Assembly (NCBI GenBank): GCA_016748015.1
Contig: JAAOMT010000261.1
Coordinates: forward strand, 157,592-221,591
Source: Geosiphon pyriformis
Taxonomy: Eukaryota; Glomeromycota; Glomeromycetes; Archaeosporales; Geosiphonaceae
Direction of reading: 5' to 3'
DNA length: 64,000 nucleotides
Below, piece by piece: positions 1 to 64,000 of this stretch. The translations under genes were made by a program, and so were the position numbers. A model generated the notes under the pieces. The model was not told the origin of the DNA. It saw only the letters and a list, made by a program, of their open reading frames with translations, and searched no databases. The first letter of the stretch is position 1. The number at the start of each line of letters is the position of its first letter.

Positions 1-1189
1 ATTAAAAAAACAAAAAAACTTTTTTTTATAGGAAATGTGCTTTTTGAGGATTTTTGGAGATAAGAGAAAAAGAAGTTTATTTACTTTAAAAAAACTTTAA
101 ATAAAAAACTTTTATTTAAAACCAAAAATAATGTTTTAATAATAGTTTTTATTTGTTTTAATTTTATATTATTTATAATAAATACTTTAAAAAAATATTA
201 TTTAACTGGTTTTTATTTTAAAAAAAAGTTTTTAAGTATTAAAATTAAAAAGTTTTTTTAAATGCATTTTAATAAATTTAAAATTAATAATTAAAATACA
301 AATATAATAAAGTTTCTATATAAAAGATTTTTTTGTTGTAAAAACAATTAAACAAAATTTTTTAAAGATATTTTTTTAAATATTAATAATAAAAAACTAC
401 TTTTAATAAATTTTAACATATTTTTTTTTGGTTAATAGTTTTTTTTTAATTTAAGTTTTTTTTAATATTATTTTTACTCATTTTAAAAGCCCAAAAAATT
501 TTAATAACAGATTAACTAACAAATTGTTTTTTTTTGTTTTATTATAATTACTTTACAAATAATTAAAAAAGTTAAAAACTTTAAAAAACAATAATTATTC
601 TTTTTTATTGTTATTATATTAAATTTTTTGTAATTTCAAATAAAATCTTAGATAAATTTTTGTCATAACAACTAATTTTTTTTAATATAAACAACAATAT
701 TTATAACATGTTTTTCAAAATAAACCAAAATTAATTATTAATTATATTATTAAAAATAATATTTTTTAACAGATTTTTATTAATTTTAAAAACAAACAAA
801 ACATATTTTTGTATATATTTTCAACCAATTAATTTATCAAATTATTTAATTTTAAAAATTAAATTGATCAAATAAAAATTAAATTAATATTTTTTTTTGT
901 TTTTTAATAATATTATTTTTAATAGTATTTAAAAAAAAATTATTAGTTATTAAAGCTTTGTTAAATAAATAGTCTTTATTTTGATGTTTAATATATTTTT
1001 TTAAGATTAAATTGGCTTTTATTAAAATTATATTTTAGTTTTTGTGTAATTTTTTTTAAGTAAAATTTAATATTAATCTCTAATTCTTTTGAATAATTTT
1101 AAGTCTTGAATTTTGTAATTGAGTTAAGAATAGAAGTTGAAATTAATATTGTAATACTAATTTTTAAGCTAATAATTAATAGACAAAAA
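1..1189. other. AT-rich region without recognisable genes
   Basis: This stretch is almost entirely A and T, with long A and T runs. I found no open frame with family motifs, no LTR end and no LINE tail box in it. The 69-codon frame at 1106-1315 is low-complexity and runs across the composition change at about 1190, where the LINE leader seems to begin. It may be intergenic DNA or transposon remains too decayed to recognise. Confidence 0.7.
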
Positions 1190-1328
1190 AAAAAACTTCT
1201 TTCTCTTTTACCTCCTAAAATCTTCAAAAAAGTGTATTTCAAAAGAAGTTTTTTTTTTCTGCTATTTCATACTGTCTTCCATTACTTTACAAGAAACAAA
1301 TCCTTTTGTTGTTGACTTGGCTGCTCCC

Positions 1329-3169
1329 ATGAGTAGTACTGGTGCTAAAAAAAGGTCGTTTAGAGTTCCAACTTCTGGTTCAGTTAGTAGTAGTTCAAGT
1401 CATAAGGTCAAGAAACCTCCTGGTGGTGCTAAGCTTTCAAGTAAAGATGTGGCTCTTGAAGGTAATGGATCTGGTCAAGTAGTTGAGCAGTTTAATAGCA
1501 TAGATACTGATGGGGAGGCTTCCAAAGGTGAAAAAGTATCCAATTCCAAGATGAATACACCCCAAGCCAAGCGTTTCAATAATGGTGTGATTGTTGGCTC
1601 CCCCTTCAGCTTTATTAATTTTGACATAGAGGAGGAAGAGGAGGTTCTCTTCCCTCCCCATAAGTTTTTCTCTTTGGAAAAGGTGTGGATGGACCCCAAA
1701 ATTGTTAAAACCCAGATGGAGGTAGCTGTGAAGAAATCTTTCATTTTGGACATTAATCTTTCGGCTGTAAAAGAGAAATTGGCGATGACTAAAACTCAGG
1801 TTATAAGGAAATTGTTTTCACAAATCAATGGTTTTGGGGGGGCCACTACCCCCTCAAAATTTGAAGGGATCATCAGATCAATGTTTACTTCATCTAAGAG
1901 CATGGAAAAAGATGCATTATTGGCCAGGGAAAATGGGATCATCATAAACACCAATCTCAGAAACAAGGAGTTCATTCAGATCGGGCTGTGGTAATAAAGA
2001 AAATTCCCATGGACATGCCAAAAGAAATGATCGTCACCACAGTATCCGAGTATGGTCAGATTGTGTCTATCAAAGTTCAGTTAATTGGGCTGTGGCAGAA
2101 GGCTGTGGTGGAGTTTGCCAAATCAAGTCAGGCAAATCAGTTGGCAGCTAAATGGTCTTTCTTAATTGGGAAAGATTCAGTGCACATGGCCAAAGCTGTA
2201 AAGAATCGTGAAACATGGGCATCTAGAGATCAGTATAGAGCGCTTTTGTTTACTTTGCCGGTGGGAACAACGGCTTATGATCTTGGCAATCTTTTGGCAA
2301 GGGCTAGTGAGAAAACTTGTGTTATAAACTGATCTTTGGACACTGGCAATAGAGTTTGTTGTGCTGTGGTTTGTTTTGAGAATGACAAGGATTTGGAGTC
2401 TGTGTTTTGTACTGAGTCTGTTTTTGGTGGGGTGAAACTTTCTTGGATTAGATTGGACCTGGTTTGGTGTGAACGGTGTGGAAAACTTGGTCATTCTGTT
2501 TTAAAGTGTGATGCTGAGATCTTACATTCTCCTAAACTTTCCAAGTCATTTAAAAAGGTTGTCTCTGATGAGAACCGCCTTTAATTGGCCAAGCTATATG
2601 CAAAAAAGTGTGTGCCTATTTCCAGACCGGCTGCATTTGGTGGCAAATCGTGGGCCCAGGTTGTCTTTTTAGCATCTTCATCTAATGGTCTTTACTTTGG
2701 GTCTGGTCCTGGTTTTGGCTTTTCTCTTGGCATTACAGGTTTGGTTGGTCACTCATTTCTCACAGGTCCTGTTGGTTCAATTTTGGAAACTCGTCTTGCT
2801 TCTTTGGAGCACTCTTTGGAACTTTTCACGAATAAGGTGTCTGATATTATTAACAAACTTAACAGTTTATGCTTGGTGCTTTTGGCTCTTGCCTCCTCTT
2901 CTCAACCCTTGGTTGCCCCTGGTTCGGTTGATATGAAATTTGGTTCGGATATGGTTTTGGATGAACCTGATTCTGTGATTGTTCCTTCTTTTTCGGTTTT
3001 CTCTGGTGCCTCAAGTTTGGGTTTGAATAGTTCAAAAATTCTGACTTCGAAAGTAGGATGCTTGGAGTTGAAGTTGGTGGCTCTCAAAGCTTTGGTCTGT
3101 TCGGTATTGAAGAAGTTAGATCAGATGTATGCTGGCTCAGATTCTGCAGTCTCTTTTGCACCCCAATGA
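1329..3169 (+). pseudogene. LINE ORF1 protein (nucleic-acid binding, CCHC zinc knuckle), broken
   Basis: ORF1 proteins coat LINE RNA and help assemble the RNP. The first ATG in frame is at 1329 (a TTG lies upstream at 1317). The N-terminal part (1329-1994) is Ser/Lys-rich and then acidic. The frame shifts near 1985, and the rest (1988-3169) is one frame with stops at 2330 (TGA) and 2582 (TAA). The segment at 1988-2230 has an RRM-like pattern (VVIKKIPMD, then YGQIVSIKV, then AVVEF). A zinc knuckle of form C-x2-C-x4-H-x4-C (CERCGKLGHSVLKC) lies at about 2470-2511. Two heptad-like segments near 2790-2870 and 3055-3130 could form coiled coils. Both stops fit C-to-T change of a Gln or Arg codon. 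Not functional as read. Confidence 0.82.
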
Positions 3170-3192
3170 ATAATTTAGTGTGAAAAATAGCC

Positions 3193-6100
3193 ATGTGTAA
3201 TGTCAGGGGAATGAACAATTCAGCAAAGCAAGAGGACATTATACATTGGCACAGAGATATGAACAATTTAGTTTCAATTGTTACTGAGACAAAGTTAAAA
3301 GATAAGGTTCGGCCTTGGATTGCTAGCAAATTCAATGATGTTTGGGTCTTCATTTCTGGTTTGAATTCTGGTCATCTTGGTTCTGGTGTGGCGATCATTA
3401 TAAACAATTCTCTGGCCAAACACATGTGCAAAGTTTCTGAGGTCCCTGGTTGTCTTATTTCTGTTAAGTTGCTTTTTAGGAATAAACTCTCGGTTTCTAT
3501 TTTGGGTTTGTATGCTGGCGTGTTGGCTTCTGTGCACTTCTCTCAGGCCGATGACATAAATACTTTGATCACTAATGCTGTGAATGAATCATCTTTTGTG
3601 GTCTTAGGTGGTGACTTCAATGAAGATGGTTTGCGTAGAAGCGCCAGTTTCAGAAAGTGCAGTAGCTTGGGTCTGGTCAACTCTCTTGTTGGTAGTCTGT
3701 TTGTGAAAGTTCCAACATGGAGTAATTCCCGGGGTGTGTCAAAAACAATTGATTATCTTTTTGTGTCTCCCAATTTGGTCAATGCTATTGTGAATCGTGA
3801 TGTTCTGGATGTGTCCGACTTCTTTGATATTGACCATCAAGCTGTTTCTGCATCAATTGGTTTAGATGGTCTCTTGGATACACATTTGTGTTCTGTTCGC
3901 AAGCAGGCCAATAGGGATTGTTGAAAGTACAATTTTAAGGATGCTAGTGTTGCCTTGTGGTTGAGATTCAGGGAGGCCATAACAGTAAATGCTGTCATGT
4001 TTTTTGATGATTTTTTGGCTGCCAGGGAACTGTTGGATTTGGATGTGATGTAAGATGCTGTTCGAAAAACAGTGAGCTTTTCAGCAAGTGAAGTTTTCAG
4101 GAAAAAATGGTTTAAAGATTATAACAGCATTTTCACTAAGCATTCATCCAAGTTCCATAAGTTAGAACTTTTAGTGTCCAAGTTGGTCAAGGCTTCCCGT
4201 TCTGTTGATTGTGATGTGTTTGTGTTACTGCTTGATACTTGGGAATCGCTTGATCCTGCTGGTGCTGCTGTAGTGAGGTTTTTTTTTCTCTTAAAGTCTC
4301 CTTTTGATGACATTCATTCAGCTCTGTCCAAAGCCAGGAAGTCTTATCATGCCTCAAAGTTGTCAAAATCAAAACGTGCTGTAGATTCACAAATTATATC
4401 TGCTATTGATAAGAGGATGGAGAGCTTTGAATCTAACAAGGATCATACTATTAGAAGTGTCTTGGAAAGGCCTTTTTGCAAGGTGGTTTTGGATCATTTG
4501 GTCATTGGTGATGAGCTGTATTTGGAACCTGATTATGTTAGAAAGAAAGTGGATGAGATTATGGAGAGGTGAACTTATAAACGTGGAGTGGTTCTTGATA
4601 TTCCAGGAAATTGGTTTCACCAATATTGGCCTTTGGATTACGTGTTTGATGGTGCTTTTTTAGATGTGATAAGCTGTGTTAGTTTTGATAAAATGTCTGG
4701 CATGGTCTCTGACCTACCTGATGGGAAGGCTGCTGGTCTCTCAGGTATCTCCAATAAACTTTGGGAACACTGTGACAAATCTGTACTTGATATGCTCTTA
4801 GTGCTTATTAATTCTTGTCTTCATGGTGAGTCTGTGCCTGGTGCTTGGAAGGAAGCCTAGGTGTTGATGATTTCCAAACCTTATGAATGGGAGGGTGTGT
4901 TTACAAACACTTGTCCTATTGCTTTGATTAAGATGGCTCAAAAAATTCTTTCCAAGATTCTCTCTGATAGGATCTCTTTGGCATGTAGCAAGTTTGATGT
5001 TCTTCATGGGGACAATTTTTCAGTTCTCAAAGACACTACAACTCAGTTTCCTATTTTTGCGATTGGTTCGGTGATCGAGGATGCTCTTGAAAAAAACCGG
5101 GAGCTTTGGCTGGTTTTACAAGACATGTGGAAAGCATATGACTCAGTCGGTTGGGATCATCTTAAGAAAAGTTTGGTTAGAATAAAAATGTGCTGTAGGT
5201 TTATTAGGTTTTTTGGGAATATTTATAATGGTCGCACCAACTGGGTTATGACTGATTTTGGGTTGACAGATGGTTATTATGTACATAATGGCTTGGACCA
5301 AGGGGAGATGTTTTCGTCTCTTCTTTGGTGTATATTTTATGATCCTCTCTTGTGCAAAGTTAAGAGGCAGGAGAGTATGTGTGGTTACAGGTTAAATTCT
5401 CATTTCATTGCTAAGACGGCCATGTGGAGTCTCGGGCTGATATGTTGTCTTTCTTCGCTGCTGGCACTTTTGTGGATGATACGATCTGGGTGAGTAGCAG
5501 TCAGACTGCCACTCAACACATTCTTGATGTGGCTAGTGAGTTTTTTCGCATCAATAATATTTCAATTAATAATGATAAGACAGTAGCCATTCCAATTAAT
5601 AGCCATGCCAGTGCACCTTCTCTTTTCATCAGTGGATTCCCTATTTCAATAGCTAAATCAGGCGAATCACATCATTATCTGGGTATCTTTGTGTCATTTG
5701 AAGAACTGTCAAAGCCCAGCCTGGCAAAAGCCCATTTGAATGTTCGTTTGTTTACCAACTTGGTTCTAAGAAAGGCCGTATCCAACAAACAATTTCTATA
5801 TTTAATGTCAGCTGTCCTCCACCCCATCATCAGTTATAGGACTCAGTTTAGTTTTGTTTCTATCAGTGTGTGTAATAAATAGGATGCTTTGATTCATAGG
5901 GGCTTAAAATCCAAGTCTGGATTATCTCTTGATTTTTCTAGTGACACGATCCATTACCCTTCATTCTATGAGTTGAAATCTTTCATTCAAATTCAATCAG
6001 AGAGTAAAGTCGCTTCCCTTATTTGTTTTGCAAACTCAGTGGGAATTCTGGGTTGCCTATTTGCCCACAGGTCTCATGACTTACAAGTTTCAAGCTGGCA

Positions 6101-7853
6101 CCCTGTTTATCCTTTGAGTGTTCCTGTTCGTATTCGAGTCAGCCCTTTGAACAATTTTTTAGTGGGTGTTGTTTGTGTTCTCATCGATTGTAATTTATCT
6201 TTGAGTGGTTCTTTTGATAGTCCATTTCGGCTTTGTAGTGGGGTACCCATGTTTACCATTCTTGGTGAGTCTAGATTTGTCAAGTTCTTTCCTTCACTCC
6301 AGCAATATGGCATCGCCTTTGTTAACCAACTTCATGATTGTTATGGTGCCATGTTTGACTGGTACAAATTCAAGCGGTGGAAGAGGTTGGACCCTCGTGG
6401 CCCAACTCCTGAGTGGTTTATGCTTTCTGTCAAGTTCCTGTCTAATACATCTTCCTCTTGTGCCCCTTTTTCTGCTTTGGTTGATGTGGGTCTTCAGAGT
6501 ATTCTCATTTCTCCTGGCTTTGTGTTGGTTCGTAATCAGCTTTCCCAAGTTCTTTCTAGTAGCATTTCTGTTTATACAAATAGGTTTCTAACAAACCTTG
6601 GCACCGAGAATTGTATGGCTGGGGCTGGTGTTTTTTTTAGTGACATTGATCTGGGTTTGGGTGTTGGAGTTTTGGGTCTGCTGTCTTCTACTTTGGTGGA
6701 AATGCAAGCTATTGTGCTGGCACTGAAGTGTGTCCCCTGTTCTAGTTTTGTTTGTCTGTTCTCTGATAGTCAAGCTGCTTTGGACGCCTGCAAATCGGAA
6801 TTGGGACTGGTACATCCAGATTTTTGCAACTGTTGTTGGGTCGAATGCCAGCATATTGTAAACATTATTTGTGACAAAAATTTGATGATTGAATGGCACA
6901 AAGTGAAAGGTCACTCTGGTGTGATTGGAAATGAACGTGCTGATGCTATAGCTGGGGCTTCCTCTCACTCGGGCTGGTTCTTTCCTTCTCAATTGCATGT
7001 GTGCTTCTTATTGGCAGATGGTGGGGCTGTTTCTGGCAATTCTAGGCATTTTGTTCGCAATATTTTTTGCTCTGTTAGTCGTGCGCACTGGAAGATTGGT
7101 TCTGGTTCTAAATTTCTGCCTGCCGGTTTGTTCGCAGACGTTGATTGGTCCTGCTCCTTACTGGTATGACACCTTGATTAACACATGGCTGCTGGCCACA
7201 CTAGCAAGCCTACAGCAGATGCGCACAGTTTTTTCATGAAGGCATTGCATCACCAGCTGCCTGTTGCTGTTTGTAAATACTTGTATAACAGAAGATACCC
7301 CAGCATATTGTGCTTATATTGTGGTGAGGTGGAGATATTGGATCATGTTTTCTCTTGCAAGGTTGATGGCTCTGCACGTCTTCAGATACTGGATACATGT
7401 TCGAAATCTTGGATGGTGCTTTCTGGCCTGTCTCTCTTTTCTTCCTGTGTGCTGCAATTGCTGTCTTCTTGTGCCTCTGATGTCTCTGTATTTATGGCTC
7501 TCTTTAAAGGGTTTGTTTTTAGTGAGTGGCTTCGTGAAACTGTCTCTGTTTTCGAAGCTCACAAGATTGCTCATTTGAATATTATTGAGTTTGTGCATTC
7601 CCTTAGTTTTGCTTTTAGGAATGATATTTGGTTGGTTTGGATTAAGCATCATGCATTTATAGAAAAAAATAATCTCATCCCACTTAACGGTTCAGTTTCT
7701 ATCTCGGTCCCTGGCTCGGCTTCTAGGTTCTCGGCTGGTGTCATTTAGCTACTTGGTGTGGCTGAAGCTCTTGGTGTTTGTTTTGGCTTTCGTAAACAAT
7801 GTTTTTTCTTTTTTGGTGTTGGTGATTCTGTTTCGGTACATATAATTGCATAG
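3193..7853 (+). pseudogene. LINE ORF2: APE endonuclease - reverse transcriptase - RNase H, broken
   Basis: The product would nick target DNA and reverse-transcribe LINE RNA there. Endonuclease (3193-3900) shows NVRGMN, TETKL, GGDFNED, IDYLFVSP and DIDHQAVS. RT (about 4690-5880) shows GKAAGLSGISNKLW, DMWKAYDSV, GLDQGEMFSSLLW and the catalytic FVDD at 5469-5480. RNase H (6568-6960) keeps the Glu (VEMQAI), FSDSQAALDA and GNERADA, but the first catalytic Asp is Asn (YTNRF). A finger CLYC-x8-H-x4-C sits at 7311-7358. In-frame stops lie at 3922, 4051, 4570, 4858, 5880, 7167 and 7746, and a 1-base loss near 5418 shifts the frame. Most stops fall where related proteins have Trp. After the stop at 7746 the same frame runs on to TAG at 7851, the likely original end. 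Confidence 0.9.
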
Positions 7854-7991
7854 TGTTGTTCTGATCGGCCTGAGTGGCTGGTCGCGTGTTGAAAAAAGCA
7901 TGATTCACACTTAGTTTATGTCATTTCTTTGATATATAGCTCTAGGTAGTGTTTAGACCTCACTCATAAAATATAATAAAAAAAAAAAAAA
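7854..7991 (+). other. LINE 3' UTR with conserved tail box and poly(A)
   Basis: The segment ends in CACTCATAAAATATAATA followed by a run of A. The block at about 7867-7977 (gagtggctgg, then TAGTGTTTAGACCTCACTC) recurs in decayed form at 15470-15592 (+) and, reverse-complemented, at 15968-16060. It therefore behaves as the conserved 3' end by which the LINE RT would recognise its template. Confidence 0.75.
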
Positions 7992-8088
7992 TTTAATTAT
8001 TAAAAATAATATTAGATTTTTTTATATAAAATTTGTATTTTAAATATCTTTAAATATTATTACATAAATTAAACTTATTGTTATTAGA

Positions 8089-9044
8089 GGTTTTTGGTCT
8101 CTTTTCTTGAATGTTATTAATGGTTGTTTGTTGTAAATTCACATTTTCTAGAAGTAGTTAAACCTTCAATAACTGAATTATCTTCAAATTATCTTCTATA
8201 ATTTGAACTACTAGACTTATAAGTAGAATGGCCAATTCTGTGCCAGTTTTTTTATGTAGTTACATTGTAGTAAATATCAACTTTTTCTTAGAAATTGCTT
8301 GTCTGAAAGCTTACTAAATTGTGTAGTTATTTTGTTGTAAAAGTCAACTCTTCTATAAGAATCTTGTCTGTAGGCTATCCTAATGATTATAATAGAAAAA
8401 AAAGAAAAAAAGAAAAAAAATGTAAAAAAAATAAAATTCTATTAAGAAAAACATTTTCTATTCAGGCCTGAAGTCACTAACAAATGATTGAAATTGATAG
8501 CTAATTAATTTTAAAATGTTAGTTGTGTTGAGGGAATTTTAAGTGTAATAATTTAAGAATTTGGTTTTCAAATATTTTAATTTTTATTGTAGATGTGTAA
8601 AGATAATTCGTTTTAATTAAGATATCTAAAATAAGATACTATAGTAAGATATGAGAAGATATATTTTCTTGAAAAGAGAAGCTTTTTTTTTATACAACTT
8701 GTTGTAATATTAGTTTTTGAACTTGCACTTTTCTTTTTGCTACAATTTTGGTAAACTAAAGATACATTTCAGCAAACTACAAATTATTTTACTAAACTAT
8801 TGATTATTTCGACCAATTTTCATCAATTTCGGCAAATTTTGATTATGTTACATGATTCAGAGTATTGTGTAATTTGATCATCTTAATTTCTATGGTACAA
8901 ATCGAATTATTAATTAAATAATAATATTTGATAATTAATTAAATAATAAGTGATAATTGACATAATAATAATATATACTAATTAATAATAGGAATTATAA
9001 GAGTAATTTCATGCTAATTAATAGCTAAAATTTTACTGATAACA
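8089..9044 (-). repeat. LTR of G1 (G family, 956 bp)
   Basis: The LTR begins TGTTAT and ends ATAACA, a 6-bp inverted terminal repeat. It is homologous along its length to the LTRs at 51236-52230 and 58099-59067. On the minus strand a TATA-like TATAAAA lies near 8690. A short degenerate repeat around a TTCGGCGAA-like motif lies at about 8765-8845. Confidence 0.88.
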
Positions 9045-9731
9045 TAATTTTCTCTTCCAGACTGAGTTCTGTTAAAGTTCAAGCACTATCTGTAATATTA
9101 AGATAGTAGTTCAAAATAATTGAAGTAATCTGATTTGAAAATTGTTGAAATTTCAGTTCTGTAAGTTTGCCAATGTATTGAATTTTTATTGGTTGTAGTA
9201 TTGAATTTTGTAGGGCATTTTTACAAGTATTAAACAAATTATAAAGTCTAAAAGCTGCTCTAAGTTTGTAGTAAGTGTTTGTTAGTCCAGCTGTTGTTTT
9301 AAACTCATTTTGAATTTGTTTTTATATAGCTTTAAGAGTGAAATTTGCTGTTTCAAATTTCAGTTTTTGTTTATAAAGTGTTTTTCCAATGTAAAAATAT
9401 CTATAAATAAAGATATGTTTATTGTTCTGTTCATTGAGAAATAGTAGAAGTTTTTGTTGGATTGTGGTATTTGGTAAAATATTAATAAAAACAAATAAGA
9501 AATTTTCTTTTAAAGCTTGCTTTAAAAGTTTTGGTAATTGATTTTCAGTGTATTTCTTGTGTTTTTTTTATAGAGATGATAATTCTGGGAATTGTTTATT
9601 ACTAGAGCTGTGGTTTTTTTCTGAATGTAATTAAATTGACTTTCATTAATTGTTATGGATAAATCAGAAAGTGTTTTTAAAGCTAACATTAATTTTTGGG
9701 ATATTTGTTAGATATTTCGGAAAATAATCAT
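9045..9731 (-). pseudogene. Extra ORF in the env position of G1, decayed
   Basis: This lies between the integrase end (9862) and the LTR and matches the corresponding protein of G3. Its best conserved block reads YYKLRAAFRLYNLFNTCKN (complement of about 9235-9300), matching YYKLRTAFRLYDLFNTCKN in G3. The start is placed at the ATG complementary to 9729-9731, equivalent to the start at 59755 in G3. I do not recognise the family. It shows no signal peptide or membrane segment, so it is not a typical envelope protein. Several stops interrupt it. Confidence 0.6.
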
Positions 9732-9861
9732 AATAAAAGTAACTAATTAATAAAAAAATAAAGAAAATTATTTTTGGGTATGAGGTTTTTATTGTAATTA
9801 TTTACTATTTTTGTTTTCTGTTTTTGTGTATTATTAAAAGAATTATTGTAAAAATGTTAAA

Positions 9862-11583
9862 TTAAGTGTTTAAGTTTGGTTGTTGTTCTATTATAATTAT
9901 TGGTTTTAAATTTCGGGGAATATCTTCAGAATTAATTAAAGAAAAATGTATACCAATTTGTGGAATTAATAGTTTAGGATTGTTTTTGGAATAATAGTAT
10001 TTCAATCAATCTTTATGTGCAATTTTTGCTAGTACTTTGTTATCAAGTCTTAACTTGTATGATTTATTGTCTAGAATTTTATGAATATGAAATGGTTCAT
10101 CTCATTTGTGTTCAAATTTTCCACTCTATTGTTTTTCAGTCTTAGTTCTGTGTAAAAAAACTTTATTTTCAACTTTAAATTCGTTGATAACTGGTGGTAA
10201 TTTGTTGTCATGTTTTTTTTTTGTTGAGCTTAAGAGTGTTCAATATAAGTTGTTGCTATTTGTCTTTTTTCTTTCAGTGTACTAAGAAGAGTATAGGCTC
10301 TTTTTTAGAGTGTTTTTTGAAAGTTTTCTTTATTGATTGGTTGTACTGAATATGTTTCTACTGTGAAATTAATTGGTAATGTTGCTGTTCTTCTATAAAT
10401 CAAATTAAATGGTGTGTATTTTGTAGTATGTTGTTTTAATGTTTTATATACTAGTAACATTGATGGAATAAAGATATTTTATTTCTGCTTAAAGTCAATT
10501 AAAACTTTGGTTAAAGATTCACAAAATGTTCTGTTGAAATGTTCTACAAGTCCATTTGTTTGGAGATAATAAGGTGATAATAGAGGTCTTTTGATATTGA
10601 ATTGTTCACAAATTTTTTGTATCAAGTTGTTCACAAAATGTGTTTTTTGATCAAATAAAAGTTCAATTGGGCATCTATGTCTACAAATAATGTTTTCATA
10701 GATAAAATTTGCTGATTTTGCATCTGTTTTTTGGATGGCTCTAGTTTTAGGCCATTTGGTAAAATAATCTACTGCAACTGCAATATAACAATTTTTTTGG
10801 GTTGTGATAGGTAATAGTTCAACTAAATCAATTTCAAATCTGTTAAAAGATTGTCCAACTTTGATTGGATTTAAAGGTTCTGTAAAGTGAGTTTCTTCTT
10901 TTTTTTGACAACTATTACAAAATTCTACATATTGTTGAATATTTTTTTGCATGTAAAACCAAAAATAATGTTTAAGAGTTCTTTGGATTGTTCCATTTCT
11001 TCCCAAGTATGCTGAAGATAGATCTGTGTACATATTGCATAGAATTGTTTCTTTTTCATTCTCTTGTACTAATCTAAGTGGTTGGTTTGGATTTCTATGA
11101 TTTTTATAATAGATTTTGTTGTGGTGTATAAAATATTGTTTTAATTGATATTGTAATCAATGTTTTTTATTTAAAGACCAATTTTCTGGCATAGTAAGAG
11201 TCTCCAAATAGTTTTTAATGTTGTTGTAATTTTTGGAATCTATTTTTGTTTGGTTATTTTTGTTGATAGATTAGTAAGTTGTGGTGGTGTTACTGTTATT
11301 ATTAATTTTGTCTTATTTTTGAAAGGCTATCAACATTGGTATGTAGTTTTCCTGATTTGTAATATACAATATACTTGTAGTCTGCTAAAAAATCATTTCA
11401 TTGAGACTGTTTGGCACTTTGTTTTGTTTTCTTTTTATTGAGTCATTTGAGACCAATATTGTTAGTTATGATGCCAAATTTTTTTTCATTCTTTAAGTAT
11501 TGTTGAAAGTATTTAAGCTCTCAAATGACTGTAGCAGCTTCTAATTCAGTTGAGCCATATTTGAGTTCTGTTGGTTTAAGTAT
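9862..11583 (-). pseudogene. G1 pol, integrase and end of RNase H, decayed
   Basis: The longest open piece (10479-11033, 184 codons) is the integrase core. The catalytic DDE residues are visible as FEIDLV, LLFDQKTHF and NGLVEHFNRT, with the zinc-binding CNSCQ upstream. Both histidines of the HHCC finger are lost: MYTD and AYLGR stand where G3 has MHTD and AHLGR, i.e. His-to-Tyr by C-to-T change. Upstream (11100-11583) is the end of RNase H, cut by E2. The pol frame ends at the TAA complementary to 9862-9864. Integrase would insert the cDNA into the chromosome; this copy cannot. Confidence 0.82.
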
Positions 11584-11952
11584 TGTTACACTTAGAAAAA
11601 GAGAAAAATAATACATAATTGAAAAAGAGAAAAACACATAATTATAAATTAGCCAATTAGAATAAAAAAAGAGAAAAAGAGGATTTTTCAGAAAATCTAG
11701 AATTATTAAGAAATCCAAAATATTTCAGAAAATTGAAGATTTTTCAGAAAATTCTGGATGTTTCAAGAAATTGAGAATTTTGCAGAAAATCTAGCAAAAA
11801 AAAAAACTTCTCATGTAAAGAGAATTATGTATATATAGCAATAACATTAAAAGCAGAAAAGAACAGATCTCTTAGTTTAGATTTTATCTAAGCTATCTTT
11901 CAAATTACAAATATCAATAAATAACTATTTTCTATCTCAATCTACTTTTCAT

Positions 11953-11973
11953 TATCAACACTTTATGTTGATA
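11953..11973 (+). promoter_or_regulatory. LTR hairpin A (TATCAACA arms)
   Basis: TATCAACA, loop CTTTA, TGTTGATA: eight perfect pairs. The same hairpin is intact at 17533-17553 in E3 and has one changed base in E9 (near 50954). It lies about 120 nt downstream of the TATA box, inside the predicted transcript. It is absent from the E4/E6 LTRs. Confidence 0.6.
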
Positions 11974-12000
11974 GCAACAAATACTTAAACCATATTAGAA

Positions 12001-12025
12001 CAATAGCTTTTGATCACAGCTATTG
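12001..12025 (+). promoter_or_regulatory. LTR hairpin B (covarying arms) in E2
   Basis: CAATAGCT, loop TTTGATCAC, AGCTATTG: eight perfect pairs around a 9-nt loop containing TGATCA. Homologous hairpins occur in every E2-E6 and E9 LTR with different but complementary arms (see 18912-18936 and 49125-49149). It lies after the probable poly(A) signal, so most likely in U5. Confidence 0.65.
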
Positions 12026-12500
12026 ATGGAATACTAATGAAATTGTTTTGGCTTAAATTTTTTTTATTTTTTTTTATTTTTTTTTGTTGTTTTTGTGTTG
12101 TTTACTAATTGATTAAAGAAATAAGCACTGAATAATTGACATTACAGATAGTCTAGTAAAAGACCTGAATAGAAAGGTATAGATTAAAAGATTTGGATAG
12201 CTTACCAGAAGGACATAACTGCCAAAATAAACTGGCCACCAAGCTGAAGAAAAAAATTGGGAAACACATTATTAACAACTTGTATACTGTAATTGTTAAA
12301 TCTCTGTTCATTATACAAAGAACTTAACCAAAACCTTCAGACATTAAAACCATCAGATCTTATCAACTGTATTAGTTATTGAATACCAAGTTATAGATTT
12401 GTTATTTGATTTGAGACTCCAAATAATTACTTGTAATATTTGGTGCTTTCTGTGAGGTATAATCCTACAGAGAACCAGCACCAGCAACAACTATCCAAAA

Positions 12501-14039
12501 GTGGCAGAATTAAAAATCATAGAAACAAACCATTTAAGATTTGCCAAATCTTTATTTCAACAGTACAGCCAACAATTGGGCTTAAACAGCAATTATTATC
12601 CAGCAGAATCAGCTTTCAACTTTTACATTAATAAAAGAATTGCAAATTTTTTAAAAAAACCAGTTGACATTGAATCAACAAGAGAAAATTTTTACACAAA
12701 ACTAATCCAACATACCAATCTATCATAAAATCACAGTTTTACACCAATCATTAGGAAAATCAATCAAGCAATTAAAAGATATACTCAACAACAATTTCTC
12801 ATTATTTATACAAACAAAGGCAAAAAAAGATTACAAATCCAAGTGGTAACACCAAAAAAAATACAGTTACCTATGTGGAAGAAACAAAAAATTGAATCCT
12901 TACTATATTTATCATATTATTACATATTTGAAAGTATCATTAATATTTCATCAGTAGGTGCATCCACATTAAATATGAAATTAACATTGGAACAAATCCC
13001 ATTTCAAAGTAAATAAAAGAAAACAGAATTATTAAGAACATATGGCAATTATTTTGAAAGATTTAAATTGTGATCACTAATACCATCAAAATTTTAATTA
13101 CTGCCACATCAACTTAATTTTGGAATTATGAGCCTCTGGGAAGTAATGGAATCAGAAAAAAAAGAAAACAAAGATCAGGAATTTAATTATCAAAACCTGA
13201 TCCTAAAAAATCCAGAAGTTGAAACCCCAAATATTCAAACTCAGAAAAATTAGAACAATCCAAACTCTGACATTATTAATCAGCAACACTTATCTTTAGT
13301 AATCATAATTAATCAACCACTAATTAAATCAATTATTGAACCAATACAACCACTACAGCAACCATCTCAACAATAACCACAAGCACTATTTCAACAGCAA
13401 CAACAACAACCAATCATAGCTCTAATGGCATATGCACCCATCACAAAACTGGAAAAGTTTACTAACAAAGAAGATAATGCTCAAGCTTGATTAAATGACA
13501 TCACCAAAGCAATTATGGTTAATAACTGAAACAATGGCAGAGCTCTTCAAGTAATCTCATACTTTTTACAGGATACTGCCAACTTGTGGTATCAGAGTTT
13601 GGCCCAAAAACTCCAAACTTTCGATGCATTTAAGCTAAAATTTCTAAGATATTTTAGCAACAACAAAAGTATTAATTGCTTGGCTAATACATTCACTACT
13701 ATTAAGCAAAGAAACACAAAAACAGTCACCACTTACTTAGGATGCTTCCACAGGAATCTGCACCAAATCCAAGCCATTGATGCTAATTATTTTACAGTAG
13801 CTCAGATTCTGAATCAGTTCATTTGCAGATTATATAGTAACATTCTGCAATATGTATGCCTATTACATCCAACCAACCTTCAAGCTATAGTTATTTATGC
13901 CAGAAATTTTGAAGCTGCTAAACTAAAAGCCAATTACACTCAAGCTGTAAATCTAGTAATAAACAGATTATTTAACTTGGATTCCAAATTAAAGCAAATT
14001 AGTGACTCAATTAATCAAAAATTAGACAAAAAAAATTGA
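12501..14039 (+). pseudogene. E2 gag, truncated
   Basis: Gag forms the retrotransposon particle. The frame opens at GTG 12501, in the same place and context (AAAAGTGGC) as in E3, E4 and E6, with no ATG nearby. The N-terminal part contains ETNHLRFAKSLFQ and FYINKRIANFL. After a Gln-rich linker (13330-13420) comes the retrotransposon gag core at 13584-14039 (WYQSLAQKL, FLRYFSNNKSINCLANTF, YLGCFHRNLHQIQAI). The protein breaks off just after the core, before the CCHC knuckle. Several earlier stops (e.g. 12726) show decay. Confidence 0.8.
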
Positions 14040-15460
14040 TTAACTTAGTCTTAAATTTATTATAAGACAAAATAATTTTGTTTTAATTTACCAAAAAAAA
14101 AACTTTAATACTATTTTTACCTATTAATATTAATTAATAATTCAAAACAAACACAGCAGTATTTAGTTTTTTTAAATGAACAACAATATATTGCCAAATA
14201 TTAGCAGACTTTAATATAACATAGGTAATTTTATTAAACTTACTAAGTATTATTTTAATATTAACAACAAATACATCCAAAGATATATTATACAACACAA
14301 TAGCAACAAAAAAGAAACCAGTTTTAAAAACTACCAAAGACTTAGCAATTTTAAGAATAGTTAAACAAATAAAGCTTATAAGTTCAACTAAAAATGCAGT
14401 TTTCAAAAACTTTTAAAAAGTAAATTCCATATAAAAGAGTTTTATATTGTTTTTTAATACTAATTTTATGTTCAAAAAATTATGTACTGACTGAAAAACA
14501 GCCTTAATATAAGCCAATTTGATTTTAAAAATAGTACCAAATATTAAAGTAGGTTATTTACTTGGCAAATTTTTAATAATTAAAGATAGTTTCTTAAATA
14601 CTACTAGTAATAGCACTAAAAATTAGCAAAAAAAATACTTTAGTTTTTATCTGATTAGTCCAGTTCTTAAAAACAGATAATCTAAAAAAAACTGTTATTT
14701 GTTTCTAAATTCAACAATAATCTGCCAAAAATTATTACATTTGACAATACAGCCAGTAATTAATCTTAGCTTATCTTAAATAATAAATCAAATAATATAA
14801 CAAAGATTTTATTTAAGATCTTATTAAAAATCACAAAAAATTTTAATATAACAATAGTAGAAGCAAATAATTGCTTTCACTTTTTTGAATTTTTGGTTTT
14901 TTTGACTATTATTTTTAAAGAGATAGCATTAAAAACACCAGATGTAAAAATTATAATAGGAAAGACTAGTTTATTAACTAGTTTGTTATTAAATATTTTT
15001 AAACTTTTGGAAAGAATGAAGACAATACTAAAACTAATTTAAGTGTGTTTCTTTGAAAAAATTTTGACTGATAAAAAACCAGACAAAAAAAAAGAAAATA
15101 ATATAATAGTCTTTAAAAACAGCTTTTTGCTATTATAAACTAAAAAAAAGGCTTTTAAGATGTTTTGTTTAATTGTTTTTACAACAGAAAAAACTTTTTT
15201 AGTTGAAATTTTGTAAAATATTAAAAAAATATCAGTTACAGTTTTTTTACTTTTGCTTTAGTTATAGTTATAAAATTAAAGAGACAAAGAGTCTTTTAAT
15301 AAATTAAATTAATTATTTTTAATTATAATAATTAATAAGATATTAATTAATTATTTTTTTTGTTTTATTTTTTATTTTTTTTATTTTTTTTATTTAAAAA
15401 TTTGTGATTAAGTTTAAAATTAACCAAAAATAATACAAATAATATTTAATAATTTACTAT
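14040..15460 (-). mobile_element. Heavily decayed LINE relic (minus strand, probable ORF1 part)
   Basis: The only interpretable part is the 90-codon frame at 14134-14406. Its end (ILSKFNKITYVILK, then NIWQYIVVHLKKL) aligns by eye with LINE ORF1 residues around YGQIVSIKVQLIGLWQKAVVEF, with matching spacing. The rest (14407-15460) is AT-rich and I could not align it convincingly. Similarity is weak and rests on spacing plus scattered identities. Confidence 0.4.
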
Positions 15461-15469
15461 TATAATAAA

Positions 15470-15592
15470 TAAAGTGGATAGCCATATGTAGTAAGTGCAT
15501 AAATCACATTTAATTTGAATTACTTAGTTTAACTCTATGTATTAGATAGTGATTGGACTTCACTTATAAAGTATTTAATAAAAATAATAAAT
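15470..15592 (+). mobile_element. Relic of LINE 3' tail (plus strand)
   Basis: The segment TTAGATAGTGATTGGACTTC followed by ACTTATAAAGTATTTAATAA matches the 3' tail box of the LINE at 7867-7977, and ends in an A-rich stretch. Only the 3' end is visible; 5' truncation is usual for LINEs. Confidence 0.6.
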
Positions 15593-15960
15593 AACTTAAT
15601 ATTAAAATAATTAATAATAATAAATATATTTTAAGAAATTTTTATTGTAAATTATAATTTGCTAAAAAAGTGAAAAAACAATATTAATTTTAATTAAATT
15701 GTATATAATAAACTAATTATAATTAATAAAAAATATAGTTATTAATAATTTTAATTTTAATTTTAAAATGTTCTATTTTTTCTGTTTTTTATAAATAAAA
15801 TTATTAATAAAAAACATAAAATTTTTAAACTTAAACAAATTTATTAAAAATTAATATTATATAAATTTAATATTAAAAATTATAATATTTTACTTAAATA
15901 AATATTTAATGTTTTCTATAAAATATAAAATTTACAAAAATAGAATATATATTTTTTTAT
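15593..15960. other. AT-rich stretch with no recognisable feature
   Basis: Nearly pure A/T sequence lies between two LINE tail relics in opposite orientation. Nothing else is visible. Confidence 0.6.
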
Positions 15961-15967
15961 TAATATA

Positions 15968-17164
15968 ATTAATAAATAAAATTCAATCACTATTTAGTAT
16001 ACAAAATCAAACTAAATGCAATTCATATATTTATTATATGTAATTAGCCACTTTAATCAAACAAAGCAATATTACATATTTATAAGAACTTTTATATTAC
16101 TAATCAAACCAAAAAAAAATACTGTTTATGCTTACTAAAACTAATAATAAAAAATTTAACAACACCAAAAAACTAGACTACATTATCTAACAATTTAGCT
16201 AACATACAATTAGCCAGACCAGACACTATATTACTATTTTTTATCAAACCAGCTTTTTTATTTTGGCTTTAAATTTAGATCTATTAAGTCAAATCATAGA
16301 ATAATGTTTTTTTATTAGCAGATTAACAAACATAATAACAATTGCTAAAGTTTTTTCTTTGGTTTTAAAAACTGCCAAAGTCTTAACACACTAGTTTTTT
16401 AACATAGAATTCTTATAAATTAAAGCATACAAGCTCACATCTAATAAACATCTAAAGAGAATTCCCAATATAGCAAAAAAAAAAGAGTATAAGCACTAAC
16501 CAATAACTTTTAAAGATTAGAGAGCTCTAACAGAATTTTCTCTTAAATTTTAGCATTTTTGACATAAGTAAAAATATGATTTAGAAACTTTATTTTATTA
16601 TACAACAAACACAACACACCAAAATAGTTTTTATTATAGAATTTTTTTCTAATTGTTACTGGTAAATATTTATGTACTGCTTTTATTAAATATGAATACA
16701 GATTAGCAAAATTCTTACTAATAAAGCCAGACAATATATGCAGATCAAGATACTATACTTTTATAGTAGACAGCCAATTCATATTCATAAATAAAATATT
16801 TAATATTACTCTATAATCAAAACCAACTTTTTATTAAGCATAACAAATAAATTAATATATATTATAAACAAAATATCAGATGTTATCAAAAACAGCTATG
16901 TTTTTAGCCACAATATAACATTCATGCATTTTACTTAATAAGAACAAAAAAGCACCAGTAATTTCATCAGCTATTTAATTAGCCTTGACATTGTCTGAAA
17001 TACTCAAATTATTATTGACTTTTACTTACTTGACCATAAAACTCTTATTATTTATCAAATTTGCAATATGTTTTCTTTTCATAACTAGTCATATGTACAT
17101 AAAAATTACATTATTTGACAATTTGGAATCTCAAATAACTACTTTTACAAAATTTAGAATATAG
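15968..17164 (-). mobile_element. Decayed LINE, 3' portion (minus strand)
   Basis: The 3' tail box is at 15968-16060 (complement reads AATAGTGATTGAATTTTATT). Farther in, the frame at 16543-16734 aligns with the region of ORF2 downstream of RNase H in the LINE at 7210-7365: KAVHKYLPVTIRKKFYNKNY versus KALHHQLPVAVCKYLYNRRY. At 16980-17060 the complement retains the RNase H end pattern V-K-x-N-N-x-L-S-x-S-D. The copy is cut at 17164 by the LTR of E3. Confidence 0.72.
16543..16734 (-). pseudogene. Fragment of LINE ORF2 C-terminal region
   Basis: This 63-codon frame is homologous to the C-terminal Cys/His finger region of the LINE ORF2. The Cys and His ligands are mostly lost: LCLLYNKIKFLNHIF stands where the better copy has LCLYCGEVEILDHVF. 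Only one His remains of the four ligands there. It is a relic. Confidence 0.65.
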
Positions 17165-18025
17165 TGTTACTTATAAAATATAGAAAGAATATTAGTATAT
17201 AAATTAGCCAATCAGAGGTAGATATAGTAAAATGTGAAATTTCAGGATTCTTTCCAGAGAAATTGCAGAATTTCAGGAATTTTAAGATTCTTGTACAAAG
17301 AATTGCAGGATTCCAGAATTTTAGGATTTTTGTACAAAGAATTGCAGGATTCCAAGAATTTCAGTATTTCTGAGGTAAAAAATTGAGAAATTAAGGAATC
17401 TCAATTATGTATATATAGTGGTAATGTTAGAAGTAGAAAAGACAGACCTCTCAGTTTAGTTTTGATTGAAAACAATTTTTCTATTTACAAATATCAATAA
17501 ATAATTATTCATTATCTCAATCTATTCTCTGCTATCAACACTTTATGTTGATAATAATAAATACTTAATCACGCTGGAACAATAGTTCTTGATCATGGCT
17601 ATTGATGAAATACTAACATTTATTGTCTTGGCTTATTTCTTTTATTTTTTTTCTTTATTTTTTTTATTTTATTTATTTTCTTTTGTTATTTTTTGTTATT
17701 GACTAATTAATTAAAAATTAAATGTTGAGTTACAGACATTATAAAGACTGGTAAAAAACCTGTGAAACAAGGATAAAGAACTTATAGATTTGAGAATAGC
17801 TTACTAGGAGAATTATTGGCCACCATGCTGAGAAAAAAATTTGACAGAATTACGATTTCAGAAGGCTACTGAAACAATCATTGAATCTCTGTTTATTATA
17901 CAAAGAACTCAACCAAAATCTTTAAATAACCAAAATCTTCAGATATTACCAACAACATCAAGCAAATTAGCACCAAGTTACAGGTTTGTTATTTGATTTA
18001 AGATCCCAAATAATCACCTGTAACA
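17165..18025 (+). repeat. 5' LTR of E3 (861 bp)
   Basis: It begins TGTTAC and ends GTAACA. TATATATAG at 17410-17418 is the probable TATA box. Just upstream (17240-17390) a unit of about 45-50 bp containing AATTGCAGGATTCCAGAATT-like sequence is repeated about three times. Hairpin A is at 17533-17553 and hairpin B at 17580-17604 (two G-T pairs). AATAAATAA near 17498 is a candidate poly(A) signal. Confidence 0.88.
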
Positions 18026-18090
18026 TTTGGTGCTCCCTGTAAAGTATAATTCTATAGAGAACTATTACCAATAAACAACCATCCAAAACA

Positions 18091-18357
18091 GTGGCAGAAT
18101 CAAAAAAAACAGAGACAAACCACTTAGAATTTGCAAAATTTTTATTCCAATACTACAAAAGTTATCTGGAATTAACAAATAATAATTGGCCAGCAGAATT
18201 AACTTTCAATTACTACATTAACAAAAGGAATGTATATTACTTGAAAAGACAAGAAGATTCAGAATCTACTTTCAACAATTTTTTCAGTGAACTACTTCAA
18301 ACCATTAAATTACCACAAAATTATTTATTTGCATCAATAATTACAGAAATAAATTGG
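18091..18357 (+). pseudogene. E3 gag, segment 1 (N-terminus)
   Basis: The frame opens at GTG 18091 and encodes a product like the start of E2 gag (ETNHLEFAKFLFQ; NYYINKRNVYYLKR). It is interrupted at codon 89 by the LTR of E4; residues read after 18357 belong to that LTR, not to gag. It continues at 31642. Confidence 0.8.
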
Positions 18358-19413
18358 TGTTACCTGAGTAGAGAAACTGATCCAAAGTTATGAAAAGACA
18401 TAACCAGAATGTGACATAATACAGAATAGTGCGCAATAATGTTGGATAATATATTATAACTTAGAATAGTATAAGATAACATGTTATAATATAGGATAAC
18501 ACAGAATAATATGTAATAACACCAGATAATATGTTATAATATAGAATAACTAGTAATAATGTAGAAGAACAAAGCAATAACAGAAATAACAAAACAATAA
18601 TTAACAATAACAAAACAATCAGAAGCAATCCTGTAAAACCAAAAGAATGTATAAAAACAAGTAGTTGTAAAAAGTAGAAATAAGAAACAAATAGATACAA
18701 ACCATTAAACAAGAATCAAATATCCATACCTCTTCATTATTTATTATATTTTATATTCATCTTCTGAAATAAATCAATTATTAAGAAATCAGAATCATGA
18801 ATTTATGTTCTCGAACTTTGTGGAATTTACATGAATTAACCATTGTTTTATACTTTTGTTCCAAAACAGATGCTCTTAGTATAATTGCCTCAAACTATTA
18901 ACAATTTGGACCAATTGCTCTTGATCACAGCAATTGATAATATTAATTTATTTATTTTTTTATTTTTTTTCTTTTATTTTATTTTATTTTATTTTATTTT
19001 ATTTTTCTTTCTTTATTTTTTTTTTGTGTAGTGGCAACATAATAAAATTGATTGTCTGAGAATAAACTTTATGATAGCCTGATAAAAGAAAGAAGCTCCT
19101 TCTAGGTTTTTGGATATTAATATTATCTTAATAGCTTACTAGAAGGGTGAAAAGACAATGTCAAATCCTAATGACTGCACTCATTAGCTTGAAGAAGAAA
19201 GCTTACTTTTATAAGAAATTGCAATTAGCAAGAACCAAAACTCTGTGCTTTATAACCAAAAAACTTAACAGGTAAATTCACAACCAGTAAAATAAGATTT
19301 TTAGAAACTAATAATCAAGATTAAGCCACCAGAATTATGTAAAACATGTCTTATCAATAATTGAGAGTACCAAATGTTATCATCTTCTTATCTTACCAAG
19401 TTTACCCATAATA
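18358..19413 (+). repeat. 5' LTR of E4 (1056 bp)
   Basis: It begins TGTTACCTGAGTAGA and ends CATAATA (CA changed to TA). The U3 part (18410-18560) consists of degenerate short repeats of the type GGATAATATATTATAAC. TATAAAAA at 18650-18657 is the probable TATA box and AATAAA near 18768 the poly(A) signal. Hairpin B is at 18912-18936, followed by a T-rich tract (18945-19025). A short minus-strand frame in the repeat part (18461-18712) is a by-product of the repeats. Confidence 0.88.
18912..18936 (+). promoter_or_regulatory. LTR hairpin B (covarying arms) in E4
   Basis: CAATTGCT, loop CTTGATCAC, AGCAATTG: eight perfect pairs. Compared with E2 the arms changed on both sides (AG/CT to TG/CA) and still pair. 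The T-rich tract directly after it is present in all LTRs with this hairpin. The 3' LTR copy (31152-31176) keeps seven Watson-Crick pairs and one G-T pair. Confidence 0.65.
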
Positions 19414-19415
19414 TT

Positions 19416-19433
19416 TGGTGCTCTCTGTGAGGT
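19416..19433 (+). promoter_or_regulatory. Primer-binding site of E4
   Basis: TGGTGCTCTCTGTGAGGT directly follows the 5' LTR. It is complementary to a tRNA 3' end terminating in CCA and is nearly the same in E2, E3, E5, E6 and E7. Confidence 0.75.
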
Positions 19434-19474
19434 TATAAATCTACAAAGACAGAGCACTCCAGAAATTCACAAAA

Positions 19475-21235
19475 GTGGTGACTATTAGAACAGTAGAAAA
19501 AGACTACTCTTTATATGGAAGAACATTATTTCAATACTTTCGAAAAGACCTAGGAATACCAGCAAAAACCACTTACACAAAAAGTAATTTTTATAACTAT
19601 ATCAATGCAAAAATCAACTGCTTATTAGACCATATAACTAACACAAGAAGACTGGAAGAACAAATCCATCAAAGCTTATTAAAATACTCAACAGCCACAA
19701 CTACCTGAGCTATTGCTGAAACTCTGTGCATAATCAATACAAACATTAAATATTACATGGCAAAATGATTTTTTCAACTACAACAATTAGTAGAATTTGA
19801 CCTTAAAGAATATAAAGACAAATTCAACAACTCCACAACTGCCCAAGCCAAGTTCACAGTCAACAAAAAACCAAGATTCCTCTTTCTAACAACTCTATCA
19901 TACTATTAGACACTCCAAAGTGGAATTGTATTTAATTCACTCCTAAAAACCCAATTGAAAATACCACAAACTTCTGGAAATTCACACTCCTAGGGTCAAC
20001 ACAGTTGAACCAAATCATTAGAAAAATATGGATTGTTGTTTGGAAATCTCACCCCAATAATTAATAAAACAAATAGAAATATGTTGACATAGAAGCCACC
20101 ACCAACCTAATTCTTGACCAAATCATCAACTATCTTCTCTAAAGAAACAGCTATCCTCCAGTCCATTGGAAAAATTAACAAAGGAAAACAACCAGAATTA
20201 GCATCAGAAGAACACTCTAGCATGCAAACACCAAACCTCTCAGCATTAACCAGTAAGATTCCACCTACCCATCAGATTATGGCTTATTGAGATATCGCCA
20301 AATTAGAGAAATTCTTTGGTGAAAAAGATGATGCATATACATAGATCACAGAAGCCAAGAAAGTTATTACTGCCAATAATTGAGATGATGATAAGACCAT
20401 TTAAGTATTGCCATTCTTTTTGACTGGAATTGCAGACTTATTGCAAAGAAACCAACTGACTTTACCATCTTTAAACTTGTCTTTCTGCAATACTTTTGTG
20501 ACTTCAACACTCTCATCAGATTACAAAATCAGTTTAGTATCATAAAACAAAAAGATCACGAAGCAGTAACTACTTATCTTGGATGATTCAACCAAATTTT
20601 TCATCAAATTCAGGCCATTGAAAGAGACTACTATACTCTGGTACAAATCCTTAATCAATTTGTTAAAGAATTAAAGAGCAGCCTCCTCTGATCTATAAAA
20701 CCTCATCACCCAACAAACTTACAAAAAGCAGTTACTCTTGCTCATGACTTTAAGTTAGCAGAACAAAAGGCTACCTATATTCAAGCTGTTAACTTGGTTA
20801 TCAATAAAACATCTGATATTAACACAAAAATAACTCAATTAAGTAAGAAATTAACTCAAAAAATTGAGAAATTTTTAGCCAGTACCATAGAACCCTACCA
20901 GTCATCACAATGAAAGGATAGTAATAACAACAAATACCAGTAACAACAGAATTGTCAACAACAACAACAATCTTGGAGATCCAATTTCTGCAATTGTTAC
21001 TATTGCCAAAAATCTGGACATATTGTCCAGAACTGCTGTAAGAAAGTAATAGACCAAAATCAAAAAAATCAATATTAGCAACTAAAATACTCTCAAAACA
21101 TGATATTCCAATATCTTGTGCCTCAATATCAACTGTCTTAATATTCACAACAAATTCAATATACTTAGCAACCACCTCAGAACTACTACCAATCATTGCA
21201 ATCAATAGCTCAAGCAGCGCCCCAGTACTAAAACT
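19475..21235 (+). pseudogene. E4 gag with CCHC knuckle, many stops
   Basis: The frame opens at GTG 19475 (context ACAAAAGTGG), as in E6, and no ATG is available upstream before a stop at 19436. N-terminal piece 19475-19708 (YGRTLFQYFRKDLGIPA). The gag core at about 20430-20830 contains LGxFNQIFHQIQAI-type sequence. A Gln-rich stretch precedes the zinc knuckle CYYCQKSGHIVQNC at 20995-21036, which keeps all four ligands. Multiple stops interrupt it. Confidence 0.78.
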
Positions 21236-21479
21236 CTGTTAATAACCAACCTAAACATTATGTAATTAATTACAACCAAAGATAAAAGAATCCTAGCAAC
21301 AATCAGATCCCAATTAACAGTGTATCATTGTGATTCCTAAATTATAGTAATGTCCTATCTCAACCAGCACCAACTGAATACTCTAACCAAGCCTTATATT
21401 TTGGTCTCACTGAAAACCAGAATTTTTATAGCTTTACATCTTTAGAAGAAAAGGATGTAGGAGAGACTTCCAACTCTTC

Positions 21480-21960
21480 GAAGCAAAATCAAATCAACAA
21501 TATTATTTCACCTGCCACTATTACTAAAAATACCACTTTTGTTGCTATCTTTTTCTTTGACATTAATGGTCTGAACACTAATAGCCTTTTCAATAAAGCC
21601 ACTATAAATTAGGACAAACCAATCACAGTCCTATATACTGATACTAGAGTCAGAAACATAGACATTAAATTAATTCTCAATAGTGAATTAGCAAGCAGTA
21701 TAATAATGAAACAACTTATAGATTAATTAGGTCACCAAGTAGATTGTGCTGCAACTGCCTAAATTATTACTGCAGATAGCAATACCAAAACCCCAATCAG
21801 AGAAATCAATAACTTTCTCTTCAAAATCAACAGAATCCAAATTCTTACAAAAGTTATGATCATGGAAACCATGCAATATTAAGCTCTTATCAGAAATAAC
21901 TGGTTGGCCAAAGCCTATGCCACTCTTAACTGAAACACACAGAAATTACAGATCACTTTT
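21480..21960 (+). pseudogene. E4 protease, catalytic motif destroyed
   Basis: A retropepsin-type aspartic protease domain would process Gag-Pol. The active-site region reads LILNSELASSII where the family expects LLDSGS; both Asp-to-Asn and Gly-to-Glu are G-to-A changes. Downstream the conserved core (KTPIREINNF, then NNWLAKAYATL) aligns with E3 and E6. Several stops are present. Confidence 0.72.
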
Positions 21961-22199
21961 AATGGACAACATACTCAAGTTCCAGCTATGTGCAAACACT
22001 TCAAAGTCCAAAGCTCAGAGAAACTGCTAATTGAATTTGAAGACACAATATTACTACCAACCATAGAAACCTATTAAGTTTCATGGGCCAACAATTTCCA
22101 AACAGAGTTACCCCCACTACCAACTTGGGAAAAAAAGGGAAAGAGAAAAGCAGAAAAAAAACTACAATCAGCACTTGCAGGCTATTTTGCCCCAAGTCA

Positions 22200-22880
22200 A
22201 GGAAGTTAATGGTATTGAATCTCAAAATTAATTTGTTTTGACTGTGAGAAAAAGTTATTTTCTATGGGTGCATGTATTGAAAATGATGAGGAATGGCCAT
22301 CTACTACCAAATATTACTGCAGACTTTGTGTGTTGGAAAGATTTGACAGACCAAAATGACAAGACAAATAAAACAATACACTATGCCTTGCTTGTGATGA
22401 GATTTTGCCAAATGAAGAACTATAGAACAATGTTCTTAGCAGAAGAAAAACATATGATAAAGCATGTCAATACATCATCTTGATTAATGATTGGGTACAA
22501 AAAGGAACTTCAATTGATGACACCTGAAAATAAGCATTACTACAATTAAACAAGTATCCCTATAATAAACATAAGATTTGGAAAATGGTGAGTGTGAAAG
22601 CAGAGGGTGTTACAACCAGGGAATTATGAGAAATTAAAAACAACCTCTTATTCTTTTCAGAATTTGAATATATCATGACTTTTGATGTCTTTGGCAACAT
22701 TAAAGATGATCCAAAATACTTTCATGAGCACTATCAAAACCTGGCACCAACTAAGAAAGAGCAGAAACAAAGGCTAGCTGACTTAAATACAAAACTGTTC
22801 AATTATTGTTTAATCTCTTGCCACTTTTAGTACTGCAACAAATGTGATATTATGTTCAACTTACCTCCAAAAAAACTATA
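22200..22880 (+). pseudogene. Cys-rich (zinc-ribbon-like) module between protease and dUTPase, E4
   Basis: Read in the pol frame, the region has paired cysteines: ICFDC, then YYCRLC, then LCLAC and YCNKC, with conserved spacers (EEWPSTTKYYC; DVFGNIKDDP). The same module lies at the same place in E3 (54110-54720) and E6 (45250-45900), and its last pair in G3 (63740-63820). Paired CxxC suggests zinc binding, perhaps to nucleic acid. I do not recognise a named family. Stops interrupt it; the 81-codon frame at 22238-22483 is a shifted reading of this region. Confidence 0.55.
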
Positions 22881-23049
22881 TCCGATTACCAAACTACCAG
22901 AACCTGAGGTAGAAGAGGAATTAATTACTAAGGACATGTCATTTTAAGATCCAACTAAAGATACTGAAACAGAACAGTATTTTATGTATCCTGACCTATC
23001 CAAAGAATTAAAATTAAAATAGTATAGTGACAACAAAAAAGGAATCTGT

Positions 23050-23445
23050 CCCAAAAAAGCACATGAAATTGATGCTGGTTTTGACTTATAATACCCTAGA
23101 CAATTACTTATAATTATAGCTCTACATTCCCTTATAAAAATAGATCTTAAGATAGCATTAGAAATTCTTGTTAGTACAATGGTACAAGTTGCCTCTCAAT
23201 CTAGTCTAGCCAAAAAAGGAATCAATGTAAAGAGAAGAATCATTGATGCCAATTACATGAGAAACATTATAGTAATGCTACAGAACAATTTAAACAAACT
23301 CTACAAAATAAAATCACAAAAAAAAATTGCCCAAGCTATCTTTCTACTTCTAATTAAAATACTCCAATTAATCCCAGTAACAATCTGAAAAGAATTAGGC
23401 CTCACTGCCCAAGGAATCAACAGGTTTAGATTAAATAGAAAAAGA
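23050..23445 (+). pseudogene. dUTPase domain of E4 pol
   Basis: dUTPase converts dUTP to dUMP and keeps uracil out of newly made DNA. Motifs of the trimeric family are in order: I, HEIDAGFDL; II, VQVASQSSLAKKGI; III, RRIIDANY with the catalytic Asp; IV, KKIAQAIF; V is decayed (INRFRLNR for the Gly-rich RGxxGFGSTG). The clean part is at 23179-23388. It lies between the Cys-rich module and RT. A stop follows motif I. Confidence 0.78.
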
Positions 23446-23849
23446 AACGTACCAATCAACTTCATGGAGAAAAATAATAACCAAATAGAACTTATTTACA
23501 TTGACACAGTCATTTCTATCCCTTCTTACTAACAATACATCCTCAAGGTAAATCAAAAAATCCAAGATTAAGTCCTGTTATTTGAAGCCAATCTTGAAAT
23601 CTGTTCTTTAGCTAATGTTGTTAACTTATACCTACTGGCCAAAGCCCATAAATACTTCAAAATTTTCATCTACAACTCCACAAAAGATGTAATTGAAATC
23701 CCCAAAGAGACTTTTGTTGGTTTCATTTTACCAGACATTCAACATTCCAAAAAACCCCAGCCCATTTTAGATTTTACACAGCTATTCTTATTTTGCAATA
23801 TTATCTCACAAATATAGAACTTGCCAAAAGAAAATTACTTGTTTATGCC

Positions 23850-24720
23850 AAAAGAAATCAATAAATTAAATCTCAAAAACTTAAGTACCCTGCAGCAAAT
23901 GCAACTCAAGGTTCTCTTGAATCAATATACCAATGTCTTTATCAACAAAATAAGTTTGGATACACTAATATTGTGAAACATCAGATTAATACAGAAAACA
24001 CTTGACCTATTAAACAATGGACTTACCAAGTACCCCCATCTGGCAACAATTTTATCAAACAAAAAGTCTAATGAATACTTAACAATGGCTTAATCAAGGA
24101 ATTGTTAAGCCTTTAATCCTCTCCAGTAGTTCTGGTCACCAAGAAAAATGGAAAAGTACAATTTTGTGTGAATTACTGAAAATTAAATAGCATTATTCAA
24201 GAAGATAGTTATCTCACTCCTCTTATCCAAGAAATTCTGGACAATCTAGGAAAAAAGAAATAATTGTTGTTATTAGATCTAATCAGCAGATATTGGCAAA
24301 TCAAAATGAATTCCAAAGATAAAAAAAAAATGGCATTTACCATTTAAGACAGAAACTTTGAGTTCAATATAATGCCCTTTGGACTCTACAACACTCCTAC
24401 CACATTTCAATGCCTTATGGATGTCATGTACAAAGGAATTCTTTAGAAATCAGTTGTAATTTACTTAGACAACACAAACATATTCTTTGAAACATTCAAT
24501 AATCATCTGCTCCACCTTCAACAAATCTTTGAACACCTTCAAAATGCTGAATTAAAACTTAATCCCAAGAAATGTTTCTTTAGGAAAACCAAGTTGAAAT
24601 TTCTAAGACATATAATCAGCAAAGATAGAGTCAAACCCGATCCAGACAAGGTCTAAAAAGTTAAAAATTTTCTAGCCCCAATTAACTTTTAAGAGGTATG
24701 AGGATTTTTAGGATTGGCAA
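23850..24720 (+). pseudogene. E4 reverse transcriptase, decayed
   Basis: Blocks visible in frame include SSPVVLVTKKNGKVQFCVNY, LDLISRYWQIKMNSKDKKK, FNIMPFGLYNTPTTFQCLMD and FLGLARYYH-type sequence. The catalytic box is YLDN near 24460 instead of YLDD, i.e. the second Asp is Asn. Stops are frequent (e.g. TGA within the region equivalent to VNYxKLN). Confidence 0.8.
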
Positions 24721-24749
24721 GATACTACCACTAATTCATCAAAGAGTTT

Positions 24750-25270
24750 TTAACTATCACAAAACTCCTTTACCACTTGTTGTCTAAATATGTGCTATAT
24801 CTGTGGAAAAAAGATCAACAAAAAACCTTTAACTATTTCAAGCAGCAACTAATCACATTCCCAATATTGATTTACTTTGATTTCACTAAATGTTTTATTG
24901 TCACTACAAACATCTCAAAAAATGCATTAGAAGCTGTTTTGTCACAAATAGGACCAGATAACAGAGAACATCCAATTGTGTATGCTAATCATAGCACAAG
25001 TCCAGCTGAAAAAATTTACAGCACAACAGATCTAGAATGTCTCATCATCTATTGGGCAGTATAAACATGGAAATACTACCTTAGTCAACCATTTGACTTA
25101 TATACAGATCATAAAAAACTCATTTGGTTACTCAATAATCCACAACTAGAAAAAAAATATGCAAGATAAAGTACTTATTTGCAACAATTCCTATTCAAAG
25201 TTTATTACAAGGAAGAATCTAAAAATACCAATGCCAACAGTTTGTCAAGGATGCCACAAATCTAATCTCA
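24750..25270 (+). pseudogene. E4 RNase H domain, decayed
   Basis: The longest open piece is 24777-25064. FIVTTNISKNALEAVLSQ stands where the family has TDASKNALGAVLSQ, so the first catalytic Asp is Asn. The Glu (STTDLECL) and the DHKKLIWLL region are present. RNase H would remove the RNA strand of the hybrid. Confidence 0.8.
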
Positions 25271-25429
25271 AACCCATGGACACATTCACTTATTAATGAC
25301 TACATCAGTACCTATTGACATTACATTTCAAAGATATATTATCTCAACAAAAACAAAGTATTATATAAAAACAAGCCCAAAATTATTTTATTCAAGACAA
25401 CCAACTATATTAATGAGAATGCCAAAACC

Positions 25430-26113
25430 ATTCCACCCCATAATGAGTTATAAAGAACAATAAAAAGGAAACTATATTACATAGTATGTTTTTGGATTAT
25501 TGCATGTTCAGGAAGTCAGTGGTGGTATTAATCCAACCACAGAACATTTTAACAAAGATGCTATTCTTAAAAAAACACTAAATTTATACTATTGGCCAAC
25601 AATGTACAAAGAAATTTTTGAATACATGCTCAATTGTAACTTATGCCAGTAAAGAAAAAGAGCAAGATCAACAGAACCACTTTGACCCATTTCAGTTGGA
25701 AATCTATTTGATAGAATTGGGATTGATTTGGTTGGATCTCTTTTAATTACATCTTATGAAAATCATTATATTACTGTAGCTGTAAATTATCTTACAAAAT
25801 GGTCAGAAGCCAGAGCAATCCAAGTAGCTAACACCAACACAGTAGCCAAATTTGTGCATCAAAACCTAATTTGCTGACATGGATGCTCAAAAGAATTATT
25901 ATCTGATCAAGAAACACATTTCATTAATAATATGCTAACTGAATTAAGCCAACAGTTTGGAATAAAGCAATTCTTATTGTTACCATACCACCCACAAATG
26001 AACAGACTAGTAGAACAATTTAACCGAACATTGTGTGAAGCACTAGCAAAAATAAGTCATAAAAACAAACAAAAATAAGACTTATTTATACCTTCTGTAC
26101 TCTTTACATACCA
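25430..26113 (+). pseudogene. E4 integrase, part 1
   Basis: The domain shows CNLCQ of the zinc finger and the DDE residues in GIDLVG, LLSDQETHF and NRLVEQFNRT. It is cut after VLFTYQ by the LTR of E5. The frame resumes at 29202 with TLKQNMTQF, exactly as uninterrupted copies read. Stops are scattered. Confidence 0.82.
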
Positions 26114-27080
26114 ATATTATCTGAGTAGAAAAACCAAAAAGTCATAGAAAAACGTGACAAAAAAATGTGACAAGAAAAACATGTGACAAGAAAAACATAT
26201 TACAACTCAAAGTAACATAGGACAAATGCAAGCAATAGTTAGCAATAACAAGTAATAGCTAGCAATAATAAGCAATAGTTAGCAATAATAAGCAATAGCT
26301 AACAATAACAAGTAATAGCTAGCAATAACAAAACAATAGCTAGCAATAGTGAAGCAATCGAAAGCAATCCTATAGAACAAAAAAAAATGTATAAAAATGA
26401 GTAACTGTAAAAGTTAAAAAGACATCCAAAGAGAAAATTAGACTTTCAAAAGTCAATTAGACTCTTAAAGTCAATTAGACTTACAGGCCATAATTATTAA
26501 ATACTACTTCTTTCAAGGATAGTTGCTATCAACCAAAATGGAATTATATTAATAAAATATTTCTTCAATTCTTCAAATTCATGTTATTAATCCATTACTT
26601 AATCTGCTGGCACAATAGCTCTTGATTATGGCTATTGACAGGACACTTATTTCTTATTTTATTTTTTTTATTTTTTTATTTTTTTTTATTTTTTTTATTT
26701 TTTTCTTGTGGAGCAGCAATATAGAAAAATTAACTGTCTGGGAATAGACTTTGTGATAGCCTGATAAAAGAAGGAAGCTTTCCCTAAGTTTTTGGATATT
26801 AATATTATCTTGATAGCTTATCAAAAGTACGAAAAGACAATGCTGGACCCTAATGACTGTGCTTGTTAACTCGAAGAAGAAAGCTTACCATTATAAGAAG
26901 TTGCAATCAGCAAAAACCAAAACTCTGTGCCTTATAACCAAAAAACTCAACAGGTAAATTCTCATTCAAAAAAGACTTTTAGAGACTAATAAACATCAAC
27001 TCTGGAAAAACATGCAACCTTAAAATACTAATTAGAGCACTAAATATTACCACCATATCCCACCAAGTTTACTCATAACA
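26114..27080 (+). repeat. 5' LTR of E5 (967 bp)
   Basis: It begins TATTATCTGAGTAG (decayed TG) and ends CATAACA. U3 contains a run of AGCAATAGCTAGCAATAA-like repeats at 26222-26350. TATAAAAA at 26390-26397 is the likely TATA box. Hairpin B is at 26613-26637 (CAATAGCT/GGCTATTG, one G-T pair), followed by a T-rich tract. Confidence 0.87.
26222..26350 (+). repeat. Short tandem repeats in U3 of E5
   Basis: About ten degenerate copies of a decamer-like unit (GCAATAGCTA / GCAATAACAA) run head to tail. A shorter array of the same unit lies in the 3' LTR at 28405-28465. Such arrays in U3 often hold activator sites; here that is inference. Confidence 0.7.
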
Positions 27081-27204
27081 TTTGGTGCTTCCTGTAAGGT
27101 TATAAATCCACAAAGACTGAATCCTTAGAAATTCACAAAAGTAAAAGGCCAAGAGAAAACAAGGGAAAAATCACTTAGGATTCACAAAATCTTTATTTTA
27201 GTAT

Positions 27205-27690
27205 TTCCTTCAAAAAACTCATTAAATTAAAACTCTGATTATTCAAAACCCAAACATTAAAACCCTGAACATTTGAAATTTACCTTTGATAAACTTGTAA
27301 AACTTGTTAAATTAAAACTCTGATTATTCAAGACCCAATTGTTTAAAAACTTGTTAAAATTAAAAACTCCGAAAATTATTCAAAACCTAATAATTCTAAC
27401 TCTGCTATTGTATAAAGAAACTTATCTTCGATAAAACTCGTTAAAACTCTAATTTTTCAAGACCCAATAGTTCAAAATCCGAACATTTAAAACCTAATAA
27501 ATTCCAATTCCACTAGTATAGAAAGAAACTTACCTTTAGTAAAACTTGTTAAAATTAAAACTTCAATTATTCAAGACTCAATTATTCAAAACCTGAATAT
27601 TCAAGACCCGATAAGTCCAATCCCACTATTATACAAGGAAACTTACCTCAGATAAAACTCATCAAACCTTTAGAAATTCAAAACTCCAAT
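27205..27690 (+). repeat. Minisatellite inside E5 (unit about 110-130 bp, about 4 copies)
   Basis: The repeat start AAACTTACCTTTGATAAAAC recurs near 27287, 27418, 27527 and 27639, each followed by TGTTAAAATTAAAACTC, ATTATTCAAGACCC and AATTCCAATTCCACT-like blocks. The spacing is 131, 109 and 112 bp. It has no counterpart in E3, E4 or E6, so it arose in this short element. Confidence 0.75.
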
Positions 27691-27747
27691 TATTTAAAGA
27701 TCTGTTGAAAGAATTCCAGAAAAAAAACTACCCAGATTCATACTTAC

Positions 27748-28290
27748 TTGTGTGAAAACTGCCTTCTTCCATGCCAAAAGTCAGTGCTGAGAAAGTGTCA
27801 ATACAAAAAAAACTTAGAAAAAAAAAAGAAATTTGAGAATCAGCAGTACCAAAATCAATCAACAAATCATCAAAACTTATCTGATGGCCCCAAGTCACAA
27901 TCCACTTTCATGCATCATATATTTGAACTCCAAAGAAAACAAGCCAATCAGTAAGAATTGGAATCAGAACTTAATTCCAATTCAAACTCTACTAATGATA
28001 ACAATGACAATTCAAATTCTACCAACAATAACAACAATAATTCAAACTCCATTTCAAATACTAAACAATATATCACATTTCTAGATCTTATAATGAAGCA
28101 AAAATTAACTTAATTTAGTGATAATAATAAGGGCATTATGGCTAAACATGCACATAATATGAATGCAGGATTTGAAATTAAATATTTTGGACAGACCCCT
28201 ATAATTTAAAAAAAAACACTATTCACATACCAAAATAGATTTAAAAATAGCAATAAAAAAAAATTTAGAAGATTTTGCAGGAGCTCAATT
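27748..28290 (+). pseudogene. E5 leftover of the Cys-rich/dUTPase junction
   Basis: The frame 27748-27954 starts with CENCLLPC and is followed by an Asn/Ser-rich linker like the one before dUTPase in E3. At about 28140-28200 comes AKHAHNMNAGFEIKYFGQ, which matches dUTPase motif I of the autonomous elements. The dUTPase body is missing. This shows that E5 derives from a dUTPase-bearing element by internal deletion. Confidence 0.6.
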
Positions 28291-28307
28291 CTAAAAAAGA
28301 GGGATAA

Positions 28308-29197
28308 TATTACCTGAGTAGAAAAACCAAAAAGTCATGGGAAAATATAACAAAGAAATATAACAAGAAAAATGCATTATAATTTGAAGTAACATAGAAC
28401 AAACACAAACAATAGCTAGCAATAACAAACAATAGCTAACAATAACAAAACAATAGTTAACAATAGTGAAGCAATTGAAAGCAATCCTGTAGAACAAAAA
28501 AATATATAAAAACAAATAGCTCTAGAAGTTAAAAAGACATTCAGAAAGAAAATTAGACTTTCAGGAGTCAATTAGACTCACAGGCCATAATTATTAAATA
28601 TTACTCCTTTCAAGAATAGTTGCTATCAACCAAAATAGAATTATATTAATAAAATATCTCTTCAATTCTTTAAATCCATGTTATTAATCCACTATTTAAC
28701 CTGCTGGCACAATAGCTCTTAATTATGACTATTAACAGGACACTTATTTCTTATTTTATTTTTTTTATTTTTTTATTTTTTTTTATTTCCTTTATTTTTT
28801 TTTATCTTTTTTATTTTTCTCTTGTGGAGTAGCAACATAAGAAAATTAATTGTCTGGGAATAGACTTTGTGATAGCCTGATAAAAGAAGGAAGCTCCTTT
28901 TAGGTTTTTAGATATTAACGTTATCTTGATAGCTTATCAGAAGGGCAAAAAAACAATGCTGGACCCTAATGACTACACTCATTAGCTCGGATAAGAAAGC
29001 TCATCATTATAAGAAGTTGCAATCAGCAAAAACCAAAACTCTGTGCCTTATAACTAAAGAATTCAATGAGTAAATTTTTATTCAAAAAAGACTTTCAGAG
29101 ATTAATAAACATCAATCCTAGAAAAACATACAACCTTAAAATATTAAATTAGAACACCAAACATTACCACTATACTCCACCAAGTTTATCCATAACA
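28308..29197 (+). repeat. 3' LTR of E5 (890 bp)
   Basis: It begins TATTACCTGAGTAG after the polypurine tract AAAAAAGAGGGATAA and ends CATAACA. It is homologous to 26114-27080. Hairpin B at 28710-28734 is decayed (a C-A and a G-T mismatch). A minus-strand frame at 28291-28515 is a repeat by-product. Confidence 0.87.
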
Positions 29198-29201
29198 TCA
29201 A

Positions 29202-29722
29202 ACATTGAAACAAAATATGACTCAGTTTACATCATTCAAACTAATCTATAGAAGAAAAACTACATTACCAATTGAATAAGTGATACCATCATATCCAACA
29301 GAAACAATCAACAAAGAAAATTTTGAAGCTATCTTACACCAAAAAATATACTAGCTAATAAAAACATTGGAAAACAATTGAAGAATAATAGCTGACAATA
29401 TTAATCACACTCAAGAATGACAAAAAGAAAAACATAATAACTGCCTACCAAAACAATCAATAGAATTCAAGATTGGAGACCAAGTACTATTACATTGTAT
29501 AAAAGCTGAAAAACAATAGAGTGAAAAGTTTGACCCAAAGTGGGACAGTTCATTCCACATATACAAAGTTTTAGGAAATGGAGCTTACAAATTACAATTG
29601 GAAGACAGGATTTTAAAGAAAGTAGTACATGGAAATCAGTTAAAAATTTATTATACAAAACAGGAATCATCATTATTAGTATCTCAACTAGGAACACAAA
29701 TTTCATTAATTAAACCAGAAAA
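29202..29722 (+). pseudogene. E4 integrase, part 2 (C-terminus)
   Basis: This continues the integrase after E5. It contains the C-terminal module typical of gypsy integrases: FKIGDQVLLHCIKAEKQ, FDPKWDSSFHIYKVLGNGAY, KLQLEDRILKKVVHGNQLK. Stops at several sites (TGA, TAG) interrupt it. Confidence 0.78.
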
Positions 29723-29728
29723 TATATC

Positions 29729-30597
29729 ATGAGATCTGAAACCAATCATTGTCATCGAAATGTAGCCAACATGCAGCAAATTAAATTAGGGAATTCAAAT
29801 ATATATAGCATTCAAAAAACAGTAAGAAACAATAAAACTTTCAATATGGATTTGTTAGATCAAATTCTACAACTCTCAAAACAACTATTTGATGCAATTC
29901 AACAATTTTCTGCTCAAATAGAAATAACAATTAATAGAAAAAAAATATGCTATAAAAATAGAAGCAAAAAAGAAATGAGTATGAGTTTAACTAAAACTAA
30001 CTATTCTCATCTTTATACTCTGTCCAAAAAAAGAATTTTACAAAAAGGAATTAAATTATCTCAGGCAGGACTTGAAAAAAGAGTGGAGAAACAAGAAAAA
30101 GTTTATAAAAGAAGATACTTGGTCTCTGAATTAGAAAAAATTAAAGAAGTTTTAGCTCATGAGATTGATCTTCCTGAAACAGGAGAATAGACACCAAACA
30201 ACACAAAGGAATAGAAAAAAAGACTTTCTCCAGCTTATTGGTTCTACAAAATATGTGAACAATTAGACTTAAAGATGCCATATGGAGACTTCAGCCAGAA
30301 AACTTTTAACAAAGAAGCAATGCAACAAGTAGAAAAATTTGTAGAAAAAAGCAATCTGACCCTATATTACAAAACAGCATACCAATTATATGCTGCTTTT
30401 CAATATTGTCCAAACATACTATTATATGGATCTATAAAGATAATAACAATTAACAACATAAGATGAATTACCAATTGACAGTTCAAAAACCTATAAAAAA
30501 CAATACTCAACACAACCATTGAACATTACACAAATGAAGACATAAAAACAAATACATATGATTTTGCAGAAGCTTAATTCTAAAAAGAGAGGGATAA
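29729..30597 (+). pseudogene. Extra ORF in the env position of E4
   Basis: The clearest frames are 29729-30190 and 30275-30466. The protein is Lys/Gln-rich and helical in character (DQILQLSKQLFDAIQQFS) with a basic middle. It has a conserved C-terminal core (SPAYWFYKICEQLDLKMPY, then LYYKTAYQLYAAF). The same protein occurs in E6 (33150-33900), and a diverged form with YYKLRTAFRLYDLF in G3. No signal peptide, membrane segment or cleavage site is visible, so Env is unlikely. Function unknown. Confidence 0.65.
30582..30597 (+). promoter_or_regulatory. Polypurine tract of E4
   Basis: AAAAAGAGAGGGATAA lies directly before the 3' LTR. E6 has AAAAAGAGAAGGATAA (complement of 33043-33058) and E5 AAAAAAGAGGGATAA. 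It would prime plus-strand DNA synthesis. Confidence 0.75.
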
Positions 30598-31637
30598 TGT
30601 TACCTGAATAGAGAAATTGATCCAAAGTTATAAAAAAATGTGGCTAGAATATGACATAATACAGAATAGTGTGCAATAATATTGGATAATACATTATAAT
30701 TTAAGATAGTGCAAGATAATGTATTATAATGTAGGATAATACAGAATAACATATAATAACACTAGATAATGTGTTATAATGTAGGATAACTAGTAATAAT
30801 ATAGAAAAACAAAGCAATAACAGAAATAACAAAGCAATAGTTAGCAATAACAAAAAAATCAAAAGCAATTCTATAAAACCAAAAGAATATATAAAAGTGA
30901 GTAATTATAAAAGGTAGAAACAAGAGACAAATAGATACAAACCATTAAACAAGAATCAAATATCCATATTTTTTCATTATTTATTATATTCTATATTTAT
31001 CTTCTGAAATAAATCAATTATTAAGAAATCAGAATCATGAATTCATGTTTTCAAACTTTGTGGAATTTACATGAATTAACCATTGTTTCATATCTTTATT
31101 CCAGGACAGATGCTCTTAGCATAATTACCTTGAACTATTAACAATTTGGACCAATTGTTCTTGATCATGACAATTGACAATATTAATTTATCTTTTCTTT
31201 TATTTTATTTTTTTTCTTTTATTTTCTTTTTCTTTTTTTCTTTTTCTCTTGTGGAATAGCAACATAGTAAAATTGACCGTCTGAAAATAGATTTCGTGAT
31301 AGTCTGGTAAAAAAAAAAGCTCCCTCTAGGTTTTTGGATATTAATGTTATCTTGATAGCTTACCAAAAAGGCAAAAAGACAACACTAGACCCTAATGACT
31401 ATGCTTGTTAGTTTGGAAAAGAAAGCTCACTTTTATAAGAAGTTGTAATTAGTGAAAACCAAAACTCTGTGCTTTATAACCAAAAAACTCAACAAGTAAA
31501 TTCACAACCAGTAAAATAAGACCTTCAAAGACTGATAATTAAGATTAAGCCACCAAAATTATGTAAAACACACCTTACCAATAATTAAGAGCATCAAATG
31601 TTACCATTTTCTTATCCCACCAAGTTTACTTGTAACA
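30598..31637 (+). repeat. 3' LTR of E4 (1040 bp)
   Basis: It begins TGTTACCTGAATAGA and ends TTGTAACA. It is homologous to the 5' LTR at 18358-19413; many of the differences I read by eye are C/T or A/G. Hairpin B is at 31152-31176. Confidence 0.9.
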
Positions 31638-31641
31638 TTGG

Positions 31642-32007
31642 GAAATTAAAAAATACACTAAACAAAAATTCTCCATCACTTTTGCAAACAAAGAAAAAAA
31701 AAGGTTACAAACACCAGTAGGAACCTCAAAGCAAATACAACTACCTATTTGGAAGAAACAAAGATTTGATTTACCTACTAATCCATCATATTATCACACA
31801 TTTAACTATTAATATAATAGACACATTTATAGTAAGCACATTTATAGTAAGCATAACAACACCATTAAACAAAATCACATTCCAAAGTAAACAAAAGAAA
31901 GCAAAGTTATTAGGAACATACAGTGATTATTTTGAGGGATTTAAATTATGATCCCTAATACCATCAAAAATTTAATCATCACTATCACAACCAGATTTTG
32001 AAGCCAT
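31642..32007 (+). pseudogene. E3 gag, segment 2
   Basis: After the TTGG duplication the E3 gag frame resumes and aligns with E2 gag at 12780-13110 (KKRLQTPVGTSKQIQLPIWKK versus KKRLQIQVVTPKKIQLPMWKK in shorter blocks). It is cut again at 32007 by E6. Confidence 0.72.
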
Positions 32008-33042
32008 TGTTACAAGTAAACTTGGTGGGTATGGGAAATAGTAACATTTAGTGCTCTCAATTATTAATAATACATCTTCTATGTAATTCTGTTGGCTTAG
32101 TCTTGATTATTAGTCTCTAAAGGTCTATTCCTGAATGTGAATTTACCCATTGAGTTCTTTTGCAATATTTTCCATAAATGTGAGCTTTTTTCTCTAAGTT
32201 AATGAATGCAGTTGTTAAGGTCTGGTGTTGTTTTTTTGCTCTTCTAATAAGCTGACAAGATAATGTTAATATCCAAAACTTAGGGGGAGCTTTCCTCTTT
32301 TACCAGGCTATTATGAAGTCTATTCCCAGACAGTCAATTTTACTATGTTGCCACTCCACAAAAAAATAAAAAAGAAAAAAAAAAGAAAAAGAAAAGAAAA
32401 GAAAAGAAAGAAAAGATAAATTAGTATTGTCAATTGCTGTGATCAAGAGCGATTGGTCCAAATCATTGATTGTTTGAGATGGTTATGCTAAGAGCATCTG
32501 TCCTAGAACAAAGATACTAGACAAGGGTTAATTCACGTAAATTCCACAAATTTCGGGAACATGAATTCGTAACTCTGATTTCTTTAATAATTGGTTTATT
32601 TCAGAAGATAAAATAGGGAGGATAATAAATGATGAAGAGGTATAGATATTTGATTCTTGTCTAAAGGTTTGTATCTATCTGTCTGTCTGTCTTTTCTAAC
32701 TTCTACAACTACTTGCTTTTATACATTCTTTTGGTTTTACAGGATTGCTTTCAATTGTCTTATTATTGCTAACTATTGCTTTGTTATTTCTGTTATTGCT
32801 TTGTTTTTCTATGTTATTGCTAGTTATTCTATGTTATAACATGTTATCTGATGTTATTATATGTTATTCTGTGTTATCCTGCATTATAACACATTATTCT
32901 ACATTATTGTGTGCTATTCTGTGTTATCCTACATTATAACATGTTATTCTACATTATAATGCATTATCTAATATTATTGCACTATTCTGTGTTATGTTAT
33001 GTTTCTTCATAACTTTGGATCGGTTTTTCTACTCAGGTAACA
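32008..33042 (-). repeat. 3' LTR of E6 (1035 bp)
   Basis: Reading the minus strand it begins TGTTACCTGAGTAGA and ends GTAACA. Hairpin B is the complement of 32431-32455 with one mismatch. Plus-strand frames at 32657-32939 are by-products of U3 repeats; the same frames recur in the other LTR at 49351-49633. Confidence 0.9.
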
Positions 33043-34041
33043 TTATCCTTCTCTTTTTAAAATTGAGCTCCTGCAAAACTATATGTATCTGTTATCATGG
33101 CTTCATTTGTGTAATGTTCGATTGTTGCCTCGAGTATTGTTTTTTGTAGATCTTTGAACTATTAATTGGTTATTTGTCTTATGTTATTAACCATTATGGT
33201 TTTCATAGATTTGTTCAGTAGTACATTTGGGCAATGTTAAAAGGTGGCATATAGTCTGTATGCTGTTTTGTAATATAGGGTCAGGTTGTTTTTCTCTACG
33301 AATTTTTCTACTTGTTGTATTGCTTCTTTGTTGAATGTTTTTTGGTTGAGATCTTTATATGGTGTCTTCAAGTCAAGCTGTTCTCCAATTTTGTAGAACC
33401 AATAAGCTGGAGGAAGTCTTTCTTTCCATTCCTGGGTGTTGTCAGGTGTCCACTCTTCTGTTTCAGAGTGTTCGGTCTCACGAGCTAAAGCTTCTTTTAT
33501 TTTTTTGAACTTAGGGACCAAGTATCTTCTTTTGTAACCTTTTTCTCATTCTTTGCCTCTTTCTTTTTCATCTTCCACCCGAAGGCAATTTTTCCTCCAA
33601 CATTGCCTTTCGGGTAGTGGGTAGGGGAGGGAATGTTTAGTTCTAATTGAACTCTCATCCTCCCCTTTCCTGCTCTTATCTTTGTACCATATCTCTTTTT
33701 TATCAATTGTTATTTCTATTTGAGATGTCAATTTTTGAATTGTTTTAAATAATTGTTTAGATAATTTTAAAATTTGATCTGAAAGATCCATGTTGAAATT
33801 TCTATCATTTCTTGCTGCTTTTTGGATGCTATATATATTTGAATTCTCCAATTTAATTTGCTGCATGTTGTCTATGTTTTGATGATGATGATTGGTTCCA
33901 GATCTTATGGTATATCTTCTGGTCTGATTAATGAAATTTGTGTTCCTAGTTGAGGTACTGATGACAATGATTCTTGTTTTGCATGATAAATTTTTAACCG
34001 ATTTCCATGCATTACTTTTTTTAAAATCCTGTCTTCCAATT
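33043..34041 (-). pseudogene. Extra ORF in the env position of E6
   Basis: Homologous to the E4 extra ORF. Pieces at 33546-34064 and 33237-33521 (complement) give DQILKLSKQLFKTIQKL, SPIRTKH-like basic middle and the C-terminal core PPAYWFYKIGEQLDLKTPY, QQVEKFVEKNNLTLYYKTAY. The upstream start is inside integrase-end sequence. There are stops between pieces and near 33236. No Env-like features. The polypurine tract is at 33043-33058. Confidence 0.65.
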
Positions 34042-34045
34042 GTAG

Positions 34046-34668
34046 TGTTATAGTTGAAACCCATAATTTTTATTAGTTATCACATGTATTAGCCACTCTA
34101 TTTTTAGATAGTGATTATTGACCTAGTCGTTGACCTGGTTGTTGACCACTTTCATTAGCTATATAAGCAATAAGTCTCTTAGCTGTAGAAAATCATCTCT
34201 CAGACAAGAATCAAATAAATAAAAATAACAACTTTCATTTTAATCACTCTCTTATTACTAATTTCCCTTTTCCTACCTTCAAGTATCTGAACATCTTAGG
34301 ATAAAAGATTACTTGTTGGCTTTTTCCTGTTTGAATAATTGTAGTATTTGAAGACTATTTGTATAAATGTGACTGAAGAACACAAGTTGATACCTTATAT
34401 TGAATTCTAAGAGTGCTGACATAAAGGCATAGAATTAATACCAACAGTAATCAATTGTTGACAGTATGGACTATCCCTCTACCTTTAGATTCCCCAGTTA
34501 TCTTTGAAAAGAATAATGACTGAGATATTTTATGAGACTGATCTCGCATATTGAATTCATACTTATTCAATTCACTCTTTAAAGTTGAATTCCCCTTTGA
34601 TTATTTCCATTACTCTACAATCCTGTTCTCCCTTGCTATCCGTTAGTTTGTTACTCCAATACATAACA
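34046..34668 (+). repeat. 5' LTR of E7 (623 bp)
   Basis: It begins TGTTATAG and ends CATAACA. TATATAAG at 34160-34167 is the probable TATA box, and AATAAATAAA near 34212 a poly(A) signal. It lacks a 21-22-bp stretch present in the 3' LTR (41050-41073), which is bounded by direct repeats TTAGCCACT and so was probably lost by slippage here or gained there. Confidence 0.9.
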
Positions 34669-34674
34669 TAAAAG

Positions 34675-34692
34675 TGGTGCTCCCTGTGAGGT
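34675..34692 (+). promoter_or_regulatory. Primer-binding site of E7
   Basis: TGGTGCTCCCTGTGAGGT. The implied tRNA 3' end is a 7-nt acceptor strand AGGGAGC plus A73 and CCA, preceded by a T-stem strand CTCAC with the expected C61. This fits tRNA geometry. An Arg isoacceptor is one possibility, but I cannot confirm it. Confidence 0.78.
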
Positions 34693-34720
34693 TGTTAAAA
34701 TTCACTTATTCCCTCATTGT

Positions 34721-36259
34721 ATGGGTGATTACTCATATCTGCCACAGCAATCAGAAGAACACTTTGCAGCACACAACAGAAATGATTAAAGTTTCATTGA
34801 ACTTAATTCTCTGCCCTTCTGCTTGATCTGCTTCTCCCTTGAAGAACAATTCAGTAGACAATTCCAAGACTTTTGGAACTGGTTCCTGAACAAGCATTCA
34901 GCTGAAACCTACACAGCTTATACAACCTATTACTTTGACCAAGCTTATTTTGAAAATGACTTTGAAGAAAGAAACAACAGTATCAATCAGCTCTTATATT
35001 CTACAATCTTTAAACAACAGCCCCCTGATTTCGAATATCTGAATCATCAAATCCACATTTAGATTGCTGCCCATCAATCAACAGTAACTCCCCTTGAAAC
35101 AGAAGAAGAAAGCTACCAAACAGCCCCTATTTTTGATTTTTTCTTAAGTGAATCAGAGCACTTCACACAAACAGTAACTCCTGAACCAATGGCCCAAGAT
35201 CCAATACAAGTAAACATCTTGGCTGCCCTTTAAGGCATACAAACTGCTTTGGGACAAAGAAACAACACTCCACTACCCCTATTCAGAGGTGATGCCCAAG
35301 ATCCAATTGAATGGGTAGATGATTTTGAAAGAGCAGCCACTGCAAACCAGTATGATGATGAATACAAGTTCCAAATCATTGGTGGCTACCTCCAAGGCTC
35401 CCCTGCTACCTGGTTTTCACAAGAAACCAATGCTAGTGTTCAACAAAGAATTGTTAGATGGACTTCAGCAAATATTGGAGAAAACAACACCTCTTTTACT
35501 ACCCGATTTGAAAACAAATTCAGAACCCCCATCTTAATATCCAAATGGCATATGAAATTAGAAAGAAGAACCCAAGGTCCTGGTGAAATTGTGACCAAAT
35601 ATGCCAAAGCAATCAGAAAACTCATCAAGTGTGTAGACTCTGGTAGAAACTAAACTAAAGAGCAAAAGATCCACTCCTTCACAAAAGGATTGAGAACTGA
35701 TTTATCATATGCTCTTTGGTTTCTCTTGGCTCTGAAAGACAATCCTACAATAAATATGGCTATTGAACTCGCCCAAAGGATTGAAGATAACCAAAGGATA
35801 CATTTGGGATCCACACTTTCAATTTTCGCTTCTGCTCCTGTTATGGCCCCTGCTTCTCAAGTGGCTGCTACTTCTTTTACTGTCCAAATCCAAGACCCAA
35901 ATGAACAATTGATAGATAGACTCACAGCTAACCTTGCCCGGTTATTAGAACTGTTGGTACAAGCAGTCAGAGATAACCAGCAATCACCAAGACCTAGATA
36001 TGAACCTCATTTTAACCAGCCCTAGCAATCTCCCTATCAAAGACAGCAAAATTGTGGCCCACCTGTGTGCTATTATTGTGAATTAACTGGATATTATTCA
36101 AGAGATTGTAACAATTCTCCACTGCCTCCACCAGTCTCCAGAAACAATGATGCTCAGAACAACAGGATTAACAACAACAATATGCCCAATCAAAGACCCA
36201 ATCATGCCAACATCAATTTCTTTGGAGAGGATCCCCTAGTTGAAGCCACTGTTTATTAG
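34721..36259 (+). pseudogene. E7 gag with altered CCHC knuckle
   Basis: It starts at ATG 34721, unlike the GTG-starting gag of the other family. The capsid-like gag core is at 35249-35653 (PLFRGDAQDPIEWVDDFERA, WFSQETNA, FRTPILISKWHMKL). The zinc knuckle at about 36062-36110 reads CYYCELTGYYSRDC: the His of C-x2-C-x4-H-x4-C is Tyr (C-to-T). Stops at 34787, 35060, 35231, 35651, 36023 and 36257 split it. It continues in frame into pol. Confidence 0.85.
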
Positions 36260-36358
36260 CCTTTAAAACTGGTAGGCGCATCTCCAAAGAGTGAGAGTGC
36301 AAGCCAACCAGAAGAAAACCTTTTTTACGCTTTTAACTTAACTAATAATAATCATGAC

Positions 36359-38957
36359 ATGGATGAACTAGCAATCAACACCTCAGAACCAACCAGAAAG
36401 AAGAAGAAAGCCAAGGTTGATTTCGTTCTAGACCCCAACAAAGCCTCAACTTCTGCTGCTGATAACAATGAGCCACCAAAGGCTAAAATTTTTAAGAATC
36501 CTCCAAAGTTGGAACTCCCAGAAATTGTACAAAAATCTGGACCCTATTCCATTGTCAAAGATCTCATGGAAACCCCAGCACATATTACCTTTGGCCAGTT
36601 AATGACCCACTCACAGTTCAGAAAAGATCTTTGCAAATCTTTGATTCCAAAGAAGAAGACACCAAAAACCAACAAGCACTCTTACCAAGCTGGACTTGCT
36701 GATAACAGCAATATTACCCCTCTGATTTATAAAGCCCAAGTGGCTGAATACTTCATTGACTTAATTCTGGACAGTGAATTATCTGTTAGTGTCATTGCCA
36801 AACACTTTTTGGAAGCAATTTGTAGAAAGATTGATGAACCTTCCACCAGACTAATGACCAATGTACATGGTGACAAAAAGAAAGGACTGGGTATTGCCAA
36901 AGCTGTTTCTGTCCATATCAATGGAATTAGCATTGAAACTGACATAGAAGTTTCTGAAGCCAAGGAATACACCATCATTGTTGGCAATGAATGGTTCAAG
37001 AAAGCAAAAGCTTTGCTTGATTATGAACTTTGTGAATTAACCATCAGATGTGATGAGAAACTCATTGTGATTAAGTGTCACCATTGGACAACTCTTCCAG
37101 TACCCAAACAAAACCAAGAAGAAGAACAATCAAATGAATCAGATAATGAAGAGAGCGATGAAGAAGAAGAACAAAAAGAGCAAAAAGAAACTGCTGAATT
37201 CGCCTATACCACTTTCACCAGCAATAGCAAACCACTGGACAATGTTAAAGCAGACAAAGAAGGAATCATTGTAAATGGCAAACTGATCTGCTGGCCTTAT
37301 TATGATATTCTTAGAAGAACCTTTGAAAGAAAACTTGGCAAAAAAGCCAAATACAGTTTTTGGTGGCATGGTCTTTGTGCCCAGTATTGGTGCAACAAAC
37401 CCTTGTATTCTCCAAGTGATGAATGCAAATTATGTCTGATCTATTACAGAGATTGGGAACCAATCAGTTTGATATCCAGAGAAGAATTAAAAGAAATACA
37501 GAAGTCCTTTGAGAATGAACCATCTGAGATTCAATCACTGGTTGTAGAACAAAAAGAACTCTTTCCAGAAGAAAAAAAAATAGACATTGAAAATTTGCTG
37601 GCTAGAAATAGCCCAGTTATCTCCAAAGAAGATGATACCCCTGGATGTACCCATGTGATACAACACACCATTATCACCAGAGAAACTCGACCCATCTATT
37701 TGAAGCCTTATCAATCCAATCGGCACAATGATAAGTTTATTAAGAAAGAGATAAACCAAATGAAAGAACTTGGATTCATACAAGAAACCAAGAGTGAATG
37801 GGCTTTCCCAGTTGTAGTGGTATCCAAGAAAGGTGGAACACTACACTTCTGTGTCAACTATTGCCAATTAAATGCCATCACTGAAAGAAACATGTACTCA
37901 CTTCCTAAGATTGATGCAATGTTAGATCAATTCAAAGATGCTGCTTTCTTTTCAACCATTAACTTAACTGCTGGATTCTGGCAAGTAGAGATGGATCCAG
38001 AAAGCAGAAAAAAAACTGCTTTCATCACCAAGTATGGCACCTATGAATTCATAGTTATGCCTTTTGGTCTTACCAACACTCCTCTCATCTTTCAATGCTT
38101 AATGGATAAAGTATTTGAATCAGTCAAGAAAAACTTTGTTCTAGTTTATTTGGACGACATAATGGTATACTCAAAAACCTGGAATGAACACCTGGAACAT
38201 TTGCAAAAAATTTTTGATCTCCTCAGAAATGCTGGCCTCAAGATCAACCCAATCAAATCTTTCTTTGGAAGACAATCCACCCAGTTCCTTGGTTATTTTA
38301 TTACAAAAGATAGAATCTTTCCTGACCCAGCCAAAATTGAAAAAGTCCAAAACATCAAACAACCAATGAACATTTATGAACTATGCTCTTTTCTTGGTTT
38401 GGTCTCTTATTATTGCAAATTTGTCAAGGATTTCTTTAAAATTGCCTTTCTTCTTAATCAGCTACTCAGGAAAAATGTCAATTACCATTGGGGAACACAT
38501 CAACAAAAAGCCTTTGAAACTTTAAAGGAAAAACTGGTTACAGAACCCATCCTCAAGCAACCTAATTTAAATTGACTCTTTATCCTTCACACTGATGCAT
38601 CTGGCTTTGGACTTGGTGCTGTTCTCTCCCAGAAAGATGAAAATGGCAAAAAACATGCCATAGCCTATGCCAGTAGAACCCTTTTCCCAGCAGAACAGAA
38701 CTATTCAGTTACTGAACAAGAATGCTTAGCAGTAGTATGGTCTACTAGTTACTGGAGTAAGTATCTTCTTGGTGTAAAGTTTTTGGTGGTAATAAATCAC
38801 CAAGCTTTGGTTTGGCTGCACAACAAAAAGAGGCTAAAACACAAACAGATAACTTGCTGGATACTCCACTTGGATGAATTTTACTATAATATTCAATATT
38901 GCAAAGGAGCTAATCATTAAAACGCTAATGCTCTCTCCAGATTTACCATTCAGTGAC
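36359..38957 (+). pseudogene. E7 pol: protease, RT and RNase H
   Basis: 36359-38575 is open for 738 codons. Protease (about residues 125-220) has LILDSELSVSVIAK, with Gly of DSG changed to Glu, and VGNEWFKKAKALLDYEL. A Glu/Lys-rich acidic linker follows (near 37110-37190). RT (residues 440-680) has intact blocks: WAFPVVVVSKKGGTLHFCVNY, LTAGFWQVEMDPESRKK, MPFGLTNTP and catalytic YLDDIMVYS near 38148. RNase H continues past TGA 38573 with LHTDASGFGLGAVLSQ and SVTEQECLAVVW; the later stops 38919 and 38955 are close to its end. The RT residues look competent. Confidence 0.92.
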
Positions 38958-39059
38958 AGAACAAACCTCTTAAACTAAACCAACTTAATTATTAATAATT
39001 CCCCCTTTTTAACAAACATGATAATAAACTTGGACAACTACTCTGCCTTAATAAAATTT

Positions 39060-39900
39060 TTGGATAAAGGACAATACCCACCGAAATACACATGACAACA
39101 AAGAGAACATTTGTGCAAACAATCAAATTTCTATTTGATTTGTCAGAACCAACTTTATAAAAGAAATAGAAAAGATCCTAACTGCCCCCAGAAAGTCATC
39201 AGATTTAAAGAAAGAGAAATTGTGATTTACAATATGCACACTGATCCATTAGCTGGACACTTTGGAAAAACAAAAACAATTCAGAAAACTTTAGCTCACT
39301 ATTATTGGCCTATTTTAGGAAAAGACATTGCTGAATACATCAAAACCTGTAATATCTGCCAAAGAAGAGGAAAACCCAATCACAAAGAAGATATCCATCC
39401 AATCTCTGTTGGTCAACCCTTTGACAAAATTGGTATAGATGTTGTTGGACCTTTAACAATAACTCCTGATGACAACAGATACATTATCACAGCTACCGAC
39501 TATCTTACAAAATAGGTAGAAGCAAGAGCCACTCCAGACCAAACAGCAGTCTCAATAGCCAATTTCATTTATGAAGATATTATTTGTCACCATGGCTGCT
39601 CCAAAGAACTTTTATCTGACAGAGAAAGAGCTTTTCTCAATATACTTGTTGAAGAACTTTGCAGAAAAATGGGAATACATCACAAACTTTCCTTTTCTTA
39701 TCACCTCCAAACAAATGGCCTAGTAGAACATTTCAATAGAACACTATGTGAAACCCTAGCCAAAACCAGTGAAGAAACAAACTTATGGGACAAAGTACTG
39801 CCTTCAGCTTTGTTTGCTTATAAAACTGTGAATTATGACATAACAAGTTATGAACTCTTTTATCTACTCTATGAATGAATGGCAACCTTACCAATAAAAA
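39060..39900 (+). pseudogene. E7 integrase
   Basis: It is in another frame from pol, so a frameshift lies between 38960 and 39060. HHCC finger: MHTDPLAGHFG and CNICQ. DDE residues: GIDVVGPL, LLSDRERAF and NGLVEHFNRTL, all present. A TAG at 39513 (probably former Trp) splits it into 39111-39515 and 39669-39878. The C-terminal region to about 40280 is decayed. Confidence 0.88.
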
Positions 39901-40281
39901 CTGACATTGAAACAATACTCTTTGAAAAAATAACAATAGGGAATTACAAAAACATTTTGCAAAGAAGACTTGGTACCATTTTTGACTCATTAGTAGAAAC
40001 ATGAATAATTGCCTTTGAAAAGATAAAACAATTCCAAGAAAAGCTAAGAAAAAGAAAACATATAAAACACTTTCTTTAAGTGTTGGCGACTTAGTTTTAG
40101 AATACTGTTTAGACAGAGACAATGTCTATGGTAATAAATTCTCTAGCTGGTGGAAAAGACCCTTTATAGTCAACAAAGTTTTGAACAATGGTTCTTATAT
40201 CTTACAAGATCAATATGGAACAATCTTCAATGATTGCCCTGTTCATGGCACATGACTTAAGAAATATCACAAACAACCTGA

Positions 40282-41034
40282 TTGGTTACCTGTTGTGATA
40301 ATACCGACCCAAAGGATCAACAAAAATCAGATATAAATAAATGCACCATTCCCAAAACAGAGGTATCTTTAATCGACATGAACAATTATTTCCTAGATCA
40401 AAACATTCAAAACACTTTCTACATTCTCCATGAATACTGGATCAAAAATTATCCAAATGCTACTCTGACTATTGGAAAACAAACCACCATAACTGATAAC
40501 AGTGGAACACATACTGTTATTAGACCAAAGAAAACCACTACCAGAAGAGAAAAAATTGGTAGCAAAATAGATAAGTATTTGCTGGAAAGCATAACAGCAG
40601 CAATACTTACACCTTCCATGACAATTGAAAAAATGATTAAGGAAATCTTGTTCATAGACAAAAACTTGTCATATGGAAGACAACTAGAACTCTATGGTCA
40701 TCTTGGTGAAATCATAGAAGAAATGAAGCTCATGAAGAAAACAACTTCAAAGATACAAGTGAAAATTTTGGGTATTATATGTTTAGATGTCCCAAGAGTT
40801 TTGACCATTGCAAAAAAAGCCAAAACTTTTATACAAAAATTTGGTCTCTTGGATACAAAGCTTATTTTGCCTCAAGTATTATACACTCTATCCACAAATG
40901 ACTTCAACAAACTAGTTAGTTTTGAGTTAGACAAAATCTTTCAATTAGAATACCTTATAAATAGCTTGATTTTGCCGGAGCTCAATCTTTTTGAAGAAGA
41001 TGATGTTATGGTTAAAATCCATAATTTTTATTAG
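40282..41034 (+). CDS. E7 extra ORF in the env position (uncharacterised, intact frame)
   Basis: The frame is open for 250 codons from TTG 40282; the first ATG is 40378 (219 codons). It runs 31 bp into the 3' LTR. The predicted protein is hydrophilic, helix-rich and basic (KKTTTRREKIGSKIDKYLLE; GHLGEIIEEMKLMKK). I see no signal peptide, membrane helix or zinc motif. It occupies the same place as the extra ORFs of E4, E6 and G3, but I could not align it with them. It is the only E7 gene without a stop. Function unknown. Confidence 0.6.
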   Translation: MVTCCDNTDPKDQQKSDINKCTIPKTEVSLIDMNNYFLDQNIQNTFYILHEYWIKNYPNATLTIGKQTTITDNSGTHTVIRPKKTTTRREKIGSKIDKYLLESITAAILTPSMTIEKMIKEILFIDKNLSYGRQLELYGHLGEIIEEMKLMKKTTSKIQVKILGIICLDVPRVLTIAKKAKTFIQKFGLLDTKLILPQVLYTLSTNDFNKLVSFELDKIFQLEYLINSLILPELNLFEEDDVMVKIHNFY

Positions 41035-41647
41035 TTATCACATGTATTAGCCACTGATGTCATATAATTAGCCACTCTATTTTTAGATAGTGATCATTGA
41101 CCTGATCATTGATCTAGTTGTTGACCACTTTCATTAGCTATATAAGCAATGAGTCTCTTAGCTGTAGAAAATCATCTCTCAGACAAGAATCAAATAAATA
41201 AAAATAACAACTTTCATCTTAATTATTCTCTTATCACTAATTTTTTTTTCCCTACCTTCAAGTATCTGAACATCTTAGGATAAAAGATTACTTGTTGGCT
41301 TTTTCCTGTTTGAATAATTGTAGTATTTGAAGCCTATTTGTATAAACGTAACTGAAGAGCACAAGTTGATACCTGATATTGAATTCTAAGAGCACTGATG
41401 TGAAGACATAGAATTAATACCAGTAGTGATTAATTGTTGACAGTACAGACTATTCCTCTATCTTCAGATTCTCCAGTTACCTTTAAAAAGAATAACAACT
41501 AAGATATTTTATGAGACTGATCTTACACATTAAATCCATACTCATTCAATTCGCTCTTTAAAGTTGAATTCCCCTTTGATTATTTTTATCACCCTACAAT
41601 CCTGTTCTCCCTTGCTATCTATTAGCTTGTTACTCCAACACATAACA
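41004..41647 (+). repeat. 3' LTR of E7 (644 bp)
   Basis: It begins TGTTATGG and ends CATAACA. It is homologous to 34046-34668, and most differences I see are C/T or A/G transitions. The purine-rich stretch GAAGAAGATGA just before it may be the polypurine tract. Confidence 0.9.
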
Positions 41648-42950
41648 GTAGTTTGTAAGCTCCATTTCCTAAAGCTTTGTGTATGTGGAATGGACTGTTC
41701 CACTTTGGGTCAAACTTTCCACTCCACTGTTTCTTAGCTTTTGTATAATATAACAGTACCTGGTCTCCAATCTTGAATTTCATTGGTTGTTTAGATAGGT
41801 GATTGTCATGTCTTTTCTTTTGTTGTTTTTGAACATTATTAATGTTATCAGCTTGTTTTTCAATTGTTTTCTAATGTTTCTATTAACTGGTACGTTCTGT
41901 GGTACAAGGTAGCTTTAAAATTCTTTTCATTGATTGTTTCTGTTGGGTAGAACAATATTTCTCATTCAATAGGTAACATAGCTTTCCTTCCATAGACTAG
42001 TTCGAATGGTGTGAAGTGTATCGTATTTTGCTTTAGTGTTCGGTATGCAAAGAGTACTGAAAGTATGAATAAGTTCTATTCTTGTTTGTTTTCTTGACTT
42101 ATTTTTACTAGTGCTTTACACAATGTTTGGTTAAACTGTTCTACCAGTCCGTTAGTTTGTGGATATGATAATGATAAAGAATGTTTTATACCAAACTATT
42201 GGCTTAATTCTGTTAACGTATTATTGACAAAATGTATTCCTTGATTGGATAACAATTTTTTTGGACATCCATGTCGGCAAATTAGGTCTTGATGTACGAA
42301 CTCAGCTACTGTTTTGGCATTGGCCACTTGAATTGGTTTGGCTTCTGGTCATTTTGTAAGATAATCAATGGCTACAGTGATATACTGATTTCCTTTGGAT
42401 GTAATTGAGAGAAAACCAACCAAATCAATCCCAATTCTATCAAATGGATTTTCAACTGGAATGGGTCAAAGTGGTTCTGTTGATCTTGCTTCTCCTTTTC
42501 ACTGGCATGTGTCACAATTGAGTACGTATTCAAAAATGTCTTTGTACATCATTGGCCAATAGTATAAATTTAGTGTTCTTTCAAGGGTAGCATCTTTGTT
42601 AAAGTGTTTTGACATTGGATCTGAGTGCATGCTATATAGTATAGTTTCTCTTTTACTGTCCTTGATTAGTTGTTGTGGGGTGGGGTGGTTTTGGCGTTCT
42701 TGTCAATATAGTTAGTTGTCTTAAATAAAATAATTTTGGGCTTGTTTTCTTATGGTACTTTGTTCCTGTTGAAATAATATCTCCTTGAAATGTAGTGTTG
42801 ATAGGTACTAATGTAGTCATTAATAAGTGAGTGTGTCCATGGGTCTGGGATTAGGTTTGTGGCATTCTTGACAAACTGTTGGCATTGATGTTCTTGGATT
42901 CTTCTTTGTAATAGACTTTAAGTGGGAATTGTTGCAGATAAGTACTCCAT
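41648..42950 (-). pseudogene. E6 integrase, decayed
   Basis: Read on the complement: GIDLVG near 42430, LLSNQGIHF near 42250 (the second catalytic Asp is Asn), and NGLVEQFNQT near 42140. The C-terminal module FDPKWNSPFHIHK lies near 41690-41720. The zinc-finger Cys pair region is near 42500. The end of the gene continues on the other side of E7. Numerous stops. Confidence 0.8.
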
Positions 42951-44560
42951 CTTGCATATTTTCCTTCTAATTGTGGATTATTGAGTAACCAAATAAGTCT
43001 TTTGTGATCGGTATATAGGTCAAATAGTTGACTGAGGTAATGTTTTCAAGTCTGTATAGCCCAATAAATGGCAAGGCATTCCAGATCTGTTGTGCTGTAA
43101 TTTTTTTCTGCTGGGCTCATGTTGTAACTGGTGTAGGCAACTGGATGTTTTCTATTGTCTGGTCCTATCTGAGATAATACTGCTCCTAAAGCATTTTTTA
43201 AAGCATTCATAGTGACAATGAACCATTTAGTAAAATTTGGATAGATCAGGATTGGGAATGTGATCAATTGCTGTTTGAGATAGTCAAATGCTTTCTGTTG
43301 ATCTTCCTTCCACAAGTACAGTACGTATTTGGACAACAATTGATGGAGTGGTTTTGTGATGTTTGAGAAATCTTTGACAAATCGACAATAATATCCTACC
43401 AATCCTAAAAATCTTTGTAATTCTCTGAGGTTGGTTGGGGCTAGAAAATCCTTAACTTTTTGTATTTTATCTGAATCAGATTTAACTCTGTCCTTGCCGA
43501 TTACATGTCCTAGGAACTTTAACTTGGTTTTTCCAAAGAAGCACTTCTTGGGATTGAGTTTCAATCTGGCACTATGAAGACATTCAAAGACTGGTTGCAA
43601 GTGGAGCAAATGGTCATCAAATGTTTCAAAGAACACGTTTGTGTCATCTAAGTAGACTACTACTGTTTTCCAAAGAATTTTTTGTATACTATATCCATCA
43701 GGCATTGAAACATGGTAGGAGCATTACAAAGTCCAAAAAGCATTACGTTAAACTCAAAGTTTCCATCTTGAGTGGTAAACACTGTTTTTTCTTTGTCTTT
43801 GGAGTCCATTTCAACTTGCCAATAACCATTTGCTAGATCTAATGATGAAAACCATTTTTTTTTTCCTAGATTGTCCAGAATTTTTTGGATGAGGGGAGTG
43901 AAATAACTATCTCCTCACGTAATGCTATTTAATTTTCAGTAATCCATGCAAAATTGTACCTTTCTGTTTTTCTTGGTAACCAAGACTACTGGAGAGGACC
44001 AAAGACTTAACAATTCTTTGATTAGGCTGTTATCAAGCATCTATTGCATTTCTTGCTTAATTAGGTTATCACTAGATAAGAGTACACAGTAAGTTCATTG
44101 CTTAATCAGTCGAGCATCTCCCATATCAATCTGATGTTTTACAATGTCAGTGCATCCGAACTCATTTTCGCTAGCAAAGACATTGGCATGCTGATTCAGA
44201 AGGACTTTGAGTTGTATTTCTTGCAGGATACTTAAGTTTCCTAAATTCAATTTATTGATCTCTTCTGGTGTGAACAAGTAACTTTCTTTTGGCAAATTTC
44301 ATACTTGTGAGATAATATCACAGAATAAGAATAATTGTGCGAAGTCTGGAATGGATTGGAGTTTTTCAGGATTCTGAATATCTACGGATATGGAACTGAC
44401 AAGAGTCCCTTTGGAAATTTTAATAACATCTTCTGTCAGGTTGTGGATATAAATTTTGAAGTGTTTATGGGCTTTGACTGGTAGGTATAGATTAGCAATA
44501 TTAGCTAGGGAACAGATTTTGGGACTGGCTTCAAATAACAGGGCTTGATCTTGGATCTTT
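42950..44560 (-). pseudogene. E6 reverse transcriptase and RNase H
   Basis: The best frame is 43046-43705 (219 codons). It contains intact VVYLDDTNVFFETF, GHVIGKDRV and FLGLVGYYCRFVKDF, followed by the RNase H start FIVTMNALKNALGAVLSQ, where the catalytic Asp of TDAS is Asn. RT N-terminal blocks (SSPVVLVTKKNRKVQF, DLANGYWQVEMDSKDKE) lie upstream at 43720-44000. The linker before RT includes 44095-44295. Stops and shifts separate the pieces. Confidence 0.85.
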
Positions 44561-45055
44561 TGATTCACTTTGAAGATGTATTGTCAGTATGGGAGAATGG
44601 AGATAACAGTTTTGGTGTAGATAAATTCTACCTGATTACTGTCTTCCTTCGTGAAATTAACTGGTACATTTCTTCTTCTATTTGATCCAAATCCGTTGAT
44701 TCCTCGGGCAGTGAGGTCTAATTCTTCTCGGGTTGTTACTGGGGTCAATTGGGATATTTTGATTAGGGATAGGAAAATAGCTTGGGTAATCTTTTCTTGT
44801 AATTCTATTTTGTAGAGTCTGTCCAAATTGTTCTGTAGCATCATGATGATGTTCTCTATGTAACCAGCATCGATGATTTCTCCTTTTACATTGATTCCTT
44901 TCTTGGCTAGACTAGATCAAGAGGCAACTTGTACCATTGTACTAACAGAAATTTCTAATGCTATCTTAAGATCTATTTTTACAAAGGAATGTGAGGCTAT
45001 AATGATGGGTGATTGTCTGGGGTATCATAAGTTAAAACTGGCATCAGTGTTATGT
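44560..45055 (-). pseudogene. dUTPase domain of E6 pol
   Basis: On the complement, five motifs in order: I, NTDASFNL (decayed); II, MVQVAS-stop-SSLAKKGI (the Arg replaced by TGA); III, GEIIDAGY with catalytic Asp; IV, EKITQAIFLSLI; V, ARGINGFGSNRRR. The open piece 44584-44844 covers part of III to V. The location between the Cys-rich module and RT is the same as in E3, E4 and G3. Confidence 0.78.
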
Positions 45056-45249
45056 GCTCTTTTGGAGCAGATTTCTTCTTCATTGTTACTGTACTATTTT
45101 AGCTCTAGTTCTTTGAATAGGTTGGGATATGTGAGATACTATTCTGTTTTGGTATCCTCAGTTAGATCTTGAAATAACATGTCCTCAATGATTAATGCCT
45201 CTTTTTCTTTGGGCTCAGGTAGTTCAGTGATTGAAAACAGTATTTTTGG

Positions 45250-45910
45250 AGGTAGATTGAATATGAGATCACATTTGTTACAGTACTAGAAGTGATAGAG
45301 GATCAAACAGTGATTGCACAGTTTGGTATTTAAATTGGCTAACCTTTGCTCTTGTTTTTTTTGAGTTGGGGCCAATTCTTAATATTGGTTCTGAAATGCG
45401 TTTGGGTCATCCATAAAAAAATTGTCTGTGGAGTAGTCAGGTCTATTATATTTAGGTGTCTAGGGGTTATCCTTGATTTTTTGTATCTCTTTGGACATGG
45501 CATTTTCAGCTTTGGCATTTGTCATTCTCCAGATTTTGTGGTCATTGTGTGGATAACTGTTTAACCTGTTGAGTGCTTATTTCCAAGCGTCTTTAATGGG
45601 AGTTCTCTTTTGTACCCAATTGTTGATTAATATGGTGTATTAACAAGCCTTGTTGCATGTTTTTTCTCTATCAGGCACATCATTCCAAAGTCTTTCATTG
45701 GGCAGGATCTTGCCACATATAAGACATGGCGTGTTGTTTTATTTGTTTTGTCATTTTGGTTGTCCAAATCTTTCCAGTAAACAAGATTTGCAGTAGTATT
45801 TGGTGGTAGTGGGCCATTCTTTATTGTCTCCAATACATGCACCCATAGTAGATAGCTTCTTTTCACAATTGACACATATTAGTTTTGGAAGTTGGTAAAA
45901 TAAATTTCTT
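45250..45910 (-). pseudogene. Cys-rich (zinc-ribbon-like) module, E6
   Basis: Complement reads ICVNCEKKLSTMGAC, EWPTTTKYYCKSC, then PCLICGKILPNERLW and, nearer dUTPase, LCNHC and YCNKC. That is four to five CxxC pairs. It is homologous to E4 22200-22880 and E3 54110-54720. Suggests zinc binding; no known family recognised. Confidence 0.55.
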
Positions 45911-46169
45911 TGGTCTGAAGTTACATATCTTATTGATAACAATTGGGACTTTTCTTTAGCTCTGCCTTTTCTTTTTTCTTCCCAGATTGATGGTAAGGGT
46001 AGTTCAATTCGATAATCATCCACCCATAAAACCTGATAGGTCTCAATGGTTGGTGGCAGTAGTGTGTTTTCGAATTTAATAAGAGGTTCCTCGATATGTT
46101 GAGTTTTAAAGTGTCTGCATGTAACTGGAACTCGGGCATGCTGTCTGTTGAACGTAAGTTGAAGTTCTT

Positions 46170-46700
46170 GGATGTTCTAATCGAGAGTAGTGTTGGCTTT
46201 TGACAACCAATCATTTCCCATTAGAGCTTGATATTGAGTAGCTTCCATAATGAGTACTTTGATAGGGATCTGAATTCTATTAATCTCAAAGGGAAAGTTG
46301 TCAATTTCTCCTATCAGAGTTTTTGTGTTTCCATCCACTGTGATGATCTGGGCAGTAGTGGCATAGTCTACTTAGTGACCTAGTTGGTTCATGAGCTGCT
46401 TCATAATTATGCTACTGGCTCAGGATTAATTTAATGTCTATTCCTCTAACTCTGGCATCAGTATATAGGGCCATTATTGGTTTATCCTGATTGATGGCTG
46501 CTTTACTAAAAAGGCTATGGGTGTTCAAATTATTGATGTTGAAAGGAAATATGGCAGTTAGGGTGGTGTCTTTGGTAATAGTAGCTGGTGGGATATTGCT
46601 TTTTGTTTGCTTAAAAGGTTGGGAGATTTGTTCTACATTCTCCCTTTTCACAGGTGTAGATTTGTCAAAACTCTGGTCTTCCATAAGACCAAGATAGAAA
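46170..46700 (-). pseudogene. E6 protease, active site deleted
   Basis: The frame at 46412-46684 leads to IDIKLILS and then a stop: the DSG active-site segment is disrupted by a small deletion and frameshift near 46410. Downstream the conserved core (GEIDNFPFEINRIQIPIKVL; GNDWLSKANTTLD) is recognisable. Retropepsin fold by comparison with E3 and E4. Confidence 0.7.
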
Positions 46701-46978
46701 GCTTGATTCAGGTATTTAATTGGTGTTGGTCAAGATTGAGCAGAACCGTGAGAGATTGGTCGAAATGGTCCACTGTTGGTTTGCACCTGATTGTTGTTGG
46801 AATTCCTTCATTCCTGATTATAGTTTATGACTTGAGGTCTGAATGAGCTGTGAGGAGAAGTTTGATAGTGAGAAATTGCTTGTGTTATCAGTAGTGGTTG
46901 ATAATAATTCTGGGACAGTGGTTGAGTGTATGAGACTTGTTGTGCATATTGGGACAGTTGATTCTAAGGTATAGAATA

Positions 46979-48631
46979 TTAAAGTACCATGCTTTGCTGA
47001 TATCTGAGTTGCTGGTATTGGTTCCCTTGATTTTGGTCCATTATCTTCTTTCTGCAATCATGAACAATATGTTCAGGTTTCTGGCAGTAGTAACAGTTGT
47101 GGAGATCAGATCTCCAAGGTTGTTGCTGTTGCTGATAGTTCTGTTGCTGTGGGTATCTGCTGTTGTTGTTATTTTCTCTCTGTTGTAGTAGTTGATAAGT
47201 TTCTGTGCTTCCAGCTAAGAATCTCTCAATTTTTTGAGTTAATTTTTTACTTAATTGGGTTATTTTTGTGTCAATGTCAGAGGTTCTATTGATGGCTAAA
47301 TTAACGGCTTGAGTATGGTTTACTTCTTGCTCGGCTGACTCAAAATCACAAGTGAAAATGACTGCTTCTTGTAGATTTGCCAGATGGCAAGGTTGTATGG
47401 ATCTTAGAAAGCTGCTTCTTAGTCCTTTGATGAATTGATTAAGGACTTGCATGGTGGTATAATAATTTTGCTTGATGGCTAGGATTTGTTGAAAAACCTG
47501 ATTGAATCTTCCAAAATAAGTAGTTGCTGCTTTATGGTCGTTTTGTTTTATTATACTGAATTGATTTTGCAATCAGATGAATGTATTAGGGTCACAGAAG
47601 TATTGCAGAAATGTGAGTTTAAACTCTGTAAAAGAGGTAGGCTTCTCTGCAAGGCTCTGGTACCACGAATTAGCAGTTTCAGTCAGAAAAAACAGCAGTG
47701 TCTGAATTGTGTGATTGTCGTTTCAACCATTAGTAGTAATTGCTTTTTCGGTGTCCACAATCCAAGAATATGCATTATCTTCTTTACTAGAGAATTTTTC
47801 CAATTTAGCAATATCCTGGTAAGCTATGATCCAGTTAATGAATAGGATATTACTAGTTATGATTAAGGGGATTGGTGTCCGTGTATTTGAGTGTTCTCCA
47901 GATGCTAATGCTGGTTGTTTTCCTTTGTTGCTTGAACCAATAGGTTGTAGGATAGCTGTTTCTTCCATCAAGGGAAATGCTGATTCTGTTGGGTTTTGTG
48001 CTGGTGGCTGTTCCCAAGTTGACGTGTTTCCTTCTGATTGACTGGCTGTTGGGGTAAGATTTTCAAACAGTGATCCGTATTCTCCTAGTGATTTGTTCTA
48101 ACTTTGTTAATTTCAAGGATATGAGTTTTCAGAAGTTTGTGGTGTTTCCAACTGGGTTTCCAGGGGTGGGTTGAATACAATTCTACTTTGAGGTGTCTGA
48201 TGGTATGATAAAATTGTTGGGAAGAGAATCCTTGGTTTTTTGTTGACCATAGATTTGTCTTGGGCAGTTGTGGGATTATTGGATTTGTACTCGTATTCCT
48301 CCAAATCAGATTCTATTGGTTGTTGTACTTGAGAGAATTGTTTTGTCAAGTAGTGTTTAATGTCCATATCAATTATGCATAGGATTTCAGTAATTGCTTG
48401 AGTATTAGTAATTATTGAGTACCTTAGTAAGCTTTGATGAATTTGTTTTTTAAGTCTTTCTGTATTAGTTGCCCAGCCTAACAAGCAGTTGATTTTTGTG
48501 TTGATATAGTTGCAAAAATCACTTTCTGCAATGGTGGTTTCTGCTGGTATTCTTAGATCTTTTTGAAAGTATTGAAATAGTGCTCTTCCATATGAGGAGT
48601 GGTTCTTTCCTATTGTTTCAATAGTCACCAC
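46979..48631 (-). pseudogene. E6 gag with CCHC knuckle
   Basis: The frame opens at GTG (complement of 48629-48631), context ACAAAAGTGG. N-terminal piece 48113-48631 contains YGRALFQYFQKDLRIPA. The middle (47723-47971) includes AYQDIAKLEKFSSKEDNAYS. The core and knuckle piece (46979-47572) contains YFGRFNQVFQQILAI, LRSIQPCHLANLQEAV, a Gln-rich stretch and CYYCQKPEHIVHDC with all four ligands. Frameshifts separate the pieces. Confidence 0.82.
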
Positions 48632-48672
48632 TTTTGTGTATCTCTGAGATGTTCTGTTTCTGTAGATTTATA

Positions 48673-48690
48673 ACCTCACACAGAGCACCA
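48673..48690 (-). promoter_or_regulatory. Primer-binding site of E6
   Basis: The complement reads TGGTGCTCTGTGTGAGGT, two nucleotides inside the 5' LTR boundary. It matches the primer-binding sites of the other elements with one or two changes. Confidence 0.72.
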
Positions 48691-48692
48691 AA

Positions 48693-49736
48693 TATTATGG
48701 GTAAACTTGGTAGATATGAGAAATAATAATGTTTGGTGCTCTTAATTATTGATGATACATCTTCTGTGTAATTCTGTTGGCTTAGTCTTGATTATCAGTC
48801 TCTAAAAGTCTATTCCTGAATGTGAATTTACCTGTTGAGTTCTTTTGTTATAAGACACAGAGTTTGTCTTTCATTGATTACAACATTTTCCATAAATGTG
48901 AGTAGTCGTTAGGGTCTGGTGTTGTCTTTTCGCCCTTCTGGTAAGCTGACAAGATAATATTAATATCTAAAACTTAGAAAGAGCTTTTTTCTTTTACCAG
49001 GCTATCACGAAGTCTATTCCCAGATAGTCAATTTTACTATGTTGCCACTCTACAAAAAAATAAGAAAGAAAAAGAAAAAGAAAAGAAAAGAAAAGAAAAG
49101 AAAGAAAAGATAATTTAGTATCATCAATCACTGTGATCAAGAGTGATTGGTCCAAATTGTTGATCATTCAAGGCAGTTATGCTAAGAGCATTTGTCCTAG
49201 AACAAAAATATGAGACAAGAGTTAATTCATGTAAATTCCACAAAGTTTGAGAACATAAATTTGTGACTCTGATTTCTTTAATAATTGGTTTATTTCAAAA
49301 GATGAAATAGGGAGGATAATAAATGATAAAGGGGTATGGATATTTGATTCTTGTCTAGAGATTCATATCTATCTGTCTGTCTGTCTTTTCTAACTTCTAC
49401 AACTACTTGCTTTTATACATTCTTTTGGTTTTACAAGATTGCTTTCAATTGTTTCACTATCACTAGCTATTGCTTTGTTATTTCTGTTATTGCTTCATTT
49501 TTCTATATTATCACTAGTTATCCTATGTTATAACACATTATCTGACATTATTACATGTTATTCTGTGTTATCTTGCATTATAACACGTTATCCTACATTA
49601 TTACATGCTATTCTGTGTTATCCTACATTATAACATATTATCTTATATTATAATGCATTATCTAATGTTATTGCACTATTTTGTGTTATGTCACATTTTT
49701 TTATAACTTTGGATTGGTTTTTCTACTCAGGTAACA
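48693..49736 (-). repeat. 5' LTR of E6 (1044 bp)
   Basis: On the minus strand it begins TGTTACCTGAGTAGA and ends CATAATA. U3 short repeats lie at 49510-49690. The AAAAGAAAAG-rich stretch at 49055-49110 is the T-rich tract of the other strand. Hairpin B is at 49125-49149. Confidence 0.9.
49125..49149 (-). promoter_or_regulatory. LTR hairpin B (covarying arms) in E6
   Basis: In the transcribed strand: CAATCACT, loop CTTGATCAC, AGTGATTG, eight perfect pairs. It is the third arm variant after CAATAGCT/AGCTATTG (E2) and CAATTGCT/AGCAATTG (E4), while the loop hardly changes. Confidence 0.65.
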
Positions 49737-49740
49737 CTGT

Positions 49741-50476
49741 TAGTCTCTGGGAAATAACTGATTTTGAGAAAGAGAAAAGCAGTGATCAAGAAATTAATAA
49801 ACAAAATCCAATTCCAGAAAACCCAGAAATTCAAGCTTTAATCATTTCAACTTAGCAAAAACAGAATAATCTAAACCCTGCTCTTATTGTTCTCCAAAAC
49901 TTATCTCCAGTAATTAAGATCAACTCATTATCTATTCTACCAATTGTCAAACAACAACAGCAGTAGCCACAACTACCACCTTAGCAACAACTATAACAGC
50001 AACCTCAACCTCAACCACAACAACAACTACTGTTAGCACCAATAGCATACACACCCATTACCAAAATTAAGAAATTTACTGGTAAGAAGAACAACACCCA
50101 AGTATGGTTCAATGATGTAGAAAAAGCCATCATAGCTAATAGATAGAATAATGACAAAGCCCTTTAAGTGATCCCTTATTTTCTCCAAAATACTACTGAT
50201 TCATGATACCAGAGTTTAACTGCCAAACCACAAACTTTCCAAGAATTCAAACTGGAATTTGTGAGATATTTCAGTAACAATAATAGCATTAACCACTTGG
50301 CAAATACCTTTACTACCATCAAGCAAAGAGAAAGTAAAACAGTCACTACATACTTAGAATGCTTCTATAAAAATCTGCACCAAATTTAAGCCATCAATGC
50401 TAACTATTTTACAGTGGTCCAGATCCTGAATCAGTTTATCCATAGACTATGCAGTAGTATTTTTTAACACATACAT
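49741..50476 (+). pseudogene. E3 gag, segment 3 (core)
   Basis: It resumes after E6 with SLWEITDFEKEKSS, matching SLWEVMESEKKEN of E2. A Gln-rich stretch (about 49940-50030) follows, then the gag core: KFTGKKNNTQVWFNDVEKAI, FVRYFSNNNSINHLANTF, YLECFYKNLHQI. Stops at former Gln and Trp positions. Cut at 50476 by solo LTR E9. Confidence 0.78.
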
Positions 50477-51235
50477 TGTTACTTATAGAATATAAGAATT
50501 AAATATTAGTATATAAATTAGCCAATCAGAATAAAATGTAGTAAAAGTGGAATTTCAGGATTCCTTTCAGAGAAATTGCAGGATTCCAGGAATTTCAGGA
50601 TTCTTATACAAGAAATTGCAGGATTTCAGAATTCCAGAATTTCTTTCAAAGAAATTGCAGAATTTCAAGAATTCCAGAATTCCTGGCTAGAAAATTAAAG
50701 AATTCAAGAAATCTCATACAATAAAATTTATGTATATATAGCAGTAGTATCAGAAGCTAGAAAATTAATCAAGAAGATTCAAAATTAGTAAGACTCTTAG
50801 AGTTAATTAAACTTACAGGTCATAATTATTAAATACTTCTTCTTTTAAAAATAATTGTTATTAACCAAAATGAAATTATATCAATAAAATATCTCTTCAA
50901 TTCTTCAAATCCATGTTATTGTTATTTTTTGAGAATCTACTCACTTTTTTATTTATCAACACTTCATGTTAATAAAATTCAACACTTAAGTATACTAGAA
51001 CAATAGCTCTTGATTATGGCTATTGATAGGATACTAACATTTATTGTCTTAACTTATTTTTTTATTTTCTTTTATTTTCTTTTGTTATTTTTTTTTGTTT
51101 TATTAATTGATTAAGGATTAAAAAGCATTGAGTTATTAACATTAAAGATAGTCTGATAAAAGACCCCAAAGAAAGGATATAGTATTGAGAATTTAAGGAT
51201 AGCTTACCAAAAGGGCATCTCTGCCAAATTACTGG

Positions 51236-52230
51236 TGTTACTGGAGGTTTTTGGTCTCTTTTCTTGAATGTTGTTAATGTTAATTTGCTGTGAATTCACA
51301 TTTCCAGGAAGTAGTTGGACCTCCAGTAACTGAATTTATCTTTAAATTATTTCCTATAATTTGAACTGCTGGGCTTATGTGTGAAATGGCCAATTCTGTG
51401 CCAGTTACTTTGTATAGTTATGTTGTAGTAAACATTAACTCTTTCTCAGAAATTGCTCATCTGAAAGCTTACTAAAAATGTGTAGTTACTTTGCTGTAAA
51501 AGTCAACTCTTCTATAGAAATCTCGTCTGTAGGCTACCTTAATAATTGTAATAAGAAAATAAAAGAAAAATAAAAGAAATGTAAAAGAAATAGAATTCTG
51601 TCAAGGAAAACGTTTTCTATTCAGGCCTGGAGTCACTAACAGTTTACTGAAATTGGTAGCTAATCAATTTCAAAACATTAGTTGGGTTTTTGGAGATTTT
51701 TCAAGTGCAATATTTAAAGAAATTGGTTTTTTTGAATTATTTGATATTTTATTTCTTTTTGTATATGTAGGAATGGTTCTAAGTAATAAATCTAAAGTAA
51801 GATACATTTTCTTGAAGAGAAAAGCTCTTCTTTTATACAACTTGTTGTAGTACTAGTCTATGAACTTGCACTTTTTCTCTTTGCTCAACTTTCGGCAAAC
51901 TAAAGATACATTTTGATGAACTACAAGTTATTTCACTGAACTATTAATTAATTTGGGTGAACTATTCATAATTTCGGTGAATTTTTTATAAATTTCGGCG
52001 AATTTCTGTAAATTTCGGCGAATTTTAGAATGTTACAAAGTTCAGAGTATTGTGTAATTTAATCATCCTACTTTCTGTTATACTAATTAGATTATTTTAA
52101 TTGAATTGTAATATGTGATAATTGATTAAATAATAAATGATAATTTGAAATAATATTAATATACTAATTAATTATAGGAATTATAAAAGTTATTTCATGC
52201 TAATTAATAGCTAAAATTCTACTGGTAACA
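51236..52230 (-). mobile_element. E8: solo LTR of the G family (995 bp)
   Basis: It begins TGTTACTGGAGG and ends CTACTGGTAACA on the plus strand, the same layout as the LTRs of minus-strand G1 and G3, so it is oriented minus. An exact 4-bp duplication CTGG flanks it (51232-51235, 52231-52234). The 65-codon frame at 51653-51850 is inside the LTR and not a gene. Confidence 0.9.
51893..52030 (-). repeat. U3 repeat array with TTCGGCGAA palindromes
   Basis: Six to seven degenerate units of about 18-22 bp occur, each with a variant of the palindrome TTCGGCGAA (TTCGGTGAA, TTCGGCAAA, TTTGATGAA). The last copies, near 51995 and 52015, are perfect. The array lies upstream of the minus-strand TATA-like TATAAAAG near 51833. 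The array also occurs, more decayed, in G1 (8765-8845) and G3 (58785-58865). It could be a set of activator binding sites. Confidence 0.6.
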
Positions 52231-52440
52231 CTGGCCACCACACTGAGAAAGAAATTCAACAGAATTGTGATTCTAGAAGGCTACTGAGACATTATTGAAT
52301 CTCTGTCTATTATACAAAGAACTCAACTAAAACCTTCAGATAACCAAAATCTTCAGAAACCAACATTATTAAATCAATTGAACACCAAGTTATGGATTTG
52401 TTATTTGCTTTAAAACTCCAAATAATTACTTGTAACAATG

Positions 52441-53000
52441 TCCATTACATCTAGCTAATCTTCAAGCCATTGTCACTCATGTCAAAGACTTTGAATTAGC
52501 CAAACTTAAAGCCAGTCATGCCCAAGCTGTTAATCTAGTAATGAATGGATCATTTGAATTGGATTTTAAGTTGAAACAATTCAGTAATTCCATTAATCAA
52601 AAATTAGAGGGATACTTAGCTAGTAATTAGACAATTTATCAACCTTCACAACAATGCAATAATCAAGAAAATGCGAATTATTTCCAAAATTAGCTGCATT
52701 TATTACTATTGACCAATTAGCAATGGCAATAGGAGACATGTGTTTGCCACTATTGTGGTAAACAAGGACATTTGAGAATTGATTGCAGGTTAAGAATAGA
52801 TAATCAATGATTGGAAAATCAATATCAAAACCCTAATTACCAGTTTCAAACTCCAAGATATCAACCCAACTTAGAACTATATCAACCAAATTACCAGTCA
52901 GTGACACAGCTGCCAATTTATTAACCACTCATTTATCAAACTCTGGCACCAGTTATTTATCAACTGCAGCCACAAATAATATATCAATCTCAACAAATCC
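52441..53000 (+). pseudogene. E3 gag, segment 4 (C-terminus, CCHC)
   Basis: It resumes the gag core after E9 (HLANLQAIVTHVKDFELAKL) and reaches the zinc knuckle CHYCGKQGHLRIDC near 52744-52788, with all ligands present. A Gln/Tyr/Pro-rich tail follows. Several stops. Confidence 0.78.
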
Positions 53001-53026
53001 CAACACTGTCACCAAATTCAGCTCAG

Positions 53027-53690
53027 ATGACATCAGAAAATCTCAGATCTAGAGTTACTCAAAACTGGAGATTGGTGATAGTTGTCTACCAACTGATTCC
53101 TAGCTCAGCAAATCAGCCATTAGAATTATGCCAATGGAATTCAGAAACTGAATACACCCAAAATTCGAATTCCCAATACTATTTAAGTTTCTTAGTTACT
53201 CCAGAAAATGCTTCACCCCACAACCAAAAAACCAACCAAAAGCAGTTACTTACCAGCAATATTCTATCTATAACCAGCACCAAAGATGAAACTCTTGTCA
53301 CCATATTTTCTTTTGAATTCGAAGAAACTGCCTTAGTTCTATTATTTAGTAGAGCTATCTTTGACAACAGACCCATTACTGCAATATATACTGATGTCAA
53401 AGTTAATGGCCATTTCATCAAACTGATCTTAGACAGTGGATTAGCTGGCAGCATAATTACCTGACAACTCATGGACCAATTAGGTCACCGAGTTGATCAC
53501 ACTACCAGTGCTAAAATAATTACAATTAATAGAGCCACCAAAACTCCAATTAATAAAATTGATGACTTTCCATTTGAAATTAACAGTATTATTGCCTCCA
53601 TCAAAGTTTTGGTAATAGAAGCAACACAATACCAAACACTAGTTGGTAACAATTGGTTGTCCAAAACCAATACAGTGCTTGATTGAACCA
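53027..53690 (+). pseudogene. E3 protease
   Basis: Two adjoining open pieces (53027-53464 and 53471-53686) are in the same frame, separated by a TGA at 53462. The active-site motif is intact: LILDSGLAGSIIT (about 53427-53463). The flap/core region reads INKIDDFPFEINSIIASIKV and GNNWLSKTNTVLD. This is the best-preserved protease of the dUTPase-bearing family in the window. Confidence 0.82.
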
Positions 53691-54109
53691 CACAAAAGCT
53701 CCAACTCAGTCAGAATGGTTAGCACACACATGTACCAGCCATATACAGCCACTTTCAGACAAACATGACAACAACACCACTCATAAAATTCAAAAAAAAA
53801 AAGAAAAACCTATCTGAAAAGTCTCTTAAGTCTTGTGGGCCAATGATAAGCACAACAAACTACTGTCTATATCCTTATGAGATGACAAAGGAAAAAAAAA
53901 ACAAAAAGAGAAACTTACCTGGAATGACAATCAAGAATTATGAATTGACAATAATCAAAATAAGCTGACACCAATTTGGAAAGGGAAAAAAACCAAAAAA
54001 GAAAAAAAAAAAGAAAAAAAAGAAGAGCCAGCACCAGCAACCACTACAACTTATACCCCATATACTTATACTTTACCACAACCATCTAACTATTACTGAC
54101 TGAAACTGG

Positions 54110-54720
54110 TGTGCATTGATTATAACAAGAAATTGTTATTAATGAGTGTATACTATGGCGACAATAAAGAATACCCAATGGCAACAAAATTTTATTGTCA
54201 TTTTTGTATTTTCAAACAGTTTGAATGACTCAAAAGACAAAAAAAATGAGATAACAAATTTTGTTTTGTCTGTGAAACCATTTTGCCTAATAAAGAAATG
54301 TGGAATGACATTCCTGGACATAGAAAAATGTGCCAATATACTATCCTAATAAATGATTGAGTACAAAAAAAAATTCCAATTAACAATGCATAGAAAAGAG
54401 CATTGTAATAATTAGAAAGATATCCTTATAATGAACATAAAATCTGGAAAATAGTAAGTGCAAAAGTAAAAGATACCATTTCCAGTAAACTACTAGAAAG
54501 TAAAAACAACTCATTATCCCTTTCTGAACCTGAATATGTCCCAACTTTTGATGTCTTTGGCAACATTAAGGATGATCCTGAAGAATTTTACAAGCACTAT
54601 TAATGCCTGGCACTAACAAGAAAAGAACAAGAACAGTGTTTGAAAAAAATAAACACCTAATTATGTGAACACTATTTGATTTCATGTGACTTTCAATATT
54701 GTAATAAGTGTGATTTCATC
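54110..54720 (+). pseudogene. Cys-rich (zinc-ribbon-like) module, E3
   Basis: Read across the frame: YCHFC near 54198, FCFVCETILPNKEMWNDIPG near 54255-54320, then DVFGNIKDDPEEFYKHY and YCNKCDFIYNLLP near 54697. The spacers DVFGNIKDDP and YCNKC are nearly identical to E4. Stops interrupt it. The frames at 54146-54349 and 54676-54963 are partial readings. Confidence 0.55.
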
Positions 54721-54979
54721 TATAATCTATTACCATGCATAATCTACACAATTCCAGAGGAAGAAGAACTAATTAGCAGCTGTGTATTGGACTCAGAATT
54801 ACCATTCAATTCTGATTCAAACTTCAACAATAATGACAACAAAAATAATGATTCCAGTTCTATTCAAAACAACAATAAAAATAACAGCAATTTAAACTTC
54901 GATTCAAATCCAAAACAATATATTGCACTTCTTGATCTTACCAAAAAGCAAGAACTTAAATAGTTCAGCAATAATAATG

Positions 54980-55400
54980 AAGGTATCATGCCAAAATACA
55001 CATATAATACTGATACAGAATTTGATCTGAGATATCTGAGAAAAGATGCCATTAAATTAAAACCATATTCACACACCTGCATTAATCTGAAAATAGCATT
55101 GAAGATTTCAGCAACAACAATGGTTCAATTAGCATCTAAGAATAATTTAGTGAAAAAAAAATTATCATCAGAGAAAGAATAATTGACATATAATATGTGA
55201 GAAATATCATTACAATGCTATAGAATGACTTAGAAAAGACCTATATCATAAAACCAAATGAAAAGATAGCATAGACAATATTTCTGTTTCTGATTAAAAT
55301 AACTCAATTAGTATTAGTGAGAAACAGAGAAGAATTAGGGATTACAGTTAGAGAAGTACAAAGATTCAGATCCATGGGTAGAATAAACATACCAATTAAT
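54980..55400 (+). pseudogene. dUTPase domain of E3 pol, decayed
   Basis: Motif I is TEFDLRY (from DAGYDLRY), II VQLASKNNLVKKK, III RIIDI with a stop before YVRNIITML, IV EKIA, V VQRFRSMGR. An Asn/Ser-rich linker (54780-54920) precedes it. It is recognisable by order and spacing relative to G3 and E4. The C-terminal tail (55542-55772; IELTNLYIPVKSPKHIKIPI) is shared with E4 and E6 and leads into RT. Confidence 0.68.
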
Positions 55401-55799
55401 ATAATAGAAGAAAAAGTTATTGACAAGAGAGAAATTATCTTTAATTGTTAATCAATTTCCATTCCACCATATAACCAGTACATATTAGTCATAAAAAGGT
55501 GAGTAAAAGATCAAGCTCAGATTTTTGAAACAGAAACTACTATGTATAAATCAGGAAAAATTGAACTTACCAATCTTTACATACCAGTCAAAAGCCCAAA
55601 ACATATTAAAATCCCCATCTACAATACAATAGAAGATGTTATAAAGATACCAAAAGAAACTACCATCAGATATTTAAGCACTAAAGTTGAAAAACAACCA
55701 CCAAACACTATTCCAGACTTTCTACAACTATGTAAATATGTGGATATTACATCACAAACAATATACAGATGAAAAGAATATTATCTGCTTTAACCAAAA

Positions 55800-56570
55800 C
55801 AATTAGAACAGATAAACTTGGGAAATTTAGATTCACTACAACATATGCAACTTAAAATATTACTGAAAAATTTCAACAACATCTTTGTCAGTAAGAACAA
55901 ATTTGACAAAACAGACATTATCCAACATCAGATAAAAACTAAAGATGCAATGCCAATTAAGCAAAGAGCATACCGAGTACCACCAGCCAGTCATAAAATC
56001 ATCTGACAAAAAATCAATCAAATGCTAAACAATAGGCTAATTTAGCCATCAATGAGTTCATGGTTCTCAACTTTAGACTTAGACAATGGGTACTGGCAAG
56101 TAGCCATGAAACCAAAAGATAAAAAGAAAATGGCTTTTACAATCCAAAAAAGAAATTTTGAGTTTGAAGTAATGCCATTTGGCTTGATGAATATTCTAGC
56201 AATATTTCAACAGCTTATGGAAATTGTCTATATCAAATTGCTATGAAAATTTATAGTTATATATCTAAATAACATTAATGTGTTCTCCAAAACATTTGAT
56301 GATTATTTGCACCATCTTTAACAAGTATTTGAAAGACTAAGAAGAACCAAATTAAAATTAAATAGAAACAAGTGTTTCTTTGAGAAAACTGAACTCAAGT
56401 TTTTGGGGCATGTTGTGAACAAAGATGGTATCAAAACAAATCCAAATAAGATTGAGATTATTAAAAACTTTCTAGTGCCAAATAATCTCATAGAATTAAA
56501 AGCATTCTTGGGATTTGCTGAATACTATTGCTCTTTATCAAAAACTTTTCTAAAATAGCTCAACCACTAC
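55800..56570 (+). pseudogene. E3 reverse transcriptase, decayed
   Basis: Visible blocks: VFVSKNKFDKTDIIQHQIKT, STLDLDNGYWQVAMKPKDKK, FEFEVMPFGLMN and LKFLGHVVNKDGI. The catalytic box reads YLNN near 56264; both Asp are Asn. The segment equivalent to the SSPVVLVxKK block is deleted between 56040 and 56055. Confidence 0.8.
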
Positions 56571-56599
56571 ACCAACTCCAAACAAAGAACACCAAATAC

Positions 56600-57060
56600 A
56601 ATAAACTGAAACCCAACAAAAAGTCTTTAACATACTAAAAAGAAAATTAATTCAAGCCCCAGTATTAATTTATCCAATTCACAGCAAATTATTCATTATT
56701 ACTACTGATGCATCTGGTCAAGCATTAAAAGCTGTACTATCTCAAAAAAGACCAGATGGACAAGAACACCCAGTAGCTATGCCAGTAGAAACTTAAGTCC
56801 AGCTGAAAAAAACTATGGAATTCCAGCATTAAAACATTTAGCAATCTATTGGGCAGTCATAAAATAGAAAAAATACTTAAATCAAAAGTTTGACATGTAC
56901 ACTAATCATAAAAAACTGATTTCAATTCAGAAACAAAAATTTGGAGATGATTACCATGCTAGATAGAAAATAGAACTTTTACTATTTAATTATATAGTAC
57001 ATTACAAAAAAGAAAAAAAAAATGAAAATGCCAACAGCTTGTTATAAATGAAACAAATCT
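56600..57060 (+). pseudogene. E3 RNase H, decayed
   Basis: FIITTDASGQALKAVLSQ keeps the first catalytic Asp. HPVAMPVET is a shifted remnant of the AYASR segment, followed by a Glu-containing IPALKHLAIYWAV region. YTNHKKLIS has Asn for the third Asp. Several stops and shifts. Confidence 0.72.
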
Positions 57061-57279
57061 AAAAATATTTCAACCCCAAAAAATATAACAAAAAATAAAT
57101 ATACAAAAATATCAACAATTCTAACACTATATTAATACCCAGCAGTTTAAGGAAAAATTATCTCCAAAAAAACAAAGTCATATCAAACAACAATCCAAAT
57201 ACTTTATTACTTACTAAAATATACTTTATCAGAAAAACAGAAAGAATCCAGATCAACCATCCAGAGTAATTACAGAACC

Positions 57280-58098
57280 AAAGAAAGAAACAATATTATT
57301 TAAAATGCATTCAAACCCAACAGCAAGACATTTTTATAAAAAAGCAATCATAAAAAGAACCAAAAAAAGATACTATTGGCCATCCATATATCTAGACATT
57401 ATCTAATACATTCAAAATTGTGATGCTTGTCAGAAAAGAGGAGGAACAAGATCTGGTAAACCATTAAGACCAATCAAAGTAGGACAACTATTTGATTACA
57501 TGAGAATTGACTTAGTCAAACTATTAATCATAACCAGCAGAGACAACAGATACATTGCAGTAGTCATGGATTATTTTACTAAATGGCCAGAAGCAAAAGC
57601 CATTTAAAGAACAAATATAGAATCCATTGCCGAATTCATTTATCAAGATTTGATTTGTCAACACAGATGTTTAAAAGAATTACTATCTGACCAAGGAACT
57701 CACTTTGTGAATAAAACATTAGCAGAATTAAGTTAAAAATTTGAAATAAAAAGACCATTATTATTACCATATCATCTACAAACCAACAAATTAGTCGAAA
57801 AATTTAATAGAATATTGTGTAAAGCAATTGCCAAAATCAGCCAAAAAAATTAAGATGAATAGAATTTGTTTATATCATCAGTATTATTTACTTATTAGAC
57901 AATAAAACAAAACACTACACAAGCAACACTATTTGAATTAGTATATGATAAAACAGCAATATTACTAGTTGAGATAAAAGTCAACACATATCTAACAGAA
58001 CCAATAACCAAAGACAATCTGCAAGAAATGTTGTTGAGAAAAATATATGACTTAATGGAAACATTAGAAAACCAATGGCAAAAAGCAGCTGATAACAT
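57280..58098 (+). pseudogene. E3 integrase, truncated by G3
   Basis: HHCC: MHSNPTARHFY and CDACQ. DDE: RIDLVKLL, LLSDQGTHF and NKLVEKFNRI. Continues to the ENQWQKAADNI segment, then is cut by the LTR of G3 at 58099. Stops at former Trp or Gln codons. Confidence 0.82.
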
Positions 58099-59067
58099 TG
58101 TTACTGAAGGTTTTTGGTCTCTTTTTTTGAATGTTGTTAATGCTGATTTGCTGTAAATTCACATTCTCAAGAAGTAGTTGGACCTCCAGTAACTGAATTT
58201 ATCTTTAAATTATCTCCTATAATTTAAACTACTGGGCTTATAAGTGGAATGGCCAGTTCCTTGCTAGTTACTTTATGTAATTACATTATAGTAAACATCA
58301 ACTCTTTCTCAGGAATTGCTCGTCTGGAAGCTTACTAAAAATGTGTAGTTACTTTGCTGTAAAAGTCAACTCTTCTACAGGAATCTTGTCTGTAGATTAC
58401 TCTAATAATTATAATAAGAAAATAAAAGAAAAATAAAAAAAATGTAAAAGAAATAGAATTTTATTAAGGGAAACGTTTTCTATTCAGGCCTGGAGTCACT
58501 AACAGTTTATTGAAATTGGTAGCTAATCAATTTCAAAACGTTAGTTGTGTTGAGAGAATTTCAAGTGTAATAATTTAAGAATTTGGTTTTCAAATATTTA
58601 ATTTTTATTTGATATTTGTAAAAAGTGATTTGTTTTAATTAAGATATCTAAAGTAAGATACTATGGTAAGATATGAGAAAGATATATTTTCTTGAAGAGA
58701 GAAGCTTTTCTTTTATACAACTTGTTGTAGTACTAGTTTTTGAACTTGCACTTTTCTCTTTTCTACAATTTGGGTGAACTAAAGATACATTTTGGCAAAT
58801 TACAAGTTATTTCTACGAATTATTGATTATTTCGGCAATTTTTCCATTAATTTCGACGAATTTTGACTATATTAAATGGTTTAGGGTATTGTGTAATTTA
58901 ATTATCTTAATTTCTATAATACAAATCAAGTTATTAATTGAGTAATAATATTTGATAATTTGGCTAATTAATAAGTGATAATCGAAATGATAATAATATG
59001 TTACTTAATAATAAGAATTATGAAGATAATTTCATGCTAATTAATAGCTAAAATTCCACTGGTAACA
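58099..59067 (-). repeat. 3' LTR of G3 (969 bp)
   Basis: It begins TGTTACTGAAGG and ends CCACTGGTAACA on the plus strand. Homologous to 8089-9044 and 51236-52230. On the minus strand TATAAAAG lies near 58712. The purine stretch GAGAAGGAGATTA (complement, just inside the element) is its polypurine tract. Confidence 0.9.
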
Positions 59068-59755
59068 TAATCTCCTTCTCAAAACTGAGCTCCATTGAAG
59101 TTCAAGTACTATCTGTAATGTCAAGATAGTGGTCCAGAATAATTGAAGTGATTTGGTCTGAAAATTGTTGAAATTTCAGTTCTGTGAGTTTGCCAATGTA
59201 TTGAACTTTCATTGGTTGCAGTATTGGATTTTGTAAGACATTTTTGCAAGTGTTAAACAAATCATAAAGTCTAAAAGCTGTTCTAAGTTTGTAGTAAGTG
59301 TTTGTTGGGCCAGCCGCTGTCTTAAATTCATTGTGAATTTGTTTTTGTACAGTCTCAGAAGTAATGTTGGTTGCTTCAAGTTCCAGTTTTCATTCATAAA
59401 GTGTTTTTCCAATATGAAAATATCTATATATAGGGGTATATTCATTGTTCTGTTCATTAAGAAATAGTAGAAGTTTTTGTTACAATGTGGTATTTGGTGG
59501 AATGTCAATAAGAGCAATTAAAAGATTTTCTTTTAATGCTTGCTTCAAAAGTTCTGGTAACCTATTTCCAGAGTGACTTCTTGTTTTTTTTCTATAAGAG
59601 TGATAGTTCTGAAAATTATTTACTACTGGGGCTGTGGTTTCTTTCTGAATGTAATTAATTTGACTTCCATTAATTATTATGGATAAGTCAGAAAGTGTTT
59701 TCAAGGCTAACATTAATTTTTGGGATATTTGTTGAATATTTCGGAAAATAATCAT
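59068..59755 (-). pseudogene. Extra ORF in the env position of G3
   Basis: It starts at the ATG complementary to 59753-59755. The protein begins MIIFRNIQQISQKLMLALK and contains the core NTYYKLRTAFRLYDLFNTCK and a helical tail toward the LTR. Only a few stops interrupt it: a TAA replacing Gln near 59479, a TGA replacing Trp near 59395, and a TGA near the end. The frame at 59209-59517 is a shifted shadow. The YYKxxxAxxLYxxF core is shared with E4 and E6. No Env features. Function unknown. Confidence 0.68.
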
Positions 59756-59914
59756 GATAAAATGACTAACTAATAAAGAAAAAGAATAAAAAAAATTATT
59801 TTTGGGTATAAAGTTTTTTATTTGTTTTTGGGTTTGAATGTTTTTTGTAATTATTTACTATTTTTGTTTTATATTTTGTCTATATTTTTAAAAGAGATTA
59901 TTATAAATATTAAA

Positions 59915-61330
59915 TTAAATGTTCAAGTTTGGTTGTTGTTTTATTATAACTATTGGTTCTAAATTTCAGGGAATATCTTCAGGATTAACTAAAGGGAAAT
60001 GTGTACTAATTTGTGGAATTAATGGTTCAGAATTGTTTCTGGAATAATAGTGTTTCAATCTATCTCTATGTACAACTTTTATTAGTACTTTGTCATCAAG
60101 TCTTAACTTGTATGATTCATTGCCTAAAATTTCATGAATATAAAATGGTCTATTCTATTTATGTTCAAATTTTCCACTCCATTGTTTTTCAGCCTTAATT
60201 CTGTGTAAGAGAACTTTATTTCCAACCTTAAATTTGTTGGTAATTGGTGGCAGTTTGTTGTTATGTCTTTTTTTTTGTAGGGCTTAGAAGTGTTTAATAT
60301 GAGTGGCTGCTATGTGACTCTTTTCTTCCAATGTGCTAAGAAGAGTGTAGGCTCTTCTTTGGAGTGTTTCTTGGAAGTTTTTTTCATTGATTGGTTGCAC
60401 TAGATATGTTTCTACTGTGAAATTAATTGGTAATGTTGCTGTTCTTTCATAAGTAAAATCAAATGGTGTGTGTTTTGTAGTATCTTGTTTTAGTGTTCTG
60501 TATGCTAGTAACACTAATAGAATAAAGATATCTCATTTCTGTTCAAAATCTGTTGAGACTTTGGCTAAAGATTCACACAATGTTCTGTTAAAACATTCTA
60601 CAAGTCCATTTGTCTGAGGGTGATAAGGTGATGATAAAGATTTTTTGACATTGAATCATTCACAAATTTCTTGTATCAAGTTGTTCATAAAATGTGTTCC
60701 TTGATCAGATAAAAGTTCAATTGGGCATCCATGTCTACAAATAATGTCTTTATAGATGAAATTTGCTACTGATTTTGCATCTGCTCTTTGAATGGCTTTA
60801 GCTTCAGGCCATTTGGTAAGATAATCTACTGCAACTGCAATATAATGATTTTCTTGGGTTGTAATAAGTAATGGTCTAACTAGATCAATTCCAACTTTGT
60901 CAAAAAGTTGTCCAACTTTGATTGGATTTAAAGATTCTGTGAGGCAAATTCCTTTTCTTCTTTGACAACTATCACAAGATTTTACATATTGTCAAATGTC
61001 TTTTTGCATGTGAGACCAAAAATAATGTTCAAGAGTTCTTTAAATTGTTCCATATCTTCCCAAGTGTGCTAAAGACGGATCTGTGTGCATGTTGTATAAA
61101 ATTGTTTTTTTTTCCTTTTCTTGTACTAATCTGAGTGATTGATTTGAATTTTTGCAATTTTTATAATAGATTTTGTTGTGGTGTATAAAATATTGTTTTG
61201 ATTGGTGTTGTAAATGATGTTTTTTACTTGGAGACCAATTTTCTGGCATGGTAAGAGTCTCCAAATAGTTTTTAAGATTGCTGTAGTTTCTGGGATCCAT
61301 TGTTGTTTGGTTATTTTGTTGGTAGATTGG
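59915..61330 (-). pseudogene. G3 integrase
   Basis: The pol frame ends at TAA (complement of 59915-59917) after EPIVIIKQQPNLNI. HHCC: MHTDPSLAHLGR near 61075, Cys pair near 60970. DDE: DLVRPLL-type segment near 60880, LLSDQGTHFMNNLIQ near 60690, and a degraded NGLVECFNRT-type segment near 60600. The open pieces are 61040-61300 and 60284-60514 (LLAYRTLKQDTTKHTPFDF). A few stops. Confidence 0.82.
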
Positions 61331-61830
61331 TAAGTTATGGTGAAATTGTTGTTGGTGTTAATCTTGTCTCATTCTTGAAAGGCTATCAACATTGGTGTGT
61401 AGTTTTCCTGGTTTGTGGTGTACAATGTATCTGTAGTCTGTTAGGAAGTCATTCCATCAAGATTGTTTGGCACTTTGTTCAGTTTTCTTTTTATTGAGCC
61501 ATTTGAGACTAATATTGTTAGTTATGATGTCAAATTCTTTTCCATTTTTCAGATATTGTTGAAAATGTTTAAGAGCCCAAATGACTGCAGCAGCTTCCAA
61601 TTCAGTTGAGCCATATTTGAGTTCTGTTGGCTTGAGTGTTCTACTGGTATAGACAATGACTTGTTCCTGGCCATTTTTATCCAATTGTAATAGAATGGCA
61701 CCAAATGCTATGTATAAAGCATCAGTGGCTAGTTGAAATTGTTTGTTGAAGTCTGGATAAGCAAGAACTGGGGCTGTTGTCAATTTTGTTTTGAGAGTTT
61801 CAAAAGCTTTTTGTTGTTCTTCAGTTCATT
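61330..61830 (-). pseudogene. G3 RNase H domain
   Basis: The open piece 61457-61783 has FQLATDALYIAFGAILLQ with the first Asp, and STELEAAAVIWALKHF with Glu. IITNNISLKWL carries Asn in place of the third Asp. Confidence 0.82.
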
Positions 61831-62640
61831 GATATGACATGTTTTTGTTGGTAAGATAGTTAAGTGGTTTGGCAATTTCTGAAAATTCTTTTATGAATTT
61901 TCTATAATAAGAGGCTAATCCTACAAATCCTTATAGCTCTGTGGTATTTTTGGAAGTTTGAAAGTTTTTGACAGTGCTGATTGTTCCAGGGTTTGGTTTG
62001 ACTCCATCTTTGCTAACAATGTGTTCAAGAAAAATTAAGCTTGTTTTTCCAAAATGACATTTTTTAATGTTTAACTTTAATCCTGCTTTCCATAATCATT
62101 GAAAAACTTCTCGCAGATAGATAAGATGAGCTTTAAAGCTTGGTGAGTATACATCAGTGTTATCAAGATAGAAAACTACTGATTGCCATAAGAGTTCTTC
62201 ATATACAACATTCATAAGTCATTGAAATATTGCTGGTGCATTACAGAGTTCAAAAAACATAATATTGAATTCATAGTTCCCTTTTTGGGTGGTAAATACT
62301 GTTTTAGGTCTATCTTTTGGGTCCATTTCGACTTGCCAATATCCACTTTCCAAGTCTAAAGTTGAGAAGAACTTGGCTTTTTCTAGAGCATCTAGCATGT
62401 TATCAATTCTTGGAAGAGGGTAGACATCTCCAATTGTGATGCTATTCAGTTGTTTGTAATCAACACAGAATCTGATTTTTCCGTTTTTTTTTTTAACTAA
62501 AACTACTGATAAAGCCTATGGACTTCTTGATGGTTGAATTAATCTGTTATTGAGCATTTTTTGAATTTTTTTTCTAATAAATTGGTGGCTGGCAGGTGGA
62601 ACTCAATAGGTTTGTTGTCATTTTGGTGAAGCATCTCCTG
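61830..62640 (-). pseudogene. G3 reverse transcriptase
   Basis: Complement reads VVFYLDNTDVYS near 62150 (YLDD with second Asp changed to Asn), FNIMFFELCNAPAIF near 62240, DLESGYWQVEMDPKDRPK near 62330, and KIRFCVDYKQLNSITIGDVY near 62440-62480. Stops and frameshifts are fewer than in E3. Confidence 0.82.
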
Positions 62641-63022
62641 TGTGGATCTGATGTTGAACAATATCAGTTTTTCCTAAGTTATTGTTGTCTTTTGCAAATA
62701 TACCTGCAAATTCAGCTATCAATTGTTTCAATTGTCTTTGTTGTTAGAATTCTAAGAGACCCATGTTAATTCTAGTGAGTTTTTCTTTTAACAGGTGGTA
62801 GTTTTTAGTAATAAGGGTGATGTTTAGATTTGAAAGTAATGTATGTCTTATAATTTCGATGAAATTAAAGACAATTTAAGGATTTTCATCTTGAAAAATA
62901 TTGCTGTGTATGATTCCAATTTTTAATTTATTTAATAAGACAATAGAGTAATTATTGGGGTTGTAGAATATAACTTGAAATTTTTTCATTTCTTTGGGAA
63001 TATAAACATTTGGGATTGAGAT
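62640..63022 (-). pseudogene. Pol linker between dUTPase and RT of G3
   Basis: The region is equivalent to E4 23450-23900 and E6 44100-44560, a conserved stretch without a recognised fold. It ends with the QHQIHTGDAS motif that precedes RT near 62640. Stops are present. Confidence 0.55.
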
Positions 63023-63179
63023 TTAATGCTTCAAACAGATTTGTTCATTGGATTCAAAGATTTGTTGGGTAGTGGTGGGTTTTAAGCAAATGTAAATTTC
63101 GTGATGTTCTCCAAAAAGTGAAATGGTAATTGGTTGGAGAAATTGAAGAATCTGGTGAGATTTATTCTGTGCATTGAGA

Positions 63180-63600
63180 GCTATGTTTACTGGTACTGTA
63201 AATCGTCCAGTTGAACCAAAACCTTGAGTTCCTCTTTCACTTTTTCCCAATTGTTCTCTGTTTTTTACTGATTGTAAACCCAAAATGTTGATTAAGGGTA
63301 GGTAAATTGCTTGGGCAATTCTCTCAGCATGTTCAATTCTGAATGGTTTGTCTGTTTTATTTTGTAACATGATGATAATGTCTCCAGTATATTCTGCATC
63401 TATGACTCTTCCTCTAATATTGATTCTTTTGCTTGCCAATGATAATCTGGATGCAATTTGAACTATTGCTCCAGGTAGAATTTCAAGAGCAATTTTAAGA
63501 TTGATTTTTGTCAAAAACTTTGGTTGGAGAACCAAAGTGTCTTTGCCAGAATATCTGAGGTCATATCCTGCATCAATTTCGTGGGCTTTTTCTGGTTTTA
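63180..63600 (-). pseudogene. dUTPase domain of G3 pol, best preserved copy
   Basis: All five motifs of the trimeric dUTPase family are clear on the complement: I, HEIDAGYDLRY (near 63570); II, VQIASRLSLASKRI; III, RVIDAEYTGDI with the catalytic Asp and the Tyr that selects against ribose; IV, AERIAQAIYLPL; V, RGTQGFGSTGR (63190-63225). The domain is about 140 residues, typical for one dUTPase subunit. The frame runs on to about 63023. It lies in the pol frame upstream of RT. A role in keeping uracil out of the cDNA is inferred from the family. Confidence 0.88.
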
Positions 63601-64000
63601 TTCCTTGCCTATTGTTGTTAAAGTATTGAGTTGTATAGCAGGCTGGTTTTCAGTAAGATAAATTAGTGTTGTTGTAATTTTATTCTTTGTTTTAGGTTTT
63701 CCAAATTCGATTTCTTTTTGGTCATTTTCACTGGACAGAAGAATGCTAAGAGCATAGCATTCTGGACACCATTTGTCATCACAAAGCATGATGCATTCTT
63801 TGCATAATTGAATATTCATTCACTCTAATCATTGAATTTGAGCTTTTTGGGTTGGATAAGTGTGGCTTGCAATTTGGTAGTATGTTTCTACTTCATCTTC
63901 ATAGTTGAGTCTAGCTAATTCTATTGTATACTCAATATATTCAGCTTTTTTTTTTTTTTTTACATCTTCTTGGGTGGCTCTATTGATCAATGCTATTGCT
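63598..64000 (-). pseudogene. End of Cys-rich module, G3 (continues outside window)
   Basis: The frame 63598-63819 has CKECIMLCDDKWCPEC, the equivalent of LCNHC...YCNKC in E6. It is followed by an acidic linker toward dUTPase. Upstream sequence to 64000 belongs to the same element but is too short to interpret. Confidence 0.55.

Follow-up and report, generated by a model that had tools for sequence, protein, structure and literature searches.

A dUTPase embedded between protease and reverse transcriptase in decayed Ty3/gypsy retrotransposons of Geosiphon pyriformis

Why do Ty3/gypsy elements of Geosiphon pyriformis carry a dUTPase inside pol, where did it come from, and is it likely to have worked as an enzyme? 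The window, meaning the whole stretch of 64,000 nucleotides that was analysed (G000:C309:157592-221591; 31% GC), comes from an assembly of 124.7 Mb and is rich in nested, decayed retroelements. With a probability of roughly three in four, we read its dUTPase-bearing elements as decayed members of an old and large Ty3/gypsy lineage whose embedded dUTPase would act during reverse transcription.

The reading frame that raised the question (P0001, 63023-63649, minus strand) lies in an element designated G3. It matches the dUTPase family PF00692 over profile positions 6-129 of 129 (E 5.3e-20; 71.9 bits against a curated cut-off of 22). The domain occupies residues 19-148 (63206-63595, minus strand), and structure comparison assigns it the dUTPase fold. 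P0001 matched 68 distinct PDB sequences at E ≤0.001. Genome-wide, at least 150 scored dUTPase matches exceed the cut-off, 150 being the number scored, and there were 3181 first-look candidates. The match scores rule out chance as the source of the dUTPase signal.

G3 is read on the minus strand and its 5' end lies outside the window. Its Cys-rich module (63604-63999; tblastn, 63% identity to the L038 copy) is followed by the dUTPase segment that is colinear with pol (63185-63628), a pre-RT linker (62684-63199), a reverse transcriptase (RT) containing stops (61934-62563), RNase H (61460-61738), an integrase in two pieces (60158-61318) and a 3' LTR of the G type (58099-59067). G-type LTRs end in TGTTAC...GTAACA, and a 4-bp duplication, CTGG, flanks a solo copy, as is expected of Ty3/gypsy elements. 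That solo LTR lies at 51236-52230 within element E6, and part of a second G-type element, 84.5% identical to the 3' part of G3, lies at 8077-11584.

Three further elements have a dUTPase. E3 spans 18358-31642 on the plus strand (LTRs 18358-19418 and 30598-31642), with a nested insertion at 26113-29198. Its coding part (20291-26114) holds gag, protease (PR, 21553-21978), Cys-rich module (22213-22746), a broken dUTPase (23026-23457), pre-RT linker, RT (24045-24728), RNase H and integrase. E4 lies on the minus strand (32016-49736; LTRs 48701-49736 and 32016-33042) with a broken dUTPase at 44659-45090, and is split by an element lacking dUTPase. The coding part of E6 (50057-58099, plus strand) has the same domains as that of E3, with PR at 53363-53746, Cys-rich module at 54103-54612, a dUTPase in two frames at 54952-55382 and RT at 56055-56531. 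LTR pairs were found for E3 and E4, and no LTRs were identified for E6 within the window. E3, E4 and E6 have the gag-PR-RT-RNase H-integrase order of Ty3/gypsy elements. A fifth dUTPase (28114-28206) belongs to a remnant of a Cys-rich module and dUTPase (27631-28206, plus strand) in a nested short element.

Other retroelements lie among these copies. The Ty3/gypsy element that splits E4 (34046-41647; LTRs 34046-34668 and 41004-41647; 4-bp target duplication GTAG) has a short Cys cluster of its own between PR and RT. Open frames of 250 amino acids occur downstream of integrase in the window (40282-41034) and in L026 (826-1578), with no match to a Pfam family. A non-LTR retroelement that is richer in GC lies at 2585-7748, with pieces of endonuclease, RT and RNase H.

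The position of the dUTPase within pol was read in the window elements, in the open frames of two copies elsewhere in the genome (L024 and L026) and in a set of proteins compared by domain order. L024 encodes PR, Cys-rich module, dUTPase, pre-RT linker, RT and RNase H in a single open frame of 1307 amino acids. L026 encodes gag, PR, Cys-rich module and dUTPase in one of 1433, and its matches to PF19259, PF03732 and PF13975 identify a Ty3-type capsid and a retroviral-type protease. The polyprotein order is gag-PR-[Cys-rich module]-dUTPase-[pre-RT linker]-RT-RNase H-integrase. NCBI gene models are often short or permuted here, and the dUTPase stretches might be taken for stray gene fragments or gene-model fusions that are no part of pol. 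The identical order in the raw DNA of four window elements and in single open frames leaves that explanation with almost no credibility. The sequence-only reading had placed a trimeric-type dUTPase, embedded in a Ty3/gypsy pol, between a Cys-rich module and RT in E3, E4, E6 and G3, and had named a PF00692 search and colinearity with pol as the tests; on both counts it held, as did its statement that the E and G elements differ in their LTRs, since the ends of E3 and E4 differ from the G type.

The Cys-rich module is directly upstream of the dUTPase in 21/21 proteins that cover more than 75% of the Cys query and more than 80% of the dUTPase query and have no RT; the domain counts leave out 29 partial proteins among the 196 with a match to a dUTPase query. 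The module is about 200-240 residues long and has 13 conserved cysteines in the pattern C-x2-C, C-x2-C, C-x2-C, C-x3-C, C-x2-C-x3-C-x4-C-x2-C. Across 29 aligned rows, each cysteine is conserved in 80% (16/20) to 100% (23/23) of the rows with a residue at that site. Neither Pfam (best E 0.033, for the P0132 piece) nor PHROGs (best E 0.015) gave a convincing family. In the AlphaFold model of P0132, an ENA protein, a helical block at 424-480 has pLDDT of about 72-84; the cysteine stretches are mostly below 60, and no fold is therefore claimed for the module. The pre-RT linker was considered as a second dUTPase-like barrel and rejected (profile-profile probability 0.1 against dUTPase and 0.0 against protease, on a scale of 100).

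Outside Geosiphon, P0132 has the same architecture (48% identical across 90% of the region searched). The P0160 group, from JGI/ENA and other sources, has PR-dUTPase-RT, with neither the Cys-rich module nor the pre-RT linker matched. In IMG/VR the P0132 pattern had no match, and the nine matches to the P0160 pattern included no relative. Two further ENA proteins have a different make-up. P0169 is a polyprotein of the Ty3/gypsy type in which PR and dUTPase are separated by several Cys/His clusters, none of them matched by the Geosiphon module; P0198 has a Ty1/copia-type RT (RVT_2) followed by a dUTPase domain (118.9 bits) outside the Ty3/gypsy dUTPase clade.

Alignment shows motifs I to V in the lineage, including the catalytic Asp and the Tyr of motif III. 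Individual copies are less complete. G3, which had been credited with every motif, reads SRLSLA in motif II where the lineage has SRSSLA and cellular enzymes have PRSGLA; its Leu replaces a Ser found in 119/157 Geosiphon rows (Leu in 22/157). G3 also changes frame between the Cys-rich module (frame -2) and the dUTPase (frame -1). Stops interrupt the dUTPase domains of E3, E4 and E6; in the E4 domain, moreover, DL has become NL and a stop falls in motif II, and the E6 domain is divided over two frames. All eight key residues checked are kept in just 44 of the 157 rows, which include G3 and two manually translated frames (P0122 and P0123) and otherwise come mostly from NCBI gene models, in which a stop may have been bypassed by an annotated intron. 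The motif II change and the frame change indicate that G3 is probably inactive.

The domain might have been retained for a non-catalytic role, contributing to the structure of Pol or offering a surface for protein binding. The lineage's SRSSLA in place of PRSGLA and the loss of single key residues in many copies fit such a role, and the accessible part of PMC4531489 gives a precedent, an inactive dUTPase-related protein of one lentivirus. However, the motif III Asp and Tyr and the motif IV Gln are kept in 8/8 outside rows of the main clade, Geosiphon rows keep the Tyr in 152/157 and the Gln in 156/157 (the remainder being gaps), and the FIV enzyme, a solved dUTPase, likewise aligns without PRSGLA at that site. 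We consider a purely non-catalytic role unlikely.

Constraint was gauged from codon counts on a biased set of loci. Loci were chosen for high dUTPase scores or long frames, pairs share ancestry so that counts are not independent, and segments were used only if at least 85% of the query was covered in one piece. At pS 0.4-0.6, pN/pS was 0.24 for dUTPase (30 pairs), 0.23 for PR (35), 0.24 for the Cys-rich module (22) and 0.27 for RT (4); at pS 0.2-0.4 the values were 0.32 (11), 0.28 (6), 0.52 (30) and 0.25 (9), respectively. In the saturated bin (pS >0.6) they were 0.45 for dUTPase, 0.36 for PR, 0.54 for the Cys-rich module and 0.30 for RT. Near-identical copies (pS <0.2) gave 0.42-0.57 over six domains, as decaying copies would. 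These counts suggest that the dUTPase is conserved at a level like that of PR; because of the biased locus choice and the non-independent pairs, they fall short of proof. They speak weakly for constraint on the Cys-rich module, which appears weaker in view of its values of 0.52 and 0.54.

LTR pairs diverge by 0.166 (K2P) in E3 and 0.141 in E4, against 0.021, 0.040 and 0.065 in copies elsewhere (L026, L038 and L035), which with the stops marks E3 and E4 as old insertions. Nine LTR pairs (E3, E4, the 34046-41647 element and six in L026, L032-L035 and L038) contain 486 transitions and 28 transversions, and CpG sites in shared context were changed in 48% of cases versus 14-20% in other contexts. 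The CpG observed/expected ratio ranges from 0.06 to 0.21 across the five window elements measured; it is 0.18 in L038, 0.45 in L026, 0.35 in 2001-8000 (the non-LTR element stretch) and 0.89 in a 1-kb host-gene stretch. Over 13 key dUTPase sites, 288 deviations from the majority residue were listed, and a C-to-T or G-to-A change could account for 274 of them, judged by residue and not by codon. This almost transition-only divergence looks like decay through cytosine methylation or a RIP-like process. It deserves a study of its own, because RIP signatures were undetected in Gigaspora margarita or Mucoromycotina according to the available part of a Rhizophagus paper (PMC8647823).

Geosiphon has a cellular dUTPase gene of its own (C262:402300-403300, L051; five exons and four introns predicted, read by eye) with the motifs PRSGLA, GVIDADYRG and RGASGFGSTG. 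It was absent from the 150 scored protein-search matches (best ≤42% identity; query 3so2, algal). Of three motif patterns, the first hit four sites, none a dUTPase, the second hit two sites, one of them this gene, and the third hit none. Its product has 71% identity with the Arabidopsis enzyme; with the element dUTPases, where 35 of 38 rows gave a match, the range is 24-34%.

Host and element enzymes are both of the trimeric type and share a genome, as they would if the elements had captured the Geosiphon gene late. The identities just given argue against this, the G3 and L024 dUTPases are without the host gene's introns, and a clade that groups the Geosiphon elements with the host gene to the exclusion of outside elements is rejected (p-AU 2.35e-06). 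We regard late capture as very improbable; the test rejects late capture only, because the tested clade omits the outside elements. A thinned tree, with FIV, P0169 and P0198 removed and Geosiphon rows cut to 13, places the elements on a long stem (1.41 changes per column) next to enzymes of the yeast type and of a chlorella virus, a position that is weakly supported (84/76). In this tree a clade of elements plus host gene is not rejected (p-AU 0.135), which is compatible with an ancient capture preceding the split from the outside elements. A clade of elements, Geosiphon host gene, 3so2 and 3p48 is rejected (p 0.020), a result without clear meaning because 3so2 is algal.

The full tree has 57 rows, in which G3 and 37 representatives, taken at 78% identity, stand for the 157 Geosiphon rows. 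A single clade (support 100/99) takes in all 38 Geosiphon rows together with 8 of the 10 from outside, and seven reference rows labelled as cellular, which include the chlorella-virus enzyme 3c2t and 3so2 of Chlorella, are set apart (100/95). Several independent captures by different element families were argued by Novikova et al. 2010 for their own elements, according to the part available (PMC2864245), and P0169 and P0198 do lie outside the main clade. Against this, the clade unites P0132 and the P0160 group with all Geosiphon subfamilies in the tree, and RT gives concordant groups: the RT tree sets the P0160 group apart, as the dUTPase tree does (98/94 and 88/92). Repeated capture is therefore an improbable account of the Geosiphon elements. 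The single clade, the distant host gene and the long stem suggest one old acquisition for the lineage. The earlier proposal that capture preceded the split of E and G elements agrees with this tree. The element clade is monophyletic, as had been anticipated; its nesting in fungal dUTPases was not recovered, the fungal cellular enzymes in the trees, the Geosiphon host gene and 3p48, which we take to be yeast dUTPase, being too few to judge nesting.

If the lineage's dUTPase acts during reverse transcription, PR would free it or leave it inside the particle, where it would act as a homotrimer and convert dUTP to dUMP and pyrophosphate. For this reaction dUTPases use a water molecule that the Asp of motif III holds in place, as described in the accessible part of PMC3905902. 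Less uracil would then be taken up while RT copies the element RNA. The benefit should be greatest where host dUTPase is low, as perhaps in resting spores and non-dividing nuclei. Lentiviral dUTPases are critical chiefly in non-dividing cells with low host enzyme, according to the available text of PMC4531489, and by analogy the Geosiphon elements may have a similar role. The Cys-rich module may bind zinc and nucleic acid and hold the enzyme at the template. A need for a second dUTPase is not evident, because the host has its own gene, and some local Ty3/gypsy elements manage without one, as the dUTPase-less element (36260-38575) in the same window illustrates. More tentatively, and at somewhat less than even odds, the Cys-rich module, dUTPase and pre-RT linker may form one conserved cassette, a putative zinc-dependent nucleic-acid-binding guide placing a dUTP-cleaning trimer beside RT, as a separately evolved counterpart of the betaretroviral nucleocapsid-dUTPase fusion.

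These elements extend the range of dUTPase-bearing Ty3/gypsy elements to Glomeromycotina, and suggest a single acquisition retained through deep lineage divergence. The same genome holds elements that have a dUTPase and others that lack it, a natural contrast for asking what benefit a dUTPase of its own brings to a retroelement in a coenocytic fungus. Our search found no earlier report of a Geosiphon dUTPase, or of a dUTPase with a retrotransposon in Rhizophagus, within openly available literature; subscription literature, including the Geosiphon genome paper, was outside it. For Entomophthora muscae, the accessible part of PMC11105155 reports dUTPase domains enriched along with retroviral protease domains.

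The position of the dUTPase, first taken to be unusual for Ty3/gypsy, is already described; here it is adjoined by a conserved Cys-rich module of no assigned family. PosPlaTy3-5 of Postia is likewise a fungal Ty3/gypsy element with dUTPase between PR and RT in the available part of PMC2864245, which cites earlier dUTPase elements of Phanerochaete and Tuber (Novikova and Blinov 2008; Tmt1) and is silent about any Cys-rich module in the interval from protease to dUTPase, such as Geosiphon has, the comparison being by description, not sequence. Geosiphon elements share the dUTPase position of chromovirus-type fungal dUTPase elements; no chromodomain was matched after integrase in the three L026 and seven L038 pieces scanned, where frames are partly broken. 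The bdelloid rotifer elements Juno, Vesta and TelKA also have dUTPase between protease and RT, but the additional zinc knuckle of Juno is downstream of dUTPase, whereas the Geosiphon module is upstream (PMC5408684, available part). Non-primate lentiviral dUTPases share the fold (FIV and the P0132 model are 37% identical across 103 columns) and FIV aligns with the P0160 dUTPase without gaps between motifs II and III; unlike in Geosiphon, they are sited between RT and integrase (PMC4531489, in part).

The Cys-rich module offers a concrete parallel to the retroviral nucleocapsid-dUTPase fusion. The betaretroviral nucleocapsid contains zinc. In NC-dUTPases of the Mason-Pfizer type, as described in the accessible parts of PMC4531489 and PMC3905902, a nucleic-acid-binding domain is fused upstream of dUTPase, an order like that in Geosiphon; there the domain is a gag nucleocapsid, joined by frameshift ahead of protease, whereas the Geosiphon Cys-rich module is a distinct unit that, like the dUTPase, follows protease in the same frame, and the two do not make up an NC-dUTPase. 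By analogy the module could be a counterpart of the Mason-Pfizer nucleocapsid, and if the three parts do form one cassette, it would be a second solution beside the betaretroviral one, carried by an element lineage with very many copies in an early-branching fungus.
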